The notes beneath the pieces are model-generated. The model saw nothing but the letters and a program-made list of their open reading frames with translations, was not told the DNA's origin and ran no database searches. A program made the translations under genes and the position numbers. Shown one piece after another: positions 1-64,000 of a stretch of 64,000 bases of DNA. Numbering within the stretch: the stretch's first letter is position 1; each line of letters opens with the position of its first letter. The stretch is from Rheinheimera aquimaris (GTDB lineage Bacteria > Pseudomonadota > Gammaproteobacteria > Enterobacterales > Alteromonadaceae): NCBI RefSeq assembly GCF_020531985.1, contig NZ_JAJAVQ010000005.1, forward strand, positions 124,001 to 188,000, read 5' to 3'.

Positions 1-353
1 CCTTTGCCTGATTCCACTACCGCCTATGCCGCAGCCAAGGCTGCCCTCACCACCTACAGCAAATCGTTGGCAAGAGAAGTGACGCCAAAGGGCGTTCGTG
101 TGCTGAGCGTGGCGCCAGGGTGGATTGAGACCGAGGCTTCCGTAGCATTCGTTGAGCGGATGGCTACCGGAGCCGGAACGGACTACGAGGGCGGCAAGAA
201 ACTGGTGATGGACTGGCTGGGGGGATCCCGCTTGGCCGGCCAGCCAAGCCAAACGAGGTTGCCGATCTAATCGCCTTTCTGGCATCCCCACGCTCCGCTT
301 CGATATCAGGGGCGGAATACAGGATAGACGGCGGCACAGTTCCTACCCTGTAG
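1..353 (+). pseudogene. SDR-family oxidoreductase, 3' part, frameshifted
   Basis: This is the C-terminal half of a classical short-chain dehydrogenase/reductase; the 5' half lies outside the window. The catalytic YxxxK is visible as YAAAK near the start, followed by the usual [10 protein letters not shown] segment. The first frame stops at 270. The conserved family ending ([18 protein letters not shown] ... [11 protein letters not shown]) continues in another frame to the stop at 351-353. The switch falls on a run of six G at 219-224, so either one G has been lost or the run was misread. The Rossmann cofactor motif is not visible, so NAD versus NADP preference and substrate cannot be judged. 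The next gene converges on it from the other strand. Confidence 0.8.
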
Positions 354-380
354 TCTGCTGAAATCTCACTTCTCAAGTAC

Positions 381-402
381 AAAAAAGCCCGGCAAGCCGG
401 GC
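381..402 (-). terminator. Rho-independent terminator after xylBA
   Basis: A perfect 7-bp stem (GCCCGGC/GCCGGGC) with a 2-nt loop lies at 387-402. On the minus strand it is followed by six T (381-386). It sits about 30 bp past the xylA stop, so it should end the xylB-xylA transcript. Confidence 0.85.
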
Positions 403-432
403 AATCACACACAGGACTACGGGAGCTAAAAG

Positions 433-1752
433 TTAGCGGTACAGCACCAGATTCAGCTGGTTTTCCAGCAGCTCTTGCCGGCCGCTGACGGGTTGTGGAT
501 CAAGTTGTTCGCGTACAGTCAGGTCAGCCAGCGACTGCAGGCTGTGTTCACCACTCTGAATGGCTTTACCCAGGCTGTCACTCCAGCCGGCGTAGCGCTT
601 AGCCACTGCGCTGCTGAGGAAGTCTTTCTCAATCAGTGCGGCGGCGCGTTTTAACGCCATCGCCAGATGGTCCATTCCGCCAATATGGCCATAGAACAGG
701 TCGTAGCGGTCGAGGCTTTGACGGCGCAGCTTGGTATCAAAGTTAAAGCCACCGGTTGAGAAACCGCCGGATTTGAGAATTTCGTACATCACCAGGCTTA
801 ACTCTTCGACATTGTTCGGGAACTGATCGGTATCCCAGCCGTTTTGCGCATCGCCACGGTTAGCGTCGATACTGCCAAAAATGCCGAGCGAAATGGCCGT
901 AGCAATTTCATGGTGGAACGAATGCCCGGCCAGCGTGGCGTGGTTGGCTTCAATGTTTACGCGGAATTCTTTTTCCAGACCAAATTGTTTTAAGAAACCA
1001 TACACCGTAGCAGAGTCGTAATCGTACTGATGCTTGGTTGGCTCTTGTGGTTTAGGCTCGATAAGTAAGGTGCCTTTAAAACCGATCTTATGTTTATGCT
1101 CGACCACCATTTGCATAAAGCGGCCCAGCTGAGCGCGCTCCTGGCGTAAGTCGGTATTGAGCAGGGTTTCGTAGCCTTCACGGCCACCCCAGAGTACATA
1201 GTTGTCGCCGCCCAGACGCTTGGTGGCATTCATCGCGTGAAATACCTGAGTTGCGCCATAGCTGAATACCTGTGGATCCGGGTTAGACGCAGCACCTGCA
1301 GCATAACGCGGGTTACTGAACAGGTTAGCGGTACCCCACAGCAGTTTTACGCCACTGTCAGCCTGTTTTTGTTCCAACACATCAACCATCGCCGAGAAGT
1401 TATTAACGTACTCTTTAATGTTGCTGCCTTCGGGGGCAACGTCGGTATCGTGAAAACAGTAATACGGAATACCCAGTTTCTGGAAAAACTCGAACGCAAC
1501 ATCGGCTTTGTGTTTGGCTTGCTGCATCGCATCGCCAGCTGCCAGCCAGGGGCGGTTAAACGTTGGCATGCCAAATACGTCCTGGCCGTTCCAGCAGAAG
1601 TTATGCCAGTAACAGGCCGCCATGCGTAAATGCTCGGCCATGGTTTTACCGAGGATTTTTTCACTGGCGTTGTAATGTTTGAACGCCAGTGGGTTAGTGC
1701 TGTCGGCACCTTCATAGGCGATTTTGTCTATCTTGTCGAAATACTGAGCCAC
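433..1752 (-). CDS. xylA: Xylose isomerase
   Basis: Cytoplasmic D-xylose to D-xylulose isomerase, the first step of xylose catabolism. The 439-residue product has the length of enteric XylA and resembles it throughout. The catalytic segment CFHDTD carries H101 and D104. The metal-binding set is visible as E232 (LLIEPKP), E268 and H271 (NIEANH), D296, and D307/D309 (WDTDQ). The start is GTG, preceded by AAGGAG at six bases; the protein then begins like E. coli XylA. It lies 108 bp downstream of xylB on the same strand and is followed by a strong terminator, so the two probably share a transcript under XylR. No xylose transporter is seen in the window. Confidence 0.97.
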
Positions 1753-1860
1753 GCTGCTCTCCTTGGTTTTGCACTAAATGCTATGGTTCTAATGTTGGGC
1801 ATAGCGGCGGCATGACACAATTATGTTTTTTCAGAGCCAAGTTGTGCTTTTCACCAGTTA

Positions 1861-3315
1861 TCAGAATAGGTCGGCCAAGCGCTGATAAAGTGCGATAAAG
1901 CGCTGGTAACGTGGCGCCAGCGCCGCATAACGCTCAGCCGAAGGCTGATGCTGACTGACCAGTGGCGGTTGCGGGCAGATATCATCCAGCGTTGCCTGCG
2001 GATTAATTGCCAGCACAGCCAGCCTGGCAGCACCCAGCGCTGGCCCGACTTCACCACTTTCACGAAAGCTCAGCGGCCGCTGCAGTACATCGGCCAGTAG
2101 CTGCCGCCAGTAAGGGCTGCGGGCACCACCACCGATCAGGTTAATCTCTGTTGGCTGTAAGCCGCTGTCATGCAGCGCTGCCGCGCCTTGCGCTAAGGCA
2201 AAGCTGACACCTTCGAGCACGGAATACGTCAGCGCCGCCCTTGTTGTACTGTGGCTTAAACCAAACCAGACGCCTTTGGCATCGGGGTTGTTGTGTGGGG
2301 TGCGTTCGCCGGATAAATACGGCAGAAATAGCGGAGCCTGCGTAGCATCCACATTGGCTTGCTGCAACTCATCAAGCAGCGCCGCGACCGGCGTGTTGGC
2401 GACATTGCCGGCATACCATTGCAACGAGCTGGCGGCGCTTAGCATCACCGACATCAGATGCCAGCTGCCAGGCAGGGCATGGCAAAAACTGTGTACCGCC
2501 GATTGCGGGTTAGCTTTAAAGCCATCGCTGACGGCAAAGTACACGCCGGAGGTGCCCAACGACAACATGGCCTGCCCCGGTTTCACAATACCGGCACCGA
2601 CTGCACCCGCCGCATTGTCACCCCCTCCGGCAACCAGTGGCACCTGCTGCATACCCCAGCGCTGCGCAAGTTCCGGCAGCAGGCTGCCGGTGATCTGATT
2701 GCCTTCATATAACGTCGGCATATGGCTGCGGTTTAAACCACAGGCGGCCAGGAGTTCATCGCTCCAGTCGCGCTTTGCCATATCAAGCCACAGCGTACCG
2801 GCAGAATCTGACATGTCGGAGGCAAAATCGCCTGTCAGGCAAAAACGCAGATAGTCTTTTGGCAGCAGCACTTTGGCCACGCGGTTGAACTGTTCTGGTT
2901 CATGCTGGCGCAGCCAGAGCAATTTTGGTGCAGTAAAACCGGGCATCGCCAGGTTACCGGTCAGTTGTGTTAATGCCGGCACCTGTTGCTGTAATTGCTG
3001 GCACTGCGCGAACGAGCGGCCATCGTTCCACAGAATTGCAGGCCGGATAAGCTGATTATCAGCATTGAGCAAGGTAGCACCATGCATTTGCCCGGCCAGC
3101 CCTATGGCCTTTACCCCGGCTAAACTTTGCCGTGCGGCCAGTTGCTGCATGCAGCTTTGCAATGCCTGCCACCAGTGATCCGGTGCCTGTTCCGACCACA
3201 AAGGCTGCGGCCGGCTGACTTCAAGCTCAGCGCTGGCGCTGTCGATTACTGCAGCGTTATCGCCCAGCAAAATGGCTTTAATGCCTGATGTTCCCAAGTC
3301 TATACCGATGTACAT
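1861..3315 (-). CDS. xylB: Xylulokinase
   Basis: FGGY-family kinase that phosphorylates D-xylulose to D-xylulose 5-phosphate, feeding the pentose phosphate pathway. The 484-residue protein opens with MYIGIDLGTSG (phosphate-binding loop with Asp6). It carries GQMHGATLL and PAILWNDGR in the substrate region and the catalytic Asp in GGGDNAAGAVG near residue 233. These segments match E. coli XylB almost word for word. It is divergent from xylR across a 229-bp intergenic region containing a strong palindrome, and is followed by xylA. Gene order is xylB then xylA, the reverse of E. coli xylAB. Confidence 0.97.
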   Translation of the reverse strand: MYIGIDLGTSGIKAILLGDNAAVIDSASAELEVSRPQPLWSEQAPDHWWQALQSCMQQLAARQSLAGVKAIGLAGQMHGATLLNADNQLIRPAILWNDGRSFAQCQQLQQQVPALTQLTGNLAMPGFTAPKLLWLRQHEPEQFNRVAKVLLPKDYLRFCLTGDFASDMSDSAGTLWLDMAKRDWSDELLAACGLNRSHMPTLYEGNQITGSLLPELAQRWGMQQVPLVAGGGDNAAGAVGAGIVKPGQAMLSLGTSGVYFAVSDGFKANPQSAVHSFCHALPGSWHLMSVMLSAASSLQWYAGNVANTPVAALLDELQQANVDATQAPLFLPYLSGERTPHNNPDAKGVWFGLSHSTTRAALTYSVLEGVSFALAQGAAALHDSGLQPTEINLIGGGARSPYWRQLLADVLQRPLSFRESGEVGPALGAARLAVLAINPQATLDDICPQPPLVSQHQPSAERYAALAPRYQRFIALYQRLADLF

Positions 3316-3379
3316 GCATCACCCTTTTCTGACATTGACGGCTATCAGGCAATCTTTGTTGAGCAACCTGGCAGCAGCA

Positions 3380-3397
3380 ATTACGAAAATTCGTAAT
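3380..3397. promoter_or_regulatory. Candidate XylR operator in the xylB-xylR intergenic region
   Basis: Inverted repeat with perfect 8-bp arms ATTACGAA / TTCGTAAT and a 2-bp centre, 65 bp upstream of the xylB start and about 150 bp upstream of xylR. It is the most conspicuous palindrome between the divergent genes. Assignment to XylR is inference from position; it has not been matched to a known XylR matrix. Confidence 0.5.
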
Positions 3398-3544
3398 GGG
3401 TTGCAAAATTATCATTTTTCGTTTGCCAGAGTTAACTACTGGTCTAATATTGAACACGCCTGCCCTATTTTGGTACAGGCGAAAAATAATAATAAAGCTT
3501 GATATAACAATAATGAGCAACAAACTTAGCAACAGGACGGGGAT

Positions 3545-4741
3545 ATGTTTAAAGCTAAACACAGCATTACGTTGTTGTTTAATGCTAATAAAGTGTATGA
3601 CAGACAAGTAATAGAGGGCATAGGCCATTATCTGCAATCTTCCAAAGTAGACTGGGACCTGTATCTGGAGGAAGACTTTTCCTGCCGCCTGGAGCACATT
3701 CATGAATGGGGTGGCGATGGCATTATCGCCGACTTTGATGATATGAATATCCAGCGCGCGCTGGCCGGCACTAACAAGCCGATTGTTGGCGTCGGTGGCT
3801 CGTACAGCGACCCGGCCGATTACCCGGCTGTACCTTATGTCGCAACAGATAACTATGCGCTGGTGCAAAGCGCTTACGAGCATTTAAAGCGCAAAGGGCT
3901 CGACCGGTTTGCCTTTTACAGCGTGCCTACCGATGAACATCACCGCTGGGCAAGAGAGCGCGAAAACGCCATTCGCCAGCTGACGGCCCAGGACGGTTAT
4001 GATTGTCAGATTTATCAGGGCCACTGCACCCGGCCAGAAACCTGGCAGTACGCAATGAACCGGCTGACCGACTGGATACAAAGCCTGCCCAAACCTATCG
4101 GCATTATTGCCGTAACCGACTCACGCGCCCGCCATCTGCTGCAGGCATGCGAGCATGTCAGCATTATCGTGCCGGACAATATTGCCATTATCGGCATTGA
4201 TGATGACGATATCGCCCGTTACTTAAGCCGTATCAGCTTAAGCTCAGTCACTCAGGGCTGTTTTGAAATGGGCTATAAAGCTGCCAAACTGCTGCATACC
4301 CAGCTGAACAACATAGATGTTGGTCACAAACGTATTTTGGTGGCACCGGCCGGGGTAGCGTCGCGCCAGTCGACCGACTTTAAAGCGTTGCGCGACCCTT
4401 ATGTGATTCAGGCCATGCATTACATCCGCCGTAATGCCACCCGCGGCGCCAAGGTGGAACAAGTGACAGACTTTGTTGGCATTTCCCGCTCTAACCTGGA
4501 ACAACGCTTTCGCGCTGAACGCGGCCATTCTATCCATACCGAGCTACACAATCAAAAGCTGACCAAAGCCTGCAAAATGCTGAAAGACACCCAGGTTAAC
4601 CCCAGCGAAATTGCCAAGCTGTGCGGTTATCCGTCATTGCAGTATATGTATGCTGTGTTTCAGCGCCATTTTGGCCAAACACCAAAAGATTACCGCACCG
4701 AACATACCGGTGTGCCAAGTGATATGGCAGTGAATGATTAA
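3545..4741 (+). CDS. xylR: Xylose-responsive transcriptional activator XylR
   Basis: AraC-type activator with a periplasmic-binding-protein-like sugar domain. The 398-residue protein matches E. coli XylR end to end: ITLLFNANKVYDRQVIEG at the N-terminus, GVGGSY and ATDNYALV in the ligand domain (about 1-275), GIIAVTDSRARHLLQ mid-protein, then the double helix-turn-helix at about 285-390 (AMHYIRRNA, VGISRSNLEQRF, IAKLCGYPSLQYMY). It is divergent from xylBA and upstream of the GH43/GH115 genes, but a strong terminator separates it from those. It is expected to bind xylose and activate xylBA and perhaps the xylan side-chain genes. The ATG start follows a purine-rich AGGACGGGG. Confidence 0.96.
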   Translation: MFKAKHSITLLFNANKVYDRQVIEGIGHYLQSSKVDWDLYLEEDFSCRLEHIHEWGGDGIIADFDDMNIQRALAGTNKPIVGVGGSYSDPADYPAVPYVATDNYALVQSAYEHLKRKGLDRFAFYSVPTDEHHRWARERENAIRQLTAQDGYDCQIYQGHCTRPETWQYAMNRLTDWIQSLPKPIGIIAVTDSRARHLLQACEHVSIIVPDNIAIIGIDDDDIARYLSRISLSSVTQGCFEMGYKAAKLLHTQLNNIDVGHKRILVAPAGVASRQSTDFKALRDPYVIQAMHYIRRNATRGAKVEQVTDFVGISRSNLEQRFRAERGHSIHTELHNQKLTKACKMLKDTQVNPSEIAKLCGYPSLQYMYAVFQRHFGQTPKDYRTEHTGVPSDMAVND

Positions 4742-4809
4742 ACTTCCAGCCAGGCGCTGAGGCTGAGCCATGAAAAAAACGCACAGCACTGACGCATTTT
4801 CATAACAGT

Positions 4810-4836
4810 AAGGCCATTGATGACAATGGCCTTTTT
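4810..4836 (+). terminator. Terminator after xylR
   Basis: Perfect 8-bp stem GGCCATTG/CAATGGCC (4812-4831) with a 4-nt loop, followed by TTTTT. It separates xylR from the GH43-GH115-tal unit, which therefore needs its own promoter in 4837-4904. Confidence 0.88.
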
Positions 4837-4904
4837 ACTTTTAATGTCACTGACTTTTTCGCACGCCGTAGCGATAACGGCAAAGACGACAGGAGTGACA
4901 TTCC

Positions 4905-6641
4905 ATGCAAAACCGCTTTTCGTTAACTCTGCCAGGTCTGGCTTTACTAAGTGCACTTTGCGCCTGCCAGCCGCAAACTACACCCGACACCAGCAAGCCA
5001 GCACAGGATAGCAGCGAACCAACAAACAACAGCGCGGCCACTGTGGCACAGTTTGACTGGTTTGAATATCAGGGCCAGGATGCGGTTTTTGCGGCGCCGT
5101 TAGAACCCGGGCAATACCAGAACCCGGTGCTGGCGGGCTTTTTCCCTGACCCCAGCATTACCCGTAATGGCGATGATTACTACATGACGGTATCGTCTTT
5201 TACGTATATGCCCGGTTTACCGATACTGCACAGCCGCGATCTGGTGAACTGGCAGATCATAGGTTATGCGTTGACACAACAGTCGCAACTGCAGATGGAT
5301 GGCTTACAGGTGTCACGCGGTATTTTTGCGCCGACGCTGCGCTATCACGATGGCACTTACTACCTGATCACCACAGTAGTCGACAGAGGTGGTAACTTTA
5401 TTCTGACCGCCGCCGACCCGGCCGGCCCGTGGTCGGAGCCGATCTGGCTACCGGAAATAGACGGTATAGACCCGGATATCTTCTTCGATGACGATGGCAA
5501 AGTGTATATCGCCCACAATGGTGACCCGGTCGAATCACTGTACGAGGGCCACAAAGCCATCTGGCTATGGCAGTATGATCCGAAAAGCCAGAAAGTGCTG
5601 CCCGACTCAAAACGCCTGCTGGTAAATGGCGGTGTTGACCTGAGCACTAAGCCGATCTGGATTGAAGCACCGCATCTGTATAAGCACGACGGCTGGTATT
5701 ACTTGCTGTGCGCTGAAGGTGGCACAGCCGACCAGCACTCGGCGGTTATTTTTCGCAGCCGCAGCCTGACCGAACCTTTTTTGCCCTACAGCAATAACCC
5801 TATTCTGACCCAGCGCGATTTAGCGCCAGAGCGGCCAGCCCCTATCACCACCGCCGGTCATGCCGATTTTGTGCAACTGCCAAACGGCGACTGGTGGGCC
5901 GTATTTCTGGCCAGCCGCGCTTATCAAGAGCGCTATTTTAATACCGGCCGTGAAACCTTCTTATTACCGGTAAGCTGGCAGGATGGCTGGCCGCATATTT
6001 TGCCGGCCGGGCAACCGATTCCCTATCGCCCTTCGGTGCCAGAGCTTAACGTTGCGTCGGTTGCAGAGCCACTGACAGGCAATTTTACCTGGCGTGATGA
6101 GTTTGATAGTAACGAGCTGAATTTACACTGGAATGCACTCAGGCGCTTTGACCACAGCTGGCTTGAGTTCAATAATGGCCATCTGCAGTTAACCGCCAAG
6201 CCTGACAGCCTTGCCAGCATGCAACAGCCGGCCTTTATCAGCCGCCGCCAGCAGCATACAAACTTTACCGCCAGCACCGCGCTTAGCGTGCCAGCGGCAC
6301 CCGTATCTGCCGGTATCGTCGCCTTTCAAAACGAGCAATACCATTACTATCTGGGTGTTCGGCAAACCAGCAGCGGCAGCGAGGTTTTTCTGCAGCAGGC
6401 CAATGGCGCAACGCCGGAAAATATTGCCAGTATGCCTCTGCCAGAGGAAACAAACAGCGTGCAGTTAAAAATCAGCGGCAACGCCGGCAGCATCAGCTTT
6501 TATTACGCTGTAGCAGACAGCGACTGGCAGCCGGTTGCCACTGAGCAGGACGCCTTACTGCTAAGCACCCAGGTAGCAGGTGGCTTTGTCGGCACTATGC
6601 TGGGGCTGCATAGCCATCTGGAGGCGGAGTCTCAGCCATGA
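4905..6641 (+). CDS. GH43 beta-xylosidase-like lipoprotein
   Basis: Exported glycoside hydrolase expected to remove xylose (possibly arabinose) from xylo-oligosaccharides. The signal peptide ends in a plausible but slightly atypical lipobox (LCAC, Cys21). The five-bladed GH43 propeller spans about 70-385, with the base Asp82 in FFPDPSI, the pKa-modulating Asp189 in GIDPDIF and the acid Glu254 in WIEAPHLY. Residues about 390-575 form the C-terminal beta-sandwich usual in XynB-like members. Its stop overlaps the start of the GH115 gene by four bases, so the two are translationally coupled. The pairing with an alpha-glucuronidase points to glucuronoxylan side-chain and chain-end processing in the periplasm. 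Confidence 0.92.
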   Translation: MQNRFSLTLPGLALLSALCACQPQTTPDTSKPAQDSSEPTNNSAATVAQFDWFEYQGQDAVFAAPLEPGQYQNPVLAGFFPDPSITRNGDDYYMTVSSFTYMPGLPILHSRDLVNWQIIGYALTQQSQLQMDGLQVSRGIFAPTLRYHDGTYYLITTVVDRGGNFILTAADPAGPWSEPIWLPEIDGIDPDIFFDDDGKVYIAHNGDPVESLYEGHKAIWLWQYDPKSQKVLPDSKRLLVNGGVDLSTKPIWIEAPHLYKHDGWYYLLCAEGGTADQHSAVIFRSRSLTEPFLPYSNNPILTQRDLAPERPAPITTAGHADFVQLPNGDWWAVFLASRAYQERYFNTGRETFLLPVSWQDGWPHILPAGQPIPYRPSVPELNVASVAEPLTGNFTWRDEFDSNELNLHWNALRRFDHSWLEFNNGHLQLTAKPDSLASMQQPAFISRRQQHTNFTASTALSVPAAPVSAGIVAFQNEQYHYYLGVRQTSSGSEVFLQQANGATPENIASMPLPEETNSVQLKISGNAGSISFYYAVADSDWQPVATEQDALLLSTQVAGGFVGTMLGLHSHLEAESQP

Positions 6642-9520
6642 GACAACTGCTGTTACTGGCCACCTTGCTGCTTAGCCATGCGGTTCAGGCGTTACCCGGC
6701 AACTATCTGGCGCAGCAGCGCGCTGACGGTGATTTTGCACTGGTCGCAACCGGCAGCCAGGCGCTGATCCTGGTTGATCAGCACGAGCATAAAGGCGTGC
6801 TGCGGGCGGTAGACAGCCTGCAGCGCGATATTAACAGCATCAGCGGCAGGCAGCTTGCTATCGCGACACAGGGCCGGGCGAAACAGCTGCTGATTATTGG
6901 CAGCTTGGGTAACAATGCCCTGCTGGATCAGCTGGTAAGCAGCGGTAAACTGGATGTCAGCGCTATTGCCGGCAAATGGGATGCGTATCACATTCAGCTG
7001 ATCGCGCAACCGCTGCCCGGTGTTGACCAGGCACTGGTCATCGCTGGCAGTGATAAGCGCGGTGCCATCTATGGCATTTATGATCTGGCTGAAACCTTAG
7101 GCGTATCGCCGTGGCACTGGTGGGCCGATGTGACACCGGTTCAGCGCGCTGAGCTTTATATCAAAGCTGGCACCGCATTTAGCGATGCCCCTAAAGTGAA
7201 GTACCGCGGTATTTTTCTCAACGACGAGCACCCGGCACTGACGAACTGGAGCGAAGAAAAATTTGGCGGCTACAACAGCCGGTTTTACCTGCATGTGTTT
7301 GAACTGCTGCAGCGGTTAAAAGCCAATTTTCTCTGGCCAGCGATGTGGAACAATGCTTTTGCCGACGATGACTGGCAAAACGCTGTACTGGCCGACGAAA
7401 TGGGCATAGTGATGAGCACCAGCCATCATGAGCCTATGATGCGCGCCGACAAAGAGTGGAACCGCTACGGTGAAGGCCCGTGGGAGTATTCTACCAACCG
7501 CGACAATATCTATAAGTTCTGGCAACAAGGTGCAAAACGACATAAAAATCTGGAAAGCCTGTTTACACTGGGTATGCGCGGCCAGGAAGATGAGCCGATG
7601 AGCGAAGGCGACAATATTGAGCTGCTACAGCAGATTGTCGCCGATCAGCGGCAGATTCTGCAGGAAACCTTCAACGACAGGCCCATAGCAAGCGTGCCAC
7701 AAGTGTGGGCGCTGTACAAAGAAGTACAGGGCTTTTACGAGCGAGGCATGCGGGTGCCGGACGATGTTACCCTGCTGTGGGCCGACGATAACTTTGGTAA
7801 TATCCGCCGCCTGCCGACCAAGGCAGAGCGTAACCGCAGTGGCGGTGCCGGTGTGTATTATCACTTTGACTATGTGGGTGCGCCCCGATCCTACCGTTGG
7901 ATTAACACCGTGCCGCTGGCGAAAATCTGGCAGCAGATGAGCCTGGCCTGGCAGTATCAGGCCGACAGGATCTGGATAGTGAACGTTGGCGACTTAAAGC
8001 CAATGGAGTTACCGACAGATTTCTTTTTGCGCATGGCCTGGAACCCGGACGCCTTTAACGCAGACAATCTGCAACAATTTACCACCGACTGGGCTGCCCA
8101 GCAGTTTGGTGCGGCGCAAGCGCCCGCTATTGCCTCGTTACTACAAACTTACACCGCGCATAATGGCCGGCGTAAACCGGAAGCCATAGAGCCGGGCAGC
8201 TACAGCATTTTACACTATGCTGAAGCTGAGCGTATCAGCACTGAACTGGCGCAGGCAGAAGCACTTGCCGACAAGGTACAGCAACAGTTAACAGCGCAGT
8301 TGCAGGATGCCTATGTGCAGCTGGTGGCCCACCCGCTAAAAGCCAGCCGGGCGGTATTTGAGCTAAACCGTGCCGTAGCGATGAACCAGCTACATGCTCA
8401 GCAGGGCCGCGCCAGCACTAACTACTGGGCAGAGCGGGTAAAGTATTGGTTTGACACCGACGCCAACCTGACAGCGCAGTACCATAGCCTGGGCAATGGC
8501 CGCTGGAACCATATGATGTCGCAACCGCATATCGGCTTTACCTACTGGCGTAACCCTCCGGCCAATTTAATGCCGGTGGTATCAGTAGCCAGCCCGATGC
8601 CGGTGGCCGATATGGGTGTGGCAGCAGAAGGTTCAAAGCTGTCGTGGCCGATAAGTGAATACCGTGGTGAACAACTGAAGCTCGATACCTTTCACCCGCA
8701 TGGCCAACAGCAGCGCCAGATTGAAGTATTTAATAAAGGCAGCGCGGCGTTTGAATTCAGCGCTAAGGCGTCGGCCGACTGGGTAACGCTGAGCCAGAGT
8801 CAGGGAGCAGTAAAAACAGAACAGCGCATTGCAGTCTCAATTGACTGGCGTAAAGCGCAAACCGGCTTAAACCAGGCAGAGGTGTATATTAAGGGTACCG
8901 GCTGGGGCGGCGCTAAAGTACAGGTGTCAGCCTTTAAGCCCGCTGTAGCAGCCACCACAGGTTTTGTTGAAGCCGACGGCTATATAGCGCTGGATGCCGC
9001 CAGCGCTAAGGTGGGAGGTAGCTCTGCACATGCCCGCTGGCAAAAGCTTGAAGGCTTTGGCCATAGCGCTGCCGCCATGGTGGCATTGACTGAACGGGAT
9101 TATCAGCCCGACGAAGCAAATATCCGCCAGGCACCTTACCTGGAGTACCCGCTGTATTTTCACAGTACCGGTCAGGTAATGCTGCACAGCACAGTGGCAC
9201 CAACGCTGCAGCTACTGCCCGGCCGGAAGTTGCGCTTTGCCGTGGCGCTGGATGACGCGCAACCGGTCATCGTTGATACCTTGCCCGATAGCAGCGAACA
9301 CGCCTGGCAACACGCAGTACTGGATAGCAGCCGCACGCTAAAAACACCACTGCACATTAAACAAAGCGGCGTTCACCGGCTGCGTATTTACCTACTCGAC
9401 CCGGCAGTGGTACTGCACAGGCTGCTGCTTGACAGCGGCGGCGTAAAACCAAGTTATCTCGGCCCGCCGCAAAGCCTGTACCTGACAGACGGCACAGCGG
9501 CCATTAACGGAGCACAGTAA
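6638..9520 (+). CDS. GH115 xylan alpha-1,2-glucuronidase
   Basis: Large exported glycosidase that removes (4-O-methyl)glucuronic acid from xylan or its oligosaccharides. A Sec signal peptide (RQLLLLATLLLSHAVQA) leads a 960-residue protein of normal GH115 length. Family landmarks include GSDKRGAIYGIYDLAE, SPWHWWADV, the segment KYRGIFLNDEHPAL near residue 190 and ANFLWPAMWNNAF near 230. The C-terminal half is beta-rich, as in other GH115 enzymes. The ATG overlaps the GH43 stop (ATGA) and transaldolase follows after 3 bp, so the three are one operon. Substrate specificity beyond the family level cannot be read from the sequence. Confidence 0.95.
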   Translation: MRQLLLLATLLLSHAVQALPGNYLAQQRADGDFALVATGSQALILVDQHEHKGVLRAVDSLQRDINSISGRQLAIATQGRAKQLLIIGSLGNNALLDQLVSSGKLDVSAIAGKWDAYHIQLIAQPLPGVDQALVIAGSDKRGAIYGIYDLAETLGVSPWHWWADVTPVQRAELYIKAGTAFSDAPKVKYRGIFLNDEHPALTNWSEEKFGGYNSRFYLHVFELLQRLKANFLWPAMWNNAFADDDWQNAVLADEMGIVMSTSHHEPMMRADKEWNRYGEGPWEYSTNRDNIYKFWQQGAKRHKNLESLFTLGMRGQEDEPMSEGDNIELLQQIVADQRQILQETFNDRPIASVPQVWALYKEVQGFYERGMRVPDDVTLLWADDNFGNIRRLPTKAERNRSGGAGVYYHFDYVGAPRSYRWINTVPLAKIWQQMSLAWQYQADRIWIVNVGDLKPMELPTDFFLRMAWNPDAFNADNLQQFTTDWAAQQFGAAQAPAIASLLQTYTAHNGRRKPEAIEPGSYSILHYAEAERISTELAQAEALADKVQQQLTAQLQDAYVQLVAHPLKASRAVFELNRAVAMNQLHAQQGRASTNYWAERVKYWFDTDANLTAQYHSLGNGRWNHMMSQPHIGFTYWRNPPANLMPVVSVASPMPVADMGVAAEGSKLSWPISEYRGEQLKLDTFHPHGQQQRQIEVFNKGSAAFEFSAKASADWVTLSQSQGAVKTEQRIAVSIDWRKAQTGLNQAEVYIKGTGWGGAKVQVSAFKPAVAATTGFVEADGYIALDAASAKVGGSSAHARWQKLEGFGHSAAAMVALTERDYQPDEANIRQAPYLEYPLYFHSTGQVMLHSTVAPTLQLLPGRKLRFAVALDDAQPVIVDTLPDSSEHAWQHAVLDSSRTLKTPLHIKQSGVHRLRIYLLDPAVVLHRLLLDSGGVKPSYLGPPQSLYLTDGTAAINGAQ

Positions 9521-9523
9521 GCG

Positions 9524-10453
9524 ATGAACCCTTTAGAGCAACTAAAACAGATGACCACAGTGGTCGCAGACAGCGGTGATATAGACGCCATTCGCCATCT
9601 GCAACCAAGGGATGCCACCACCAACCCGTCACTTATCCTGCAGGCTGGCGCACAACCACAGTACCGCCATCTGCTTAGTAAAGCACAATCTGCTTACCCG
9701 TCTAACCTGCAAGCTGCTTGCGAGCAGGTTACAGTAAATTTTGGTGTCGAGATTCTGCACCATGTACCAGGCCGGGTATCGACTGAAATTGATGCCCATC
9801 TGTCGTTTAACTGCAGTGCCAGCATCGACAGCGCCCTGCGGATCATAGAGCGCTATCAGCAAGCGGGTATCGATAAGGCGAGGGTGCTGATTAAACTTGC
9901 GGCAACCTGGCAGGGCATTCAGGCTGCAGCAGAGCTGGAAAAGCGCGGCATTCACTGCAACCTGACATTACTGTTCAGCCTGACACAGGCTAAGGCCTGT
10001 GCTGATGCCGGTGTGACGTTGATTTCACCTTTTGTCGGCCGCATTCTGGACTGGTATAAACAGCATCAGCCAGAGCAGGATTTTACCGGCCAAAACGACC
10101 CGGGCGTACAATCTGTTAAACGTATTTATCAGTATTACAAGCAGCATGGCATCGATACGGTCGTTATGGGTGCTAGCTTTCGCAATATTGAACAAATACG
10201 TCAGCTGGCCGGTTGTGATCTGCTCACCATAGCGCCGGATTTGCTGTCGCAGTTACAGACATCATCTGAGCCACTGACCAGAATGTTGCAACCGCAACAA
10301 GCTGCCAGCAGCACTAAACCTGAGGCGTTGGCCGAAGCTGACTTTTTATGGCAACTGAATGAAGATGTGATGGCCAGTGACAAGCTGGCTGAAGGTATTC
10401 GCAAGTTTGCTGCCGATCAGCGTAAACTGGAACAGCTGCTTAGTACACTGTGA
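9524..10453 (+). CDS. tal: Transaldolase
   Basis: Pentose-phosphate-pathway enzyme that moves a dihydroxyacetone unit from sedoheptulose 7-phosphate to glyceraldehyde 3-phosphate, draining the xylulose 5-phosphate made by XylAB. The 309-residue protein is of the classical TalA/TalB type: DATTNPSLIL near the N-terminus, HVPGRVSTEIDAHLSF, the Schiff-base lysine in RVLIKLAATWQG, then NLTLLFSLTQA and ISPFVGRILDW. Its start lies 3 bp after the GH115 stop, so it is the third gene of the xylan operon. A dedicated transaldolase copy here suggests co-induction with xylan degradation; a housekeeping copy may exist elsewhere. Confidence 0.95.
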   Translation: MNPLEQLKQMTTVVADSGDIDAIRHLQPRDATTNPSLILQAGAQPQYRHLLSKAQSAYPSNLQAACEQVTVNFGVEILHHVPGRVSTEIDAHLSFNCSASIDSALRIIERYQQAGIDKARVLIKLAATWQGIQAAAELEKRGIHCNLTLLFSLTQAKACADAGVTLISPFVGRILDWYKQHQPEQDFTGQNDPGVQSVKRIYQYYKQHGIDTVVMGASFRNIEQIRQLAGCDLLTIAPDLLSQLQTSSEPLTRMLQPQQAASSTKPEALAEADFLWQLNEDVMASDKLAEGIRKFAADQRKLEQLLSTL

Positions 10454-10489
10454 CCATCAGGCAAACGCTTTAATAACGAGTTTCACAGG

Positions 10490-10514
10490 GCTTGCGCTTC
10501 ATTCTGCCGCAAGC
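10490..10514 (+). terminator. Weak hairpin after tal
   Basis: Stem GCTTGCG/CGCAAGC (7 bp, 11-nt loop) 36 bp past the tal stop, followed only by CGCTTTACC. It may be a weak or Rho-assisted terminator. Confidence 0.4.
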
Positions 10515-10578
10515 CGCTTTACCTTATCAGCACAAATACGCACTATAAGCTGGCGTGCAACAGTGCAGAGAACCCGTT

Positions 10579-11364
10579 ATGTCAGTGCTTACTCCCTATC
10601 AGTTACGTCAACAGTGCCGCAGCGGCCAGTTCAGCGGCAATACCTCCGGTTTTGCGCCGGGTTTTGTCCAGGCCAATATGGCGATACTGCCAAAACAGTA
10701 TGCGGCCGATTTTCTGCAGTTTTGCCATTTCAACCCCAAGCCCTGTCCGCTGCTGGGTATGGCGGCCGCACCCGGTGCTATTGATATGCCGTCTTTGGCG
10801 ACAGAGCTTGATATCCGCAGTGATCTGCCCAGATACCGGGTGTTTAAAAACGGCGAGCTTACCGATGAAGTTACCGATGTAAAAAGCATCTGGCGCGATG
10901 ATTTAGTGACCTTTTTAATTGGCTGCTCGTTTTCATTTGAAGAATCACTGTTGGCCGACGGCCTGGAAATTCGCAACATTACCGAGAAAGTGAATGTGCC
11001 TATGTACCGCACCAATATTGCCTGTTCCCCTGCCGGCGTATTTCATGGTGGTATGGTGGTCAGTATGCGCCCAATGAAGCCTGCCGATGCGATACGGGCG
11101 ATTCAGATTTGTTCGCGTTTTCCGCAGGTACATGGTGCGCCGGTACACTTTGGCGATCCGGCAGCTATTGGCATTAACAACATAGATAAACCTGACTTTG
11201 GTGATGCAGTAACAATAAAGCCGGGCGAAGTACCGGTATTCTGGGCTTGCGGCGTAACGCCGCAGGTGGCCATAGCTAACGCCAAAGTGGATTTTTGCAT
11301 AACCCACAGCCCTGGCCATATGTTGGTTACCGATATCCCAAACAGCAAACTGTCGGTGCTGTAG
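10579..11364 (+). CDS. DUF1445 (YcsI-type) putative hydro-lyase / D-glutamate cyclase family
   Basis: A member of the DUF1445 family (B. subtilis YcsI, formerly 'putative hydro-lyase'). The family is related to the N-terminal part of animal D-glutamate cyclase, which makes 5-oxo-D-proline from D-glutamate. Landmarks are LAP-like [56 protein letters not shown] and [13 protein letters not shown]. An in-frame GTG 24 bases upstream gives a longer product, but the ATG at 10579 matches the usual family start ([11 protein letters not shown]). YcsI is often found with 5-oxoprolinase genes, and pxpABC and a DUF4392 gene occur about 5-8 kb downstream on the same strand. The biochemical role is inferred. 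Confidence 0.85.
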
Positions 11365-11384
11365 CGTACTGTGTAGTACGTTAC
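11361..11384 (+). terminator. Terminator at the end of the DUF1445 gene
   Basis: Hairpin with CGTACT/AGTACG core extended to GTA/TAC (9 of 10 pairs) and a 4-nt loop, followed by TTTT. It overlaps the TAG stop codon of the preceding gene. Confidence 0.6.
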
Positions 11385-11409
11385 TTTTGAACGTTGATGC
11401 AGACGCCAG

Positions 11410-11769
11410 CTATTTTCTGATAAATAAGTAAACAGCTGAATAAAACACCGGCAGCAAACATAACGCCAAGCCGGCTGGTGTTGTGGCCTGCTGCATAATT
11501 GTCAGATTGGTTATCAGCATCAATGATGTCAACATAGCTGCCGAGACAGATAATGCTAGTACGAGCTGTTTTTGAGATATCGCCGAAGCAGAAAAGTACC
11601 CGCCTGAAAAAAAGTTACTTAAGGTGTCCTTGACCGATGCGCTCCCTGTCAGAAAGAGAATATTGAGAATCAGCCAGAAGGCTAAAGTCACTGTATCCAA
11701 CAGTGACATTAGATTTACCTGTGAGTACGCGACAACGACCAATAACACAGCAAACTTGAACACCGGCAT
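11410..11769 (-). CDS. Small integral membrane protein, unknown function
   Basis: I do not recognise a family. The product is about 119 residues with three to four hydrophobic segments (around FKFAVLLVVVAY, LAFWLILNILFL, LVLALSVSAAMLTSLMLI and GLALCLLPVFYSAVYLF), so it should span the inner membrane. I chose the ATG at 11769, which follows AAGGAATCTAGC (good Shine-Dalgarno spacing), over an upstream in-frame GTG at 11811 that lacks one. It lies just downstream of the B3 beta-lactamase gene on the same strand and may be cotranscribed. Its base composition is more AT-rich than that of its neighbours. Confidence 0.65.
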   Translation of the reverse strand: MPVFKFAVLLVVVAYSQVNLMSLLDTVTLAFWLILNILFLTGSASVKDTLSNFFSGGYFSASAISQKQLVLALSVSAAMLTSLMLITNLTIMQQATTPAGLALCLLPVFYSAVYLFIRK

Positions 11770-11821
11770 GCTAGATTCCTTTTTCAGATGATTTAACTCT
11801 GTATCTATCACCTTGTTGCCG

Positions 11822-12730
11822 TTACTTATCGGCTGACGTTTTTTCTTTTGTTAAACGCTGCTCTAAACGCCCTGTTACAGCATCAGCGTAGCTCACACAG
11901 CCTTGTGGATCAGATAAACCGTCACTGCTTTGCAGCCGCGTACGCATGTTGCTGGCTGACGGATGAGGCGTCAGCAGAACCTGACAGTCCAGTTTGGCAA
12001 GCGTATTCAAACCGGCTCTATAGGCATTGAGGTAACTCAGGTGTTCACTAAAGCGGTAACTGTCACTGCTGACCGGCGATAAACTGTCGGCATACACCAG
12101 TACCTGGCATTGGCCAGCCTCACAGCTGGTCCACTGCCAGCTGAGTGCACCTGGCGTATGGCCAGGAGTAGCGATTGGCATCAAGCTCAAGTCGCCCAGA
12201 TTAACCGCCGTTCCCGCCGTCACCTGGCCATCCACTCTTGCCGGTGGAAACGGCTTGTGCATACCTGCCTGGGGGTCGGCGCTACTGACCACTCCACTTG
12301 CCAGCACCGGCGCGGCGGCGGCCGACGCCAGCAATTTTGCTCCGCTTAATTGCTGTAATCTGGCTAAGCCGGCAACATGATCAAAATGCTCGTGGCTTTG
12401 CAGCAGCAATTTAATATCACTCAGCGAAAAGCCGAGCGAGCGGATATTGTTCGCAATAACATCTGCGCCGGCTTCAGTGGCGCCATCAATCAAAATATGG
12501 CCCTTATCACCGGTGATCAAAATAGCGCTGATCCCACAGGTACCAACATAGTAACTGTTGCCATAAATGCGATATGGCGGGCCGGCTTTGTCCCAGTCAT
12601 CCCAATCGGCGCAACGCGCTACCCAGTCCGATACCGGCGGGCTGGCTACTGTCTTTGGCGCACTGCTACAGGCAGCCAACAACATTATTAACAGACAGAA
12701 AAAACAGCGGGTGAATGTCCGGTAAGTCAC
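11822..12730 (-). CDS. Subclass B3 metallo-beta-lactamase (lipoprotein)
   Basis: Zinc hydrolase of the MBL fold, predicted to open beta-lactam rings in the periplasm. The signal peptide ends in lipobox LAAC (Cys21), so the enzyme may be membrane-anchored. Zinc ligands of subclass B3 are complete: SHEHFDH gives H113, H115, D117 and H118; TPGHTPG gives H191; TPHPS gives H256. The B3-typical YADSLSPVS segment (with Ser in place of the B1 cysteine ligand) lies at about 213-221. Total length of 302 is normal. It is divergent from a MetR-like LysR gene rather than an AmpR. Other MBL-fold activities (for example lactonase) are possible but less likely given the B3 signature. No mobile element flanks it, so it looks intrinsic. 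Confidence 0.88.
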   Translation of the reverse strand: MTYRTFTRCFFCLLIMLLAACSSAPKTVASPPVSDWVARCADWDDWDKAGPPYRIYGNSYYVGTCGISAILITGDKGHILIDGATEAGADVIANNIRSLGFSLSDIKLLLQSHEHFDHVAGLARLQQLSGAKLLASAAAAPVLASGVVSSADPQAGMHKPFPPARVDGQVTAGTAVNLGDLSLMPIATPGHTPGALSWQWTSCEAGQCQVLVYADSLSPVSSDSYRFSEHLSYLNAYRAGLNTLAKLDCQVLLTPHPSASNMRTRLQSSDGLSDPQGCVSYADAVTGRLEQRLTKEKTSADK

Positions 12731-12898
12731 AACAGGGCTCCGTTAGCTAAAAGGTAAACATTGGTTAATAAGGTCAACTGCATCATTAACCATGCCTATG
12801 CTGGTTGCAAGTAGTAGGCAATGCATATTGATAACTGTACGCATGATATAAATTACTGTATTTTCAAAATTCAATGAAATTTAGTCATAGGTAGCAGC

Positions 12899-13801
12899 GT
12901 GATTGAAAAAATACACCTGAGCATTATGCGCGAGATTAACCGCCAGGGCTCATTAACTGCGGCAGCCAGTAGCCTTAATCTGACACAGTCAGCACTAAGC
13001 CACAGTATCAAAAAGCTGGAACTTCAGTCAGGTATAGCACTGTGGTTAAAAGACGGCCGGCAGATCCGTCTGACCGAAGCGGGTAATTATTTGCTGGAGC
13101 AAGCCAACCGCGTATTACCTCAGTTTGAGCGTATTGATGAAACGCTGCGCCAGTTTGCCGGCAACGAAAGAGGCAGTTTGCGAGTAGGCATGGAATGCCA
13201 TCCCTGTTATCAGTGGCTGCTTAAGGTGGTTCAGCCTTTTCTGGCGCAATCGCCGGGAGTAGATATTGATGTTAAGCAGCGCTTTCAGTTTGGCGGTATG
13301 GCGGCGCTGTTTAACTACGATATTGATTTGCTGATAACGCCGGATCCTATCCTGAAAGAACAGATTATGTTCGAGCCGGTATTTCCATACGAATTAGTGC
13401 TGGTTGTTGGCCAGAGCAATAAACTCAGTGCACTGACACAACTTGAGCCGGCAGATTTAACTGACCAAACCTTACTGACCTACCCGGTTGAAACCGCCAG
13501 GCTGGATATTTTTCAGCAATTTTTGCTACCTGCCCAATGCATGCCACGGTTGCACAAAACGTTGGAGGCTACCGATATTATTCTGCAGATGGTGGCAGCA
13601 AACCGTGGTGTGACTGCGATGCCAAAATGGTTAGCATTGGAATATGCTCAAAAGCTGCCGGTCAAGGCGCTGCGGCTGGGTAATAGCGGCATTAATAAAC
13701 ATATCTATGTTGGTTATCGTAAGCATGAGCAACACAATACCCATCTGCAAACCTTTATCAGGCTGGCAAAGCAGCAGGCCAGCCTGATAACAGCAGGGTA
13801 A
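12899..13801 (+). CDS. LysR-family regulator, MetR-like
   Basis: DNA-binding LysR regulator of 300 residues. The winged helix-turn-helix occupies about 1-60 (GSLTAAASSLNLTQSALSHS). The effector domain resembles E. coli MetR at several points: GMECHPCYQWL, TYPVETARLDIFQQFLLPA and ILQMVAANRGVTAMPKW. The start is GTG, and the protein then begins like MetR (MIEKIHL). It is divergent from the B3 beta-lactamase gene over 168 bp. It could regulate that gene, or distant methionine-biosynthesis genes using homocysteine as co-effector; no met gene is in the window. A 13-bp inverted repeat sits inside its 3' end and it converges on the GFA gene 3 bp further on. Confidence 0.88.
   Translation: MIEKIHLSIMREINRQGSLTAAASSLNLTQSALSHSIKKLELQSGIALWLKDGRQIRLTEAGNYLLEQANRVLPQFERIDETLRQFAGNERGSLRVGMECHPCYQWLLKVVQPFLAQSPGVDIDVKQRFQFGGMAALFNYDIDLLITPDPILKEQIMFEPVFPYELVLVVGQSNKLSALTQLEPADLTDQTLLTYPVETARLDIFQQFLLPAQCMPRLHKTLEATDIILQMVAANRGVTAMPKWLALEYAQKLPVKALRLGNSGINKHIYVGYRKHEQHNTHLQTFIRLAKQQASLITAG
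13755..13790. terminator. Bidirectional terminator-like hairpin inside the lysR 3' end
   Basis: Perfect 13-bp inverted repeat (TTATCAGGCTGGC and its complement) with a 10-nt loop, entirely inside the last codons of the LysR gene. The convergent GFA gene starts its 3' end 15 bp later, leaving no intergenic room for a terminator, so this coding hairpin probably serves both strands. There is no T-run. Confidence 0.6.
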
Positions 13802-13804
13802 ATA

Positions 13805-14224
13805 TTATTGTGGTGGTGCAAAGGCGGCAAACAGCTCATCGCAGGTCATATTATGTGTTTGCTCGGCAAAACTATAGTAGCCAGGTTTGCTATCGATACA
13901 CACCTGATGATCAAACACCAGATCATCCGCCTGTTCGAACAGCCCGGCCGGCATGATGTACTGACCATTCTGGCTTAAGCGGTAAAACAGATGGGTACCA
14001 CATTCGCTACAAAAACCACGTGAGGCCCAGTCTGACGAGCGAAAAGCCCGGATATACTGTTCGCCGTCGAAACTGACACCGGTACCACAGTCGACAGCCA
14101 GCAGAGGGCCGCCGCCCCAACGCCGGCACATACCACAGTGGCAGGCTCCCACCTTGCTGTCTGCCGAGCTGGCACTGATTTTAACCTTACCGCATAAACA
14201 CTGGCCGTGACGCTGAACCGACAT
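13805..14224 (-). CDS. GFA-family (glutathione-dependent formaldehyde-activating-like) zinc protein
   Basis: Small Mss4-fold protein of 139 residues carrying the zinc-binding cysteine set of the GFA family: C9 and C11 (CLCG), C28, C30 and C33 (CHCGMC), and C72 and C75 (CSECG). Some members act on S-hydroxymethylglutathione, but most paralogues, including ones of this type, have no proven reaction. It begins with ATG 8 bp after a GGAGG-like sequence. It ends convergent with the LysR gene. Nothing in the neighbourhood suggests formaldehyde metabolism, so function is open. Confidence 0.88.
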   Translation of the reverse strand: MSVQRHGQCLCGKVKISASSADSKVGACHCGMCRRWGGGPLLAVDCGTGVSFDGEQYIRAFRSSDWASRGFCSECGTHLFYRLSQNGQYIMPAGLFEQADDLVFDHQVCIDSKPGYYSFAEQTHNMTCDELFAAFAPPQ

Positions 14225-14341
14225 GCTTCCCTCCTTACAATGACGTTAAACCGCTAAGCCCGTTGGCATAAACCTAGTGCAAGGTGGGCGCGGCGTCCAC
14301 TTGCAATGTGGGCATACCGCAACCCGAGCCCGCCGCAGCCT

Positions 14342-16201
14342 TTAATATTGTGCGGCAATCTGATCAGGTTGTTGCCATACACTGTGATACACCGTATCGC
14401 CCAGCACAAAGTAAATGTCATCTTCGATCAGCACAGTACGTGCTTCCCAGCTGTTTGCCCGCTGATTGTATTCAGGTATTAATTCGCCGACTTTTTGCAT
14501 AACACCGTTATCGGCCACTTCCAGCAGCAACAAACTGACCATTTCCCCTAACTCATCATCAAAACGGCTAAGCGGCACGGCCATGCGTGTCGTGCCGGAT
14601 TGATGCAGCGCAGCCAGGCTATGATGCTGGTATTCCAACGGCGAATACTGACCGCTAAACAGCAAATCATCCTGTAACACGGCATCGTCAGCACTGACGT
14701 CAAATAACGCAATTTTTGCACTGGCGCTGTTCCAGACAGGTTCGCCCTGCTCCTCAAACGTAATGTTTTGGCCTAAACCCCACAGCAGATCATCAGTGAC
14801 GCTATGCAAATAAGCTGAATAGCCAGGGATCTCCAGAGCACCAATAACCCGCGGCTGTAACGTGTTACTGATATCAAAGGTATATAATGGATCGGTGCGC
14901 TCAAAAGTCACCACATAGGCCCGGTCACCGGTAAACCTGACACCATAAATGGCCTCGCCTGGCTTGCCGATGACTTCATTCGGGTATTGCTGATTTGGCA
15001 GCTGCGCCACGGTATTGAGTGTATCGCCCTCTTGCTGCAGTACCCAAAGCCGGTGCATAGGCCCTTCCTCACCACTAACTGAGTTAAACAGCAGCAGTGT
15101 CTGGTCTTTTTCATACAGCATAAAATCGGTCTGGCTGGCGGCTATCTGTCCGTCTACCGCACCAGTTGCCTGATAGCTCGCAGCACTATCTTCAAGGCTG
15201 AACTTATGCACTACTGTTTGCGCGCCGGTCTGCTCCAGTACCAAACCATGCAGGTATAAATGCTGGGCTGACATATAGAAGTCTGTGATTTCGCCGACAA
15301 CACAGGCACTTTGCGTTTGATAAGGCGCACTGGTACTTAGCCGGGTAATCACCACCATATTGCTGCTGCCTTCATTATTTTGAATATCTGCAGGCAGATA
15401 GCACTGGTCAGCACTGAACATGGGTTCAGCTTCTGCATTATTGACTCTGCGCTTTGGTAGCAGCTCAGCCAGACTGGCAGCTTGTAACACTGCCATATTG
15501 TGGCGCTTATCGGCCTCAGTTGCTGCATATCCCAATAAACCTGCGGCATGCGGCCGGTAGCGCGAAACCAGCCATAATGCATCATCCGTCCGACGGCTAT
15601 CCAGTAATGCACCATCAAGCTCAAGCTGATATACCGCATTACCTTGCTCAAACAACTGTACAACTGTACGGCTATTAACACTCTCTGCCGGCGTGGTCAG
15701 CAGGCCGATATAATCTTGCTGGTCATCTCCCAGTACCGTTAACTGACCTTCATCTACATAAAGCCCTTTTATCCGCTTTAGCGGATCCGCTAACGGCAGT
15801 GCTGCCATAGCAGTCAAACCACTGTCAGCTTCGCGGAACCAACGTTTAAGGTAGGGGTTACCAGTGTCCGCATCTTTGCCGCTTACGTATAAAATGCGGT
15901 CACTGAACTTCACCCTGTCAGCTTCATCAACACCCGGTGTAATCAGGTTGGTACCTGAATCGGCTGGTTGAGTGGGTGTAGGATTTTCCTCACCCACGCT
16001 GGTAGTTTGGGCATAGAGGCCAAACTTCATATACTGTGTCAGTGTTGGCGCATTGGTCTGCGTTAATGATGCAGTACTGCTTTTATCGGTTGAAACCTGC
16101 CATAAATCAGTCGTGGTGTTATCGTTATCTGAACTACCACCACAGGCGCTCAGTATTGTCGTACTGACTAAAACTGCCAATGAATATAGAGTACGCATCA
16201 T
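14342..16201 (-). CDS. Secreted beta-propeller-domain lipoprotein (PF09826-like)
   Basis: Exported protein of 619 residues with signal peptide and lipobox LSAC (Cys20), followed by a Gly/Ser/Asp/Asn linker. The rest resembles the 'beta propeller domain' family found in archaeal and gammaproteobacterial secreted proteins: GVDEADRVKFSDRILYVSG early, then VRFTGDRAYVVTFERTDPLYTFD, and LEIPGYSAYLHSV near residue 460. No catalytic motif is visible, so it may be a binding or scaffold protein. It runs leftward, divergent from pxpA across about 220 bp. Imperfect GC-rich hairpin-forming sequence follows its stop at about 14277-14310. Confidence 0.8.
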   Translation of the reverse strand: MMRTLYSLAVLVSTTILSACGGSSDNDNTTTDLWQVSTDKSSTASLTQTNAPTLTQYMKFGLYAQTTSVGEENPTPTQPADSGTNLITPGVDEADRVKFSDRILYVSGKDADTGNPYLKRWFREADSGLTAMAALPLADPLKRIKGLYVDEGQLTVLGDDQQDYIGLLTTPAESVNSRTVVQLFEQGNAVYQLELDGALLDSRRTDDALWLVSRYRPHAAGLLGYAATEADKRHNMAVLQAASLAELLPKRRVNNAEAEPMFSADQCYLPADIQNNEGSSNMVVITRLSTSAPYQTQSACVVGEITDFYMSAQHLYLHGLVLEQTGAQTVVHKFSLEDSAASYQATGAVDGQIAASQTDFMLYEKDQTLLLFNSVSGEEGPMHRLWVLQQEGDTLNTVAQLPNQQYPNEVIGKPGEAIYGVRFTGDRAYVVTFERTDPLYTFDISNTLQPRVIGALEIPGYSAYLHSVTDDLLWGLGQNITFEEQGEPVWNSASAKIALFDVSADDAVLQDDLLFSGQYSPLEYQHHSLAALHQSGTTRMAVPLSRFDDELGEMVSLLLLEVADNGVMQKVGELIPEYNQRANSWEARTVLIEDDIYFVLGDTVYHSVWQQPDQIAAQY

Positions 16202-16421
16202 TCACCTCCCTATTAGTTGCCACTTAAAATGTAAATAATTAGCGAATAATGTAGACACTTTACTGGTGGACAGTTGTGTAAAAATGTAAACAAAATACCA
16301 ATAAACGTTTGTCCTTGCCCATATCGGTCTGCTGCCGTATTTGGTCGCATCCGACTAGACTATTACTAAATTTAAACGCAACATGAATAAATTATTTTTC
16401 AACTGCGACGACGGGGGCAGG

Positions 16422-17147
16422 ATGAAACTGAATTGTGATTTAGGCGAAAGCTTCGGCAGCTGGCAAATGGGGCTGGATGCCGCTGTGATGCCGTACATTG
16501 ATATGGCAAATATTGCCTGCGGTTTTCATGCCGGCGATGCCGACGTGATGGCCAAAACCCTGCAACTGGCCAAACAACATGGCGTGACCGTTGGCGCCCA
16601 CCCTTCTTACCCGGATCTGCAAGGCTTTGGCCGGCGCAGCATGGCGCTGTCTGCCAGTGAAATTATTAACACTATGCGCTATCAGATAGCCGCGCTGGAC
16701 GGTATGGCACAAAGTGCTGATGTCTCCATAAGCTACGTTAAACCACATGGCGCGTTGTACAACGACATGATGGCCAGCGCCAGTGTTTTCGACGCCGTAC
16801 TGGACGCAGTGGCGGGCTACTACCGGCCACTTAAATTAATGATTCTGGCCACGGCAGAGCAACAGCATTATCGTGACTTAGCCAACGCCAAAGGCGTCGA
16901 GCTGTTATTTGAAGCTTTTGCTGACCGGCGTTATACCGACGACGGCAAACTAACGCCACGGGCTCAGCCCGGTGCTGTGTTGCATGAAGCCGAGATGCTG
17001 GCACAGGTATCGCAACTGGTGACACAGGGCACGGTCACAACAGTGTCGGGTAAAACCTTGCCACTTAACGCAGATACGCTATGCGTACACGGCGATAATC
17101 AGGCTGCTATCGCTCAGGTAGAAAAAATTAAGGCCCTGCTGGCATGA
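16422..17147 (+). CDS. pxpA: 5-oxoprolinase subunit A
   Basis: LamB/YcsF family subunit of the prokaryotic ATP-dependent 5-oxoprolinase, which hydrolyses 5-oxoproline (pyroglutamate) to glutamate in the cytoplasm. Hallmarks are KLNCDLGESFG at the start, IDMANIACGFHAGDADVM, GAHPSYPDLQGFGRR, YVKPHGALYNDM, FEAFADRRYTDDG and LCVHGDN. I chose the ATG at 16422 because the family begins right there; an in-frame ATG at 16383 adds 13 non-conserved residues without a ribosome site. The stop overlaps pxpB by four bases. The 220 bp upstream shared with the propeller lipoprotein gene should contain the promoter. Confidence 0.95.
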   Translation: MKLNCDLGESFGSWQMGLDAAVMPYIDMANIACGFHAGDADVMAKTLQLAKQHGVTVGAHPSYPDLQGFGRRSMALSASEIINTMRYQIAALDGMAQSADVSISYVKPHGALYNDMMASASVFDAVLDAVAGYYRPLKLMILATAEQQHYRDLANAKGVELLFEAFADRRYTDDGKLTPRAQPGAVLHEAEMLAQVSQLVTQGTVTTVSGKTLPLNADTLCVHGDNQAAIAQVEKIKALLA

Positions 17148-17836
17148 GTCAGGTGCAATATCAACTGAGTAGTGCCGGGGAAAACGCCTTGATGCTGTAT
17201 TTCGAGCAGCGCATTGATCCGGCAATATCCGTGCTGGTACAGCAGGCTTGTGAACTTATCCGTGCAGAATTATCGGAACATTTGCTCGATATACTGCCAT
17301 CTTACGCGTCCATACTGGTGGTATTTAATCCCTTCAGTACAGACTTGTACCGGGTGCGCCGTCAGTTGCAAGATTGCCTGCAACAATTGCAAAGTGCTAA
17401 CGACTCCACCGGCAAACAAATTGAGCTGCCAGTTTACTACAGCGAAGAAAGCGGCCCGGATTTGGCACGGATTGCCAGTACAAAAAACATCAGTATTGCA
17501 GAGGTGATCAGGCGTCATCAGGCCGTCAGCTACCGCGTTTATGCCATTGGCTTTGCGCCGGGTTTTGCTTACCTGGGCGAAGTTGACCCGTTACTGCAAA
17601 TGCCGCGTCTTAGTACACCACGGGCAAAAGTACCACGCGGTGCTGTTGCAATAGCCGACCGGCAAACAGCGGTGTATCCGGCCCCCTCACCCGGTGGCTG
17701 GAACCTGATTGGCTTGTGCCCTACAGCTATGTTTACCCCCGGCGCTACACCGGTTATGCCCGTTGCTGTCGGTGACGAGGTGCGCTTTGTGGCTGTTGAT
17801 AAAGCTGAATTTATACGTTTGGGAGGCGAAGTATGA
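17144..17836 (+). CDS. pxpB: 5-oxoprolinase subunit B
   Basis: KipI-like allophanate-hydrolase subunit 1 domain of 230 residues, the partner of PxpC in the kinase/ATPase part of 5-oxoprolinase. Recognisable segments are LPVYYSEESGPDL, YRVYAIGFAPGFAYLGE, PRLSTPRAKVPRGAVAIADRQTAVYP and SPGGWNLIG. It overlaps pxpA by four bases (ATGA) and pxpC by four bases, which indicates translational coupling of the three subunits. Older annotation calls it a KipI inhibitor of sporulation kinase; with adjacent pxpA and pxpC the oxoprolinase role is far more likely. Confidence 0.95.
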   Translation: MSQVQYQLSSAGENALMLYFEQRIDPAISVLVQQACELIRAELSEHLLDILPSYASILVVFNPFSTDLYRVRRQLQDCLQQLQSANDSTGKQIELPVYYSEESGPDLARIASTKNISIAEVIRRHQAVSYRVYAIGFAPGFAYLGEVDPLLQMPRLSTPRAKVPRGAVAIADRQTAVYPAPSPGGWNLIGLCPTAMFTPGATPVMPVAVGDEVRFVAVDKAEFIRLGGEV

Positions 17837-18774
17837 GCAGTTATACCGTGCTGGCTCCCGGCGTACTTAGCCTGCTACAGGATTTGGGCCGTTTTGGCCA
17901 GGCTGCGCTGGGTTTGACAACCGGCGGGCCAATGGACCCCCAATCCGCGTACTGGGCAAACCGGCTGCTGTCTAACCCACAAGGCTCTACCCTGATTGAG
18001 TGCAGCATTGGCGGTTTACAGTTAAAAGCCAACGGCAGTAGTTACATTGCCGTCACCGGGGCCAATGCCGCTTTAACAATCAATGGCAAAGCTGCACAGG
18101 CGTGGACAACGCATAAAGTTAGCAATGGCGACGTTATCGAATTAGCCATGGCTAGTCAGGGCCTGCGCTGCTATCTGGCGGTAGCCGGCGGCTTTGACGT
18201 TAAGCCGCAATTTGGCAGCACCTCGACAGTGCTACGCGAGGGCGTTGGCGGCCTGAATGGTAACAAACTGCAAGCCGGCGATAGCCTGCCGGTCGCACAG
18301 GTGACGAGCCTGCCGAGATTACAATTGCCTGTACAATACCGGCCCCAGTTTAACCGTATTCTGACCTTACGATTGATTGAGGGTTACCAGGCAGCAAGCT
18401 TTGCCAGCACCGAGCGCCAGCGTTTTTACCTCAACAGCTATCAGGTTACGCCGCAGGCCGACCGCATGGGCTACAAGCTAAAAGGCAGCGCCATCCGTTG
18501 CCAGCAAAGCCAGCTGTTGTCAGAGGGCATTTGTTATGGCGCTGTGCAAATACCGCCGGATGGCCAGCCAATAGTACTGCTGAACGACCGGCAAACGTTG
18601 GGCGGTTACCCGAAAATCGGTTCTGTGCTGTCGCTTGACTGTGCGCTGCTGTCACAAGCCGGTGCAGGAGTAGAGGTATACTTTACGCCCATCAGCGCCG
18701 AGCAGGCGCACAATGCCCTGTGTCTGGCCAAAGTGCGAACCGATGCCATCACCAGTCAGTTGGTAACCCTATAG
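17833..18774 (+). CDS. pxpC: 5-oxoprolinase subunit C
   Basis: KipA-like / biotin-dependent carboxyltransferase-type domain of 313 residues. Family features are GVLSLLQDLGRFGQAALGLTTGGPMD at the N-terminus, CSIGGLQL, the cyclophilin-like segment AVAGGFDV, RMGYKLKG and GAVQIPPDGQPIVLLNDRQTLGGYPKIG. Acts with PxpA and PxpB. Its TAG stop is immediately followed by the ATG of the DUF4392 gene with no gap, so that gene belongs to the same operon. Confidence 0.95.
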   Translation: MSSYTVLAPGVLSLLQDLGRFGQAALGLTTGGPMDPQSAYWANRLLSNPQGSTLIECSIGGLQLKANGSSYIAVTGANAALTINGKAAQAWTTHKVSNGDVIELAMASQGLRCYLAVAGGFDVKPQFGSTSTVLREGVGGLNGNKLQAGDSLPVAQVTSLPRLQLPVQYRPQFNRILTLRLIEGYQAASFASTERQRFYLNSYQVTPQADRMGYKLKGSAIRCQQSQLLSEGICYGAVQIPPDGQPIVLLNDRQTLGGYPKIGSVLSLDCALLSQAGAGVEVYFTPISAEQAHNALCLAKVRTDAITSQLVTL

Positions 18775-19623
18775 ATGAGTACTTTAAACACCGATTTTCT
18801 GGCCATCAGCCAGCAGATAGAACAGTTGTTAGTGCGGCAAAACCTGCGCGGCATGGCGACGCTTAAGCCACATTTACGGCCCGGTTACATTCTGCGTGCG
18901 GCACGACTGCTTAACCAGTGCCGTGGCACTGTGCTGATTGGCACCGGCTTCCCGGTATTAGACACTTTTGAAACCGATGGCCCTGTCGGCGCTATCGGCC
19001 TTTACCAGCTGCTGAAACAGCTTGGCGCCAGACCAATTATCGTCTGTGGCGACCCGTTATACAGCGCATTAAAGGCAGATTACCAGTGCTACCAAATTAC
19101 GGTAAATCAGTATGATGCGCTGCCGGTGGTGGCCAGTAAAGCGCTGGCCGAATTGCAACCGCAACTGGTGATCTCTATTGAACGCCCAGGGTTTAATGAC
19201 CAACACCGCTACGCCAATATGCGTGGTGAAGATATATCACTGCGCTGCGCCAGCTTTGATTATTTTCTGACACTGGCGGCCTGTCCCAGCATTGGTATAG
19301 GCGATGGCGGCAATGAAATTGGTATGGGCAACCTGTACCAACAGGTCAGCCAATTAAACATTACGCCATCAGTAACACAATGCGATGAACTGATAGTGGC
19401 TGATGTATCAAATTGGGCAGCCTGGGGTCTTACCGCCATGGTATCGGCACTGCGTGGTGAAGACCTGTTAGCAAGTGCTGACCCACTGGCCATTTTGCAG
19501 TATTTATCGGCCAAAGGCAGCGTGGATGGTGTTACCCGGCTAAATACACTGACCGAAGATGGCCTGCCCCATACTGAAGGTATGCAATTGATAACAGATC
19601 TGACTGAAGTGTTGAAAATATGA
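18775..19623 (+). CDS. DUF4392 / D-glutamate cyclase C-terminal domain-like protein
   Basis: A 282-residue cytoplasmic protein of the DUF4392 family, the family that forms the C-terminal part of animal D-glutamate cyclase. Landmarks are GTVLIGTGFPVLDTFETDGPVGA, an acidic/aromatic middle (VISIERPG, RGEDIS), IGIGDGGNEIGMGN, and the ending DGLPHTEG. The start codon abuts the pxpC stop, so it is the fourth gene of the pxp operon. This ties it to 5-oxoproline metabolism: it may form or process 5-oxo-D-proline, alone or with the DUF1445 protein encoded 7.4 kb upstream. The exact reaction of the stand-alone bacterial form is not established to my knowledge. Confidence 0.85.
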   Translation: MSTLNTDFLAISQQIEQLLVRQNLRGMATLKPHLRPGYILRAARLLNQCRGTVLIGTGFPVLDTFETDGPVGAIGLYQLLKQLGARPIIVCGDPLYSALKADYQCYQITVNQYDALPVVASKALAELQPQLVISIERPGFNDQHRYANMRGEDISLRCASFDYFLTLAACPSIGIGDGGNEIGMGNLYQQVSQLNITPSVTQCDELIVADVSNWAAWGLTAMVSALRGEDLLASADPLAILQYLSAKGSVDGVTRLNTLTEDGLPHTEGMQLITDLTEVLKI

Positions 19624-19639
19624 TGTAACCGCCGAACCG

Positions 19640-19745
19640 ATATACCCACACCAACACGCCGTGAATACATCCCTGTAGGCTCGATTCCGGCATCCATGCC
19701 GTCAACGGTTGGCTTAGGGTACATCGATTCTGCTGAATGAATATC
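19640..19745. repeat. Intergenic dispersed-repeat-like element, single copy here
   Basis: The only sizable gap in the operon-like run between the DUF4392 gene and the aminotransferase holds non-coding sequence with a small palindrome (GGCAT-CC-ATGCC at about 19692-19703) and the phrase GTGAATACATCCCTGTAGG. From memory, similar phrases recur as intergenic repeats in Alteromonadales genomes. No second copy is seen in this window, so the repeat status is inferred. Confidence 0.35.
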
Positions 19746-19771
19746 TGAATAGCATTTTAAAGAGAACCGCA

Positions 19772-20638
19772 ATGACAACAGTATATTTAAACGGTGCCTT
19801 TGTACCGGCCAGTGAAGCCAAGATATCGCCGATGGACCGCGGCTTCTTATTCGGCGATGGCATTTATGAAGTGATCCCAAGCTATGCCGGACGCTTTGTC
19901 GGTTTTGGCCCGCATATTGACCGCATGCACAGCGGCCTGGCACAACTGTCAATTGACCCCAAGCTCAGCCAGGCAGACTGGCAACAGATCGCCGACCAAC
20001 TGCTGGCAGACAACCGCGCAGAGCTGGGAGACAACATTGGCGTGTATTTCCAGGTAAGCCGCGGAACCGACACCAAACGTGGTCATGCCTTCCCGGCTAA
20101 TATCAGCCCAACTGTATTTGGCTTTGCCTTCGCTATTCCGCCTGAACCGGTAGCCGATAAAGCCAAAGCTACAACCTATGCTGTTGTGACCGGGCAGGAT
20201 TTACGCTGGCAGCGTTGCCACATTAAATCGACATCGCTGCTGGGTAACGTGTTGCACTATCAGCAAGGCTACAGCCAGGGCGCGCAGGAAATTCTGCTGT
20301 TTGATAAAGACGGTAACTTAACCGAAGGCGCGGCAGTGAATGTGTTCGTGGTCAAAGACGGCGTTATCGCCACCCCGCCGCTGAGCCATAAATTACTGCC
20401 TGGCATTACCCGCCACATTTTGCTGGCAATATTGGCAGCGCACAGCTCACTGAAAGTAGAAGAGCGCGATATCAGTGAAGCTGAAGTGCTGGCAGCTGAC
20501 GAAATCTGGCTGACCAGCTCCAGCAAAGAAATTGCACCGGTGTTATTTGTTAACGATAAACCGGTAGGCGATGGTTTAGTTGGCGATGTTTGGCTGCAGG
20601 TGCAACAGCTATTCAGCCGCTACAAATTCGACTACTAA
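19772..20638 (+). CDS. D-amino-acid aminotransferase (fold-type IV PLP)
   Basis: PLP enzyme of 288 residues of the D-alanine / branched-chain aminotransferase superfamily. Seen are the N-terminal YLNGAFVPASEAKISPMDRGFLFGDG region, YFQVSRGTD in the substrate area, the PLP-lysine in CHIKSTSLLGN near residue 152, TEGAAVNVFVV, LPGITRH, and LTSSSKEIAPV near the C-terminus. These fit the DAT subgroup better than IlvE or PabC. It interconverts D-alanine/2-oxoglutarate and pyruvate/D-glutamate, so its position after pxpABC-DUF4392 supports a D-glutamate/5-oxoproline theme. It is separated by 148 bp and may have its own promoter. AAGAGAA precedes the ATG. Confidence 0.88.
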   Translation: MTTVYLNGAFVPASEAKISPMDRGFLFGDGIYEVIPSYAGRFVGFGPHIDRMHSGLAQLSIDPKLSQADWQQIADQLLADNRAELGDNIGVYFQVSRGTDTKRGHAFPANISPTVFGFAFAIPPEPVADKAKATTYAVVTGQDLRWQRCHIKSTSLLGNVLHYQQGYSQGAQEILLFDKDGNLTEGAAVNVFVVKDGVIATPPLSHKLLPGITRHILLAILAAHSSLKVEERDISEAEVLAADEIWLTSSSKEIAPVLFVNDKPVGDGLVGDVWLQVQQLFSRYKFDY

Positions 20639-20646
20639 GCATTTTC

Positions 20647-20670
20647 GCGCTGTAGCACCCGTTACAGCGC
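20647..20670 (+). terminator. Terminator after the aminotransferase
   Basis: 8-bp stem GCGCTGTA/TACAGCGC with an 8-nt loop, 8 bp past the stop; a T6 run follows only about 12 bp after the stem. Confidence 0.6.
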
Positions 20671-20768
20671 ATTTCAGCCGCTTTTTTCGCCCTTTTAACA
20701 AATAATTAATTTACAAAAAATTATTATTTGGTTATCTTTTCGCAACGTCCATTTCAGCCAACCATCGG

Positions 20769-21332
20769 ATGACGACTGGTATGTTCAGGCAAAAGCCTTT
20801 TGCGCTGCTAATGGCAGCGCTGAGTTTTCTAATATTTATTGTTTTTTCACAACAGGTTACAGCAGATATGTTTGCTTGGTTTAAAAAGAAAGAGCTACAA
20901 CTCTCCCCTAAAGTCACTGGCCAGATATTGTTAAATGGCCAACCGGTACAGGGGATCACCGTGCTTAGGGATCTGAACTATGGCGATGAACTGTACACTG
21001 ACAAAGAGATAACAGACCAAGAGGGACATTTCTCCTTCCCACCTAAAACAATCAAAATCAAAGATTCAATGTTTGATACCGATGTTAAACACAGTCTTTA
21101 TGTAGAAAGACAATCAGAAGTAATTAAGTTTTTTGGTATCTCCAGTTTAAACACGCTTGATTTCAATAGCTTTAACGTTTTGTTGAAACATATGACCTGC
21201 GAGCTTACGCACCCTGATTATGGTTTGGATTTAAAACCAGACCCTTCGCAACCAGGAGTCTACTTAGGCGCTATCAGTAAATGCAGTTTCGCTGATGAAA
21301 GTGTTGTTACAAACAAGGAAAAAATGGAATGA
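20769..21332 (+). CDS. DUF6795-type exported protein, putative immunity protein 1
   Basis: A 187-residue protein with an N-terminal hydrophobic export segment ending near QQVTADMFAWFKK. The mature part is a DUF6795-like beta-sandwich (LSPKVTGQILLNGQPVQGITV ... TDQEGHFSFP), a carboxypeptidase-regulatory-like fold. The lipase gene overlaps its stop by four bases, which is typical of cognate pairs. A second, paralogous protein lies on the other side of the lipase. Export fits neutralisation of a lipase acting in the periplasm. Start choice is uncertain: ATG at 20769 or 20781; neither has a clear ribosome site. Function as immunity is inferred from context. Confidence 0.75.
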   Translation: MTTGMFRQKPFALLMAALSFLIFIVFSQQVTADMFAWFKKKELQLSPKVTGQILLNGQPVQGITVLRDLNYGDELYTDKEITDQEGHFSFPPKTIKIKDSMFDTDVKHSLYVERQSEVIKFFGISSLNTLDFNSFNVLLKHMTCELTHPDYGLDLKPDPSQPGVYLGAISKCSFADESVVTNKEKME

Positions 21333-22510
21333 ATACCTTAACGCCCCAAATGGCCTCTCAACTGGCTAATGCTGCATACCTTATCCGAACCGCTGAACGA
21401 AGTGGCTATAGTCTTGGTAGGTTACCGCCGCAAATTACACAGAATTTCAGCTTTGACCTTAGTAACGGCCCAATCCAAGGTGTCTCTGGAGGTATCTTAT
21501 CCCGGATGTTAAATCGTAAGACGGGTTTCGCAGTGATAGGCCAAGGCAAAAGTCAGTATGATGGCGATGTGGTTGTCGCTGTACGCGGCACTTATATGAA
21601 CTGGAAAACGGCAGAACTGCGAGATGTAGTCACCGACTTACATTTTGGTCTTGCCACAGGTGATAATCAAACTCGCATTCACGCAGGATTTAACAAGGTT
21701 TTTCAGAGTATAAAGCCGGCATTAGCAGAAAATCTGGATCCGTTATTGAGGGCGAATGCAAAAGGCACAGTGCACTGTGTTGGCCATAGTCTCGGTGGAG
21801 CTTTAGCTCATTTAACCGCAGACTGGGTTAAGCGGTACTATGGCAACAGAGTATGCCTTTATACGTTCGGTGCACCGAGAGTAGGCTTGACTGAATTCGC
21901 GAAAAAAACAACATCTAGCATAGATAAGCACTTTCGCTGTGTACACGCATCCGATCCTATCCCAATGATACCCGTGTGGCCGTTTATCCATGCTCCATAC
22001 AACAAGCACGAATTTGTGCTTTCGCCCGGCATGTTTATCAGCCCATCAGCCCATTCTATGGCTAAAGCACCCGGCTACGTGAATACAGCAAGTGGACACA
22101 GTTGGCAGGAGATTGCTCAAAGTACACGAACAAATGCCCAATCTGTAATTCTAAAATATGCTGAACGTCATAGAGCTTCTTTCAGTACATATTGGGCTTT
22201 ACGGATTACTGACGCAATGATTACCATCTTGAAAAAAGCAGGGCAATTACCTGTCATTGTTGCTGCTGCTGGAGTGGGTACTGCGTTAACCTTTTATGAT
22301 TTGCTGGCAAGAAGTATGGAGCACATTGCGAAGCTATCAGTGGAGTTCGCCGATGACATTAAAGGCTTACTCGGTCATATGCTCGTATTTGCAGGCAAGG
22401 TTACAACGGTAGTGACAGAGCTAACCGCCCGCTTTATCCGTTGGGTTTTTGATATTACCTTGGGTGCTTTGTATCGCTCAGTCCGACAAGCGTTGGAACA
22501 CACTGAATAG
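21329..22510 (+). CDS. Class 3 lipase, candidate antibacterial effector
   Basis: A 393-residue alpha/beta hydrolase of the lipase class 3 type. The nucleophile elbow is GHSLGG (Ser154), preceded by the oxyanion segment VVAVRGTY near 82-89. The catalytic Asp is probably D209 in HASDPIPM; the His is probably H221 or H257. There is no signal peptide. Two hydrophobic stretches near 305-325 and 355-375 could insert into membranes. Lack of a signal peptide, plus flanking exported DUF6795 proteins on both sides, fits a lipase effector delivered by a type VI-like apparatus. No VgrG, PAAR or Hcp gene is in the window, so delivery is speculative. It could otherwise be an intracellular lipase. Confidence 0.85.
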   Translation: MNTLTPQMASQLANAAYLIRTAERSGYSLGRLPPQITQNFSFDLSNGPIQGVSGGILSRMLNRKTGFAVIGQGKSQYDGDVVVAVRGTYMNWKTAELRDVVTDLHFGLATGDNQTRIHAGFNKVFQSIKPALAENLDPLLRANAKGTVHCVGHSLGGALAHLTADWVKRYYGNRVCLYTFGAPRVGLTEFAKKTTSSIDKHFRCVHASDPIPMIPVWPFIHAPYNKHEFVLSPGMFISPSAHSMAKAPGYVNTASGHSWQEIAQSTRTNAQSVILKYAERHRASFSTYWALRITDAMITILKKAGQLPVIVAAAGVGTALTFYDLLARSMEHIAKLSVEFADDIKGLLGHMLVFAGKVTTVVTELTARFIRWVFDITLGALYRSVRQALEHTE

Positions 22511-22513
22511 AAT

Positions 22514-22547
22514 AAAGCGCCAGACAGTGTTCCTTGTCTGGCGCTTT
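22514..22547 (+). terminator. Strong hairpin after the lipase gene
   Basis: Perfect 13-bp stem (AAAGCGCCAGACA and its complement) with an 8-nt loop, starting 4 bp past the lipase stop. It separates the lipase from the second DUF6795 gene, which therefore has its own or read-through expression. Confidence 0.85.
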
Positions 22548-22582
22548 CTATCAACACCCTACTCACTTGATTTATTAGAGAA

Positions 22583-23116
22583 ATGCTAATATTTTTTATC
22601 AGGCATCTAAGAGTAAACTTCTCCCTCGCACTATATAGCTGTCTGATACTTATTGCTTTCCCATCGCAGGTTAATGCCGATATGTTTAGCTGGTTAAAAA
22701 AGTACGATGTGTATTTATCACCTGCCGTGATCGGTAAAATCACCTTGGATGGTAAACCTTTGCATAGCATAAAAGTGTTTCGGGAGTTGGATTATGACAA
22801 GTCTTACACTGACGAAGCTGTCACTAATGCACAGGGAGAATTCCAATTCCCCGAGAAGCATATCAAGTCGCGCCTACCTGGTAATAAATTTGATCAATCT
22901 AAAATCCGGCAGGTTATATCATTGGATCATCATGGTAAAACTTTCGTGCTGTGGTATCTGAACACTTCCAGCATCAAGCCACAACAAGCTATAGTGCAGC
23001 GCCTGGCTACGCTCAATTGCGACCTTAGCAATGAAGAGTTGGAGCATATATTCCCAAATATTGAAAAACCTGACTTTCCGCATAGCACCTTTAGCATTTG
23101 CCGATGGCCTGATTAA
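22583..23116 (+). CDS. DUF6795-type exported protein, putative immunity protein 2
   Basis: A 177-residue paralogue of the protein at 20769. It shares a hydrophobic export segment ending in VNADMFSWLKK, then LSPAVIGKITLDGKPLHSIKVFRELDY and a DUF6795-like NAQGEFQFPE strand. The N-terminal 70 mature residues align well with the first copy; the rest has diverged, including the ends of the two proteins. It lies just past the lipase terminator. Duplication of immunity-type genes around one effector is common in polymorphic toxin loci. Whether both neutralise the same lipase is unknown. Confidence 0.75.
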   Translation: MLIFFIRHLRVNFSLALYSCLILIAFPSQVNADMFSWLKKYDVYLSPAVIGKITLDGKPLHSIKVFRELDYDKSYTDEAVTNAQGEFQFPEKHIKSRLPGNKFDQSKIRQVISLDHHGKTFVLWYLNTSSIKPQQAIVQRLATLNCDLSNEELEHIFPNIEKPDFPHSTFSICRWPD

Positions 23117-23164
23117 AAACGATTTCAATACTCCACAAAACCAACCCTATAATAAGGATGTTAA

Positions 23165-23584
23165 ATGGGCATTATTCTACTCCCCGCTTTTGCTTTTTAT
23201 GTCGCCGCCGCAATCTTTGGTGGGATCAGAAGCTATGAGCTTATCAAGTCGCAGAGCTTTGGGCTGGACGTCTGGCTATTGCTGGCCAGTATTGTCATTT
23301 GCTTAATAGTACCAACGCTACAAATCTACTTCCGCTTTAAATCAGCGACCAGTCTGTGGGTGTTCGATGTACCAACCAGCTTGTTGTTCAATATCATTAC
23401 AGCGGGTTTCATAATACTGAGCTTCGCCATTCTGCACCTTCATTTCGTTATAGAGTTGTCGTTACCTGCACCTGTTACTGCTGTAGCAACTGGCATAATT
23501 TTGGGCGTTGCAGCTGGCACCTTACTAAATCTGATTTTTGTGGAGCAACTTCTTGGCCTGGATAAGTTACCCCAAACCCATTAG
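23165..23584 (+). CDS. Four-helix membrane protein, unknown function
   Basis: I recognise no family. The 139-residue product has four strongly hydrophobic segments (about 1-20, 34-52, 70-90 and 100-125) separated by short loops, so it should be an inner-membrane protein. AAGGATG precedes the ATG by four bases. It follows the second DUF6795 gene by 48 bp and may belong to the same module. Its end overlaps a hairpin shared with the convergent PaiB-like gene. Confidence 0.65.
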   Translation: MGIILLPAFAFYVAAAIFGGIRSYELIKSQSFGLDVWLLLASIVICLIVPTLQIYFRFKSATSLWVFDVPTSLLFNIITAGFIILSFAILHLHFVIELSLPAPVTAVATGIILGVAAGTLLNLIFVEQLLGLDKLPQTH

Positions 23585-23594
23585 GCGGGGTAAC
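23566..23594. terminator. Bidirectional hairpin at a convergent junction
   Basis: Perfect 8-bp inverted repeat GTTACCCC/GGGGTAAC with a 13-nt loop that spans the stop codon of the membrane-protein gene; the convergent PaiB-like gene ends 10 bp further. Confidence 0.55.
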
Positions 23595-23603
23595 AGCGCC
23601 AGA

Positions 23604-24191
23604 TTAGCTCTGGCCAGCTTGCTGCATTAGCTGCCATACCGAGCCGGGCTGCTCCGCTTGCTGTAGATGAGCAATAACCCTTTGCTGCTCTGATGCTGAT
23701 TTATTCTGCGACAACTTAAAGCGCCCATGCATCTGACTTATATCGATCTCTACCCCGACTATCGCCTGCACCAGTTTTTGTTGATAATCAGCCGCCTGCA
23801 GCATACCAGGTGCGCTGTGTGTTTCCTGTTTTCGTACCAACGCCAGTGTCTGCTGATGATCAAGCAGCCGTGCGGTGCCTGTAAGTTCTGCCAGTGCGTA
23901 ATTCCAGGTAGAGACTGCGGGTTGCTGCTGGTAGCAACTGGCTGGCACAAAGGCATGCGGCCCCTGAATAATTATGCTGACCTCTGCTCCGTCCAGATGT
24001 TTAAGTTGCGGGTTATTGCGGGCCAGATGGCAGTAAGCTTTAGCTGCTTCACCCTGCCAGTCAAATAAAAACGGCAGCGGCGTATATGCAATACCGCCAC
24101 TGTGGCTCAACAGCAGGCCAAAGTAATGCTGCTGCAAAAATGCCTGCAATTGTGCGCTGTCGTCTGTTTGGTAATATGGCGGTGGATACAC
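23604..24191 (-). CDS. PaiB-family FMN-binding protein
   Basis: A 195-residue split-barrel flavin-binding protein resembling B. subtilis PaiB ('FMN-binding negative transcriptional regulator'). Family marks are LLSHSGGIAYTPLPF, CHLARNNPQ, SIIIQGPHAFVPASCY, the STWNYALAELTG segment and GRFKLSQNKSASEQQRV. In this copy the usual histidine of the S-W-Y-P-T-K-H segment is replaced (CYQQQPAVSTWNY). It lies directly downstream of a GNAT gene on the same strand, and both are divergent from a MocR regulator. PaiB/GNAT/MocR neighbourhoods are common and suggest a small-molecule or amine detoxification role, which is inferred. Confidence 0.85.
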   Translation of the reverse strand: MYPPPYYQTDDSAQLQAFLQQHYFGLLLSHSGGIAYTPLPFLFDWQGEAAKAYCHLARNNPQLKHLDGAEVSIIIQGPHAFVPASCYQQQPAVSTWNYALAELTGTARLLDHQQTLALVRKQETHSAPGMLQAADYQQKLVQAIVGVEIDISQMHGRFKLSQNKSASEQQRVIAHLQQAEQPGSVWQLMQQAGQS

Positions 24192-24202
24192 TGTCAGCTC
24201 CT

Positions 24203-24601
24203 TTAGTACTGACGCTGGATATGAAAAGCATTATCAATAGCACTGAAGCCGACTTTAGGATAATACTGCATGGCGGAAGGCGCACTACGCAACAGCTGTT
24301 GCACCTGAGGCCCGGTAGCCTGCTGTACTGCCACCAGTAGCGCTTTGCCAATACCTTGCTGTTGGGACGCTTTATCGACCAGTAAATCGCAGATATACAC
24401 CACATAAACCCGATCAGTTAAACAACGCGCCACACCAACCAGTTTTCCTTCCAGCCTGGCGGTGAGTAATAAATTACTGCTGGCCAACATAATGGCCATC
24501 CGCTCGCGATCGTCTATCGGGCGGTTGATGCCCGATGCCTTATAAAGCGCCAGCATCTCATCCAGATTAAAGTGTGTTTCCTGCTGTATCTGTAATGTCA
24601 C
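24203..24601 (-). CDS. GNAT-family N-acetyltransferase
   Basis: A 132-residue acetyl-CoA-dependent acetyltransferase. The central strand YVVYICDLLVDKASQQQGIGKALL contains the acetyl-CoA loop (QQGIGKAL) typical of the fold, and VGARCLTD-like VGVARCLTDRV precedes it. It resembles short GNAT proteins that accompany MocR regulators. The substrate cannot be inferred. It is first in a two-gene unit with the PaiB-like gene (11-bp gap) and its promoter faces that of the MocR gene, with an inverted repeat between. Confidence 0.85.
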   Translation of the reverse strand: MTLQIQQETHFNLDEMLALYKASGINRPIDDRERMAIMLASSNLLLTARLEGKLVGVARCLTDRVYVVYICDLLVDKASQQQGIGKALLVAVQQATGPQVQQLLRSAPSAMQYYPKVGFSAIDNAFHIQRQY

Positions 24602-24641
24602 GTCTTAGCCTCCTGATTGCGTTTTTTACAGCTTACTGAGT

Positions 24642-24669
24642 AAACTGGTACTTTAAAAAGCACCAGTTT
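24642..24669. promoter_or_regulatory. Candidate MocR operator
   Basis: Inverted repeat with perfect 8-bp arms AAACTGGT/ACCAGTTT separated by 12 bp, centred in the 88-bp gap between the divergent GNAT and MocR genes. It lies about 20 bp upstream of the MocR start, so binding could repress both directions or autoregulate. Assignment to the MocR protein is inferred from position. Confidence 0.5.
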
Positions 24670-24689
24670 TTACAAAACAGGAGATCCAG

Positions 24690-26105
24690 TTGCGCTTACT
24701 GACAGACAGCCTGCTGCTGAATGGCGAAGGCAACCTGCAGCAGCAGTTATACCGCACATTAAAACAACAAATGTTATCCGGCCAATGGCCGGGCAGCGCG
24801 CTGCTGCCATCAAGCCGGCAGCTGGCAGCAGATTTGCAGTTAAGTCGTAACACGGTAAATCAGGTGTTGCAGCAGCTGGTCGCGGAGGGCTATATCGAAG
24901 GCCTGGCGGGGCGCGGTTACCAGGTGTGCGAGTTACCCGAACAATATTTTCAGCCTGTAGACACGCAGCTTTATGCGGATCACAGCCTGCCTTTAAACCA
25001 TTACAACCTGCCACTAAAACAGGGGCCGGTAAACGGCTTACTGCAACCTGGCGTACCGGCACTGCAATTATTCCCCTACGCTATCTGGCAGCGCCTGCAG
25101 CAGCGGCATGGCAACCGCGCCGCTCTGCACGGCTTTGCCGACCCTCTGGGTTATTTGCCACTGCGACAAGCTTTGGTGCCGTATTTACGTCAGTCACGCC
25201 AGGTTGTCTGTGATGAACACAACATTCTGATCACTGCCGGGGCGCAGCAGGCGCTGTTTGTCGCCGCTAAACTGGTGGCCCGTGCCGGTGATAGCGTGCT
25301 GATGGAAACACCGGGTTATCCCAGGCTAAAACAAGCGCTGCAACTGTGTCAGTTACACATAACACATCTGGACGCGGCTTCAACTGAAGGGCTGAGCATC
25401 AACGCGCTGCCATCGCCGTGCCAGGCTAAAGCATTGTTCCTGACACCGGGGCACCAATATCCGCTGGGCGGTATTATGCCGCTAAGCGGTCGACTGGCTG
25501 TGCTGGACTGGGCAAAGCAACACGCTATCTGGCTGGTAGAAGATGACTACGACAGCGAGTTTCAATACCGGCACCGCCCTGTCGCCAGCCTGCAAGGCCT
25601 GGCAGGTGGCGAAGGCGTGCTGTTTGCCGGTTCATTCAGTAAAACATTGTTTCCGGCACTCCGGCTCGGGTATTTGGTGGCGCCGCGTGCTGTTATCGCG
25701 CAGGCTGCGGCGATAGTGCAGGCATTACATGGTGATGTGGCATTGCTACCGCAGGCGGTACTGGCTGATTTTATCAGCGAAGGTCACTTTGGCCGCCACC
25801 TGCGCAAAATGCGCCGCCATTATCAGCAGAATAAACAGTTAGCTATCAGCATATTACAGCAGGCATTACCACAGTGCCGCTTACACGCAACTGAAGCAGG
25901 TTTGCATATTGTACTGGAGTTTCCACAGCCAATTGATGAAGGCCGGCTGCTGGCAGAGCTTACACAGCATGGTATAAAAGCCCAGCCATTGGGCCGCTAT
26001 ATATTCAGTGCTGCGCCGCGTTATGGTCTGGTGATCGGTATTGCCAACAGCAGCCAGGCGGAACTAGCCGCTGCATTGCAACAGTTGGTCACTTTAAGCC
26101 GGTAG
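24690..26105 (+). CDS. MocR-family (GntR/aminotransferase) transcriptional regulator
   Basis: A 471-residue fusion of a GntR winged helix (about 15-80: QLYRTLKQQMLSGQWPGSALLPSSRQLA, LSRNTVNQVLQQLVAEGYI) and a fold-type I PLP aminotransferase domain (about 110-470). The latter has LITAGAQQALFVAAKL, PGYPRL, HQYPLGGIMP, the Asp-containing VEDDYDSEFQYR, and the PLP-lysine in AGSFSKTLFPALRLGYL. The start is TTG, supported by AGGAG seven bases upstream. It is divergent from GNAT and PaiB-like genes, its likely targets. Effector identity (PLP, an amine or an amino acid) is not readable from the sequence. Confidence 0.92.
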   Translation: MRLLTDSLLLNGEGNLQQQLYRTLKQQMLSGQWPGSALLPSSRQLAADLQLSRNTVNQVLQQLVAEGYIEGLAGRGYQVCELPEQYFQPVDTQLYADHSLPLNHYNLPLKQGPVNGLLQPGVPALQLFPYAIWQRLQQRHGNRAALHGFADPLGYLPLRQALVPYLRQSRQVVCDEHNILITAGAQQALFVAAKLVARAGDSVLMETPGYPRLKQALQLCQLHITHLDAASTEGLSINALPSPCQAKALFLTPGHQYPLGGIMPLSGRLAVLDWAKQHAIWLVEDDYDSEFQYRHRPVASLQGLAGGEGVLFAGSFSKTLFPALRLGYLVAPRAVIAQAAAIVQALHGDVALLPQAVLADFISEGHFGRHLRKMRRHYQQNKQLAISILQQALPQCRLHATEAGLHIVLEFPQPIDEGRLLAELTQHGIKAQPLGRYIFSAAPRYGLVIGIANSSQAELAAALQQLVTLSR

Positions 26106-26134
26106 GCTTTGCTGGAACAGACTTGAGCAGCTTA

Positions 26135-27121
26135 TTAGCCACTGAGCAAAGCCGCTGCTGGGTACAGTTTACTGCCGCCAGGCTGCTGCACAGCGTAGTT
26201 AAACCCCGGCTGCAGGCAGTAGCTGCCATATTCACCCTGTTTATTCAGCGCAATAAAACCAATCTGGGTTTCGGCAATATTGCCGTTACGCAGTTTTAGC
26301 TTGTGGTAGATCCGCTGCACGGCCTGCTCGCATGCCTGTTGCGGGCTGTAGCCCTGGCGCATCAGCTCTACCACCAGAAAAGATCCCGTTACCCGGATCA
26401 CTTCTTCGCCATGGCCGGTGGCGGTGGCCGCGCCGACTTCGTTATCAACATAGAGCCCGGCGCCGATAATGGGCGAGTCACCTACCCGGCCGTGCATTTT
26501 AAACGCCATGCCACTGGTGGTGCAGGCACCGCCTAAATTGCCCTGGCTGTCCAGCGCCAGCATACCTATGGTGTCATGGTTTTCGATATTAACAATTGGC
26601 CGGTAGTTGGCATCTTTGAGCCACTGCCGCCATTCCTGCTCCGACTCAGCTGTCAGTAAATTCTCGGCGGCAAAGCCCTGTGCCAGCGCAAAATCAAGTG
26701 CGCCCTGGCCGACCAGCATCACATGCGGGGAGTGTTCCATTACGGCCCGAGCTACGGCTACCGGATATTTAATCTGCTGCAAGGCAGCGACAGCACCTAT
26801 ATTGGCGAATTCATCCATAATGCAGGCATCCAAAGTGACTTTGCCGTCGCGATCCGGCCGGCCTCCATAACCCACACTGCGCTCAGTCGGGTCAGCCTCT
26901 GTCAGCATTACGCCATGCTGCACTGCATCCACTGCACGGGCGCCTTGCTGCAATAACCTAAATGCGACCTCGTTCGCCTGCATGCCAAAGTCCCAGGTAC
27001 TTATCACCACGGGCTTTCGCGCCGGTGCGGCCACAGCTGTACATCCCGGTAATAATGCTGAAGCCGAAACACCGGCACCAAACATCGCGCTGAGTTTTAA
27101 AAAATAACGCCGTTTAAGCAT
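26135..27121 (-). CDS. Glycosylasparaginase-type Ntn hydrolase, Tat-exported
   Basis: N-terminal-nucleophile hydrolase that cleaves the GlcNAc-Asn bond of glycoasparagines. The autoprocessing site and nucleophile are in the signature NHDTIGM, with Thr184 following Asp183. Substrate residues typical of the family are in GRVGDSPIIGAGLYVDNEVGA and TGHGEE. The N-terminus has a twin-arginine motif (KRRYFLKL) and a possible lipobox (LPGC, Cys27), so the enzyme may be a periplasmic lipoprotein. I chose the ATG at 27121, which has GGAG at six bases; an upstream ATG at 27133 is possible. The gene overlaps cutC by 8 bp. HDTIGM favours glycosylasparaginase over isoaspartyl peptidase. Confidence 0.9.
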   Translation of the reverse strand: MLKRRYFLKLSAMFGAGVSASALLPGCTAVAAPARKPVVISTWDFGMQANEVAFRLLQQGARAVDAVQHGVMLTEADPTERSVGYGGRPDRDGKVTLDACIMDEFANIGAVAALQQIKYPVAVARAVMEHSPHVMLVGQGALDFALAQGFAAENLLTAESEQEWRQWLKDANYRPIVNIENHDTIGMLALDSQGNLGGACTTSGMAFKMHGRVGDSPIIGAGLYVDNEVGAATATGHGEEVIRVTGSFLVVELMRQGYSPQQACEQAVQRIYHKLKLRNGNIAETQIGFIALNKQGEYGSYCLQPGFNYAVQQPGGSKLYPAAALLSG

Positions 27122-27866
27122 CGGCTTCTCCATGTTGTTTGTTTACCGGCTTAGCTACGCACTGCTGCAGTTGTTCAAGCTTCGCCGCATCTACTTTGCC
27201 GTCGGTTAGCACCGCGGAGTGCAAGTGCCAGCATAGCTGCGCATTGCCTTGAAGGGTTTGTTGCAGCTGTGGCAAATTAGCCAGCGTAACACCACCACCT
27301 GCTACCAGCGTCAGCCGGCGGTCAATATACTGCTGCAAAGCTGCCAACTGCCGTGTGCCCAGCGTTATGCTTTGCTGTTGCTGCCACGGCGTGCCGTTGC
27401 TGAGTATGCGCTGCACACCCAAGGCCAGCAGCTGCTCAACTGCGTTAGCGGGGCTGCTGCAGGCATCAAAAGCACGGTGAAAAGTGCACGCCAGGCCCAG
27501 TTGCCGGCATTGCTGCAGCAGCAGCGTTAAAAACGGCATATCCGGCTGCGCATCAGCTGTAAGTGCACCAACCACTATGCCGTCAGCGCCTAGCTGTGCT
27601 GCTTGCTGTAGCTGCGCCTGTATCTGCTGCTGCTCTGTCACCGAGTAGATGAAATTGCCGGCTCTTGGTCTGAGCATTACCCATAACTGTGTATGTGAAT
27701 TACAGGCCTGCCGGGCCTGTGCTAACGCCTCGGCGCCAACCGACAGCCCCTGTTGCGCCATCTGGCTGCACAACTCAATGCTGTCGATACCAGCGGCACA
27801 CACTGTCTGGATATTCGTTGTCAGATACCAGCTGTCACTATCCAGACAAATTTCAATTTGCGCCAT
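27114..27866 (-). CDS. cutC: CutC-family TIM-barrel protein
   Basis: Cytoplasmic TIM-barrel protein of the CutC family, historically linked to copper homeostasis but of unsettled biochemical function. Family marks are GIDSIELCSQ, WVMLRPRAGNFIYS, GADGIVVGAL, CTFHRAFD, RILSNG and VAGGGV. The ATG at 27866 fits the family start (QIEICLDS); an upstream ATG adds 15 residues that run into the kinase gene. It overlaps the kinase gene by 14 bp and glycosylasparaginase by 8 bp, so the three are tightly coupled. In this setting a role in sugar or glycoconjugate metabolism is more plausible than copper handling; this is inference. Confidence 0.9.
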   Translation of the reverse strand: MAQIEICLDSDSWYLTTNIQTVCAAGIDSIELCSQMAQQGLSVGAEALAQARQACNSHTQLWVMLRPRAGNFIYSVTEQQQIQAQLQQAAQLGADGIVVGALTADAQPDMPFLTLLLQQCRQLGLACTFHRAFDACSSPANAVEQLLALGVQRILSNGTPWQQQQSITLGTRQLAALQQYIDRRLTLVAGGGVTLANLPQLQQTLQGNAQLCWHLHSAVLTDGKVDAAKLEQLQQCVAKPVNKQHGEADA

Positions 27867-28758
27867 GCAGCCTTGTCTCCTGCTCTGCCCGTGCCAGTTG
27901 TTGGCGGGCATAATAAACCGCGCCTACCGTTGCCGGTGCCAGCGGCGACGTAAAGCTGCTGCGCTGTGCCGCTGGCAGGTACGTCAGTAAACGCTGGCCC
28001 ACTCCACCAAGCAGGCAACAACGCCCTACTGGCAACTGCCGCTTCAGCGTGGCGATAAAATCTAACGCCTGTTGCAACATATCCAGCGCTACCGCATCAC
28101 CGCTGTCGGCAGCCTGAAACACCAAGGGTGCCAGCTCAGCATATTGCTGTGGCGTAGCCTGCAGTAGTTGCTCAGCCATCAGCGCCGCACCACCGTCAAA
28201 GTGTTGTTGTAGTAAGCCGCTTAAACGGGTTGCAGGCGCCAGGCCGTCAAGCGCCAGCAACACGGCCTGCACCGCTTGCAAGCCCAAGCCGGCACCGCTA
28301 CAAACCGCATTGATTGGAAAGCCATAGCCACCCAGCAGGGTTTCATCCTGCCCAGTCAGCCCGATAGCACTAAAACCGGTGCCAAGAATAATGACACTAC
28401 CTGCCCCACCACCATGGGCGCCGTAACAGGCAGCATGTAAGTCGGTGGTAACATGCCAGCTGGCAAAGGGGTGCTGCCACTGTAACGCAGTGGCTTTTAA
28501 CACTGCCAGATGCGCCCCGGCGAAACCTGCGCCGACATGCAAACGCCCGTAAGCATTGCTGTCCAGCCCGGTCTGCTGCAAAGCGGCATTCAGCGCCTGC
28601 CAAACATTTGCTTCAACCCGTGGCCACCCCAACCCCAGGTTTGCCGCGCCGGAGTGGCCTTCTCCAAGCAATTTACCACTTTCATCTTCCAGCCTTACCC
28701 GGCAATGACTGCCGCCGGCATCAATACCGGCAAACAGCGCAGCACTTTCACTTAACAT
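27853..28758 (-). CDS. BadF/BcrA-type amino-sugar kinase, probable GlcNAc kinase (first copy)
   Basis: ASKHA-fold ATP-dependent kinase of 301 residues in the BadF/BadG/BcrA/BcrD family, which includes eukaryotic-type N-acetylglucosamine kinases. Motifs are GIDAGGSHCRVRL (phosphate 1), TDLHAACYGA, VIILGTGFSAIG (phosphate 2), GGYGFPINAVCSGAGLGLQAV and the adenosine-loop CCLLGGVGQ. It likely phosphorylates GlcNAc released by glycosylasparaginase. It overlaps cutC by 14 bp. The discoidin lipoprotein gene lies upstream behind a hairpin, so this trio may have its own promoter or rely on read-through. A second, diverged BadF kinase is at 45029. Confidence 0.88.
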   Translation of the reverse strand: MLSESAALFAGIDAGGSHCRVRLEDESGKLLGEGHSGAANLGLGWPRVEANVWQALNAALQQTGLDSNAYGRLHVGAGFAGAHLAVLKATALQWQHPFASWHVTTDLHAACYGAHGGGAGSVIILGTGFSAIGLTGQDETLLGGYGFPINAVCSGAGLGLQAVQAVLLALDGLAPATRLSGLLQQHFDGGAALMAEQLLQATPQQYAELAPLVFQAADSGDAVALDMLQQALDFIATLKRQLPVGRCCLLGGVGQRLLTYLPAAQRSSFTSPLAPATVGAVYYARQQLARAEQETRLHGAN

Positions 28759-28780
28759 CCGTCAGACTACCTTTATCAGA

Positions 28781-28806
28781 AAAGGCGCAGCATAAGCTGC
28801 GCCTTT
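28781..28806 (-). terminator. Terminator after the discoidin lipoprotein gene
   Basis: Perfect 11-bp stem AAAGGCGCAGC/GCTGCGCCTTT with a 4-nt loop, 22 bp past the discoidin gene stop and 22 bp before the kinase start. On the minus strand it ends in CCTTTTCTG, a short T-run. Confidence 0.75.
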
Positions 28807-28828
28807 GTGTGCCAACATTGCTTTCAGC

Positions 28829-30571
28829 TTAAAGCACGGGCCCAATCAGCTCAAACTCTGCTACCTGCATTAAACTGTTATCACCTTTGTTTTTGGTGAT
28901 TTCAATGCGGTAATGGCTGAAACTGCGGCCATTAAGTAGGCTGAAGCTGCGCCGCTCAGCCCGCGCAGCAAAGCTTTCACCAGCCCAGTCGCCCAGCTGT
29001 TGCCAGCTTTCACCATCGTTTGAACCAAGCAACCGGAAGTTCTCCGGATCGCGTTCCGGCGCGTCGTTAGCACTGGTGATGGCAAAGGTATTCACAATTA
29101 CCGGCTGCGGTAAACTGATTTCCAGCCAGGAGGGCGCCTCAACCGAGGGCACGCCGCTGTTATCCAGCCATTTGGTTGCCGGGTTATTGTCAAATGCCAT
29201 AGTACCGGCTTCGCCATCACTTATTGCGGCGCGCTCTGTTACCCCGGCTGCAGCATTATCACTGTGATCCTGCGCTTGAACCTGCGGGCCTATCAGCTCA
29301 ATTTCAGCCACCTGCATTAAGCTGTTATCACCTTTGTTTTTGCTGATATTCAGCCGGTAATGGTGATAGCCCAGTGCATTGGCAACCGCAAACGTTTGCC
29401 GCTCGGCACGCTCGCTAAAACTGATACCGGCCCACTGCCCCAGGCTAACCCAGTATTCGCCGTCATTCGATGCCAACAGGCTGAAGTTTTCCGGATCCCG
29501 CTCTGGTGCATCGTTAGCGCTAACCAGCCCCAGCATATTTACGGCCTGCGGCTCTGCCAGTACAACGGCAGCCCAGGCTGGTGCATCAGCTGTTGGCACG
29601 GCGGTATTGTCCAGCCATTTGGTTTGGCTATTGCCGTCAAACGCATAGTCAGCTGCTTCAGCATCACTGATAGCGCCGCTTGACGTTACCTCTGTTGCTG
29701 TTAACGCGTGATTCAACGCCGGTACTGCCGGGCCGATAAGCTCAATTTCAGCAATTTGCATTAAGCTGTTATCACCTTTGTTCTTTGTGATATTCAGCCG
29801 GTAATACAGGTACGCCAGACTATTATTAGTGCTGAATAACCGGCGCTGGCCGCGGCTGTCAAAGCTCTCGCCGGCCCATTCGCCCAACGTCAGCCAGCTC
29901 ACACCGTCATTCGATGCCTGCAGGTTAAAGTTTTCCGGATCGCGTTCCGGTGCGTCATTGGCGCTACTGATCGCCAGGCTGCTAACGGCTTTGGCGTCGC
30001 TAAACTGAATTTGCACCCAGGAAGGCTGTTCTGCCGTTGGCACTGCGGTGTTGTCCAGCCACTTTGTGCTGAGCAAGCCATCAAAGGCCATTTCAGCACG
30101 CTCTGCATCACCGATTGCACCACGGGCGCTAATGCTGCCGCCTTGCTGGATCTGGTCCGGATAAACCGGGCCAAACAGCTGTATTTCGGCCAGTTGCATT
30201 AAGTTGGTATCACCTTTGTTTTTGGTGATATTTAGCCGGTAATAGCGATACGGCAGGCTGTTATTAAAGGCAAAATCCTGCGCCGTAAAGCGACCTTCAA
30301 AGCTGACACCGGCCCATTGCCCCAGCGTCAACCAACTTTCCCCATCATTAGAAGCCTGCAGGTTGAAGTTTTCCGGGTCGCGGTCTGGCGCATCATTAGC
30401 ACTGGTGATCGATAGCACGCTGACAGCTTGCGCCTCGGCAAACTGCAGTGTTAACCAGGCGGGTGCTTCGGCACTTGGCACAGCGGTGTTATCCAGCCAT
30501 TTCGTCTCGGCGTTGCCGTCAAAGGCCTGCTCACCGCTTTCGCTGTCGCTGATAGCGCCGCGATAGCTTAT
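28829..30571 (-). repeat. Four tandem ~420-430 bp discoidin-coding repeats
   Basis: The 3' 1.74 kb of the lipoprotein gene consists of four in-frame units that each encode the same discoidin landmarks (TKWLDN, DAPERDPENF or close variants, KNKGD). The last two copies are closest to one another at the ends. Units of this length and similarity are prone to recombination and assembly collapse. Confidence 0.8.
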
Positions 30572-31558
30572 TTGCGCACCAGCCAGATAGGCCGCCGCGG
30601 TGTATTCACGAATAGGCCCGCTACTGTTATCTGCCACCACCAGTGGCAGTTCAATATCAATAATGCTATCCGGGGTTAATCCCAACTGTGCCAGTACCGG
30701 GTGGCCCTGCAATGCATCAAGCAACTGCTGGCGCAAAACAGTGGCGGCTGTTTCATCGCCCTCTGCCGCCAGCGCCACCTGCGCCGCTGCAGCAGCAAAA
30801 CTGTCAGCCAGCGTTGCATCAGCATCAATGTGAGCGAAGGCCGCATTAACAAAAGACAGCCTTATCAGCTGGTTACTGCTTTGAGCAAAGTTTTCCGCGT
30901 TATCAGCACTTTGCAGCGGTTGTTGCATCAAATTAATGGCCGGCATGTCAACACCGAGAATACGCAGCAGCTGAGCAGAGTATTCCAGCTGTGCCGGTTC
31001 CAGCGTCGCCAAAGCAGATACGTTGCGCCCACCGGCAATTGCTGCTTCCAGTAACTGGCTGGCAAAGGTGGTCAGGGCATTTACCTGCACAGTAGCTTCT
31101 GCTGTGCCATCGGCAGCAGCGCCAAGCGGTGCTTTTAACCAGAACAGGTTAGTTAATGTCACCGCGCCCAGCGCGTCTGCGTTTACTTCCCCGCCCAAAG
31201 CTGTGTCTCCGCACAGACTGAGATCACACAACATAAGGCTGTCAGCGTTAGAAGTAACAGCGAGTTTATGCACTGCGCTAAAAGCATAACCCGGTGCAGA
31301 AGTCAGCGTTAACGACGCTTTGCCACTGCTGTCGGTTTGAATTGCAGTACTGTTTACCTCGGTGCCGTTTAACGCACTGACACTGACAGCCGCGCCGGTT
31401 AAAATGCCTTTTACTGCACTGGTATCAATCTCTGCAGAGGTTGATACCGGTGCCGGTGCATCATTTGCATCTGGCGTGTCGCCACTATCGCAGCCGGTTA
31501 ACAGTGCCAAAGCCGCAGTCATCGCACACAGCAGCTGACGTTTTTGTATTGTTTTCAT
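28829..31558 (-). CDS. Surface lipoprotein with four discoidin (F5/8 type C-like) domains
   Basis: A 909-residue lipoprotein (lipobox LTGC, Cys23). Residues about 45-320 are Ala-rich and include a carboxypeptidase-regulatory-like start (KGILTGAAVSVSALNGTEV). Then four near-identical ~140-residue discoidin modules follow at about 330-465, 475-610, 618-755 and 768-909. Each has AFDGN..TKWLDN, SANDAPERDPENF, SNDGESW and KNKGDNSLMQVAEIELIGP. These folds bind carbohydrates or cell surfaces, so this may be the surface glycan-binding partner of the TonB-dependent receptor encoded 29 bp upstream. It contains no enzymatic motif. The repeats are strongly similar also in DNA, so the number of copies may vary between strains. 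Confidence 0.88.
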   Translation of the reverse strand: MKTIQKRQLLCAMTAALALLTGCDSGDTPDANDAPAPVSTSAEIDTSAVKGILTGAAVSVSALNGTEVNSTAIQTDSSGKASLTLTSAPGYAFSAVHKLAVTSNADSLMLCDLSLCGDTALGGEVNADALGAVTLTNLFWLKAPLGAAADGTAEATVQVNALTTFASQLLEAAIAGGRNVSALATLEPAQLEYSAQLLRILGVDMPAINLMQQPLQSADNAENFAQSSNQLIRLSFVNAAFAHIDADATLADSFAAAAAQVALAAEGDETAATVLRQQLLDALQGHPVLAQLGLTPDSIIDIELPLVVADNSSGPIREYTAAAYLAGAQISYRGAISDSESGEQAFDGNAETKWLDNTAVPSAEAPAWLTLQFAEAQAVSVLSITSANDAPDRDPENFNLQASNDGESWLTLGQWAGVSFEGRFTAQDFAFNNSLPYRYYRLNITKNKGDTNLMQLAEIQLFGPVYPDQIQQGGSISARGAIGDAERAEMAFDGLLSTKWLDNTAVPTAEQPSWVQIQFSDAKAVSSLAISSANDAPERDPENFNLQASNDGVSWLTLGEWAGESFDSRGQRRLFSTNNSLAYLYYRLNITKNKGDNSLMQIAEIELIGPAVPALNHALTATEVTSSGAISDAEAADYAFDGNSQTKWLDNTAVPTADAPAWAAVVLAEPQAVNMLGLVSANDAPERDPENFSLLASNDGEYWVSLGQWAGISFSERAERQTFAVANALGYHHYRLNISKNKGDNSLMQVAEIELIGPQVQAQDHSDNAAAGVTERAAISDGEAGTMAFDNNPATKWLDNSGVPSVEAPSWLEISLPQPVIVNTFAITSANDAPERDPENFRLLGSNDGESWQQLGDWAGESFAARAERRSFSLLNGRSFSHYRIEITKNKGDNSLMQVAEFELIGPVL

Positions 31559-31587
31559 TATTTATTCCGCCTCTTTATCTGCCTGGT

Positions 31588-34515
31588 TCAGAAGTTAAAC
31601 GTGATACCTGCGTAGTAGCGCCGGCCAGAGTAGCTGTTGTTTAAAAAACGTGCATCGGTATCGTTACCTAACCTCGATGTTGATTCAGATTTGGTCAGGT
31701 TGATAACCGATGCCGTGAGCAACCACCGCTCTGTCAGGGCAAAGGAAGCATTGACATCTATCTGGTCGTAAGGGTCCTGATACACGTTTAAACCGCTGTT
31801 AATGCCCAGCACTGTTTCGCCACGTTTGTTGTAAGACGCACGGATGCTGTAATCATCTGTCTCGTAAAATGCAGACAGGTTGTACTGGTACTTAGCACTG
31901 CCTACCAGCGGCGACTCGCCGAATTTCTCGCCATCGACGTTCACATCTGCCTGATTCGTTTTGTTGTAGGTGTAGTTGGCATTTATGCCAAAGCCATTAT
32001 CAAACGCATGCTGGATAAACAACTCAACCCCCTGCGACTTGGCATTAGAGCCATTACCAACAGTGCTGTAAGGGCTGATAGTGATCTGCCCCGGCTCCAC
32101 TACGCCTGGCTCACCGGCAAAATCGCGTACCGAGTCAATCACCAGTGGCACCACGAAGTTATCTACATCTTTGTAAAACAGTGCCATGCCCACTGCCGAG
32201 CCGGTGCCGTAGTAATATTCTATCGACAAGTCAGCCTGCATCGATTCAAACGGTTTCAGGTTTTTATTACCGCCGCTGCCGCTAAAACCGGGTTGGGTGT
32301 TAAAAGCGGCACGGTCATCTGCCCACTCGTCTGAAACAAAACTAATACGCTCCTGGCTCCCCAAATCGCTGTAACCCGGCGGCGACATCACTTTTGCCAA
32401 TGCACCGCGCACCACCAGATTTTCGCTGGCGTCCCACACCAGATTCAGGCTGGGTAACACATAGGTTTCTTCACTGGTTTGCGATATCAGCTGCCAGTTT
32501 TCAACAAAACGGGCATCGCCGGTAACAGGTAAACCGGTTACATCGTCGGTGTGATCAAGGAAATAGGTGTATAAATCGGTCGATTCGCCGGTGGTTTTGG
32601 TTTTGACTATCCGCACACCGGTATTACCGCGAAAGTCGCCGAAGCTGAAATCACCCTGCAGGTAAAAGGCCTGGCCTTTTTCGCGGATATTGTAGACAAA
32701 ATTGTCTTCAATCCGGGTATAAGGTTTGTAGTTGCTTAATATAATGTCGCGGTACTTATCCCAGTCGACAACCGGCATCAGGTTAATGTCAAAGCCTCCG
32801 GCAATATTGCCTTCGCCCTCTGGCTTTAATACATCTCTTGCCAGCGGCATACCGCCGTTCCATTGATAACTGTCAAACTGATCGATGCCACGGCCGCTGG
32901 CCAACGCACCTTCGATATCAAAATCCGGTGCCAGAAAGAAGTTATTACCGGTTTCGCGGTGTAACTTGGCATCACGGAATTTTAAACCGCTGCGGATCAG
33001 CGTGAAAATGCCCCATTCGACATCAAAATCGACATCCAGCTGATAGTAGCGCTCTTCCAGCGTGCTGCGCACAAAGCTGGAGTTTGATGAGCCCGGATCA
33101 CGCCCACCGCCAACACCGTTTAGCAAATTGGTCAGGGTGTTAGGGTCCATATACATTGACATACGATCCCCAAGCGACCAGCCTGCATATTGCGCCGCAT
33201 TCTCAATGAAGGGCTGGTTTTCGCCCCAGTTGGAGCTTTTATACGCGACATCCCAGCTTTCGGTCGGCCCACCTTTTGCTTCCGTGTTGCCGGCAACCAG
33301 TTTCAGCCGGTAGCTGTCACCTTCATAGCTGAAGTTAAAATCGAAGGTATCAGAGGTTGATTCCTCGCGCACATAACTGCCGTTCATCCAGGGAAACTGC
33401 AGGTCATTTTCGGCACCGCCGGCGCCGACGGTATAATCCATGCCGGTGATAATGGTACCTGAAGCATCCAGCGTAACGCCGGTCAGAAAATTAGGGTTTA
33501 ATGACCACTCAGGCATCGACACCACTGAACGGGTTCTGTCCTGGCCCAAGGTAAAACCAAAGTAGTTAAACCCCAGCTCTATGCGGTCGGTGGGGCGCCA
33601 CTGGCCGGTAAGCTGCAAACCTTCACGCTCGCGCTCTTCCTTGGTAACACCAACGCGCGCTACCTGTGGAAACCAAACACCATTGTAAACATTACCCTGA
33701 GCATCGGTCAGTGCAGCCCAGTTATTGTTGTTGTCTACCGGGTTGCCATTCACATCAACAGCAGCGTCAGCCACGCCGCTCCAGCGCCAGACATTTGAAT
33801 CTGTGCCACCTGCCAACACGCGGCTGGTGCGGTTTTGCCGGGTATACCCCACCAATAACCCCAGGCTCTCAGCGTCGTTTTTCCAGGAATATACGCCGGT
33901 AAACTGTGGCTCATGTTTGTCGGTAACATCAGCATAAGTTGATTCAATATTCAGTACACCGGAATTGGCGTCCATATCGAACGGTTTACGGGTATGCAGC
34001 AATACCGTACCGCCGACCCCACCAGCGTCCAGCCTGGCTTCGGGCGATTTAAACACTTCAACGGTCTGGATCATCGCCGACGGCAGCAAGGTGTAATCAA
34101 AGGAACGTGACGGCTCGCCGGGTGACGATGCAATAAAGTTACCGTTTAACTGGGTAAAGGTCAGATCGGACGATAAGCCGCGGATACTGACTGTTGAGCC
34201 CTCACCACCATCGCGCTGGATCACAACCCCTGGTACCCGCTGCAGTGAATCAGCCACGTTTTTATCCGGAAACTTACCGATATCCTCAGCGGTAATCGCA
34301 TCAACCACCGCACTGGATAACCGTTTTATCGCCATATTCTCGGCCATACTGGCCCGGATCCCCCGGACCTGTACTACCTCAATTTCAGCTTCGGCTTTGG
34401 TTTCTGCCGCGGGCTCAGCTTCCTGCGCTAATGCCAGGTTGCTGCCGGCGGTTAACAGCAGGCTAAGGCTTACCGCCTGCGCTAACCTGTGTTTGCGCAG
34501 CCTGACCGGCTGCAT
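31588..34515 (-). CDS. TonB-dependent receptor (carbohydrate type) of the amino-sugar region
   Basis: Outer-membrane beta-barrel transporter of about 975 residues, energised by TonB. The signal peptide (QAVSLSLLLTAGSNLALAQ) is followed by an acidic stretch and a TonB-box-like VVQVRGIRAS. The plug has FPDKNVADSLQRVPGVVIQRDGGEGSTVSIRGL-type sequence and the C-terminus ends in a barrel strand with terminal Phe (YYAGITFNF). It belongs to the Xanthomonas/Caulobacter class used for oligosaccharides. I prefer the ATG at 34515, which has GGGGA at seven bases; an in-frame ATG at 34554 adds 13 residues. It precedes the discoidin lipoprotein gene by 29 bp and likely forms a capture pair with it. Confidence 0.93.
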   Translation of the reverse strand: MQPVRLRKHRLAQAVSLSLLLTAGSNLALAQEAEPAAETKAEAEIEVVQVRGIRASMAENMAIKRLSSAVVDAITAEDIGKFPDKNVADSLQRVPGVVIQRDGGEGSTVSIRGLSSDLTFTQLNGNFIASSPGEPSRSFDYTLLPSAMIQTVEVFKSPEARLDAGGVGGTVLLHTRKPFDMDANSGVLNIESTYADVTDKHEPQFTGVYSWKNDAESLGLLVGYTRQNRTSRVLAGGTDSNVWRWSGVADAAVDVNGNPVDNNNNWAALTDAQGNVYNGVWFPQVARVGVTKEEREREGLQLTGQWRPTDRIELGFNYFGFTLGQDRTRSVVSMPEWSLNPNFLTGVTLDASGTIITGMDYTVGAGGAENDLQFPWMNGSYVREESTSDTFDFNFSYEGDSYRLKLVAGNTEAKGGPTESWDVAYKSSNWGENQPFIENAAQYAGWSLGDRMSMYMDPNTLTNLLNGVGGGRDPGSSNSSFVRSTLEERYYQLDVDFDVEWGIFTLIRSGLKFRDAKLHRETGNNFFLAPDFDIEGALASGRGIDQFDSYQWNGGMPLARDVLKPEGEGNIAGGFDINLMPVVDWDKYRDIILSNYKPYTRIEDNFVYNIREKGQAFYLQGDFSFGDFRGNTGVRIVKTKTTGESTDLYTYFLDHTDDVTGLPVTGDARFVENWQLISQTSEETYVLPSLNLVWDASENLVVRGALAKVMSPPGYSDLGSQERISFVSDEWADDRAAFNTQPGFSGSGGNKNLKPFESMQADLSIEYYYGTGSAVGMALFYKDVDNFVVPLVIDSVRDFAGEPGVVEPGQITISPYSTVGNGSNAKSQGVELFIQHAFDNGFGINANYTYNKTNQADVNVDGEKFGESPLVGSAKYQYNLSAFYETDDYSIRASYNKRGETVLGINSGLNVYQDPYDQIDVNASFALTERWLLTASVINLTKSESTSRLGNDTDARFLNNSYSGRRYYAGITFNF

Positions 34516-34688
34516 GGTATTCCCCGTTTTGTTGTACCCTTTTTTACTGTACATAGTGTGTTGCTCTCATTTTTTCTAGTTTTAACTATTGTTCTGAGCA
34601 ATGAGTTTCTCTTACTGCCTAAACGCAATCAGAACCCTGTCTTCTATCACTTGTGTCAGATTGAGTAGCCCTCTGATGAGGGCCTGGT

Positions 34689-35348
34689 TTAACTTTTTAG
34701 TTTCAGCTTGCGCAGCACCTCATCAGATGGGCCGTCAAAACTGGGCATGGGTTTATTGCCGATATAGCCGATGTCGGCCATACCGGGTTCTGTGGTGTAG
34801 AACGCGGTAGCCGTTAAGTCGCGCACTTTGGCAAAAAAGCGCGCGCCGTGTTTTAAGTGGGCGGCTGCTTTAGGTTCAAAACAGATGTCGTCACAAATTT
34901 GTTTCTGTTGGTCGGTACTTAGCTTTGCAAAGGCTTTGTCAAACCGCTTTTTTGCTTCGGCGTTTAGCCAGACCAAGCCGCCACGCACCAACACCAAATC
35001 TGCTTTCTGCTGCGGGTAAGGTGCACTGACCCATTCATTGATAAAGTGCTGGGCACCAAGACTGGCAGCTGAAGGCGACTGCGCATCAGCCGGAATAATA
35101 ATGTCAGCCAGCACCGCTAAATCATCCAGCTCGGCCTGGGTCAGCGTCATCGACCAGGGCACAATTGGCTTTAACATGTCAGGATCGGTCGGCCGGTAAA
35201 TCAGTTCGGCGCCTTTGGTTTTCGCTGTTACCGCAGCAGCATGGCTTGCCATGCTCATTACCGGCATAGCGACAGCCGCCGTTGCCAGCAACTTTAATGC
35301 ATCACGGCGTTTAACATTAGTGATCTGGGTTTGCTTGTCGTGTGCCAT
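34689..35348 (-). CDS. Gluconate 2-dehydrogenase subunit 3-type small subunit, Tat-exported
   Basis: Small subunit of FAD-dependent GMC sugar dehydrogenases, 219 residues. It carries the only export signal of the pair: a twin-arginine signal (VKRRDALKLLATAAVAMP...ASHAAA). The body has LDDLAVLADIIIPAD and FINEWVSAPYPQQKADL-type segments typical of the family, plus a C-terminal PKAAAHLKHG/FFAKVRDLT region. The ATG at 35348 lies 1 bp after the GMC gene stop, with AGGA upstream. By analogy with glucoside 3-dehydrogenases, the large subunit should be co-exported bound to this one. No cytochrome c subunit gene is adjacent. Confidence 0.9.
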   Translation of the reverse strand: MAHDKQTQITNVKRRDALKLLATAAVAMPVMSMASHAAAVTAKTKGAELIYRPTDPDMLKPIVPWSMTLTQAELDDLAVLADIIIPADAQSPSAASLGAQHFINEWVSAPYPQQKADLVLVRGGLVWLNAEAKKRFDKAFAKLSTDQQKQICDDICFEPKAAAHLKHGARFFAKVRDLTATAFYTTEPGMADIGYIGNKPMPSFDGPSDEVLRKLKLKS

Positions 35349-35349
35349 G

Positions 35350-37146
35350 TTAAATATTCCTTTGCTTGAACTGCTCAACAATGTAATCACTGGTGCGCCA
35401 GGCCAGCGCCAGAATAGTCAGGGTGGGGTTTTTATCGGCGTTTGACGCGAAAGGCGCACCGTCCGCCACAAACAGGTTGGGCACATCCCAGGTCTGGCAG
35501 TGCTGGTTCAGCACCGATTTTCTGCGGTCAGCGCCCATAATAGTGCCGCCGACTTCATGAATAATGGAGCCGCCGCTGGCAATAGCTTTACGACCATCGG
35601 TTTCGATATTGCTGGTTACCTTGCCACCCATACCGGTAATAATGTCGGCAAAGGTTTTTTGCATATGCGCGGCCTGATTGATCTCATGCTCTGACCACTG
35701 CCAGTGAAATTTCAGTACCGGTATCCCCCACTGGTCGACGACCGTCGGATCCAGTTCCGCATAGCTGTTTTCATTCGGTATCATTTCACCGCGGCCAGCA
35801 AAGTGAACAAAGGTGCCGTAATAACGCCGACACGCCTGTTTAAAGTCGGCGCCGTAGGCGCCCTCAGTAAAGCTCTGCAGCCCACCAAAAGCACCTGCGC
35901 CCGGCATGCCCCGGCCACCGCTCATTTCAATATGATAGCCCCGGGCAAAATTCAGCTTGCCTGCCTTTTGTTGTTTGTATAGCCACCACGGCTGATACAA
36001 ATGCATACCAGACGCACCGTCCTCGTTCATCGGAGGCAGGTTTTCCAGCGCCGGGATCTGCCCACTGACGCCTGCGCCAACCGTATCCATCAGGTATTTG
36101 CCAACCAGACCGGAACTGTTGGCGATACCGTCGGGGAATAGCGGGCTGCGTGAATTAAGAAAAATCCGCGCCGTTTCAGCTGCACTGGCCGCGACAACGA
36201 CGGCACGACCTTTTACTTTCACTTCCTGACGGCTGTTTTTATCGATATAAATGACGCCGTCAGCCTTACCGGCTTTGTTCAGCGTCACTTCGCGAACCAT
36301 GGCATCAGTGATAATGGTCAGATTACCAGTGGCCAGTGCCGGTGGAATTAACACCGTGGTCGACTGAAAATTGGCTTTAATCGAACAGCCCCGGCCACAA
36401 GGCGTCGCCCAAAAACAGGCGGCGCGGGATTGCATCGAATCAGCAACTACTTTTTGCCCCAATGCGCTGTTTGGAAACAATTTTGCAGGCAAGCGGGTGT
36501 GATCCTGGCGCTGACTTAAAATGGCAAGGTGCGCCGGGATCACCGGAATATTCAGCTCGTCACAGGATTTCTTTGCCAGCAGCTCATAAGCGCGCGGTTT
36601 GGGCGCCGGTTGTAAAATGCCCTCTGGCGAATCCGGTGTGTTTTCCAGGCCATGACCGGTTTCACCGTATACACCAATTAACATTTCAGTTTTATCGTAA
36701 TAAGGCGCTAAGTCGGCATAGCTTATCGGCCAGTCAAGCCCCAACCCATCGCGGCTGTAGGGTTTAAAATCATACTCGCCGTTGCGCAGTGAAATACGGC
36801 CCCAGTGGTTGGTACGCCCGCCGAGCATGCGGGCGCGCCACCAGTCAAAACGCTGCTGTGGATCACGGCTGGCCTGAGTATAAGGCTCACCCGGGACTTG
36901 CCAGCCGCCGTCAATGGTAGCGTCATAAAAACCGAAGGGTTTATCCGGCGTGCTGGCGCCACGCAGCGGCGCTTCTTTTGGCAGATTAAACATCGGCGTT
37001 TCTGTTACCGGGTCGTAATGACGGCCGGCCTCTAACATCAACACCTTTAAACCGGCAATACTGAGTATCAATGCCGACATACCACCACCGGCCCCTGAGC
37101 CGACCACTATTACATCATATTCCTGTTGTCCGGACGGTCCTGACAT
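35350..37146 (-). CDS. GMC-family FAD dehydrogenase, glucoside-3-dehydrogenase-like large subunit
   Basis: FAD-dependent GMC oxidoreductase of 598 residues. It has the Rossmann loop VVGSGAGGG near residue 13, MLGGRTNHWGRISLR with a flavin-contact role, FWATPCGRGCSIKANF with cysteines, and a C-terminal region with GGTIMGADRR and NADKNPTLTILAL, where the catalytic His/Asn pair lies. It has no signal peptide, so export probably depends on the Tat signal of the adjacent small subunit. Close relatives oxidise the C3 hydroxyl of glycosides to 3-keto sugars. The neighbouring isomerase-like and DUF1080 proteins are the partners expected for 3-keto-glycoside processing. It has its own upstream region with a LacI-type palindrome. 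The in vivo substrate is unknown. Confidence 0.9.
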   Translation of the reverse strand: MSGPSGQQEYDVIVVGSGAGGGMSALILSIAGLKVLMLEAGRHYDPVTETPMFNLPKEAPLRGASTPDKPFGFYDATIDGGWQVPGEPYTQASRDPQQRFDWWRARMLGGRTNHWGRISLRNGEYDFKPYSRDGLGLDWPISYADLAPYYDKTEMLIGVYGETGHGLENTPDSPEGILQPAPKPRAYELLAKKSCDELNIPVIPAHLAILSQRQDHTRLPAKLFPNSALGQKVVADSMQSRAACFWATPCGRGCSIKANFQSTTVLIPPALATGNLTIITDAMVREVTLNKAGKADGVIYIDKNSRQEVKVKGRAVVVAASAAETARIFLNSRSPLFPDGIANSSGLVGKYLMDTVGAGVSGQIPALENLPPMNEDGASGMHLYQPWWLYKQQKAGKLNFARGYHIEMSGGRGMPGAGAFGGLQSFTEGAYGADFKQACRRYYGTFVHFAGRGEMIPNENSYAELDPTVVDQWGIPVLKFHWQWSEHEINQAAHMQKTFADIITGMGGKVTSNIETDGRKAIASGGSIIHEVGGTIMGADRRKSVLNQHCQTWDVPNLFVADGAPFASNADKNPTLTILALAWRTSDYIVEQFKQRNI

Positions 37147-37225
37147 CTTGCGCTCTCCTCATCTGCACACTTTGCAGTAATGTGCCTTGTTATAATATTT
37201 TTATCGGTGCGGTATTTTGCCTGCT

Positions 37226-37250
37226 CCGGTTACACATGTAACCGGTTACA
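37226..37250. promoter_or_regulatory. LacI-type operator upstream of the GMC gene
   Basis: Perfect 14-bp palindrome TGTAACCGGTTACA at 37237-37250, with an extra half-site CCGGTTACA at 37226-37234. It lies 91-104 bp upstream of the GMC start, in the 140-bp gap after the isomerase gene. It has the central CG and symmetry of LacI/GalR-family operators, and a near copy lies at 39040-39053. The LacI-family gene is 1.9 kb away. Confidence 0.8.
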
Positions 37251-37286
37251 CGCAAAACCCAAAAATACCGGACGTTCAGGGTCGCC

Positions 37287-38189
37287 TTAACGTCCGGCAT
37301 GGCTGGCGACAGCCAGCAATAAATCTCTGGTAGCCCGGATACCGGCATCTTCGTCAGCATTCTGACCTTCGTACTCGATACCGATATAGCCCTGATAGCC
37401 TGATACCTGGATCAGCTGCCACATGCGTCGATAATCAATGCTGGTTTCAGCACCTGAGGCATCAAACGCATAACTCTTTGCGCTGACCCCTTTGGCATAA
37501 GGCAGCAGCAACTGCATGCCCTGATATTTGTCACCACTAAAATTACCAAAATCCGGCAAACTGCCCGCATTCCCAGCCTGCTGCAGCACTGTCGCCAGCC
37601 AGCTAGCGTGCATCGAGTGCCCCATATGGTTCTCGACGATGATGCTGATGCCAAAAGGCTTGGCAAAAGCGGCCAGTTGCTGCAAACCTTGCACAGCAGC
37701 CTGCTGCATTTTTTCAGCATCCGTTGTGGCGTGATCGGCGATGCTGACGCGGATAGCGTGACAGCCTAAAAAGGCGGCTGCTTCGACCCACTTATAATGA
37801 TTTTCTACCGCCTGTTGCCGCTGCTTTTGGTCTATCGCAGCCAGATCACCTTCAGCATCGACCATAATCAGCAGACTGCGGACACCGCTGTCATCGGCGC
37901 GCTGCTTTAACTGGCGCAGAAACGGCTGATCCTTTGCTTTGTCGGCAAAAAACTGATTTACATATTCAACCGCGCCAAGTTGAAAATCGCGCCGGGTTTT
38001 TACTGCAAAATCCAGCACCTTAAGCTGCCCGGCGCGCAGTTGCCGGTGCAAAGACCACTGCGCCAGTGAGATCTTCGGCTCAGATGACTCAGATGCCAGC
38101 AGTTGCCAGCTAAGCGGCAGCTGGCAAGTCAGGCCGGCTGCGGCGGCAAGGCGTAAAAATTGGCGGCGTTTAATGTCAGTAGAATACAT
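37287..38189 (-). CDS. Tat-exported AP-endonuclease-2-type sugar isomerase/lyase-like protein
   Basis: TIM-barrel protein of 300 residues in the xylose-isomerase-like / AP-endonuclease-family-2 group. A twin-arginine signal (KRRQFLRLAAAAG) sends it to the periplasm, which is unusual for true sugar-phosphate isomerases. Barrel metal-site segments include GAVEYVNQFF, the acidic end IIVENHMGHSMHASW, SLPDFGNF and IGIEYEGQNADED. Periplasmic members of this group associate with DUF1080 and 3-dehydrogenases, where they act on 3-keto-glycosides by epimerisation or elimination. The gene follows DUF1080 by 12 bp, so they form one transcript. Confidence 0.85.
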   Translation of the reverse strand: MYSTDIKRRQFLRLAAAAGLTCQLPLSWQLLASESSEPKISLAQWSLHRQLRAGQLKVLDFAVKTRRDFQLGAVEYVNQFFADKAKDQPFLRQLKQRADDSGVRSLLIMVDAEGDLAAIDQKQRQQAVENHYKWVEAAAFLGCHAIRVSIADHATTDAEKMQQAAVQGLQQLAAFAKPFGISIIVENHMGHSMHASWLATVLQQAGNAGSLPDFGNFSGDKYQGMQLLLPYAKGVSAKSYAFDASGAETSIDYRRMWQLIQVSGYQGYIGIEYEGQNADEDAGIRATRDLLLAVASHAGR

Positions 38190-38201
38190 AGCGGGTCCCT
38201 G

Positions 38202-38948
38202 TTATAGCGCTCGGATACGGATCTGGCGAAACGCAATTCTGTCGCCATGATCCTGCAACATGATATGTCCGGGTTCATCGGCTCCCAATACATGTTCGGG
38301 AGCAAACTTGCTTTGTGCCGCCCGCTTTTGCCAGTCAGCAGAGCCTAATTCAAACTGCAGTACCAGCTTGCCATTAAGCCAATGCTCGACATGCGGGTAG
38401 CGCACGACAATGCGTGTATTGTTCCAGCTGCCGGCAGGTAAATGGGCGTCAAGCTCAGGCGGGTAAATATCAAATAATGCGGCAGTAAAATGAATAGGAT
38501 TATCGTGACCTGGGTAGTTATCATTATCCAGCAACTGGTACTCTAAACCGCCTGAACGTACCCTGCTGTCAGGTCCGGCAACTTTATAAAAGATACCGCT
38601 GTTGCCCGAAGCAGCGATTTGCCAGTCCAACTCCAGCTCAAAATCGGTAAAACTCTGTTTACTGACAATGGCACCACCGCCAGCTGCGGTTAGCACAAGA
38701 GCATTATCAATTATTTGCCATTGCTGACCAATTTCATTGCCATTGCTGTCAGTCCAGCTGTTGGTAGACTCGCCATTAAACAGCCACTGCCAGTCATCTG
38801 CAGGTTCTGCCTGAACTTCAGCACTAGTGGTCACAGTCGGTATAGCTACAGTATTGGTTGCGACGGGTTTACAGCCTGCCATCACAGCAAGCAGCAATAA
38901 GCTCTGCGCAGCGACACGTGAAGCGGCGCCTGAGTTAACTCTGTTCAC
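38202..38948 (-). CDS. DUF1080 (3-keto-glycoside hydrolase/hydratase-like) lipoprotein
   Basis: Concanavalin-fold lipoprotein of 248 residues (lipobox MAGC, Cys26). DUF1080 marks are WQWLFNGESTNSWTDSNG, LTAAGGGAIVSKQSFTDFELELDWQI, SGNSGIFYKVAG, YPGHDNP, and the end GHIMLQDHGDRIAFRQIRIR. Characterised DUF1080 proteins act on 3-keto-glycosides. It is first in the transcript with the isomerase-like gene and has an operator-like palindrome 92-105 bp upstream. Its role would be to finish cleavage of glycosides oxidised by the GMC enzyme in the periplasm; this is inferred from family and context. Confidence 0.88.
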   Translation of the reverse strand: MNRVNSGAASRVAAQSLLLLAVMAGCKPVATNTVAIPTVTTSAEVQAEPADDWQWLFNGESTNSWTDSNGNEIGQQWQIIDNALVLTAAGGGAIVSKQSFTDFELELDWQIAASGNSGIFYKVAGPDSRVRSGGLEYQLLDNDNYPGHDNPIHFTAALFDIYPPELDAHLPAGSWNNTRIVVRYPHVEHWLNGKLVLQFELGSADWQKRAAQSKFAPEHVLGADEPGHIMLQDHGDRIAFRQIRIRAL

Positions 38949-39039
38949 CCTTAGTCTCCCCTTGCTGGCACCGGCATTATTTTACGCCGGCACGGATAAT
39001 TTTATCTTCTGCACCGGAGCAATTCTGTGATCGCCTTAA

Positions 39040-39053
39040 TGAAACCGGTTACA
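39040..39053. promoter_or_regulatory. LacI-type operator upstream of the DUF1080 gene
   Basis: TGAAACCGGTTACA, which differs at one base from the perfect palindrome at 37237-37250. It lies in the 150-bp gap between the LacI gene and the DUF1080 gene, 92-105 bp upstream of the latter's start. Confidence 0.7.
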
Positions 39054-39098
39054 TCATTTAACCTAAATCTCTGGCGGAATTTTGTCAAGCGGGATTGG

Positions 39099-40112
39099 TT
39101 ATTTTTTATCCGTGATTATTGCCGTGCTGTCACGCACCACCAGCCGGTATGACAGCATCATATGCTGCTGGGCCAAAGGCTCGCCTCTCATCAGTTGATA
39201 CAGTGCGCGCATCGCCTGCCGGCCTAACTGTTCTGCGGGTTGATCGATAGTCGTCAGGCTGGGCTCGGTGAAGGCAGCAAACTCAATATTGTCAAAACCT
39301 GCTATCGCAATATCCTGCGGCACACGCAGCCCATGCTGTCGCAGACAACGCATAGCGCCAATGGCCATTTCATCATTCATGCAAAAAATAGCCTGCGCCC
39401 GTTCTGGCTGCTGCAGTAAACGCTGTGCGGCATCGTGGCCCGATTGCATGCTGAAATCCCCTTCCACCACAGCATTAGCCGCTAATGTTAAGCCCGCACC
39501 GAGCAGCGCATCTTTCATGCCTGCCAAACGGTCACGCACTATGGGGCTATGCGCCGGCCCGGTAATCACTGCCAGCCTTTTCAGGTTTAGATCAAGCAAA
39601 TGCTGTGTCAGGGCGCGGGCCGCGCCGCGGTTATCCAACTCGACCACCGGATAACCGGCGGGTTCATCGATGCGCTCACAGGCATTAACAAAAGGCACTG
39701 TCGCCGCCAGCTTGCGATCTTCCTCGGAAAACGGATAACGGCTATCAAGTTGAATTAAGCCATCCGCCTGGCTGGTCAGGCCCATGCGGGCATATTCCTG
39801 CTCACGACTGACGCTGCCCTGAGTATCCCCCAGCAATACTGCATAGCCACAGGCCTGGGCTTCCTGCTCAATGCCGCGGATCACACGGGAAAAAAAGGGG
39901 TTAGCGACATTAGGCACCAGCACCACCACAGCATAAGCCTTGCCTGAGCTGAAATTACGTGCCAGCTGATTTGGCCGGTAACCGGCACTTTGCACTGCCT
40001 GCATCACGCGTTGCCGGGTGTCAGGCGATACCAGCTCCGGGTTTTTCAGTGTGCGCGATACCGTTGCGGTAGATACGCCGGCGAGTTTGGAAACAATCCT
40101 GATGGTGCTCAT
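39099..40112 (-). CDS. LacI-family transcriptional regulator of the oxidative glycoside module
   Basis: A 337-residue regulator with an N-terminal LacI helix-turn-helix (IRIVSKLAGVSTATVSRTLK, followed by the hinge region GYRPNQLARNFSSG) and a type I periplasmic-binding-like effector domain (about 60-330). It resembles the CytR/PurR subgroup. Operator-like palindromes with a central CCGG lie upstream of the adjacent DUF1080 gene and of the GMC gene, and are its most likely targets. The gene runs in the same direction as those. Its own promoter region (40113-40213) has no such site, so autoregulation is not obvious. The effector is unknown, perhaps a glycoside or 3-keto sugar. Confidence 0.9.
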   Translation of the reverse strand: MSTIRIVSKLAGVSTATVSRTLKNPELVSPDTRQRVMQAVQSAGYRPNQLARNFSSGKAYAVVVLVPNVANPFFSRVIRGIEQEAQACGYAVLLGDTQGSVSREQEYARMGLTSQADGLIQLDSRYPFSEEDRKLAATVPFVNACERIDEPAGYPVVELDNRGAARALTQHLLDLNLKRLAVITGPAHSPIVRDRLAGMKDALLGAGLTLAANAVVEGDFSMQSGHDAAQRLLQQPERAQAIFCMNDEMAIGAMRCLRQHGLRVPQDIAIAGFDNIEFAAFTEPSLTTIDQPAEQLGRQAMRALYQLMRGEPLAQQHMMLSYRLVVRDSTAIITDKK

Positions 40113-40213
40113 GCTGGTATCGTTTTATCTTTACTTCATCGTACCTTAATCTGCACAAATAAAAATTGCCAGAGCTCAGGTGCCCGAACTAAAAATATGC
40201 CGTATTTAACACA

Positions 40214-41407
40214 TCATACCTTTAAGAAAATGCCACGCTTGTAACACCAATGCATCAGCAGATACGACAGCAGTAAAAAGCTGATGGCAAAGGCCAGTGA
40301 ACCGTTATAGTTGCCAAAAGCCGGCTGATACAGGTTACTGAACAACCAGCTTTGCAGCGAGATATCGCCTACCGGGATCATGCCGAGCAAACGGGCGGCA
40401 ATACCGGCAAACATAAAAAATAAAATGGCATTGGCACCGAATACCACAAAAGGTGCGCTCCATAAGCGGTATTTTTTGATATCGCACAGCCACAGGCAGG
40501 CGGCCAGCGCAATAGCACAATATCCGCTGCTTAGCAGTACAAAGCTCGGCGTCCATAAACTTTTATTAATCGGCAATGAAAAATGCCACAGTTCTGCCAG
40601 CCATACTGCGACCACGCCACACAGCAACAAACCACGGGCTTTTTGCACCAGTGTGCGCTGCGCTTGCAACCACTGCGCTATCAGTAAACCACTGACACAG
40701 CTGGCGATGGCCGGCAGTGTTGACCACAGGCCTTCCGGATCAAACGCAAAGGGCGTGGCGGTGCGGTAATACACATGCTGCGCACCCAGTACAGTATGAT
40801 CAAGCCAAGCAGCAAAGCTGTTGCCAAACTCCAGTAAACCAACAAACTGCTGGCCGTATGCGTCCTGGTACGGTAAATACCACATTCCGGCCAGATACAG
40901 CGCACACAACATTAACATAGCAATAATGCGGCCGCGCGTAGCACAGTACAGCGCTATTAACATGGTAAAAAAGTACACCAGCGCAATGCGTTGCAATACT
41001 CCCAACGCCCGCACTGCCATCAGTTTCTGCTCGATGTAATTGTAGGAAGGGTCGCGGAAATTATAGTAAAACAGCACCAAAAACAGCCCCAGCAGGTACA
41101 GCTTAACCGAACGCAGTAAAGCGTGTTTTAACAATGCAGCTTTTGTGGCTGTCTGCTGTCGCTGCAGACTAAGTTGCAGTGACATACCAACAATGACAAT
41201 AAAAAACGGAAAAATCAGGTCGGTAAAGGTCCAGCCGTGCCATTTGGCATGCAACAGCGGGCTGTAAACGTAGCTCCAGCTACCGGGGTTATTAACCAGG
41301 ATCATCGCGGTAATGGTCAGGCCGCGCAGCACATCAAGCGCAAGCATGCGGTTAGCCGGTACCGCGGATAAAATAGCCTGGCAATGCTGCCGGATAGCTG
41401 CCAGCAT
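40214..41407 (-). CDS. NagX-like / HGSNAT-type (DUF5009) membrane protein
   Basis: Multi-span inner-membrane protein of 397 residues related to NagX and to the heparan-alpha-glucosaminide acetyltransferase family. The N-terminal region RMLALDVLRGLTITAMILVNNPGSW and TFTDLIFPFFIVIVGMSL is diagnostic, followed by about ten hydrophobic segments. NagX-like genes recur in chitin and GlcNAc gene clusters, but the function (transport or acyl transfer) is not settled. The start codon shares one base with the GH3 stop (TGATG), so the two are translationally coupled. Confidence 0.9.
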   Translation of the reverse strand: MLAAIRQHCQAILSAVPANRMLALDVLRGLTITAMILVNNPGSWSYVYSPLLHAKWHGWTFTDLIFPFFIVIVGMSLQLSLQRQQTATKAALLKHALLRSVKLYLLGLFLVLFYYNFRDPSYNYIEQKLMAVRALGVLQRIALVYFFTMLIALYCATRGRIIAMLMLCALYLAGMWYLPYQDAYGQQFVGLLEFGNSFAAWLDHTVLGAQHVYYRTATPFAFDPEGLWSTLPAIASCVSGLLIAQWLQAQRTLVQKARGLLLCGVVAVWLAELWHFSLPINKSLWTPSFVLLSSGYCAIALAACLWLCDIKKYRLWSAPFVVFGANAILFFMFAGIAARLLGMIPVGDISLQSWLFSNLYQPAFGNYNGSLAFAISFLLLSYLLMHWCYKRGIFLKV

Positions 41408-43287
41408 CAGTTCGCGGCCTGCGATACGGTTACCGGCAAAGTACCGGTTAAACTGTATTGGCCAAGTAGCGCCTGCGCAATCGCTTCATAGGTCGCATTG
41501 CCGGCATTTATTGCTGTGGCATCTTCTGCGGTGTTATAGGCGTAGCTGGCCAGCACGATATCTGCATAGTTGCCATAGCGGCTAATATCGTAAGGCGCAC
41601 GCAGGCTTAAAAAGACATGCGGCTTTTTCCGCGCTTTAATTTGCGGCAGTAAGGTTTCATACTGCAGCGTCTGCCTCTCATATGCCGCCGCTATGTTAGC
41701 AACACCGGTTAAGTCATCCATACCGCCAATATCGGCCAGGCTTTGCATTGGTGCGATAAAGCCACTAATCACCACATCCGCTGCAGCAATTTTAGCGCCA
41801 GCGTCGGTTAAATCGGTTTGCTGCAGGCTTATCGTGTCTATCGAAAAATGCTGTTTGCTGTAATGCTGCAAGGCCGCCGACAATGCTTTCGCTTTAGTCT
41901 GATCCGGCATCACCAGTAACAGTTTCTTTGTTTCGGTAAGTTTAAACGGTAAGTAACCTGCGGCGGGTTTTACCTGTGTCAGAGCCGCTTTGGCCAGTGC
42001 CAACTCGGCTTGGCGGTGCTTTGCATTGCCAAGTGCCTGCTGTGCTTTTTTAATTTGCTGTGCAGGTGTTTTTTCAGTTGGCAGCAATGGATACTGCTGT
42101 TTAAGCGCAACAATGCGCTGGTAAGACTGTTCCAGTTCAGTTTGATCAAGCGCACCGGATTGCACTGCGCTCTCCAGCGCAGTCAGCAGCTCTGACAGAG
42201 CCTGCAACTCGCCCGGATGCTGCAGCTTAACTGGCATCAGTGCAATGTCGGCACCGGCAGCAAAGGTTTGTACTACGGCTTCAGTGTGACTAAAAAACTT
42301 GCTGATACCCGCCATGTCCAACGCATCTGTTACGATAACGCCGTTATAGCCCATATCTTCGCGCAATACGCCGTGCAGAATTTTGCGTGACAGCGTAGCC
42401 GGTTTTAGCATGCTCTCACCGTCTTTGGAGACAAAGGTGCTGTTATCCAGTGCCGGGTATTGAATATGCGCTGTCATGATCATACCGGGATTATGCTGCT
42501 TTATTATGTTGGCAAATGGCAGTAAATCGACTTTACGGATTTGCTCAATGCTATGCTCTACCCGCGGCAGGCCCAGATGGCTGTCTACCTCGGTATCACC
42601 ATGGCCCGGAAAGTGTTTCAGTGCGGCTATCATGCCACGCTGCTGCATCGCCGCAGTCATGGCCCCTCCCAGGTCAGCCACCATGGCGGGATCTTCACCA
42701 AAAGCACGCACATTAATTACCGGGTTTTGCGGGTTAACGTTAACATCAATGGTCGGGGCAAAATTCAGGTTTATACCCAGCGGCAGCAGTTCATCGGCCA
42801 GTACCCGGCCCACTTCAGTGGCGAAGGCTGTGCCGAAAGCACTATAAGTTGCACCAATCGCCATATTGCCGGCAAAAGAGGTTGCCAGACTGCGTGGCAA
42901 GCGGGCGACCCGGCCACCTTCCTGATCAATGCTGATAAACAGTGGTAGTTTCAAAGCCGACGCCGCCGCTGCGGTTTGCATGTCACGGTTTAACTGCACA
43001 ATTTGTGCGACATCCTGCAAATTCTCCGCAAACAGAATAACGCCGCCGATATCGTAGTCGCGGATAAGGTTCGCCAGTTCAACCGGCAGTTTAGTCATCG
43101 CTGTGCGGCACTGGCCATTAACCGGCGCTTCTTCACAGTAATAGCGCAGGTCAAGCATCAATTTCTGCCCCAGCATCTGTTTAACGCTGGCTTTAGGCAC
43201 GTTGCTATCAGCAGCCATAGCTAACGCCGGTAAGGTGAAACTGCAGAGACTGAGTAACAGCAGTGAAGCGCGGTTTAAGCATGACAT
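41407..43287 (-). CDS. Secreted GH3 beta-N-acetylhexosaminidase (two-domain NagZ type)
   Basis: Exported exo-beta-N-acetylglucosaminidase of about 626 residues. After a Sec signal (ASLLLLSLCSFTLPALAMA), the GH3 barrel contains ISIDQEGGRVARLP, the NagZ dyad motif KHFPGHGDTEVDSHLGLP (Asp/His acid-base) and nucleophile Asp in VIVTDALDMAG. Residues about 400-620 form a second alpha/beta domain, as in B. subtilis NagZ and unlike the one-domain ~340-residue E. coli enzyme. I chose the ATG at 43287, with AGGA at six bases. Export implies action on external or periplasmic murein or chitin fragments rather than cytosolic recycling. It is divergent from the SSS transporter gene. Confidence 0.9.
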   Translation of the reverse strand: MSCLNRASLLLLSLCSFTLPALAMAADSNVPKASVKQMLGQKLMLDLRYYCEEAPVNGQCRTAMTKLPVELANLIRDYDIGGVILFAENLQDVAQIVQLNRDMQTAAAASALKLPLFISIDQEGGRVARLPRSLATSFAGNMAIGATYSAFGTAFATEVGRVLADELLPLGINLNFAPTIDVNVNPQNPVINVRAFGEDPAMVADLGGAMTAAMQQRGMIAALKHFPGHGDTEVDSHLGLPRVEHSIEQIRKVDLLPFANIIKQHNPGMIMTAHIQYPALDNSTFVSKDGESMLKPATLSRKILHGVLREDMGYNGVIVTDALDMAGISKFFSHTEAVVQTFAAGADIALMPVKLQHPGELQALSELLTALESAVQSGALDQTELEQSYQRIVALKQQYPLLPTEKTPAQQIKKAQQALGNAKHRQAELALAKAALTQVKPAAGYLPFKLTETKKLLLVMPDQTKAKALSAALQHYSKQHFSIDTISLQQTDLTDAGAKIAAADVVISGFIAPMQSLADIGGMDDLTGVANIAAAYERQTLQYETLLPQIKARKKPHVFLSLRAPYDISRYGNYADIVLASYAYNTAEDATAINAGNATYEAIAQALLGQYSLTGTLPVTVSQAAN

Positions 43288-43368
43288 AGCATTCCTGAAA
43301 GTGAGAACCATCACGGCGGTATCCTGTTATTGTGTCGAAAGCAGGATGCAGTACAACAAAAATAATTT

Positions 43369-43395
43369 ATTCATTCAAGTAAAATCTAAATGAAT
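43369..43395. promoter_or_regulatory. Candidate operator between GH3 and SSS genes
   Basis: Inverted repeat ATTCATT/AATGAAT with a 13-bp spacer in the 171-bp divergent region. It is AT-rich and could arise by chance. It does not resemble the CCGG-centred operators nearby. Confidence 0.3.
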
Positions 43396-43458
43396 ACTTT
43401 ACTCATGCACTATACATTATGGTATGGTTAAGTACTTTTTCACGCTAACGGGTATGAC

Positions 43459-45024
43459 ATGCAACTGACGGTACTGGACTGGACGGTATTTTTTGGCTAC
43501 TTCGCGCTATTGGCGCTGGTGGGCTGGTCGGTAAACCGGCGCAAAGCCGGCAGCAGCAATGATTATTTCCTCGCAGCAAACAGTATGCCGGTATGGGTAG
43601 TTGCCGTGTCGGTGCTGGCCACCTCGCAATCTGCCGCCACCTTTCTGGGCGGACCGGATATGGGCTTTCGCGGTAACCTCAGCTACCTGGCTACCAATAT
43701 CGGCGCCCTCATTGCAACGTTTATCGTCATTAAATTTTTACTGCCGCGTTATTATCAATTAAAAGTGACCACAGTGTATGAACTGTTGGAGCAACGCTTT
43801 GGTGCCAGTGCCAAAGATCATGCCGGCAAGATGTACCTGTTCGGCCGTATTTTTGCCAGCGGTGCAAGGCTGTATATGGCTGCCATTGCCGTTGCGATGT
43901 TGCTGTTTAACAACATTCAGGCCAGCAGTGTGCTGGCAGCGATTGCTCTGCTGGCCGTTATTGGTCTGGCTTGTACTGTAGCAGGTGGTATCCGTTCTGT
44001 TATCTATACCGATGCGCTGCAGTGCGCTGTCTATGTGCTGGCGGCACTGCTGGTACTAGGCTACCTGTATTACAGTATCAACGTTGACTTTGCTACCTTG
44101 GTACAGGCGTTGCAGCAGCCGGTAGAGGGTGGTACGTCAAAGCTTCTGCTGTTCGACTGGCGTTTTGATGTCAGCTCCGGCGGTGTATTTAATATGTGGT
44201 CGGCGCTAACCGGGTTTATCTTACTGAATATTGCCGCTTTTGGCCTGGATCAGGACATGACACAACGCGTACTGACCTGTAAAGACAGCAAAGCCGGTGC
44301 GCGGGCGCTGTTAAGTTCAGCGCTGATGGTAATACCCACTATGCTGGTATTTATTCTGATAGGGTTTTTACTGTACATTTTTTACCAGCGGCCAGATCTT
44401 TATCAGCCGGCGCAAAGTTTTGCCGACAGCTTTGCCGGTGAAAAAGTAACCGTATTTATGTATTACGTGCTTAATGAAATGCCGTCAGGCCTGCGCGGGC
44501 TGGTGGTGGTTGGCGTTATAGCTGCAGCCTTATCGACTATTACCTCAGGCCTGAATTCTATGTCGTCGGTTCTGGTTGCCGATATGTACAAGCCGTGGAA
44601 ATTAAAGCGCGATGCCAGTACCAGCGAGCAACATTTTGTCCGTGCCGGCCAGTTTGGCATGCTCGGTACAGCTATTACGTTGTCACTGATGGCCGTATTG
44701 TGTTTTTACTGGCAGCAATATTCTGATATGCCATTGCTGGCATTTGCGCTGAGTGTGATGGTGTTTTCATATAGCGGTTTACTGGGCGTGTTTTTCACCG
44801 CCCTGTTCAGTAAGCGCGGTAACCGTTACTCGGTCACCGCAGCGCTGCTGAGTGGCTTTGCAGTCACTTTAGTATTACAACCTTATATTTTACAGCACCT
44901 CAGCCCGACGCTGGCCGCACTTGACCTGGGTTTTACCTGGCAGCTGTGTATTGGCACTGTTATCGCAACACTGGTGTGCTTAGCAGGTAAAGCAAGCAGC
45001 ACAGCGGCTGTGAAAGAGGAATAA
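43459..45024 (+). CDS. Sodium:solute symporter (SSS family), probable amino-sugar importer
   Basis: Inner-membrane symporter of 521 residues with about 13-14 hydrophobic spans. SSS-family landmarks are FLAANSMPVWVVAVSVLATSQSA (sodium-site region), GARLYMAAIAVAM, AGGIRSVIYTDALQC and FGLDQDMTQRVL. It starts an operon with a BadF kinase (4-bp gap), murQ and a NamZ-like gene, so it likely imports MurNAc and/or GlcNAc. Specificity is inferred from its neighbours only. No PTS (MurP-like) component is present to fill this role. Confidence 0.9.
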   Translation: MQLTVLDWTVFFGYFALLALVGWSVNRRKAGSSNDYFLAANSMPVWVVAVSVLATSQSAATFLGGPDMGFRGNLSYLATNIGALIATFIVIKFLLPRYYQLKVTTVYELLEQRFGASAKDHAGKMYLFGRIFASGARLYMAAIAVAMLLFNNIQASSVLAAIALLAVIGLACTVAGGIRSVIYTDALQCAVYVLAALLVLGYLYYSINVDFATLVQALQQPVEGGTSKLLLFDWRFDVSSGGVFNMWSALTGFILLNIAAFGLDQDMTQRVLTCKDSKAGARALLSSALMVIPTMLVFILIGFLLYIFYQRPDLYQPAQSFADSFAGEKVTVFMYYVLNEMPSGLRGLVVVGVIAAALSTITSGLNSMSSVLVADMYKPWKLKRDASTSEQHFVRAGQFGMLGTAITLSLMAVLCFYWQQYSDMPLLAFALSVMVFSYSGLLGVFFTALFSKRGNRYSVTAALLSGFAVTLVLQPYILQHLSPTLAALDLGFTWQLCIGTVIATLVCLAGKASSTAAVKEE

Positions 45025-45028
45025 CAAT

Positions 45029-45928
45029 ATGTGGATCCTGACTGTCGATGGTGGTGGCAGCAAAACTCTGGCCCGGCTGACCAACCAGGCAACAAGCCAA
45101 AGCTGGCAGCAACAGGCCGGCCCGGCCTCGCTGACGAATGATTTTTCACTGGCATTGAGTAATATCAACCTGCTCAGTAACAGCCTGTGCCAGCAAGCCG
45201 GTATCAGCAGCAAACAGGCCATTGCAGTAATGGGCCTGGCCGGTGCCGGTAATCCACAACAGCATTTACAGGCCAGCCAGCAGCTGGCAAAACACTATGC
45301 CGGCTTTTTATTAACCACCGACGCCAAAACCTCACTTTACGGCGCTAATCTGGGCCAGCCGGTACTGGTTGTGGCACTAGGTACAGGTTCAGTTGCCATG
45401 CGTTTACTGGCCGACGGCACCGAGCGCCAGGTCGGTGGCTGGGGCTTTAATATCGGCGATGAAGGCGGCGGAGCCTGGCTTGGTAAACAAGCCGTACGCG
45501 AGTTGCTGTGGCAGGTGGATAGCATAGCAGGCATTACCAGCCCGTTACTGAACGCCGTGGCGTTGCAAATCGGTGAAGATGACGCCACTTTACTGCCCTG
45601 GCTAAAAACTGCCAGCCCGAATGATTATGCTGCGCTGGCACCTTTGGTTTTCAGCCATGCCGGGCGTTGTGACATAGCCGATATGCTGCTTAAACGCCAT
45701 ACAGAAGCGGTACAGCAACTGCTGTGGCGGGCCCGCGAACAGTTTGAGCTGCCGGTTGTTTTACTCGGCGGCCTGGCAGAGGTTACTGCACCACTGCTAA
45801 ACAGCCAGAGCCGCGCTTTGCTGCAAAATGCACGCGGCAGTGCGCTGGATGGCGCATTAATTCTGGCTTCAACTCTGACGACACCATTACAGAACAACAC
45901 CATTTCAGGACAACATCATGATGAATAA
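45029..45928 (+). CDS. BadF-type amino-sugar kinase, MurK-like (second copy)
   Basis: ASKHA kinase of 299 residues. Phosphate 1 motif TVDGGGSKTLARL, TDAKTSLYGA, phosphate 2 VVALGTGSVAM, VGGWGFNIGDEGGGAWLGKQAV and VVLLGGLAEV are visible. It is followed by murQ with an 11-bp overlap. Because MurQ needs MurNAc 6-phosphate and no AnmK or PTS is present, the kinase probably phosphorylates MurNAc (and GlcNAc), like MurK of clostridia. It resembles the kinase at 27853 but has a clearly different C-terminal half, so the two may differ in substrate. GAGGA precedes the ATG. Confidence 0.88.
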   Translation: MWILTVDGGGSKTLARLTNQATSQSWQQQAGPASLTNDFSLALSNINLLSNSLCQQAGISSKQAIAVMGLAGAGNPQQHLQASQQLAKHYAGFLLTTDAKTSLYGANLGQPVLVVALGTGSVAMRLLADGTERQVGGWGFNIGDEGGGAWLGKQAVRELLWQVDSIAGITSPLLNAVALQIGEDDATLLPWLKTASPNDYAALAPLVFSHAGRCDIADMLLKRHTEAVQQLLWRAREQFELPVVLLGGLAEVTAPLLNSQSRALLQNARGSALDGALILASTLTTPLQNNTISGQHHDE

Positions 45929-46853
45929 CCCACAGGACGCTTTATTACAACAGCTTGACGCCATGAGCTCTGAAGCGCGTAACCCCGACAGCTGGGATAT
46001 TGACCTGTTATCGAGTCTGGAAATCGTGCAGCGTATTAATGCCGAAGATCAAACCGTTGCCCACAGCCTGCAAAGCTGTCTGAGCGATGTTGCAGCCGTT
46101 GCCGACCGCATCGTTACGGCCTTTGCTGCCGGCGGCCGTCTGGTGTATCTCGGTGCCGGTACCAGTGGCCGCCTGGGTATTCTGGATGCGGTAGAATGCC
46201 CGCCAACCTACAGCGTGCCCTCTTCACAAGTGGTAGCCCTGATTGCCGGTGGCAACGGTGCAGTGTACAAAGCCGTAGAAGGTGCAGAAGACAATCCGGA
46301 CCTGGCGGTAGACGATTTAAAACGAATTGATCTGTGCAAAAATGACATTCTGATTGGTATCGCAGCCAGTGGCCGCACCCCTTATGTGCTGGGCGGGCTG
46401 GCGTATGCCCGCAGCCTGGGCTGTTTTACTGCCGCTATCAGCTGCAACGCCAATGCGCCGGTGTTGACAGCCGCTGACGCCGGCATCTGTGCTGTTGTCG
46501 GGCCCGAAGTGGTTACCGGTTCTACCCGGATGAAAGCCGGCACGGCACAAAAACTTATTCTGAACATGCTGACCACCACAGCCATGATCCGCAGCGGCAA
46601 GGTATACCAGAACCTGATGGTGGACCTGCACGCCAGCAACGAAAAACTGGTGGCCCGCGCCGTGCGCATTGTGATCCAGGCTACCGATTGCGAGCCACAA
46701 ATTGCACGCGATGCACTAAAAGCGGCCGATATGAGTGCCAAACTGGCAATACTGCATATTTTAAGCGGACAAAGCATTGAACACTGTAAAACACAGCTTG
46801 AGCAGCAACATGGCTTTATCCGTAAAGTGTTAGAGCAGGATAAACCGGCATGA
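45918..46853 (+). CDS. murQ: N-acetylmuramic acid 6-phosphate etherase
   Basis: SIS-domain lyase of 311 residues that removes the D-lactyl ether from MurNAc 6-phosphate to give GlcNAc 6-phosphate and lactate. Landmarks are VYLGAGTSGRLGILDAVECPPTYS (catalytic Glu in ECPP), VEGAEDNPDLAV (second acidic residue), DILIGIAASGRTPYV, VTGSTRMKAGTAQKLILNML and NLMVDLHASNEKL. Its presence specifically indicates MurNAc use, not only GlcNAc use. It overlaps the kinase gene and is overlapped by the NamZ-like gene (ATGA). Two ATG codons at 45918 and 45921 are adjacent; the first is used here. Confidence 0.97.
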   Translation: MMNNPQDALLQQLDAMSSEARNPDSWDIDLLSSLEIVQRINAEDQTVAHSLQSCLSDVAAVADRIVTAFAAGGRLVYLGAGTSGRLGILDAVECPPTYSVPSSQVVALIAGGNGAVYKAVEGAEDNPDLAVDDLKRIDLCKNDILIGIAASGRTPYVLGGLAYARSLGCFTAAISCNANAPVLTAADAGICAVVGPEVVTGSTRMKAGTAQKLILNMLTTTAMIRSGKVYQNLMVDLHASNEKLVARAVRIVIQATDCEPQIARDALKAADMSAKLAILHILSGQSIEHCKTQLEQQHGFIRKVLEQDKPA

Positions 46854-48034
46854 AGCCGTTACTGCTGCTGTTGTTAAGCTGCTGCCTGCTGGCATGTCAG
46901 GTTGACAGTAAAAGCCAGACAGACGCCCCTGCAGCCGCAGCAGCGTTTAAAACCGGCGCTGAGCAACCAGAGCTGTACTTACCCTTGCTAAAGGGCAAAA
47001 GAGTCGGCGTGCTGGTTAATCAAACCTCGTTGATTGGTCAGCAGCATCTGGTAGATGAATTACTCAGGCACGGCGTTGATGTCGTCAGTATCTTTGCGCC
47101 AGAACATGGCTTTCGCGGCGATCATGATGCCGGCGCTAAAGTCAGCAGCGGCACTGACAGTAAAACCGGCCTGCCTCTGTTGTCTTTATATGGCGCCAGC
47201 AAAAAACCCAGTGCTGAGCAGATGCAGCAACTGGATATCATCATCTTTGATATTCAGGATGTCGGCGTACGCTACTACACCTATATCAGCTCGATGCACT
47301 ATGTAATGGAAGCCGCGGCCGAGCACGGTGTCGCTATGCTGATACTCGACAGGCCAAACCCGAACGGTGCCTATATCGATGGCCCGGTGCTGGATTTGAA
47401 CTTCCGATCTTTTGTTGGTATGCACCCTATCCCGCTGTTGCATGGTATGACAGTGGGCGAACTGGCGCTGATGATTAAAGGTGAACACTGGATAGCCGCT
47501 GCAGAGCAGTTAAAACTCACCGTAATACCGATGCAGGCTTACCAGCATGCGATGCCCTACGCATTGCCGGTAAAACCCAGCCCCAACTTACCCAACGCGC
47601 AAGCAATTGCCCTTTATCCATCACTGGGCTTTTTTGAAGCAACGCCGCTCAGTGTTGGCCGTGGCACGCCCTTTCCATTTCAGGTAATTGGCTACGATAA
47701 GTTTGGCCTGGGTAATTTTCAGTTTATGCCGGTATCAACGCCAGGGGCCGCACTGACGCCACCGCTGATGGACAAAGCACTGCTTGGTGAAGACCTGCGC
47801 CGGGTAAAAGCCGCCGGTTTAGATCTGAGTTACCTGTTACGTTGGCATGCTTTGTTTACAGCACATAACGCGGTATTTTTCAGCTCGCCCTCTTTTATGG
47901 ATAAGCTGGCCGGCACCGACAAACTGCGTTTGCAAATTGAACAAGGCCTGAGTGAGGCGAGTATCCGTGCCGGCTGGCAAACTGAGTTGCAACAATTTAA
48001 ACGTCAGCGCCAACCTTATCTGCTCTATCCCTAA
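46850..48034 (+). CDS. namZ: NamZ-like exo-beta-N-acetylmuramidase (GH171 / DUF1343) lipoprotein
   Basis: Exported lipoprotein of 394 residues (lipobox LLAC, Cys16) of the DUF1343 family, whose founding enzyme NamZ removes MurNAc from non-reducing ends of murein glycans. Family marks are GKRVGVLVNQTSLIG, SIFAPEHGFRGDHDAGA (probable catalytic Glu in PEHG), IIFDIQDVGVRYYTYISSM, LDRPNPNG, HPIPLLHGMTVGE and SVGRGTPFPFQ. With the secreted NagZ-type enzyme encoded divergently, it would strip alternating GlcNAc and MurNAc in the periplasm or outside. It is last in the SSS-kinase-murQ-namZ operon, overlapping murQ by four bases. Confidence 0.92.
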   Translation: MKPLLLLLLSCCLLACQVDSKSQTDAPAAAAAFKTGAEQPELYLPLLKGKRVGVLVNQTSLIGQQHLVDELLRHGVDVVSIFAPEHGFRGDHDAGAKVSSGTDSKTGLPLLSLYGASKKPSAEQMQQLDIIIFDIQDVGVRYYTYISSMHYVMEAAAEHGVAMLILDRPNPNGAYIDGPVLDLNFRSFVGMHPIPLLHGMTVGELALMIKGEHWIAAAEQLKLTVIPMQAYQHAMPYALPVKPSPNLPNAQAIALYPSLGFFEATPLSVGRGTPFPFQVIGYDKFGLGNFQFMPVSTPGAALTPPLMDKALLGEDLRRVKAAGLDLSYLLRWHALFTAHNAVFFSSPSFMDKLAGTDKLRLQIEQGLSEASIRAGWQTELQQFKRQRQPYLLYP

Positions 48035-48041
48035 AGCTGAT

Positions 48042-48070
48042 ATCAGCCGTTATCTGACATAACGGCTGAT
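48042..48070. terminator. Bidirectional hairpin between namZ and the convergent binding-protein gene
   Basis: Perfect 12-bp inverted repeat ATCAGCCGTTAT / ATAACGGCTGAT with a 5-nt loop. It begins 8 bp past the namZ stop and overlaps the stop codon and last codons of the convergent gene. Confidence 0.7.
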
Positions 48071-48850
48071 AATGCGCTCAGTTTCGCCGCTTTGCTGTTG
48101 CTGTTTAATAAAGTTATTTAACTGTGGCAACAGCGCCTGCCAGCGTGGATGAAGCGCTATGGTTAACGCGGCTTTCCCCACATACATACCCGACCGGTAC
48201 AAACTGCGATCTGAAAAGTTATGCTGTACCAGCCAACGGGCGATTAAGTCGTTCATGTACACCAGATCGCAGCGGTTATTGAACACCATCCGCAGCTGAG
48301 CTTCCTGGCTGGATGAGTCTATCCGCAGCAGGGTATCGCTGTTAAACAAGGGCTCAAGCTGCGGGTAAACATAGTATTCACGGGTACATATCTTTGTACC
48401 CTGCAATTTATCTGTCTGCAGTGGCAACTGCTGCTTTGAGCTGGCAAACAGATAGTCGTTGTACGGGATAATGCCATCAGAAAACAGTAGCTTGTCCGGG
48501 TGCTTAGCCCAGGCCGGATTTAGCATCATGGCATCTACATCGCCTTTGTACAGCCTCTGCTCAGCGCCGGAGCGGTTATCCAGCACATATTCCGTTTTTA
48601 TTTGCAATTGCTCAAATAGTGGTGCCAGCAAATCAGGAATAATACCTATAACCTGGTTCTGTGGCGGCTCAGTATAAATATAGGGTGGGAAATGCGGGTA
48701 ATACACAACAAAACGCAGCACCGACACTGAAGTTGCTGCTGTTGGCTCAGCAGGCCTGGGGTCAATCTCTGCTATGCCGGCGTCAGACATGGCCGAGCCA
48801 GCCAGTGCTGACGCGGCCAATAAAAGTACAGCGACCAGATAGCGTTTCAT
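48050..48850 (-). CDS. Periplasmic solute-binding protein (SBP family 3-like)
   Basis: Exported protein of 266 residues. A signal peptide (RYLVAVLLLAASALAGSA) precedes a family-3-like binding fold: VVYYPHFPPYIYTEPP, GIIPDLLAPLFEQL, YKGDVDAMMLNPAW and FNNRCDLVYMNDLIARW. Such proteins in Alteromonadales often stand alone without ABC permease genes, as here, and may feed a sensor instead of a transporter. The ligand is unknown. It converges on the namZ operon with a shared hairpin and has a short AT-rich upstream region. Confidence 0.82.
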   Translation of the reverse strand: MKRYLVAVLLLAASALAGSAMSDAGIAEIDPRPAEPTAATSVSVLRFVVYYPHFPPYIYTEPPQNQVIGIIPDLLAPLFEQLQIKTEYVLDNRSGAEQRLYKGDVDAMMLNPAWAKHPDKLLFSDGIIPYNDYLFASSKQQLPLQTDKLQGTKICTREYYVYPQLEPLFNSDTLLRIDSSSQEAQLRMVFNNRCDLVYMNDLIARWLVQHNFSDRSLYRSGMYVGKAALTIALHPRWQALLPQLNNFIKQQQQSGETERIISRYVR

Positions 48851-48938
48851 CTACAACATCCTGTTGTTATCTGGTCTCAGTCTGGCAGAATGTTAACAAA
48901 ATACCAGTCTGACCATCCATCTTTTTGCTCAAGCGCCG

Positions 48939-49628
48939 TTACGGCAGGTCAAATATCAGCGCTTTGCTGTCAGCCGTTGCTTTTAACTGCAATGCCGCCT
49001 GTTCGCTGATTTTAATACCATCGCCTGGCTGCAGCGTATGGCCTGATACGTCAAGCTCACCCGTTATAAGATGAATATATACTTTGCGCCCGGCAGCCAG
49101 CGCCAACTGCTGCTGACCTGCTTGTGCCAGTATCAACTGATATAAAAATGCATTCTGCCGCACCGTCAGGCTGCCATCCCGGCCATCCGGCGACAGGATC
49201 AGCGTTAAGCCTTCGTCCTGACCAAAGTCTTTTTGCTGATACCCCGGCTCGCCACCGAATTGATTCGGCTGGATCCAGATTTGCAAAAACTTCAGATCTT
49301 CTGCGTTACTGGCATTAAACTCGCTGTGGTAGATGCCCCGGCCAGCACTCATCAGCTGGAACTCACCTGCCGGCAGTACTTCGGTATTACCTGCCGAGTC
49401 TTTATGGGCAATTTTACCTGTCAGTACCAGGCTTAAAATTTCCATGTCTTTGTGACCATGGGTGTCAAAGCCCGCACCTGGCGCCACTTTATCGTCGTTG
49501 ATCACTCTGAGTGCTGAAAAGCCCATTTGCGCCGGATCATAATAACTGGCAAACGAAAACGTATGCTGACTCTGTAACCAACCGAAATCTGCCTTGCCGC
49601 GATCAGCTGCATATCTCATCTCAAACAT
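48939..49628 (-). CDS. Pirin-family bicupin
   Basis: Cytoplasmic bicupin of 229 residues related to E. coli YhhW. The N-terminal cupin holds the metal-binding histidines and glutamate in FDTHGHKDMEI and the later His in GRGIYHSEFN. The C-terminal cupin (about 135-229) is degenerate, as usual. Some pirins have quercetin 2,3-dioxygenase activity; others act as redox-linked regulators. The gene is divergent from an NADPH-dependent FMN reductase gene over 168 bp, a pairing that suggests shared response to quinones or redox stress. Confidence 0.92.
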   Translation of the reverse strand: MFEMRYAADRGKADFGWLQSQHTFSFASYYDPAQMGFSALRVINDDKVAPGAGFDTHGHKDMEILSLVLTGKIAHKDSAGNTEVLPAGEFQLMSAGRGIYHSEFNASNAEDLKFLQIWIQPNQFGGEPGYQQKDFGQDEGLTLILSPDGRDGSLTVRQNAFLYQLILAQAGQQQLALAAGRKVYIHLITGELDVSGHTLQPGDGIKISEQAALQLKATADSKALIFDLP

Positions 49629-49796
49629 TTTGTTATCTCCTCAAATAAGTTCACATTACCTAAGCAGAGTAGTCGCTGAGCTGTAGCAGAAAAAGCGGAA
49701 TAATTTGCGCTTCATGTTCAAATAATTTGAACCCAGGCCAAAGCGCTGAACCTAAGCTACACTGAACAGTCGTTACAGCAAACCAGGGAGTAAACA

Positions 49797-50342
49797 ATGA
49801 GTATTAATGTGCTGGCTATTTGTGGCAGCTTAAGAGCCAAATCCACCAACCGCGGTTTAGTGCGCTACGCTCAGGCGCATGCGCCAGAAGGTATGAAAAT
49901 TCATATCGCAGATTTAATGGAAGTCCCCTTTTACAACTCTGATCTGGCAGAAAAGCCAGCTGCCGTTAAACAATTGCTGCAACAGATGGGCGAAGCTGAT
50001 GCGCTGATACTGGCCTGTCCGGAATACAACTATTCGCTGGCACCGGCGCTGAAAAATGCGCTGGACTGGGCATCGCGCGAACCGGATAACCACCTGCTGA
50101 GCGGTAAACCCGTGGCCATTATGGGCGCCGGCGGCGGCATGGGTACCAGCCGGTCACAGTATCATCTGCGTCAGGTATGCGTATTCTTAAACCTGCACCC
50201 GTTAAACCAGCCGGAAGTGTTCTCAAATGCCTTTGCCGGCAGTTTTGATACTGATGGCAACCTGATAGACGAGAAAATACAAGGCCTGGTGCGTAAACAG
50301 CTGGATGCACTGCTAAGCTGGCAGCAGCAACTCAGCCGTTAA
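49797..50342 (+). CDS. NADPH-dependent FMN reductase / quinone reductase
   Basis: Flavodoxin-like reductase of 181 residues. The phosphate-binding loop CGSLRAKSTNRG (residues 10-21), the family signature CPEYNYSLAPALKNALDW and GAGGGMGTSRSQYHLRQV place it in the NADPH-dependent FMN/azoreductase/chromate reductase group. It likely reduces quinones or metal ions using NADPH through bound FMN. It is divergent from the pirin gene and converges on the PHP-domain lipoprotein gene. AGGGAG precedes the ATG at a good spacing. Confidence 0.92.
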   Translation: MSINVLAICGSLRAKSTNRGLVRYAQAHAPEGMKIHIADLMEVPFYNSDLAEKPAAVKQLLQQMGEADALILACPEYNYSLAPALKNALDWASREPDNHLLSGKPVAIMGAGGGMGTSRSQYHLRQVCVFLNLHPLNQPEVFSNAFAGSFDTDGNLIDEKIQGLVRKQLDALLSWQQQLSR

Positions 50343-50353
50343 GTCAGCATGCT

Positions 50354-50389
50354 GCAGCCCTGCCTTCGTAAAACTGATGTAAGGGCTGC
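50354..50389. terminator. Hairpin at the convergent FMN reductase / PHP lipoprotein junction
   Basis: 8-bp stem GCAGCCCT/AGGGCTGC with a 20-nt loop in the 55-bp gap between converging genes. No clear T-run on either side. Confidence 0.45.
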
Positions 50390-50397
50390 TTAAAGGT

Positions 50398-51882
50398 TTA
50401 ATGCTTTGTGTCCGTTAACTTGATAAAAACCGGATTGCTATAGAACCATAAGTCATGCCAGGGATTCTCACCTTTGGCATCAGCTTCCGGTTCATGTTCA
50501 TCTTTGTTATTGGTGCCGCGCAAGCGCAAATAACCACTGTGGTTAACTTTACCCAGCGCCAGCGTAAACTCGCTATAGCCGTGTTTAGTTTGCCAATCGC
50601 TGGCGTAAAAACGTTTTGTTACTTTGGTATTTGGCGCTTCATCGCTATTACGATTTTGCACCGGGCCACTCACTACACCTTGTATGACATCTACCCGCTG
50701 TACCTGCGGCTGAAAACCACCACCGTTTTTACCGTCCGGGGCGCGAAAACGTACCCGCAGCACTAACTCATCTTCAGCCGACACAAGCAAAGTTTCACCT
50801 AAGGTGGCCTTTCTACCGGTATTTTTTACCAGCACGTCAACATAGAGAGCATCAATTAAATCGCCGGTGCTGACAAATACATTGCCCGCTTTTAGTGCAG
50901 CAAAAATACTCTGATAGTCTTTTTCAGCATACACATAGGTTTTGGCGTACTGTCCCGGCCAGAAATCGGCCCAGCCGTCGGTGTAATGCCCATGGCTGTC
51001 AGACACACCGGTGACCCACCAGTGGCGACCTTCACTAAGCAGGCTATCCCAGACACCGCCTAAGCGTGCCGTCATTTGGTCGTAGCCCCCCATAGTCGGA
51101 TAGTGCGGGTATTCGGCGCGAATAGCACTGGCATCGGTACTGCCATCCGGGTTTAATGTGGCAGCCTGATGGCCTTCAGCGCCGGTCATGCCAATTACCA
51201 CATCCGGCGCAGTATCCTGCCAGTCGCGTAATTGTTGTGGGGTAATTTTATGATACTGACGAAAACCGGTAGCTAAACGCGAAGGGTGATTTGCCAGTAG
51301 CAAGGGTTTATCCGGTAGCGCATCCATGGCTTTAAGCGCCAACAGCATAAATGCATCTTCAGCCTTTTCCGGTCCCGGCGGTACGCCCTGACGGCCGTTA
51401 TAACGGCTTTCTATCTGGTACAGCTGCTGCGCTTCGGTGGCACTGTACGGCATAATAAAACTGGCATGCCGGCCACCGGGACTGTCGCCCGGCACATCAA
51501 ATTCCATGCCGTAAAATTGCAAAATATCCGGCAGCGCTTTACGCGATGCCAGCAGCTCCGGATACGCCTGCTCCAGCGCCAATTTGGCGCGGTTTGGTCC
51601 ACCGTGGTCTGTTATTACCATCCAGCTCAAGCCATAGTGCGCCGCCATTTGGGCATTCAACGGGATAGAATATTTGGCATCTCCACCAATCACCGGCGCA
51701 GGGGGAAATACCGAAGTATCCCATTTTACACTGTAATGGCTGTGCAGATGGTGGTCTCCTGCCAACCAACGCTTAGCGTGATCCGGCGTTTTTGCCTGTG
51801 GCACCTGCTGACAAGACGCCAACGCCAATAGCAACAGGCAAAATAAACCGTTGTACTTATTAAAAAAACTATAACACTTCAC
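50398..51882 (-). CDS. PHP-domain (CehA/McbA-type) metal-dependent phosphoesterase-like lipoprotein
   Basis: Exported protein of 494 residues with lipobox LASC (Cys24). The PHP metal site is evident: GDHHLHSHYS near 42-50, WMVITDHGGPN near 80, MEFDVPG, LLANHPSR near 197, and the final VTGVSDSHGHY near 290. Residues about 320-494 are beta-rich. This is the CehA/McbA subgroup, which includes hydrolases of esters and phosphoesters; the physiological substrate is unknown. It lies downstream of the two TonB receptor genes on the same strand, behind a strong terminator, so partial read-through could link it to the FecIR-type system. Confidence 0.85.
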   Translation of the reverse strand: MKCYSFFNKYNGLFCLLLLALASCQQVPQAKTPDHAKRWLAGDHHLHSHYSVKWDTSVFPPAPVIGGDAKYSIPLNAQMAAHYGLSWMVITDHGGPNRAKLALEQAYPELLASRKALPDILQFYGMEFDVPGDSPGGRHASFIMPYSATEAQQLYQIESRYNGRQGVPPGPEKAEDAFMLLALKAMDALPDKPLLLANHPSRLATGFRQYHKITPQQLRDWQDTAPDVVIGMTGAEGHQAATLNPDGSTDASAIRAEYPHYPTMGGYDQMTARLGGVWDSLLSEGRHWWVTGVSDSHGHYTDGWADFWPGQYAKTYVYAEKDYQSIFAALKAGNVFVSTGDLIDALYVDVLVKNTGRKATLGETLLVSAEDELVLRVRFRAPDGKNGGGFQPQVQRVDVIQGVVSGPVQNRNSDEAPNTKVTKRFYASDWQTKHGYSEFTLALGKVNHSGYLRLRGTNNKDEHEPEADAKGENPWHDLWFYSNPVFIKLTDTKH

Positions 51883-51915
51883 TCAAACCGCCTTTCTGTT
51901 GATATTACCTGCTGC

Positions 51916-51948
51916 AAAAACAGCCCCGGCGCAACTGACCGGGGCTGT
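51916..51948 (-). terminator. Terminator after the short TonB receptor gene
   Basis: Perfect 10-bp stem ACAGCCCCGG/CCGGGGCTGT (51920-51948) with a 9-nt loop and a T5 run on the minus strand, 37 bp past the receptor stop. Confidence 0.88.
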
Positions 51949-51984
51949 GCGCTTAGCACTGCGTAGCTTTAAAACTGAACTGTT

Positions 51985-54687
51985 TTAGAACTGCACTGTT
52001 ACACCAGCCATATAAGTACGGCCACTGTAAGTGGTGTTGTACGCTCTGTTGCTGGAGTCGCTGTACAACTCATCACGCACGTTGGTCAGGTTTATTGCTT
52101 CAAGGTTGAGTTTTATGTTGTCAGTTAAGCGATAAAAGGCGGAGAAATCGACATTGGTCGTGGCATGGTAGCCACGCTCATCATCATCAATAGAGCCACT
52201 TTCTACCCCGGTGATATAATCACTGCGATAAGCCGCAGCAATACGGGCGCCCCATTGTTCAGTTTCGTAGTATACCGTCAGGTTGTAGCTTTGTTTTGAC
52301 AGCCCCGGGAAAGCTTTGAACTGATCTTCTCCTGAATTCTCTACATTACGATACAACGTTTTGGCATCAGCCCAGGTGTAGTTTGCTATAACACCCAGGT
52401 TATTAAATGGCGCCGGCAAAAAGTCCAGATCTCGCTGCACGGCCAGTTCAAAACCTTTGATCGTTGAGGAATCTGAGTTTTGCGGTGAAGACACATTAAA
52501 AATATCGTCTACCGTTTTACCCACAGGCAACAACGCAGCCGGTAAGCCCAACTCGCTGTATACGATTTGCTGGGTTTCAGTAACGATAAAGTTGTCGATA
52601 TCTTTATAAAATAACGCTACTGACGCCAGGCCAACATCTTCAAAGTACCACTCCAGTGCAGTATCAAAGTTGGTTGATTCAAAAGGCTGCAGGTTCGGGT
52701 TACCAACAGAAATCTGGCCGATATCATTTTCACCCAGCGAGGTCTGACTGACATTGGCTGAAAATGCCATGGCGCCCAGCGACGGCCGCGTCATATTTTT
52801 GCTGATACCAGTGCGCCAGATCACATCATCGATAAACTCATAGGCAATGTTCAGGCTGGGCAAATAATCTGAGTAATCGCGTACCAATTGTGTTGGCACA
52901 CCTTTGGATAAACCTGCAGAGGTGATCTCGGTGTTAAAATAACGCACGCCTAAATTTAACCGAAGCGGTGCACCGGCCATATCGTACTCAGTGTCGTACA
53001 CTACGTAGGCAGCGTTGGTTTCTTCGGTTAAATCATACGCCGAGCTCTCTACCGTGTACTCGTCAGTTAAAGCAAAATCCGTCAGGCCATAAAAAGCCTG
53101 CAACGCCGCCATATCACCCTGCAACCAGCTTCTGTCCGGGTGGCCACTAAACAGCTGTGCTTGCTCGGCTGTCAGTATTAACACACCCTGATTCTGGGGC
53201 GTGTCGGGGTTAGTCGGAAAGTTTTGCGCGACGCGTTCAAAACCGGTGTTGCTGAACTTCTTATAGTTGGCACCAAATTTCAAACTGGAACTGTCTGTCA
53301 GGTAGTAATCAAAATCCAGCCTGGCGTTATCAAAGTCGGAGTAGATAAAATTCGACTGAAAATACAGATCTTTCACTGTATAGCCTTCCACCGCGGTAAC
53401 ATCAAAATCCGGTGAATAGCTGTGGCCGTAAAACGCATCCTGAGTAAAGTCAGTAATAATATTGACCTTTTTCTTCGCTTCAATATTCAGCTTATTTACC
53501 CGTGGTTGCTCATAATCTGATGAGCTATGTCCGACCATAGCGCGCATTTTCAGCGCATCGCTCAGCGTCCAGTCGGCTGTCAGACTAATTTGGTTAAACA
53601 CCGATTCGTTATAGTCCTGACGGTTTTCATTACGCCAGGTGGCATTTTTATAATCGGCATAAATCACTTCTTTATCGCCGTTATTTTCACGCCAAACCAA
53701 TTCATTCACCACAGAGTTATCTTTTACCGCGTGATGGTGCTCAGACAGGGTGTTTTCCAGCTTGCCATGCATCAGGTCCAGCACCAGACTAAAATCCTGA
53801 CTCGGTTTATATTGCAGCGCCGCAGTAACACCAAGCCGCTTTTGCTGATTTTCCCACATTGAATAGCGATGGCCGCGCGGGAACCATAATTCGCCGGAAT
53901 CCAGCTCAGCCTGTAACTCTGTATTACTGGCATCGGCGGCCTTTTTGCCGCCTTCACGCCGCCAGCGGGTAGTGTTGGTGCCATATTCCATGGTTTCTCT
54001 GTCGCTGTAGGCAACCGATACCAGCGCACCAAAGTCAGACCAGGTGTTTGACAACAACGCCGCAATCCGCGGATCAGTGCTGTCGGTGTTACTGTTGGTA
54101 CCCAGCTGGGCAGATACAGCAGCCTGAGCGCCGTCATAGTCAAACGGTTTGGCTGTACGTAAGTTTACGGTACCGGCAATACCGCCTTCTTCCTGATCGG
54201 CCGAGTAAGACTTTTTCACATCAATCTGGTTAAACAGCTCAGAGGCAAAAATATTAAAATCAAAAGCCCGGCTACGTGACACCCCGCCACGCGCATCCAT
54301 CGGTGAAGACGATGTTCCCAGTGCTTCCATACCATTTACCTGCACCCGGGTAAAATCCGGGCCTAAGCCTCGCAAAGAAATCTGCCGGCCTTCGCCACCT
54401 TCACGGGTAATGGTTACGCCAGGCACGCGTTGCAGTGAGTCGGCCAGGTTTAAATCCGGAAAGTCGGCAATGTCTTCAGCCACTATCGAATCCTGCGCTA
54501 TCATCGCTTCGCGTTTTAAGTCTTTTGCTTTGATAATGGCGCTGCGAAAGCCTTTTACTTCAATCACTTCCGTTTCTGTTGCTACTTCCGCCGGGGCAGA
54601 TTGGGCCTGCAGGGGGGCGCTGCATAAAGCCGGAATTGCAGCCAGTACAGCCAACGCCAGATGGCTCTTGCAAAGATTCGTCTTCAT
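51985..54687 (-). CDS. TonB-dependent receptor without signalling domain, paralogue of the upstream transducer
   Basis: Outer-membrane transporter of 900 residues. It has a signal peptide (LALAVLAAIPALCSAPLQAQ), a TonB-box-like EVIEVKGFRSA, plug with FPDLNLADSLQRVPGVTIT, RQISLRGLGPDFTRVQVNGME and DQEEGGIAGTVNLRTAKPFDY, and a barrel ending in a terminal Phe (GVTVQF). Large parts match the receptor encoded at 54873-57899 nearly word for word, but this copy lacks the N-terminal STN domain, so it can import but not signal. It lies downstream of the transducer copy with a 185-bp gap that should contain its promoter. The substrate is unknown; the receptor class includes carbohydrate and siderophore importers. 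Confidence 0.93.
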   Translation of the reverse strand: MKTNLCKSHLALAVLAAIPALCSAPLQAQSAPAEVATETEVIEVKGFRSAIIKAKDLKREAMIAQDSIVAEDIADFPDLNLADSLQRVPGVTITREGGEGRQISLRGLGPDFTRVQVNGMEALGTSSSPMDARGGVSRSRAFDFNIFASELFNQIDVKKSYSADQEEGGIAGTVNLRTAKPFDYDGAQAAVSAQLGTNSNTDSTDPRIAALLSNTWSDFGALVSVAYSDRETMEYGTNTTRWRREGGKKAADASNTELQAELDSGELWFPRGHRYSMWENQQKRLGVTAALQYKPSQDFSLVLDLMHGKLENTLSEHHHAVKDNSVVNELVWRENNGDKEVIYADYKNATWRNENRQDYNESVFNQISLTADWTLSDALKMRAMVGHSSSDYEQPRVNKLNIEAKKKVNIITDFTQDAFYGHSYSPDFDVTAVEGYTVKDLYFQSNFIYSDFDNARLDFDYYLTDSSSLKFGANYKKFSNTGFERVAQNFPTNPDTPQNQGVLILTAEQAQLFSGHPDRSWLQGDMAALQAFYGLTDFALTDEYTVESSAYDLTEETNAAYVVYDTEYDMAGAPLRLNLGVRYFNTEITSAGLSKGVPTQLVRDYSDYLPSLNIAYEFIDDVIWRTGISKNMTRPSLGAMAFSANVSQTSLGENDIGQISVGNPNLQPFESTNFDTALEWYFEDVGLASVALFYKDIDNFIVTETQQIVYSELGLPAALLPVGKTVDDIFNVSSPQNSDSSTIKGFELAVQRDLDFLPAPFNNLGVIANYTWADAKTLYRNVENSGEDQFKAFPGLSKQSYNLTVYYETEQWGARIAAAYRSDYITGVESGSIDDDERGYHATTNVDFSAFYRLTDNIKLNLEAINLTNVRDELYSDSSNRAYNTTYSGRTYMAGVTVQF

Positions 54688-54872
54688 AATGTGTCCGTTA
54701 ATCCTGATTAGTTAAGCTAATTGGTGAAGTAAATCTGCCGGCGCAATTGCACAGCAGTCCCCCTAAAGAGCAACAACCCGTGATTTTCGGACAAAAGAAA
54801 TTATTAAGATTTATTGACAGTACTGTGACAGCCAAGGCTTTTGGTTTTCATGACTAAATATGAAGTGTCTTA

Positions 54873-57800
54873 TCAGAACTCCGCCGTAAAACCGAGGATG
54901 TAAGTGCGGCCGCTATAGGTGCTGTTATAGGCTCTGTCGCTGGAATCGCTGTACAACTCTTCACGCAGATTGGTCAGATTAAGCGCTTCGATATTGAGCT
55001 TTATATAGTCGTTTATCCGGTAAAACGCTGAGAAATCGATGTTAGTACTACCGTGATAACCGCGCTCGTCATCATCGATAGAGCCACTTTCTACCGCACT
55101 GATATAACGGCTACGATAAGCAGTGCTTAACCGTGCGCCCCAGCGTGGGGTGTCGTAGTAAAGTGCCAGGTTGTAGCTGTGTCTGGACAAGCCGGTAAAG
55201 GCTTTAACCTGGTTTTCACCCGAGTTTTGCACATTGTGATACAGCGTCTTACCCTCGGCCCAGGTGTAATTTGCGTTTATACCAAACTGATTAAACGGCA
55301 CTGGCAGAAAATCCAGCTTACGCTGCAGCGCCAGCTCAATACCTTTAATTGATGAAGGACCGCCGTTTTGTGGCGAGGATAAATTAAACACATCATCCAC
55401 CGTTTTGCCCTCTGGCAACAGCGCAGCAGGCAAACCCAGTTCACTAAACACCACTGGCCTGGTGGTTGTGGCAATAAAGTGGCTAATATCTTTATAAAAC
55501 AACGCAGTAGAAAACACCCCTCCATCAGCAAAATACCATTCCAATGCGGTATCCAGATTGTTAGCTTTAAATGGCCTCAACTGTGGGTTACCGCTATTGA
55601 TTTGGCCGATATCGGTTTCCCCAAGCGAGGTTTGGGTAACATTGGTAAACAGCGCTATATCACTGAGCGAAGGTCGGGTAATATTTTTGCTCATACCTAA
55701 ACGCCACAGCACATCATCGGCAATGTCGTAAGATAAACCCAGCGCGGGCAGGTAGCCGTCGTAACGGCGATTTCCCCCCCCAGCCAGGATACCGGCTCCG
55801 CTCTGTGACGGCGCAGTACTGCTAAGGCCGGTATTAAAATAACGCAAACCAAGACTGGCACGCAGTGGTGCACCGGCTAACGTTAGTTTTTGCTCATACT
55901 GCAGATAACCGGCTTGTGTCTGCTCTGTCAATCGGTATGCCGAACTGGCAATAGTATCGGCATCAGTTAACGTAAAACCGGTCAGGCCATAAAATGCTTG
56001 CAACGCAGCAATATCGCCCTGCAACCAACTTTGGTCGGGGTGGCCGCTATACAGCTGAACCTGTTCCGCGTTCAGGCTTACCACGCCCTGGTTTAGTGGC
56101 GTAGTACTATCATGAGGAAAACCGCTGGCCTCTTGCTGATAGCCAGAGTTACTAAACGTTTTAGCATGTAAACCAAAGCTGAGACTGCTGCTGTCGCTAA
56201 GCTGCCAGGTGGCATCCAGCCTGGCGTTGTTAAAGTCGGAATAGGCAAAATTAGACTGAAAAAACAGATCCCTTACGGTATAACCAGGTAAGGCCGTTAC
56301 ATCAAAATTGCTGGAATAACTCTGGCCGTAAAAGGCATCCTGAGTGAAGTCGGTCACAATATCGGCTTGTTGCTTTGCCTCAATATTCAATTTGCTCAGC
56401 AGTGGCTGGAGGTAGTCGGATGAACTATGGCCCAACATAGCGTGCAGCTGCAAATAGTCGCTAACTGTCCAATCTGCACTGAGGCTGATTTGATTAAATA
56501 ATGATTCGTTATAGTCCTGGCGGTTTTCATTGCGCCAGCTGGCATTTTTATAGCTGGCATAAAGCACTTCTTTATCGCCATTGCTGTCACGCCAAATCAG
56601 CTCCTGCACCAGATTATTATCTTTTACTGCATGATGATGTTCAGACAGCTGATTTTGCAGCTTGCCGTGCATCAGTTCCAACACCATATTTAACGTAGGC
56701 TCTGGCTGGTATTGCAAGGCTGCGGATACACCTAAGCGCTTTTGCTGATTTTCCCAAACCGACAAGCGCTGGCCACGTGGAAACCATAACTCGCCCGAAT
56801 CGAGCAGGCTTTGCAAATGGCTATTGGCAGGGTCAGCAGCCTGTTTAGCGCTTTCTCGCCGCCAGCGTGTGGTGTTACTGCCATATTCGTTAGTGCCGCG
56901 GCGACTGTAGGTAAACGAAATCAAAGCACCAAGTTCAGACCAACGCTTTGACAACAGTGCGGAAAAGCGTGGATCGGCGCTGTTAAAATGGCGGTTAGCG
57001 TTACTATTGCCGCTAAGCTCGGCAGAAATACTGGCTTTGTCGGTTAGATAATCAAAGGGCTTGGCGGTACGTAAATTTACTGTGCCGGCTATGCCACCCT
57101 CTTCCTGTTCGGCAGAGTAAGACTTTTTTACATCAATCTGGTTAAAAAGCTCAGCAGCAAAAATGTTGAAATCAAAAGCACGACTGCGCGATAACGCGCC
57201 GCGTGCATCCATCGGTGATGATGTGGTACCGAGCGTTTCCATACCGTTTATCTGTACCCGGGTAAAATCGGCAGCTAACCCCCGCAGCGAGATCTGCCGC
57301 CCTTCGCCCCACTCGCGGGTAATACTGATACCGGGCACCCGTGATATCGCATTGGCGACATTCAGCGCCGGAAAGTCGGTAATATCTTCTGCCACCAACG
57401 AATCTTGCGCAATCAGCGCCTGCCGCTTCAATGCGGTAGCGCCTGGCAACTGCGCAGTGGCGCTGCTATGCCGGTACAGGCCGCCATTTGCCCGTACTGC
57501 TATAACCTCCATTGCTGGCGCACTGGCCAAAGACGGCGCTACCGGTGTTGCGGCTGCCGTTACAGACTGCTCAACTACCGGCTTAGCTTTAATTAGCCAG
57601 CCTGAGACGCGGGGTATAGCTTCTAACGGCTGCTCTGCCAGTAGTTTTTGTAGCACTTCATCGGCGGTAAAATCACCCACCACCGCGGGGACATTGAGCC
57701 CCTGCAGATTTGCCGGGGCAAACAGTAAGGGTTTATTTACCTGACGGGCGAATTGCAATAAAGCCCCTGCTAACGGCTGTGCGGGTAGCTCATATCTCTG

Positions 57801-57899
57801 ACGTTCAGCCGGGTGATGCTGCGCGGACCATAGCGCTGGGCTAAACAACAGTAACAGCACAAAATAAAACAGCGGCTGCACCGGCAGAACCCAGGCCAT
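54873..57899 (-). CDS. TonB-dependent transducer receptor with STN signalling domain
   Basis: Outer-membrane receptor of 1008 residues. After a signal peptide, an STN domain occupies about 33-110 (YELPAQPLAGALLQFARQVNKPL, VPAVVGDFTADEVLQKLL), the domain through which FecA-type transducers contact FecR. Then come a TonB box-like VIAVRANGG, the plug (FPALNVANAISRVPGISIT, RQISLRGLAADFTRVQINGME) and a barrel ending in Phe (LGFTAEF). The FecR gene stop is 4 bp upstream and a FecI sigma gene precedes that, so this is a complete surface-signalling unit. It lacks the usual iron-transporter neighbours; the ligand may be an oligosaccharide or a metal chelate. Confidence 0.94.
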   Translation of the reverse strand: MAWVLPVQPLFYFVLLLLFSPALWSAQHHPAERQRYELPAQPLAGALLQFARQVNKPLLFAPANLQGLNVPAVVGDFTADEVLQKLLAEQPLEAIPRVSGWLIKAKPVVEQSVTAAATPVAPSLASAPAMEVIAVRANGGLYRHSSATAQLPGATALKRQALIAQDSLVAEDITDFPALNVANAISRVPGISITREWGEGRQISLRGLAADFTRVQINGMETLGTTSSPMDARGALSRSRAFDFNIFAAELFNQIDVKKSYSAEQEEGGIAGTVNLRTAKPFDYLTDKASISAELSGNSNANRHFNSADPRFSALLSKRWSELGALISFTYSRRGTNEYGSNTTRWRRESAKQAADPANSHLQSLLDSGELWFPRGQRLSVWENQQKRLGVSAALQYQPEPTLNMVLELMHGKLQNQLSEHHHAVKDNNLVQELIWRDSNGDKEVLYASYKNASWRNENRQDYNESLFNQISLSADWTVSDYLQLHAMLGHSSSDYLQPLLSKLNIEAKQQADIVTDFTQDAFYGQSYSSNFDVTALPGYTVRDLFFQSNFAYSDFNNARLDATWQLSDSSSLSFGLHAKTFSNSGYQQEASGFPHDSTTPLNQGVVSLNAEQVQLYSGHPDQSWLQGDIAALQAFYGLTGFTLTDADTIASSAYRLTEQTQAGYLQYEQKLTLAGAPLRASLGLRYFNTGLSSTAPSQSGAGILAGGGNRRYDGYLPALGLSYDIADDVLWRLGMSKNITRPSLSDIALFTNVTQTSLGETDIGQINSGNPQLRPFKANNLDTALEWYFADGGVFSTALFYKDISHFIATTTRPVVFSELGLPAALLPEGKTVDDVFNLSSPQNGGPSSIKGIELALQRKLDFLPVPFNQFGINANYTWAEGKTLYHNVQNSGENQVKAFTGLSRHSYNLALYYDTPRWGARLSTAYRSRYISAVESGSIDDDERGYHGSTNIDFSAFYRINDYIKLNIEALNLTNLREELYSDSSDRAYNSTYSGRTYILGFTAEF

Positions 57900-57903
57900 A
57901 ATA

Positions 57904-58914
57904 TTACTGTGACGAGGGTGATATCCGGCTTAGCCGGATACCGGTACTGTGTTGCTGCAACGTCAGGCCATAGGCCTCAGTGAGTGCCTGCAACGTCTGA
58001 TCCGTATTAGCCAGCTCAAAACGGCCAGCTACTCTTAAATCTGCGACTTCTGCACTGGCGCTCAATGGCACCGGTGCAGAGCGGTTTAACCGGTGCAATA
58101 AATAGGCTAAGGACTCATTTTCAATTTCAATCCAGCCCGACCGCCAGTCAACCAATTGCTGCAAATCGACTTTCTCTACCGCTGACATTTTATGTTGCCT
58201 GATGCGCACACGCTCTCCGGCTTTAAGCAGCTGCCGCGGACTGGTTGCCGTTGCCTGCACCTGCACCGCTCCCTCGTACACAGTGACATCAATGTTGTCC
58301 GGGTCCCGGTCGATGTTGAACTCCGTCCCCACGGCAACTACAGTCGCCTGATCAAGACGCACTTCAAATGGCCTGTTTTTATCTTTAGCTACGGCAAAGT
58401 AGGCTGCGCCCACCCCCTGCACAACCTGACGTTTATCGTCGGTAAAAAACACCGTTAGCTGACTGGCCGCTGCCATATCAACGACTGAGCCGTCACCCAG
58501 CGTCTGATGCATAGTACTGGACCGTGCTGTTTTTAGCTCGTAGGGGGCTTCGGTACCTAAGAAACTGCTTTGTCCCAGATATAACATCACTCCCAGCGCA
58601 GCAGTGCATGCAAGGACAGTTAATGACCTGACAGGGCCGGCGAAACACCAGCGCGATAGCGAAAGCTGCCAGCGCTTTAACAGATGCGGCTTGTATGCGG
58701 TTAACGCTTTCGCCAGTTCAGGACTTTGCCAGGTTTGTACCATCGACAACAATATTGCCTGATGTCTTGGGTCTGCATCCAGCCAATGGCTGAACCGCCT
58801 TTTACTCAGGCTGTCCAACTCACCGGCAGCGAGCTTTTCCAGCCAGGCCGCTGCCTGTAAATACAAATCCTGTTCTGTTTGTTCTGCTGTATTCAATATA
58901 CTGTTTTCACTCAA
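57904..58914 (-). CDS. FecR-family anti-sigma / sigma-regulator
   Basis: Inner-membrane regulator of 336 residues. The N-terminal cytoplasmic part carries the DUF4880-like segment AAAWLEKLAAGELDSLSKRRFSHWLDADPRHQ. A single transmembrane helix lies at about 95-115 (SLTVLACTAALGVMLYLG). The periplasmic FecR domain includes LGDGSVVDMAAASQLTVFFTDDKRQV and VGTEFNIDRD. The last 70 residues resemble an STN-like fold (AYLLHRLNRSAPVPLSASAEVADLRVAGRF), the region that contacts the receptor. It sits between the ECF sigma and transducer receptor genes (26-bp and 4-bp gaps). Confidence 0.93.
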   Translation of the reverse strand: MSENSILNTAEQTEQDLYLQAAAWLEKLAAGELDSLSKRRFSHWLDADPRHQAILLSMVQTWQSPELAKALTAYKPHLLKRWQLSLSRWCFAGPVRSLTVLACTAALGVMLYLGQSSFLGTEAPYELKTARSSTMHQTLGDGSVVDMAAASQLTVFFTDDKRQVVQGVGAAYFAVAKDKNRPFEVRLDQATVVAVGTEFNIDRDPDNIDVTVYEGAVQVQATATSPRQLLKAGERVRIRQHKMSAVEKVDLQQLVDWRSGWIEIENESLAYLLHRLNRSAPVPLSASAEVADLRVAGRFELANTDQTLQALTEAYGLTLQQHSTGIRLSRISPSSQ

Positions 58915-58940
58915 CCGGTTTTATTACAGCAGCGCGGATG

Positions 58941-59429
58941 TCATACAACGCGCTGCTGGTCAATTTGACGTTGAATATCAGCCAGAGCACGGCTGACATG
59001 TTTAGACACCGCTTCTTCACTGATCTGCAGTAAAGTAGCAATATGGCTGCGGCTTTTGCCTTCTACTCGGTACAACACAAACACCTGGCGCCGCAACGCA
59101 GGCATAGCCGCCAGCGTCTGCCCGAACAGCTCAACAGTTTGCTGCATACTGGCCATCTCTTCCGGGTTGGCACTCTGACAGACAAGCTCATCTGGTTGTT
59201 CAGCGGGATGATTTCTTATTCGCATAAGTAAATGCCTGGCGACAGTAAAAGCATAGGCCAGTGGGTTAAGGATCGGCTTTTGCCTGGTTTGCTCCAGCAC
59301 CCGGGTCACCGCTTCCTGGAAAATATCCGCAGCATCGGCACTATTGGCGTTTTTCTGCAGATAACGTAACAGTGGCTCCGTATTTTCTAAGACGGTTGCC
59401 TGTGGTACCGGCTTCTCACGTATTGACAT
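58941..59429 (-). CDS. ECF sigma factor, FecI-like
   Basis: Short sigma-70 family factor of 162 residues, of the ECF group paired with FecR. Region 2 spans about 20-85 (LLRYLQKNANSADAADIFQEAVTRVLEQ, NPLAYAFTVARHLLM) and region 4 about 108-155 (LAAMPALRRQVFVLYRVEGKSRSHIATLLQISEEAVSKHVSRAL). It should direct RNA polymerase to the receptor promoter(s) when the transducer is occupied by ligand. It is first in the sigma-fecR-transducer transcript. The 113-bp upstream gap shows no obvious Fur box to my reading. Confidence 0.93.
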   Translation of the reverse strand: MSIREKPVPQATVLENTEPLLRYLQKNANSADAADIFQEAVTRVLEQTRQKPILNPLAYAFTVARHLLMRIRNHPAEQPDELVCQSANPEEMASMQQTVELFGQTLAAMPALRRQVFVLYRVEGKSRSHIATLLQISEEAVSKHVSRALADIQRQIDQQRVV

Positions 59430-59542
59430 GCCAACTCAGTGCTTATGCTCGTAACAGAAGCATAAGGCATTGATATGACAGTTAGTTGACAAAGCAAGCT
59501 GCGTAAGCTGGCAAGCTGCTGGCTTATCAGCAACGTAGTTCG

Positions 59543-59860
59543 TTACAACTCAGGTTGGTCACTGTTATCTGCCGTGTCAGAATTTGAAGGCGCGACAGCC
59601 ACACACTGCCAACCCCAGCCACGTTGTTTTTCGGCAAACTCTGCGGCTTTTTGTTCGCAATAGCCCGCTTCGCTGCTGGCGCGCCACAGTACACTGCTCT
59701 GGCCATCTTTACCGTAATGCACTTCACACGGCAGTTCTGTGCCCTCGGGGTACACCACTTCAATAACCCGCACCGCATCACCCAGCTGACAGTGGGTGGC
59801 CTGATTTTCTGCTGCTGCCAACATAAATGGCATTAAGGCTGTCAGTAGTATTAGACGCAT
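59543..59860 (-). CDS. Small exported protein, unknown function
   Basis: A 105-residue protein with a Sec signal peptide (RLILLTALMPFMLAAA) and a mature part with three cysteines and the segment VYPEGTELPCEVHYGKDGQ. I do not recognise a named family, though similar short periplasmic proteins occur in related gammaproteobacteria. I chose the ATG at 59860 because GGAG lies seven bases upstream; an in-frame ATG at 59902 adds 14 unlikely residues. It ends in an acidic, low-complexity tail (SNSDTADNSDQPEL). It stands alone, divergent from the esterase gene. Confidence 0.7.
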   Translation of the reverse strand: MRLILLTALMPFMLAAAENQATHCQLGDAVRVIEVVYPEGTELPCEVHYGKDGQSSVLWRASSEAGYCEQKAAEFAEKQRGWGWQCVAVAPSNSDTADNSDQPEL

Positions 59861-59984
59861 AATGTTCTCCGGTTTAAAATTGAAACCGCCAAAGTATAGC
59901 AAACACCCTGCATTAATATTCAGATACGGCCATACTAGCCATATGCTGCACTGCAGCTGCCTTTTACCTGTTTTGGGATCTCAG

Positions 59985-60923
59985 ATGAAGCTACTCGCCT
60001 TGCTGTTATTGCTGCTGTTTAGCAGCCAGTTATTTGCCAGCCTGCCAAAGGTCAAAAGCGGCCGTATTGAACGTCTGCAAGGCTTCAGTTCGGTGTTTAT
60101 TCCGCCGCGTAATATCGATATCTGGTTACCCGACGGCTACAGTGCAGCACAGCGTTATGCAGTTGTGTATATGCATGACGGTCAGATGCTGTTTGATGGC
60201 AACAGCAGCTGGAACCAGCAGGAATGGCAGGTGGATGAAGTAGCCTCAGCGCTTATGGCAGAAGGTAAAACCCGGCCCTTCATCGTCGTGGGTATTTTTA
60301 ATGCCGGCGCCCACCGCCATAGTGAGTATTTCCCGCAAAAACCGTTTCAGAGTTTATCGGCACAGCAGCAACAGGCGCTGTATCAGTTAACACAGGGCGA
60401 GCAGCAACCGCTGTTTACTGATGCTGTGTACTCCGATAACTACCTGAAATTTCTGGTGCAAGAGCTAAAGCCATACATCGACAGTCATTTTAATGTGTTG
60501 TCTGATGCGGCCAATACCTTCGTTATGGGGTCGAGTATGGGCGGCCTGATATCGATGTACGCCATCAGTGAATACCCCGGCGTTTTTGGCGGCGCGGCCT
60601 GTTTATCAACCCACTGGCCCGGCGTATTCCAGAACGATAATAACCCGGTGCCAGCCGCATTCTTTGCTTACATGCGCCAGGCGCTGCCAGTCGCAGGCAA
60701 GCATAAACTGTATTTTGATTTTGGCACCGCTACGCTGGACGCCTGGTACCCGCCACTGCAGGCGCAGGCGGATGCCATTATTGAAAGTAAGGGTTACACC
60801 GCAGCAGACTGGCAAACACTGCGCTTTGACGGCGCAGAGCATAGCGAACACGCCTGGGCAGAGCGTTTGCATCTGCCGCTGACGTTTTTACTCGGCACTA
60901 CAACCACAGAGCGCAGCAACTAA
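59985..60923 (+). CDS. Exported esterase (alpha/beta hydrolase, Esterase-D/Fes-like)
   Basis: Alpha/beta hydrolase of about 312 residues with a Sec signal peptide (KLLALLLLLLFSSQLFA). The PF00756-type fold is indicated by NIDIWLPDGYSAAQRYAVVYMHDGQMLFD, PFIVVGIFNAG and the nucleophile elbow MGSSMGG (Ser near residue 187), with the catalytic His probably in EHSEHAW near the C-terminus. Relatives include feruloyl/acetyl-xylan esterases and siderophore esterases. The start at 59985 gives a clean signal peptide; an open frame upstream to 59862 adds 41 unlikely residues. It converges on the M14 peptidase gene. Confidence 0.88.
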   Translation: MKLLALLLLLLFSSQLFASLPKVKSGRIERLQGFSSVFIPPRNIDIWLPDGYSAAQRYAVVYMHDGQMLFDGNSSWNQQEWQVDEVASALMAEGKTRPFIVVGIFNAGAHRHSEYFPQKPFQSLSAQQQQALYQLTQGEQQPLFTDAVYSDNYLKFLVQELKPYIDSHFNVLSDAANTFVMGSSMGGLISMYAISEYPGVFGGAACLSTHWPGVFQNDNNPVPAAFFAYMRQALPVAGKHKLYFDFGTATLDAWYPPLQAQADAIIESKGYTAADWQTLRFDGAEHSEHAWAERLHLPLTFLLGTTTTERSN

Positions 60924-60957
60924 ATGCATCCGGCAACTTAGCCCCGACTGCAAAATA

Positions 60958-62382
60958 CTAGGTGCCCAGCGGGTTTAACAGCTTACCGCTACTGACATCA
61001 AGCAGCTGACCATTTAGCAGCGCACGCTGCACACCCTGTTCGTTGCGCAGTAAAAAGGTTGCCAGCCGGTAACGCTGCGGCGTTTTTCCTGTTAGCCCTT
61101 TCGGGTTTATCACCACCGGCAGGCCGCTGTTATTGGTCAGCAAAGCCGCATCGCCACTGAAATGGCTGTAGCCGTCACGCAGTAACGTCAGATAAGCAGC
61201 TTTATCCAGAGTCAGTGCTTTGGTCAGGCGGTACGCCTTCGGCGCCTGATAACTCAAACCGGCAACATCCAGCTGATGATAAGCGCCGTAAATAGATAAA
61301 TCGCCGATATCGCGGATGCGGGCGATTTTGTCTGCTTCAAGGTCTAAATCCAGCGCCAGGTCCACTTTGGCGTTGTGGCCGTTAACATTGATGTTCAGAT
61401 GGCTTAGCAGCACGTCTTTAATGCCGCCATCGCGGTTAAACGGAATGGCCTGATAAGCACTCAGCGACTGCTGCTGATAAGCGCCACTGCCGATACTTTC
61501 AATACTCATCACCAGCAACTGGGTATTCAACCGCCGTGCGACCTGACGGTTGTCATCCTTCGGGTGGCCGCCGGATTCAATCAGCACGGTACTGATGCCC
61601 ATACCGGCAAAAGTGTCACCAAAAGAGCGCCACGAAAAAGTATCATCGTACTTACCCAAATAACCTGGCAGCTGCTCCGCCATCAGGTCGGCCATATCGC
61701 CAATCAGCTGCATGGCTTTTTTGCGCGCGGCGTCGATGTCTTTAGCGTCATTAAACGCCGGTGCTAACAACGAAATCGTGGTTTGTTTATTGCTGTCGCC
61801 GGCGGCATAAAACCGGTTCTGGTCGTGCAGGTTTAAACCAAAGTCCGGTTTAAAGTCTTTCGCCGCCTGCATCAACAAGCGACCTTCCGGGCTTTGCAGC
61901 GCTTTGGCATCGCGGTTGATATCAATACCCATGCTGTTAAAGCGGGTGTTCGCTGCTGCCCCATCCGGGTTTACCATAGGAATAAGCCGCAGTGTTACTT
62001 TATTTAGCCAGTTATCGCGCCACGGTTGTTGCTGATCAGCACTGATAAAGTTTAGTAAGTCCATCAAAGCGGCTGTCGCTGTGGCTTCATCGCCATGCAT
62101 TTGCGACCACGCCAGCACTTTTACCGGGCCGGTGCCGATATCAATCTGCCAGATCGGTGTGCCCAGTGCCGACTGCCCGAGCTGCTTAAAGCGGAATAGC
62201 GGGTTATGCTGATGCAATTGCAGCAGCGGCGCTATGTCGCTATGGGTGAGTTGCGGTTTATCCAACCCCGTTTGTTTTATCTGTTGATAATAGTCTGCCG
62301 ACAAACTGCCTGCTGTCATTGCCTGTACCGCCGTGGTTAAACTGAATAATCCGGCCAGAAGCCATCGTAACGCATGCTGCAT
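60958..62382 (-). CDS. M14-family metallocarboxypeptidase, exported
   Basis: Zinc carboxypeptidase of about 474 residues with a signal peptide (WLLAGLFSLTTAVQAMT). Zinc ligands are H96 and E99 (SQMHGDE) and H186 (LNLHDQN). The substrate NRD motif is NRDAK near 156-158, and the catalytic Glu is E269 in VLIESGG. The last ~170 residues form a beta-rich domain with no recognised match. I chose the ATG at 62382, which is preceded by AGGGGGG; an upstream open frame adds 33 residues. Secreted M14 enzymes act on peptides or murein peptides; the target is unknown. It is divergent from the NhaC-like gene. Confidence 0.9.
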   Translation of the reverse strand: MQHALRWLLAGLFSLTTAVQAMTAGSLSADYYQQIKQTGLDKPQLTHSDIAPLLQLHQHNPLFRFKQLGQSALGTPIWQIDIGTGPVKVLAWSQMHGDEATATAALMDLLNFISADQQQPWRDNWLNKVTLRLIPMVNPDGAAANTRFNSMGIDINRDAKALQSPEGRLLMQAAKDFKPDFGLNLHDQNRFYAAGDSNKQTTISLLAPAFNDAKDIDAARKKAMQLIGDMADLMAEQLPGYLGKYDDTFSWRSFGDTFAGMGISTVLIESGGHPKDDNRQVARRLNTQLLVMSIESIGSGAYQQQSLSAYQAIPFNRDGGIKDVLLSHLNINVNGHNAKVDLALDLDLEADKIARIRDIGDLSIYGAYHQLDVAGLSYQAPKAYRLTKALTLDKAAYLTLLRDGYSHFSGDAALLTNNSGLPVVINPKGLTGKTPQRYRLATFLLRNEQGVQRALLNGQLLDVSSGKLLNPLGT

Positions 62383-62608
62383 AATGCCCCCCTGCTTAAC
62401 TGCTTTAGCCTGGTAGCATCGCGCAATTCTGTTAACAATTGCAAGTAACGCGACTGTCAGCAAACTGCTGCACAGCGCCATCTATCGCAATCGGCTGCAA
62501 TGCCCGCTTCATCGCAAAAGCCTGCGCAGTGCTTGCGACAGTAAAGCACAACCGGTATAAATTATTCAGCATTTACGCGAAACAGAATAATAATAGCAGG
62601 AGGCCATT

Positions 62609-64000
62609 TTGGCTGATTGGTTAACCCTCATTCCGGCGCTGGTCGCCATTGTTGTAGTATTGTGGCGCAAAGAAGTGATCCTGGCGTTGCTGTTGTCGTT
62701 GTGCAGCGCCGAACTGCTGATTTTTTTGCAGGCCGGCCAGGGCGCCGGGGCTGGCTTGCTGCTGGACGGCGGTATTCAAACGCTGGAACGTATTGTTGCG
62801 GTAACCAAAGATGGCGACAATGCCCGCATTCTGATGTTCTCGTTACTGGTAGGCGGCTTGCTGGCCTATATGCGCGACTCGGGTGGTGTATCGGCTACGG
62901 TGAAATTGCTGGTCGATAAAGGCATTGCCAAATCAGGCCGTCAGGCTGGTTTACTGACGTTTTTTATCAGCTCTGTAACCTTTATCGAGTCTAACCTCAG
63001 TTCGCTGACAGCCGGTATCAGCTCACGGGGTTTATTCGACAAGTTCAAAATGAGCCGGGCACGGCTGGCATATATTATCGACAGCACCAGCGCCCCTATC
63101 TGCATCATTATTCTGCTAAACGGCTGGGGCGCCTATATTCTCGGCCTGCTCAGCACTTATTCCCTTGGGGAAAGCCCGGTATCAGTACTGATCGGCACTA
63201 TTCCGCTTAACTTTTATGCGTTGTTTACCCTAACCGTGGTGCTGTACACCATTATCAGCGGCAAAGTATATGGCCCGATGCGCAAAGCCGAGCAAGAGTT
63301 ACACACACTGGCGGCGCACACGGAAATAGACGTACCGCCGAGTAAAGCCAGCTTTATGCTGGTGCCGCTGTTTACCTTAGTGGCATCCATGATCGGCTTT
63401 ATGCTGATGACCGGCAATGGCCGACTGGTGGGTGGCTCGGGTTCACAATCAGTGCTCTATGCCACGACGCTGGCCTGTTTAGTCGCCTACTCTATGATGT
63501 TGTTCAGTAAGCGCTTTAAGCATCAGCAGCTGGTTGATATTGGCTTTAAAGGCATGAGCGAATTACTGCCGCTGGTCACCATAGTACTGTTATCACTGGC
63601 GCTCGGCAGCAGCCTTAAACTGCTGGGCACCGGTACTTTTATTGCGTCCATCGTTAACGACAGCTTGCCGCTGGTACTGATACCGGCGCTGTTGTTTTTA
63701 GCCGGTGCATTGATCTCGTTTACCACCGGTACCAGTTGGGGCACTTTTGCCATACTGATCCCGATTGGTATGCCTATGGTCGAACTGCTGGGACTGCCGC
63801 CGTCACTGGTGCTGGCAGCCATTTTAAGTGGCGGTGTGTTTGGCGATCACTGCTCGCCGATTTCCGACAGTACCGCGGTCAGCTCAGTTGCATCCGGCTG
63901 TGATTTACTCGAACACGTAAAAACCCAGCTACCTTATGCATTATTTTGTGGTGTACTGGCATTGCTGGCCTTTTTAACTGCCGGGGTATTAATGATATGA
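62609..64000 (+). CDS. NhaC-family Na+/H+ antiporter-like transporter
   Basis: Inner-membrane transporter of 463 residues with about 11-12 spans. The NhaC-family signature is clear near the C-terminus: FTTGTSWGTFAILIPIGMP and GGVFGDHCSPISDSTAVSSVASGCDLLEHV. The family exchanges Na+/H+ or, in some branches, organic substrates such as malate/lactate or amino acids, so exact specificity is open. The start codon is TTG, supported by AGGAGG six bases upstream. The stop codon TGA is the last triplet in the window, so the gene is complete. It is divergent from the M14 peptidase gene, which could hint at peptide-derived substrates. Confidence 0.9.
   Translation: MADWLTLIPALVAIVVVLWRKEVILALLLSLCSAELLIFLQAGQGAGAGLLLDGGIQTLERIVAVTKDGDNARILMFSLLVGGLLAYMRDSGGVSATVKLLVDKGIAKSGRQAGLLTFFISSVTFIESNLSSLTAGISSRGLFDKFKMSRARLAYIIDSTSAPICIIILLNGWGAYILGLLSTYSLGESPVSVLIGTIPLNFYALFTLTVVLYTIISGKVYGPMRKAEQELHTLAAHTEIDVPPSKASFMLVPLFTLVASMIGFMLMTGNGRLVGGSGSQSVLYATTLACLVAYSMMLFSKRFKHQQLVDIGFKGMSELLPLVTIVLLSLALGSSLKLLGTGTFIASIVNDSLPLVLIPALLFLAGALISFTTGTSWGTFAILIPIGMPMVELLGLPPSLVLAAILSGGVFGDHCSPISDSTAVSSVASGCDLLEHVKTQLPYALFCGVLALLAFLTAGVLMI

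Follow-up and report, generated by a model that had tools for sequence, protein, structure and literature searches.

A 3-keto pathway of the BT2156-2160 type in Bacteroides, from work in Nature in 2024, reportedly relies on Gfo/Idh/MocA dehydrogenases. In the three-component LacABC dehydrogenase of Caulobacter, one component is a cytochrome c and the small subunit is of the Gluconate_2-dh3 kind with a Tat signal; GlycDH of Agrobacterium is presumably a GMC enzyme. The periplasmic LacABC dehydrogenase and the DUF1080 protein CCNA_01705, which bears a putative signal peptide, have been proposed for lactose (PMC9007349). The GlycDH-Gfo-AtOGE-AtHYD operon of Agrobacterium covers oxidation, elimination, hydration, and reduction, and its two isomerase-like proteins are described as one eliminase and one probable hydratase (PMC10628242). 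For glycoprotein remnants, the alf-2 pathway of Lactobacillus casei provides an alpha-L-fucosidase, the glycosylasparaginase AsnA2, and the kinase SugK for fucosyl-GlcNAc-Asn (PMC6960285).

The window analysed here is a stretch of 64,000 nucleotides from Rheinheimera aquimaris. Four of its open reading frames, all on the minus strand and located where the initial annotation had placed them, constitute a quartet of a GMC dehydrogenase, its small subunit, a TIM barrel, and a DUF1080 protein. With about even confidence, we read the quartet as a LacI-controlled periplasmic half-route for 3-keto-glycosides that serves the salvage of glycosylasparagine, i.e., of N-glycan remnants. The features are listed below, with export signals judged by eye from the sequence rather than by a predictor.

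26138..27133, minus strand: glycosylasparaginase (AGA) with a Tat/lipoprotein-like signal (3ljq, E 7.1e-139)
27117..27911, minus strand: CutC-family TIM barrel, scoring under the CutC model cut-off
27856..28758, minus strand: BadF-type kinase, top model NagK (N-acetylglucosamine kinase) with 250.9 bits, below the cut-off of 370
28832..31558, minus strand: 909-aa protein with four F5/8 type C repeats and a lipoprotein-like start
31591..34554, minus strand: TonB-dependent receptor (TonB-Xanth-Caul), downstream of the small subunit
34689..35387, minus strand: GMC small subunit, Gluconate_2-dh3, Tat-like signal (Pfam; twin-Arg motif in homologues)
35353..37146, minus strand: GMC FAD dehydrogenase, catalytic pair His530/Asn573, no signal peptide seen
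37237..37250, unstranded: putative LacI operator TGTAACCGGTTACA, a perfect palindrome, upstream of GMC
37290..38189, minus strand: Tat-exported TIM barrel, AP_endonuc_2, 4ovx subfamily
38205..38948, minus strand: DUF1080 lipoprotein, PF06439 3-keto-disaccharide hydrolase, His234
39040..39053, unstranded: putative LacI operator TGAAACCGGTTACA, upstream of DUF1080
39102..40112, minus strand: LacI-family regulator, probable regulator of the module
40217..41407, minus strand: NagX-like glucosamine N-acetyltransferase, under the model cut-off; murein block, lacking the module operator
41410..43314, minus strand: GH3 (NagZ-like), neighbouring murein block
43459..48031, plus strand: SSF transporter, BadF kinase, MurQ-like SIS protein, and NamZ exo-muramidase; murein block

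None of the four quartet proteins was named by NCBIfam above a cut-off. Scans of the window yielded 15 sigma-70 promoter matches (14.9 in shuffles) and 21 terminator matches (22.3 in shuffles). An inverted repeat at 28785-28802, in the gap between the F5/8 type C gene and the kinase gene, is absent from the terminator scan list and may be a terminator.

The dehydrogenase matches Pfam GMC_oxred_C (1e-22) and GMC_oxred_N (4e-11), and its catalytic His and Asn align with the His and Asn of 6a2u, the top solved homologue. HEVG and DKNPT occur in 79 of 80 GMC homologues, HELG and DKNPT in the remaining one; the FAD/GMC dehydrogenase of a 3-keto pathway is present with its catalytic residues intact. 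No signal was seen by eye on this protein. The small subunit (Gluconate_2-dh3, 2.4e-23; no solved homologue at E 0.1), whose real start is probably the ATG at about 35348, carries by eye the twin-Arg-like motif RRDALKLL, and such a motif is found in all 78 small-subunit homologues under a loose pattern and in 74 of them under a stricter RR pattern in the first 110 residues. The Tat signal initially assigned to this subunit is borne out, and the view that the GMC protein would be exported by hitch-hiking on its small subunit is supported. A small subunit of this kind with a Tat signal is shared with LacABC, and PF13618 was also detected in the Caulobacter control genome. GMC matches on plasmids amount to 560 records, all below 60% identity.

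In contrast to LacABC, a third component is not encoded beside the dehydrogenase. Cytochromes were sought by a CXXCH pattern scan, not by HMM, in the window and in 44 homologous loci, each including 5 kb of flanking sequence at either end. In the window the pattern occurs only in a 64-aa ORF at 4850, in line with the earlier remark that no cytochrome gene is adjacent, and no partner cytochrome gene was found in the 44 loci. Matches there comprise two long ORFs, in L062 (709 aa) and L063 (699 aa), and five small ones (L020, L022, L024, L062, L077), of which only the 709-aa ORF reads cytochrome-like; it is encoded on the strand opposite to GMC, at a distance of about 3 kb, and apparently joins a cytochrome domain to a PQQ-dehydrogenase-like protein.

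The protein annotated as a DUF1080 lipoprotein matches Pfam 3keto-disac_hyd (PF06439, 4.3e-46) and has a lipobox-like LLAVMAGC (by eye). His234 is conserved in all 33 rows of an alignment of homologues scoring at least 80 bits. By family, the protein is a candidate 3-keto-glycoside cleaving enzyme, and a DUF1080 enzyme of the same family is shared with the Bacteroides pathway (solved homologues 8tda, 8rr2, and 8tdf), which differs in its dehydrogenases (said to be Gfo/Idh/MocA there, GMC here).

The TIM barrel (AP_endonuc_2, 1.2e-18) had been described as a Tat-exported, isomerase-like lyase. Export and fold hold: the signal RRQFLRL is visible by eye, its RR being shared by all 14 sequences aligned, and the predicted model (pLDDT 73.4) has 4ovx as top match (Z 31.2, rmsd 2.0, 256 aligned) among the 1000 chains ranked highest by Foldseek and compared in the VIA structure search. 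Epimerases follow at Z of about 21-26, YcjR and CarB2-C2 at 21.5 each, and DgpB-DgpC at 20.9. The modelled fold is that of sugar epimerases and eliminases and does not separate the two. The lyase label is less secure: the beta-7 metal-binding His of the Mn-dependent O-/C-glycoside beta-eliminases (AtOGE His189; DgpB/C) is replaced by Ser236 in all 14 aligned TIM barrels, with strands matched to AtOGE by sequence pattern rather than by superposition, and the label is therefore unproven. In an alignment to Art22 a Ser likewise stands opposite the His of Art22, and the SAK motif recurs in the TIM barrels of L004, L007, and G081.

The remaining steps of a complete route are encoded in relatives. 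Eight loci, L003-L010, add an MFS transporter, a hydratase homologue, and a Gfo/Idh/MocA gene, and their hydratase matches the solved 2-hydroxy-3-keto-glucal hydratase 8ro4 (E 3.4e-158), which we take to be AtHYD. All three are absent from the window locus. Contig C10 of the same genome carries a paralogous LacI-DUF1080-GMC set with a hydratase homologue (8ro4, 8.6e-177), and its MFS, hydratase-like TIM, and Gfo paralogues share 62%, 68%, and 53% identity, respectively, with their L003 counterparts. Hydratase and Gfo reductase are hence available as C10 paralogues here and within the locus in L003-L010. The initial proposal of a 3-keto-glycoside route gains support from the domains, the 8ro4 homologue, and the Gfo/Idh/MocA gene of the relatives; its reactions most probably follow the known oxidation-elimination-hydration-reduction route, with C3 as the presumed position of oxidation. 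The Agrobacterium operon resembles this system in its dehydrogenase, Gfo oxidoreductase, isomerase-like proteins, and four-step route with comparable enzyme kinds. The present system differs in the export signals on the first steps, the DUF1080 protein, an exported TIM barrel in which the metal-binding His found on beta-7 in AtOGE is missing, and a window locus that lacks reductase and hydratase, with paralogues at C10.

These findings also accommodate a general 3-keto-glucoside or disaccharide pathway of the Caulobacter LacABC-DUF1080 or Agrobacterium GlycDH type, acting on a substrate without amino sugar, which we consider possible but somewhat doubtful. It is favored by the close relationship of the relatives' hydratase to the 2-hydroxy-3-keto-glucal enzyme, by the lactose proposal for Caulobacter (PMC9007349), and by contig C10, where the amino-sugar genes of the window are absent in about 31 kb around the paralogous set. 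The confinement of operators to oxidative genes points the same way. The 4.23 Mb genome contains TGNAACCGGTTNCA at two places only, upstream of DUF1080 and GMC (reversed control: 0). Allowing up to one mismatch, each of the eight loci L003-L010 has four sites, which always precede DUF1080, GMC, the MFS transporter, and the Gfo/Idh/MocA gene, and the same four sites are found in G081. From these patterns the quartet looks to be under LacI control, with LacI presumably binding at this candidate operator. Neither the murein promoters nor the region upstream of the kinase-CutC-AGA genes contains the operator, and thus co-regulation with AGA is not demonstrated. Also at odds with the LacI-controlled salvage reading, L017 and L018 have it at one or two other genes, none before GMC or DUF1080, and in five of eight Rheinheimera-type loci the LacI gene is missing beside the operators, which are kept. 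NagR was considered as an identity of the LacI gene: TGACANCGNTGTCA, which we take to be a NagR-like motif, has nine window matches (up to two mismatches), none of them intergenic at the locus, and the gene was for this reason not taken as NagR.

Against a general pathway stands the genomic linkage of the Tat-TIM version. The AGA (3ljq, 465.8 bits vs 143.6 for the top isoaspartyl peptidase) is an Ntn-hydrolase nearer to glycosylasparaginase than to isoaspartyl peptidase. Counted at >45% identity in the 49 of 80 loci having at least 8 kb downstream, a limit that drops a weak AGA-like match in L067 (33%, opposite strand), 11 of 12 Tat-TIM loci have a glycosylasparaginase downstream, as against 0 of 37 loci without the barrel. 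The linkage comprises two main lineages with differing gene order, the Rheinheimera rows being near-copies. Among the 80 GMC loci the 4ovx-type barrel is confined to the glycosylasparaginase-linked clade; its loci form a single GMC clade (18 rows, SH-aLRT 99, one loss), and at E 1e-20 a sample of 369 genomes of the class contains it only once, in the window genome. Only two plasmid records (PLSDB, with incomplete gene tables) hold homologues: one from Pontibacter, with no GMC or AGA listed in 25 kb and an annotated beta-mannosidase about 6 kb away, and one from Haliscomenobacter, with GMC and Gfo genes at about 7 and 9 kb. Among genomes with 83-97% identical GMC, a close AGA is present in G017, G063, and G081; a search of G097, G126, G146, and G042 revealed none. 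Against the linkage, L016 has the GMC set and the receptor without AGA, though the Tat TIM barrel is missing there too.

The receptor, too, is common to N-glycan loci. The Microbulbifer receptor is only about 40% identical to it, those of G045 and G137 52% and 68%, respectively. The G045 and G137 loci, L150 and L151, share LacI-family gene, receptor, F5/8C, kinase, AGA, and CutC with the window and contain GH85, GH92, and a GH2 mannosidase, with the oxidative quartet absent at the locus. GH85 also lies by the quartet in L006 and G081. The window genome G000 yielded no GH85, GH92, or Mannosidase_ig match when searched for these families; it lacks this endoglycosidase-mannosidase equipment of an N-glycan locus, and whole N-glycan trimming by those enzymes is therefore excluded.

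In relatives, the quartet travels with glycosylasparagine salvage genes and not with the adjoining cell-wall genes. The amino-sugar link of the initial annotation thus persists for glycosylasparaginase, the GlcNAc-kinase-like gene, CutC, and, in some relatives, GH85, and its murein part was not sustained. A role in murein or MurNAc recycling, suggested by GH3, NagX, MurQ, and NamZ adjoining the quartet and, within the reach of these loci, by GH3 and NagX in all eight of L003-L010, is very improbable and already largely refuted. The GH3-NagX-SSF-kinase-MurQ-NamZ block is intact without the quartet in three of three same-genus genomes (L164-L166), the quartets of G081 and Microbulbifer L011-L015 have no murein genes in the stretch covered, and neither conserved linkage nor, given promoters without operator, shared regulation was found; furthermore, C3 of MurNAc is etherified by lactate and hence blocked. 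The murein genes next to the quartet form a block of their own.

Oxidation of C3 of GlcNAc itself, e.g., in GlcNAc-Asn or chitobiose, would fit the GlcNAc-use genes on both sides of the quartet, and GH109 offers a precedent for NAD-dependent oxidation-elimination on an N-acetylamino sugar. We nevertheless judge it improbable: the relatives' hydratase groups with the 2-hydroxy-glucal enzyme and shares 68% identity with the copy on C10, around which the stretch covered contains no amino-sugar locus, and glycosylasparaginase and GH3 would already cleave such bonds. A neutral hexose over GlcNAc seems the likelier glycone.

From the computed gene families, operator sites, additional genes of relatives, and AGA linkage we infer reactions, LacI binding, and substrate of the salvage route. 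The four genes would form its periplasmic half under LacI control. The dehydrogenase, exported by the Tat signal of its small subunit, would oxidise the glycoside, presumably at C3, and pass electrons to a general respiratory carrier encoded outside the locus; DUF1080, perhaps together with the Tat TIM barrel, would use elimination and/or hydration to cleave the glycosidic bond thus made labile. The MFS carrier of the relatives would import the keto product, which the 2-hydroxy-3-keto-glycal hydratase and the Gfo/Idh/MocA enzyme would convert to ordinary hexose inside the cell; the window strain, missing these three genes in the locus, probably uses the C10 set. Within a salvage locus of TonB receptor, F5/8C protein, GlcNAc-kinase-like gene, CutC, glycosylasparaginase, and, in some relatives, GH85, the module would most likely strip the sugar capping GlcNAc-Asn such that glycosylasparaginase can act. 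The context is thus glycosylasparagine here and lactose in Caulobacter. The alf-2 system likewise handles capped GlcNAc-Asn by glycosylasparaginase and kinase, with the ordinary alpha-fucosidase AlfC in place of the oxidative route.

A more specific, rather unlikely version is that the oxidation-elimination route replaces mannosidases on the N-glycan core before AGA acts. Since elimination erases the C2 configuration, 3-keto-mannoside and 3-keto-glucoside would give the same 2-hydroxy-3-keto-glucal; the glucal-type hydratase and the Gfo enzyme could then convert core mannose straight to glucose, and the core-mannose substrate would have a new, dedicated enzyme in the 4ovx-type Tat TIM barrel. 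In a survey of GH92 and Mannosidase_ig as the only mannosidase families, G000, G063, and G081 have neither, and G045 and G137, whose loci lack the quartet, have both, in line with replacement; against it, G017 has one GH92, and the quartet-free G097, G126, G146, and G042 are also devoid of both families.

A literature search for N-glycan or glycosylasparaginase together with 3-keto or GMC gave no such combination among the matches listed, with subscription papers thinly covered. The salvage reading would connect glycoprotein remnants, for which the literature searched describes only hydrolases, with a recently recognised non-hydrolytic route for cleaving glycosides. It sets apart a dehydrogenase subfamily beside which no partner cytochrome gene was seen, as well as an exported TIM barrel that is rare and tracks glycosylasparaginase in its occurrence, and with its small regulon and defined candidate operator it is testable. 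If true, with mannosyl or fucosyl GlcNAc-Asn as substrate, it would represent a new way of using N-glycan cores.

The oxidative genes form a set of four open reading frames, all on the minus strand:

34689–35387, minus strand, small subunit (Gluconate_2-dh3)
35353–37146, minus strand, GMC oxidoreductase
37290–38189, minus strand, Tat-exported xylose isomerase-like TIM barrel
38205–38948, minus strand, DUF1080 protein (PF06439, Pfam name '3-keto-disaccharide hydrolase')

Coordinates and Pfam families bear out the initial annotation. A Tat-like motif is present on the small subunit and none on the GMC protein, which fits the hitch-hiker export proposed there. The GMC protein is 96–98% identical to those of Rheinheimera genomes, the ground for treating the strain as a Rheinheimera; its closest solved relatives are FAD glucose and fructose dehydrogenases, with a His and an Asn in alignment. 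DUF1080 matched 13 distinct solved sequences, the majority designated as putative glycosyl hydrolases; one is called '3-keto-disaccharide hydrolase domain-containing protein'.

Eight homologous loci (L003–L010; six from Rheinheimera, two from gammaproteobacterial MAGs) carry further genes between NagX and DUF1080, namely a nucleoside:H+ symporter-type MFS carrier, a Gfo/Idh/MocA enzyme and a second TIM barrel (Pfam was run on L003, the remaining loci being assigned by homology). The second TIM barrel matches 8ro4, a '2-hydroxy-3-keto-glucal hydratase' (E 3.4e-158). The window has none of the three in its NagX–DUF1080 interval, where NagX and the LacI gene are separated by 102 bp. A second complete set is located on another contig of the same genome, C10:

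L083 9521–17559, MFS, TIM barrel, Gfo, LacI, DUF1080, GMC, small subunit

Compared with L003 or window proteins, its members reveal identities of 62% (MFS), 68% (TIM), 53% (Gfo), 53% (LacI), 34% (DUF1080), 55% (GMC) and 38% (small subunit), and its TIM barrel matches 8ro4 at E 8.6e-177. The C10 set adjoins a mutS-like gene, with a recA-like gene near (both read by eye); 13 loci, including several from Opitutaceae, also have a MutS-like gene, likewise read by eye, in the vicinity of GMC. The published Agrobacterium work describes a route of oxidation, elimination, hydration and reduction (PMC10628242), and the gene set of the relatives would cover the same steps. Together with the quartet families, the hydratase homologues and this match support the 3-keto-glycoside route suggested earlier, and its chemistry class is well supported. 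C3 as the presumed position of oxidation is carried over from the Agrobacterium comparison.

The Tat-exported TIM barrel matches the structural-genomics entry 4ovx (E 1.7e-77), and three other solved proteins weakly. Its model (mean pLDDT 73.4) compares with 4ovx at Z 31.2, with isomerases and epimerases at Z about 21–26, and with the 3-keto-glucoside 4-epimerase YcjR and C-glycoside-cleaving complexes at Z about 21. The Agrobacterium enzyme AtOGE binds its metal by His132, Asp163 and His189, with Glu233 as a weak ligand, and also employs His134 (PMC10628242). Every row of the Tat TIM alignment has Glu186, Asp213 and Glu272, and 13 of 14 rows have His188. However, with strands matched to AtOGE by sequence pattern, the beta-7 position of its metal ligand His189 is Ser236 in 14/14, followed by invariant Lys238; SAK also occurs outside this alignment in L004, L007 and the G081 piece. 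Due to this replacement we do not class the Tat TIM barrel as an eliminase. DUF1080 may perform the elimination: the H275N variant of a Bacteroides 3-keto-O-glycoside lyase is described as hydration-deficient (PMC13273386). We infer that this lyase is a DUF1080 enzyme and that its H275 corresponds to His234 in the window.

As noted initially, no cytochrome gene is adjacent: scanning for CXXCH revealed none that could partner the dehydrogenase beside the quartet, nor in 44 homologous loci with 5 kb of sequence on either side. The one cytochrome-like stretch, in L062, lies within a long opposite-strand ORF that by eye starts like a PQQ dehydrogenase. Having no partner cytochrome gene nearby thus seems to characterize this GMC subfamily rather than to reflect a loss in this strain.

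A putative LacI-type operator accompanies the genes. TGTAACCGGTTACA, a perfect palindrome, is located between the TIM barrel gene and GMC, and TGAAACCGGTTACA lies 5' of DUF1080. These are the sites of the exactly two copies of TGNAACCGGTTNCA in the 4.23 Mb genome, in which the reversed TGNAACCGGTTNCA control gave no match. L003–L010 each carry four copies (at most one mismatch), 18–120 bp upstream of the transporter, Gfo/Idh/MocA, DUF1080 and GMC genes, and G081, a genome from a different genus, has the operator at the same four genes. All four are retained in L003, L004, L005, L007 and L009, five of the eight loci, where the stretch seen holds no LacI gene. In Microbulbifer L011–L016 an exact copy directly precedes GMC and a second stands before or near the Gfo gene (6/6 each). 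L017 has a single operator, 5' of Gfo, and L018 has two, 5' of MFS and of the hydratase-like TIM barrel; neither has one at GMC. This distribution would outline a LacI-family regulon of the oxidative genes. No operator of their own was found for the GH3/SSF promoter, receptor, kinase and glycosylasparaginase (AGA) genes of the window; the TonB receptor could be transcribed by read-through from GMC. In L014 (Microbulbifer donghaiensis, 19365–21645), AGA and CutC have near them another DUF1080-like gene and the gene of a Tat-exported Gfo/Idh/MocA enzyme, for which 8tdf is the best solved match; a separate TGTAACCGGTTACA stands at 21632.

The initial annotation also tied the route to amino sugars, perhaps MurNAc- or GlcNAc-linked. 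Adjacency to GH3 and NagX is indeed shared by L003–L010 (8/8). However, the murein block GH3-NagX-SSF-BadF-MurQ-NamZ is intact in three of three same-genus genomes lacking the quartet (L164–L166), and in G042, from another genus (L167), GH3, NagX and NamZ are still together. Conversely, G081 has the quartet with AGA and GH85 and no murein genes alongside within the 34 kb read, its GH3 homologues being on other contigs, and Microbulbifer loci show none in the stretch in view. Moreover, C3 of MurNAc is occupied by a lactyl ether and hence not oxidizable. Accordingly, the adjacency most plausibly reflects two modules lying side by side, and the murein part of the proposal is rejected. Elsewhere in the window, 51985–59429 holds a Sigma-70-type (ECF-like) factor, FecR and two TonB receptors (65% mutual identity), a set that looks like cell-surface signalling, and 433–10453 reads in translation as a xylose/xylan locus with xylose isomerase, xylulokinase, an XylR-like regulator, GH43-like and GH115-like enzymes and transaldolase.

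The amino-sugar part persists in another form. The product of 26138–27133 matches glycosylasparaginase 3ljq with 465.8 bits, against 143.6 for the best isoaspartyl peptidase. Among 80 GMC loci fetched, 49 had at least 8 kb of downstream DNA; where the Tat TIM barrel is present, AGA (>45% identity) follows in 11 of 12 loci, and where it is missing, in 0 of 37. L067 has a 33% AGA-like match on the opposite strand, uncounted as below the limit. The one exception, L006, has GH85 and CutC before its stretch ends; L011, L017 and L018, also Tat-TIM loci, were too short downstream to enter the count. AGA is also lacking from L016, the only Microbulbifer locus that has no Tat TIM barrel. The Tat-TIM rows are not independent: they fall within one clade of the GMC tree (18 rows, SH-aLRT 99, one loss), in two main lineages differing in downstream gene order.

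In 16 genomes chosen out of 147, close AGA (at least 74%) occurs in G017, G063 and G081, whose GMC is 83–97% identical. G045 and G137 have AGA of 60–61% on a contig separate from their 57% GMC, and the remaining 11 have distant matches or none. In G045 and G137, receptor, F5/8C, kinase, AGA, CutC and LacI-family genes are clustered with GH85, GH2 mannosidase and GH92 (Pfam on G045 proteins, family searches in both), the quartet not being at that locus; we read these clusters as putative N-glycan loci. Family searches gave no GH85, GH92 or Mannosidase_ig match in the genome of the window. The protein encoded at 28829–31558 (909 aa, lipoprotein-like, with F5/8 type C repeats numbering four) stays with the TonB receptor in L003–L010, G081, G045 and G137.

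With moderate confidence, we redirect the amino-sugar link to glycosylasparagines. The glucal-type hydratase of the relatives points to a 2-hydroxy sugar, and away from GlcNAc, as the glycone. Precedent for capped GlcNAc-Asn is given by L. casei, in which a fucosidase acts with a glycosylasparaginase and a kinase in the use of fucosyl-GlcNAc-Asn (PMC6960285). Overall, the quartet is confirmed and the route supported, and on the most economical reading its substrate would be GlcNAc-Asn bearing a neutral hexose or similar.
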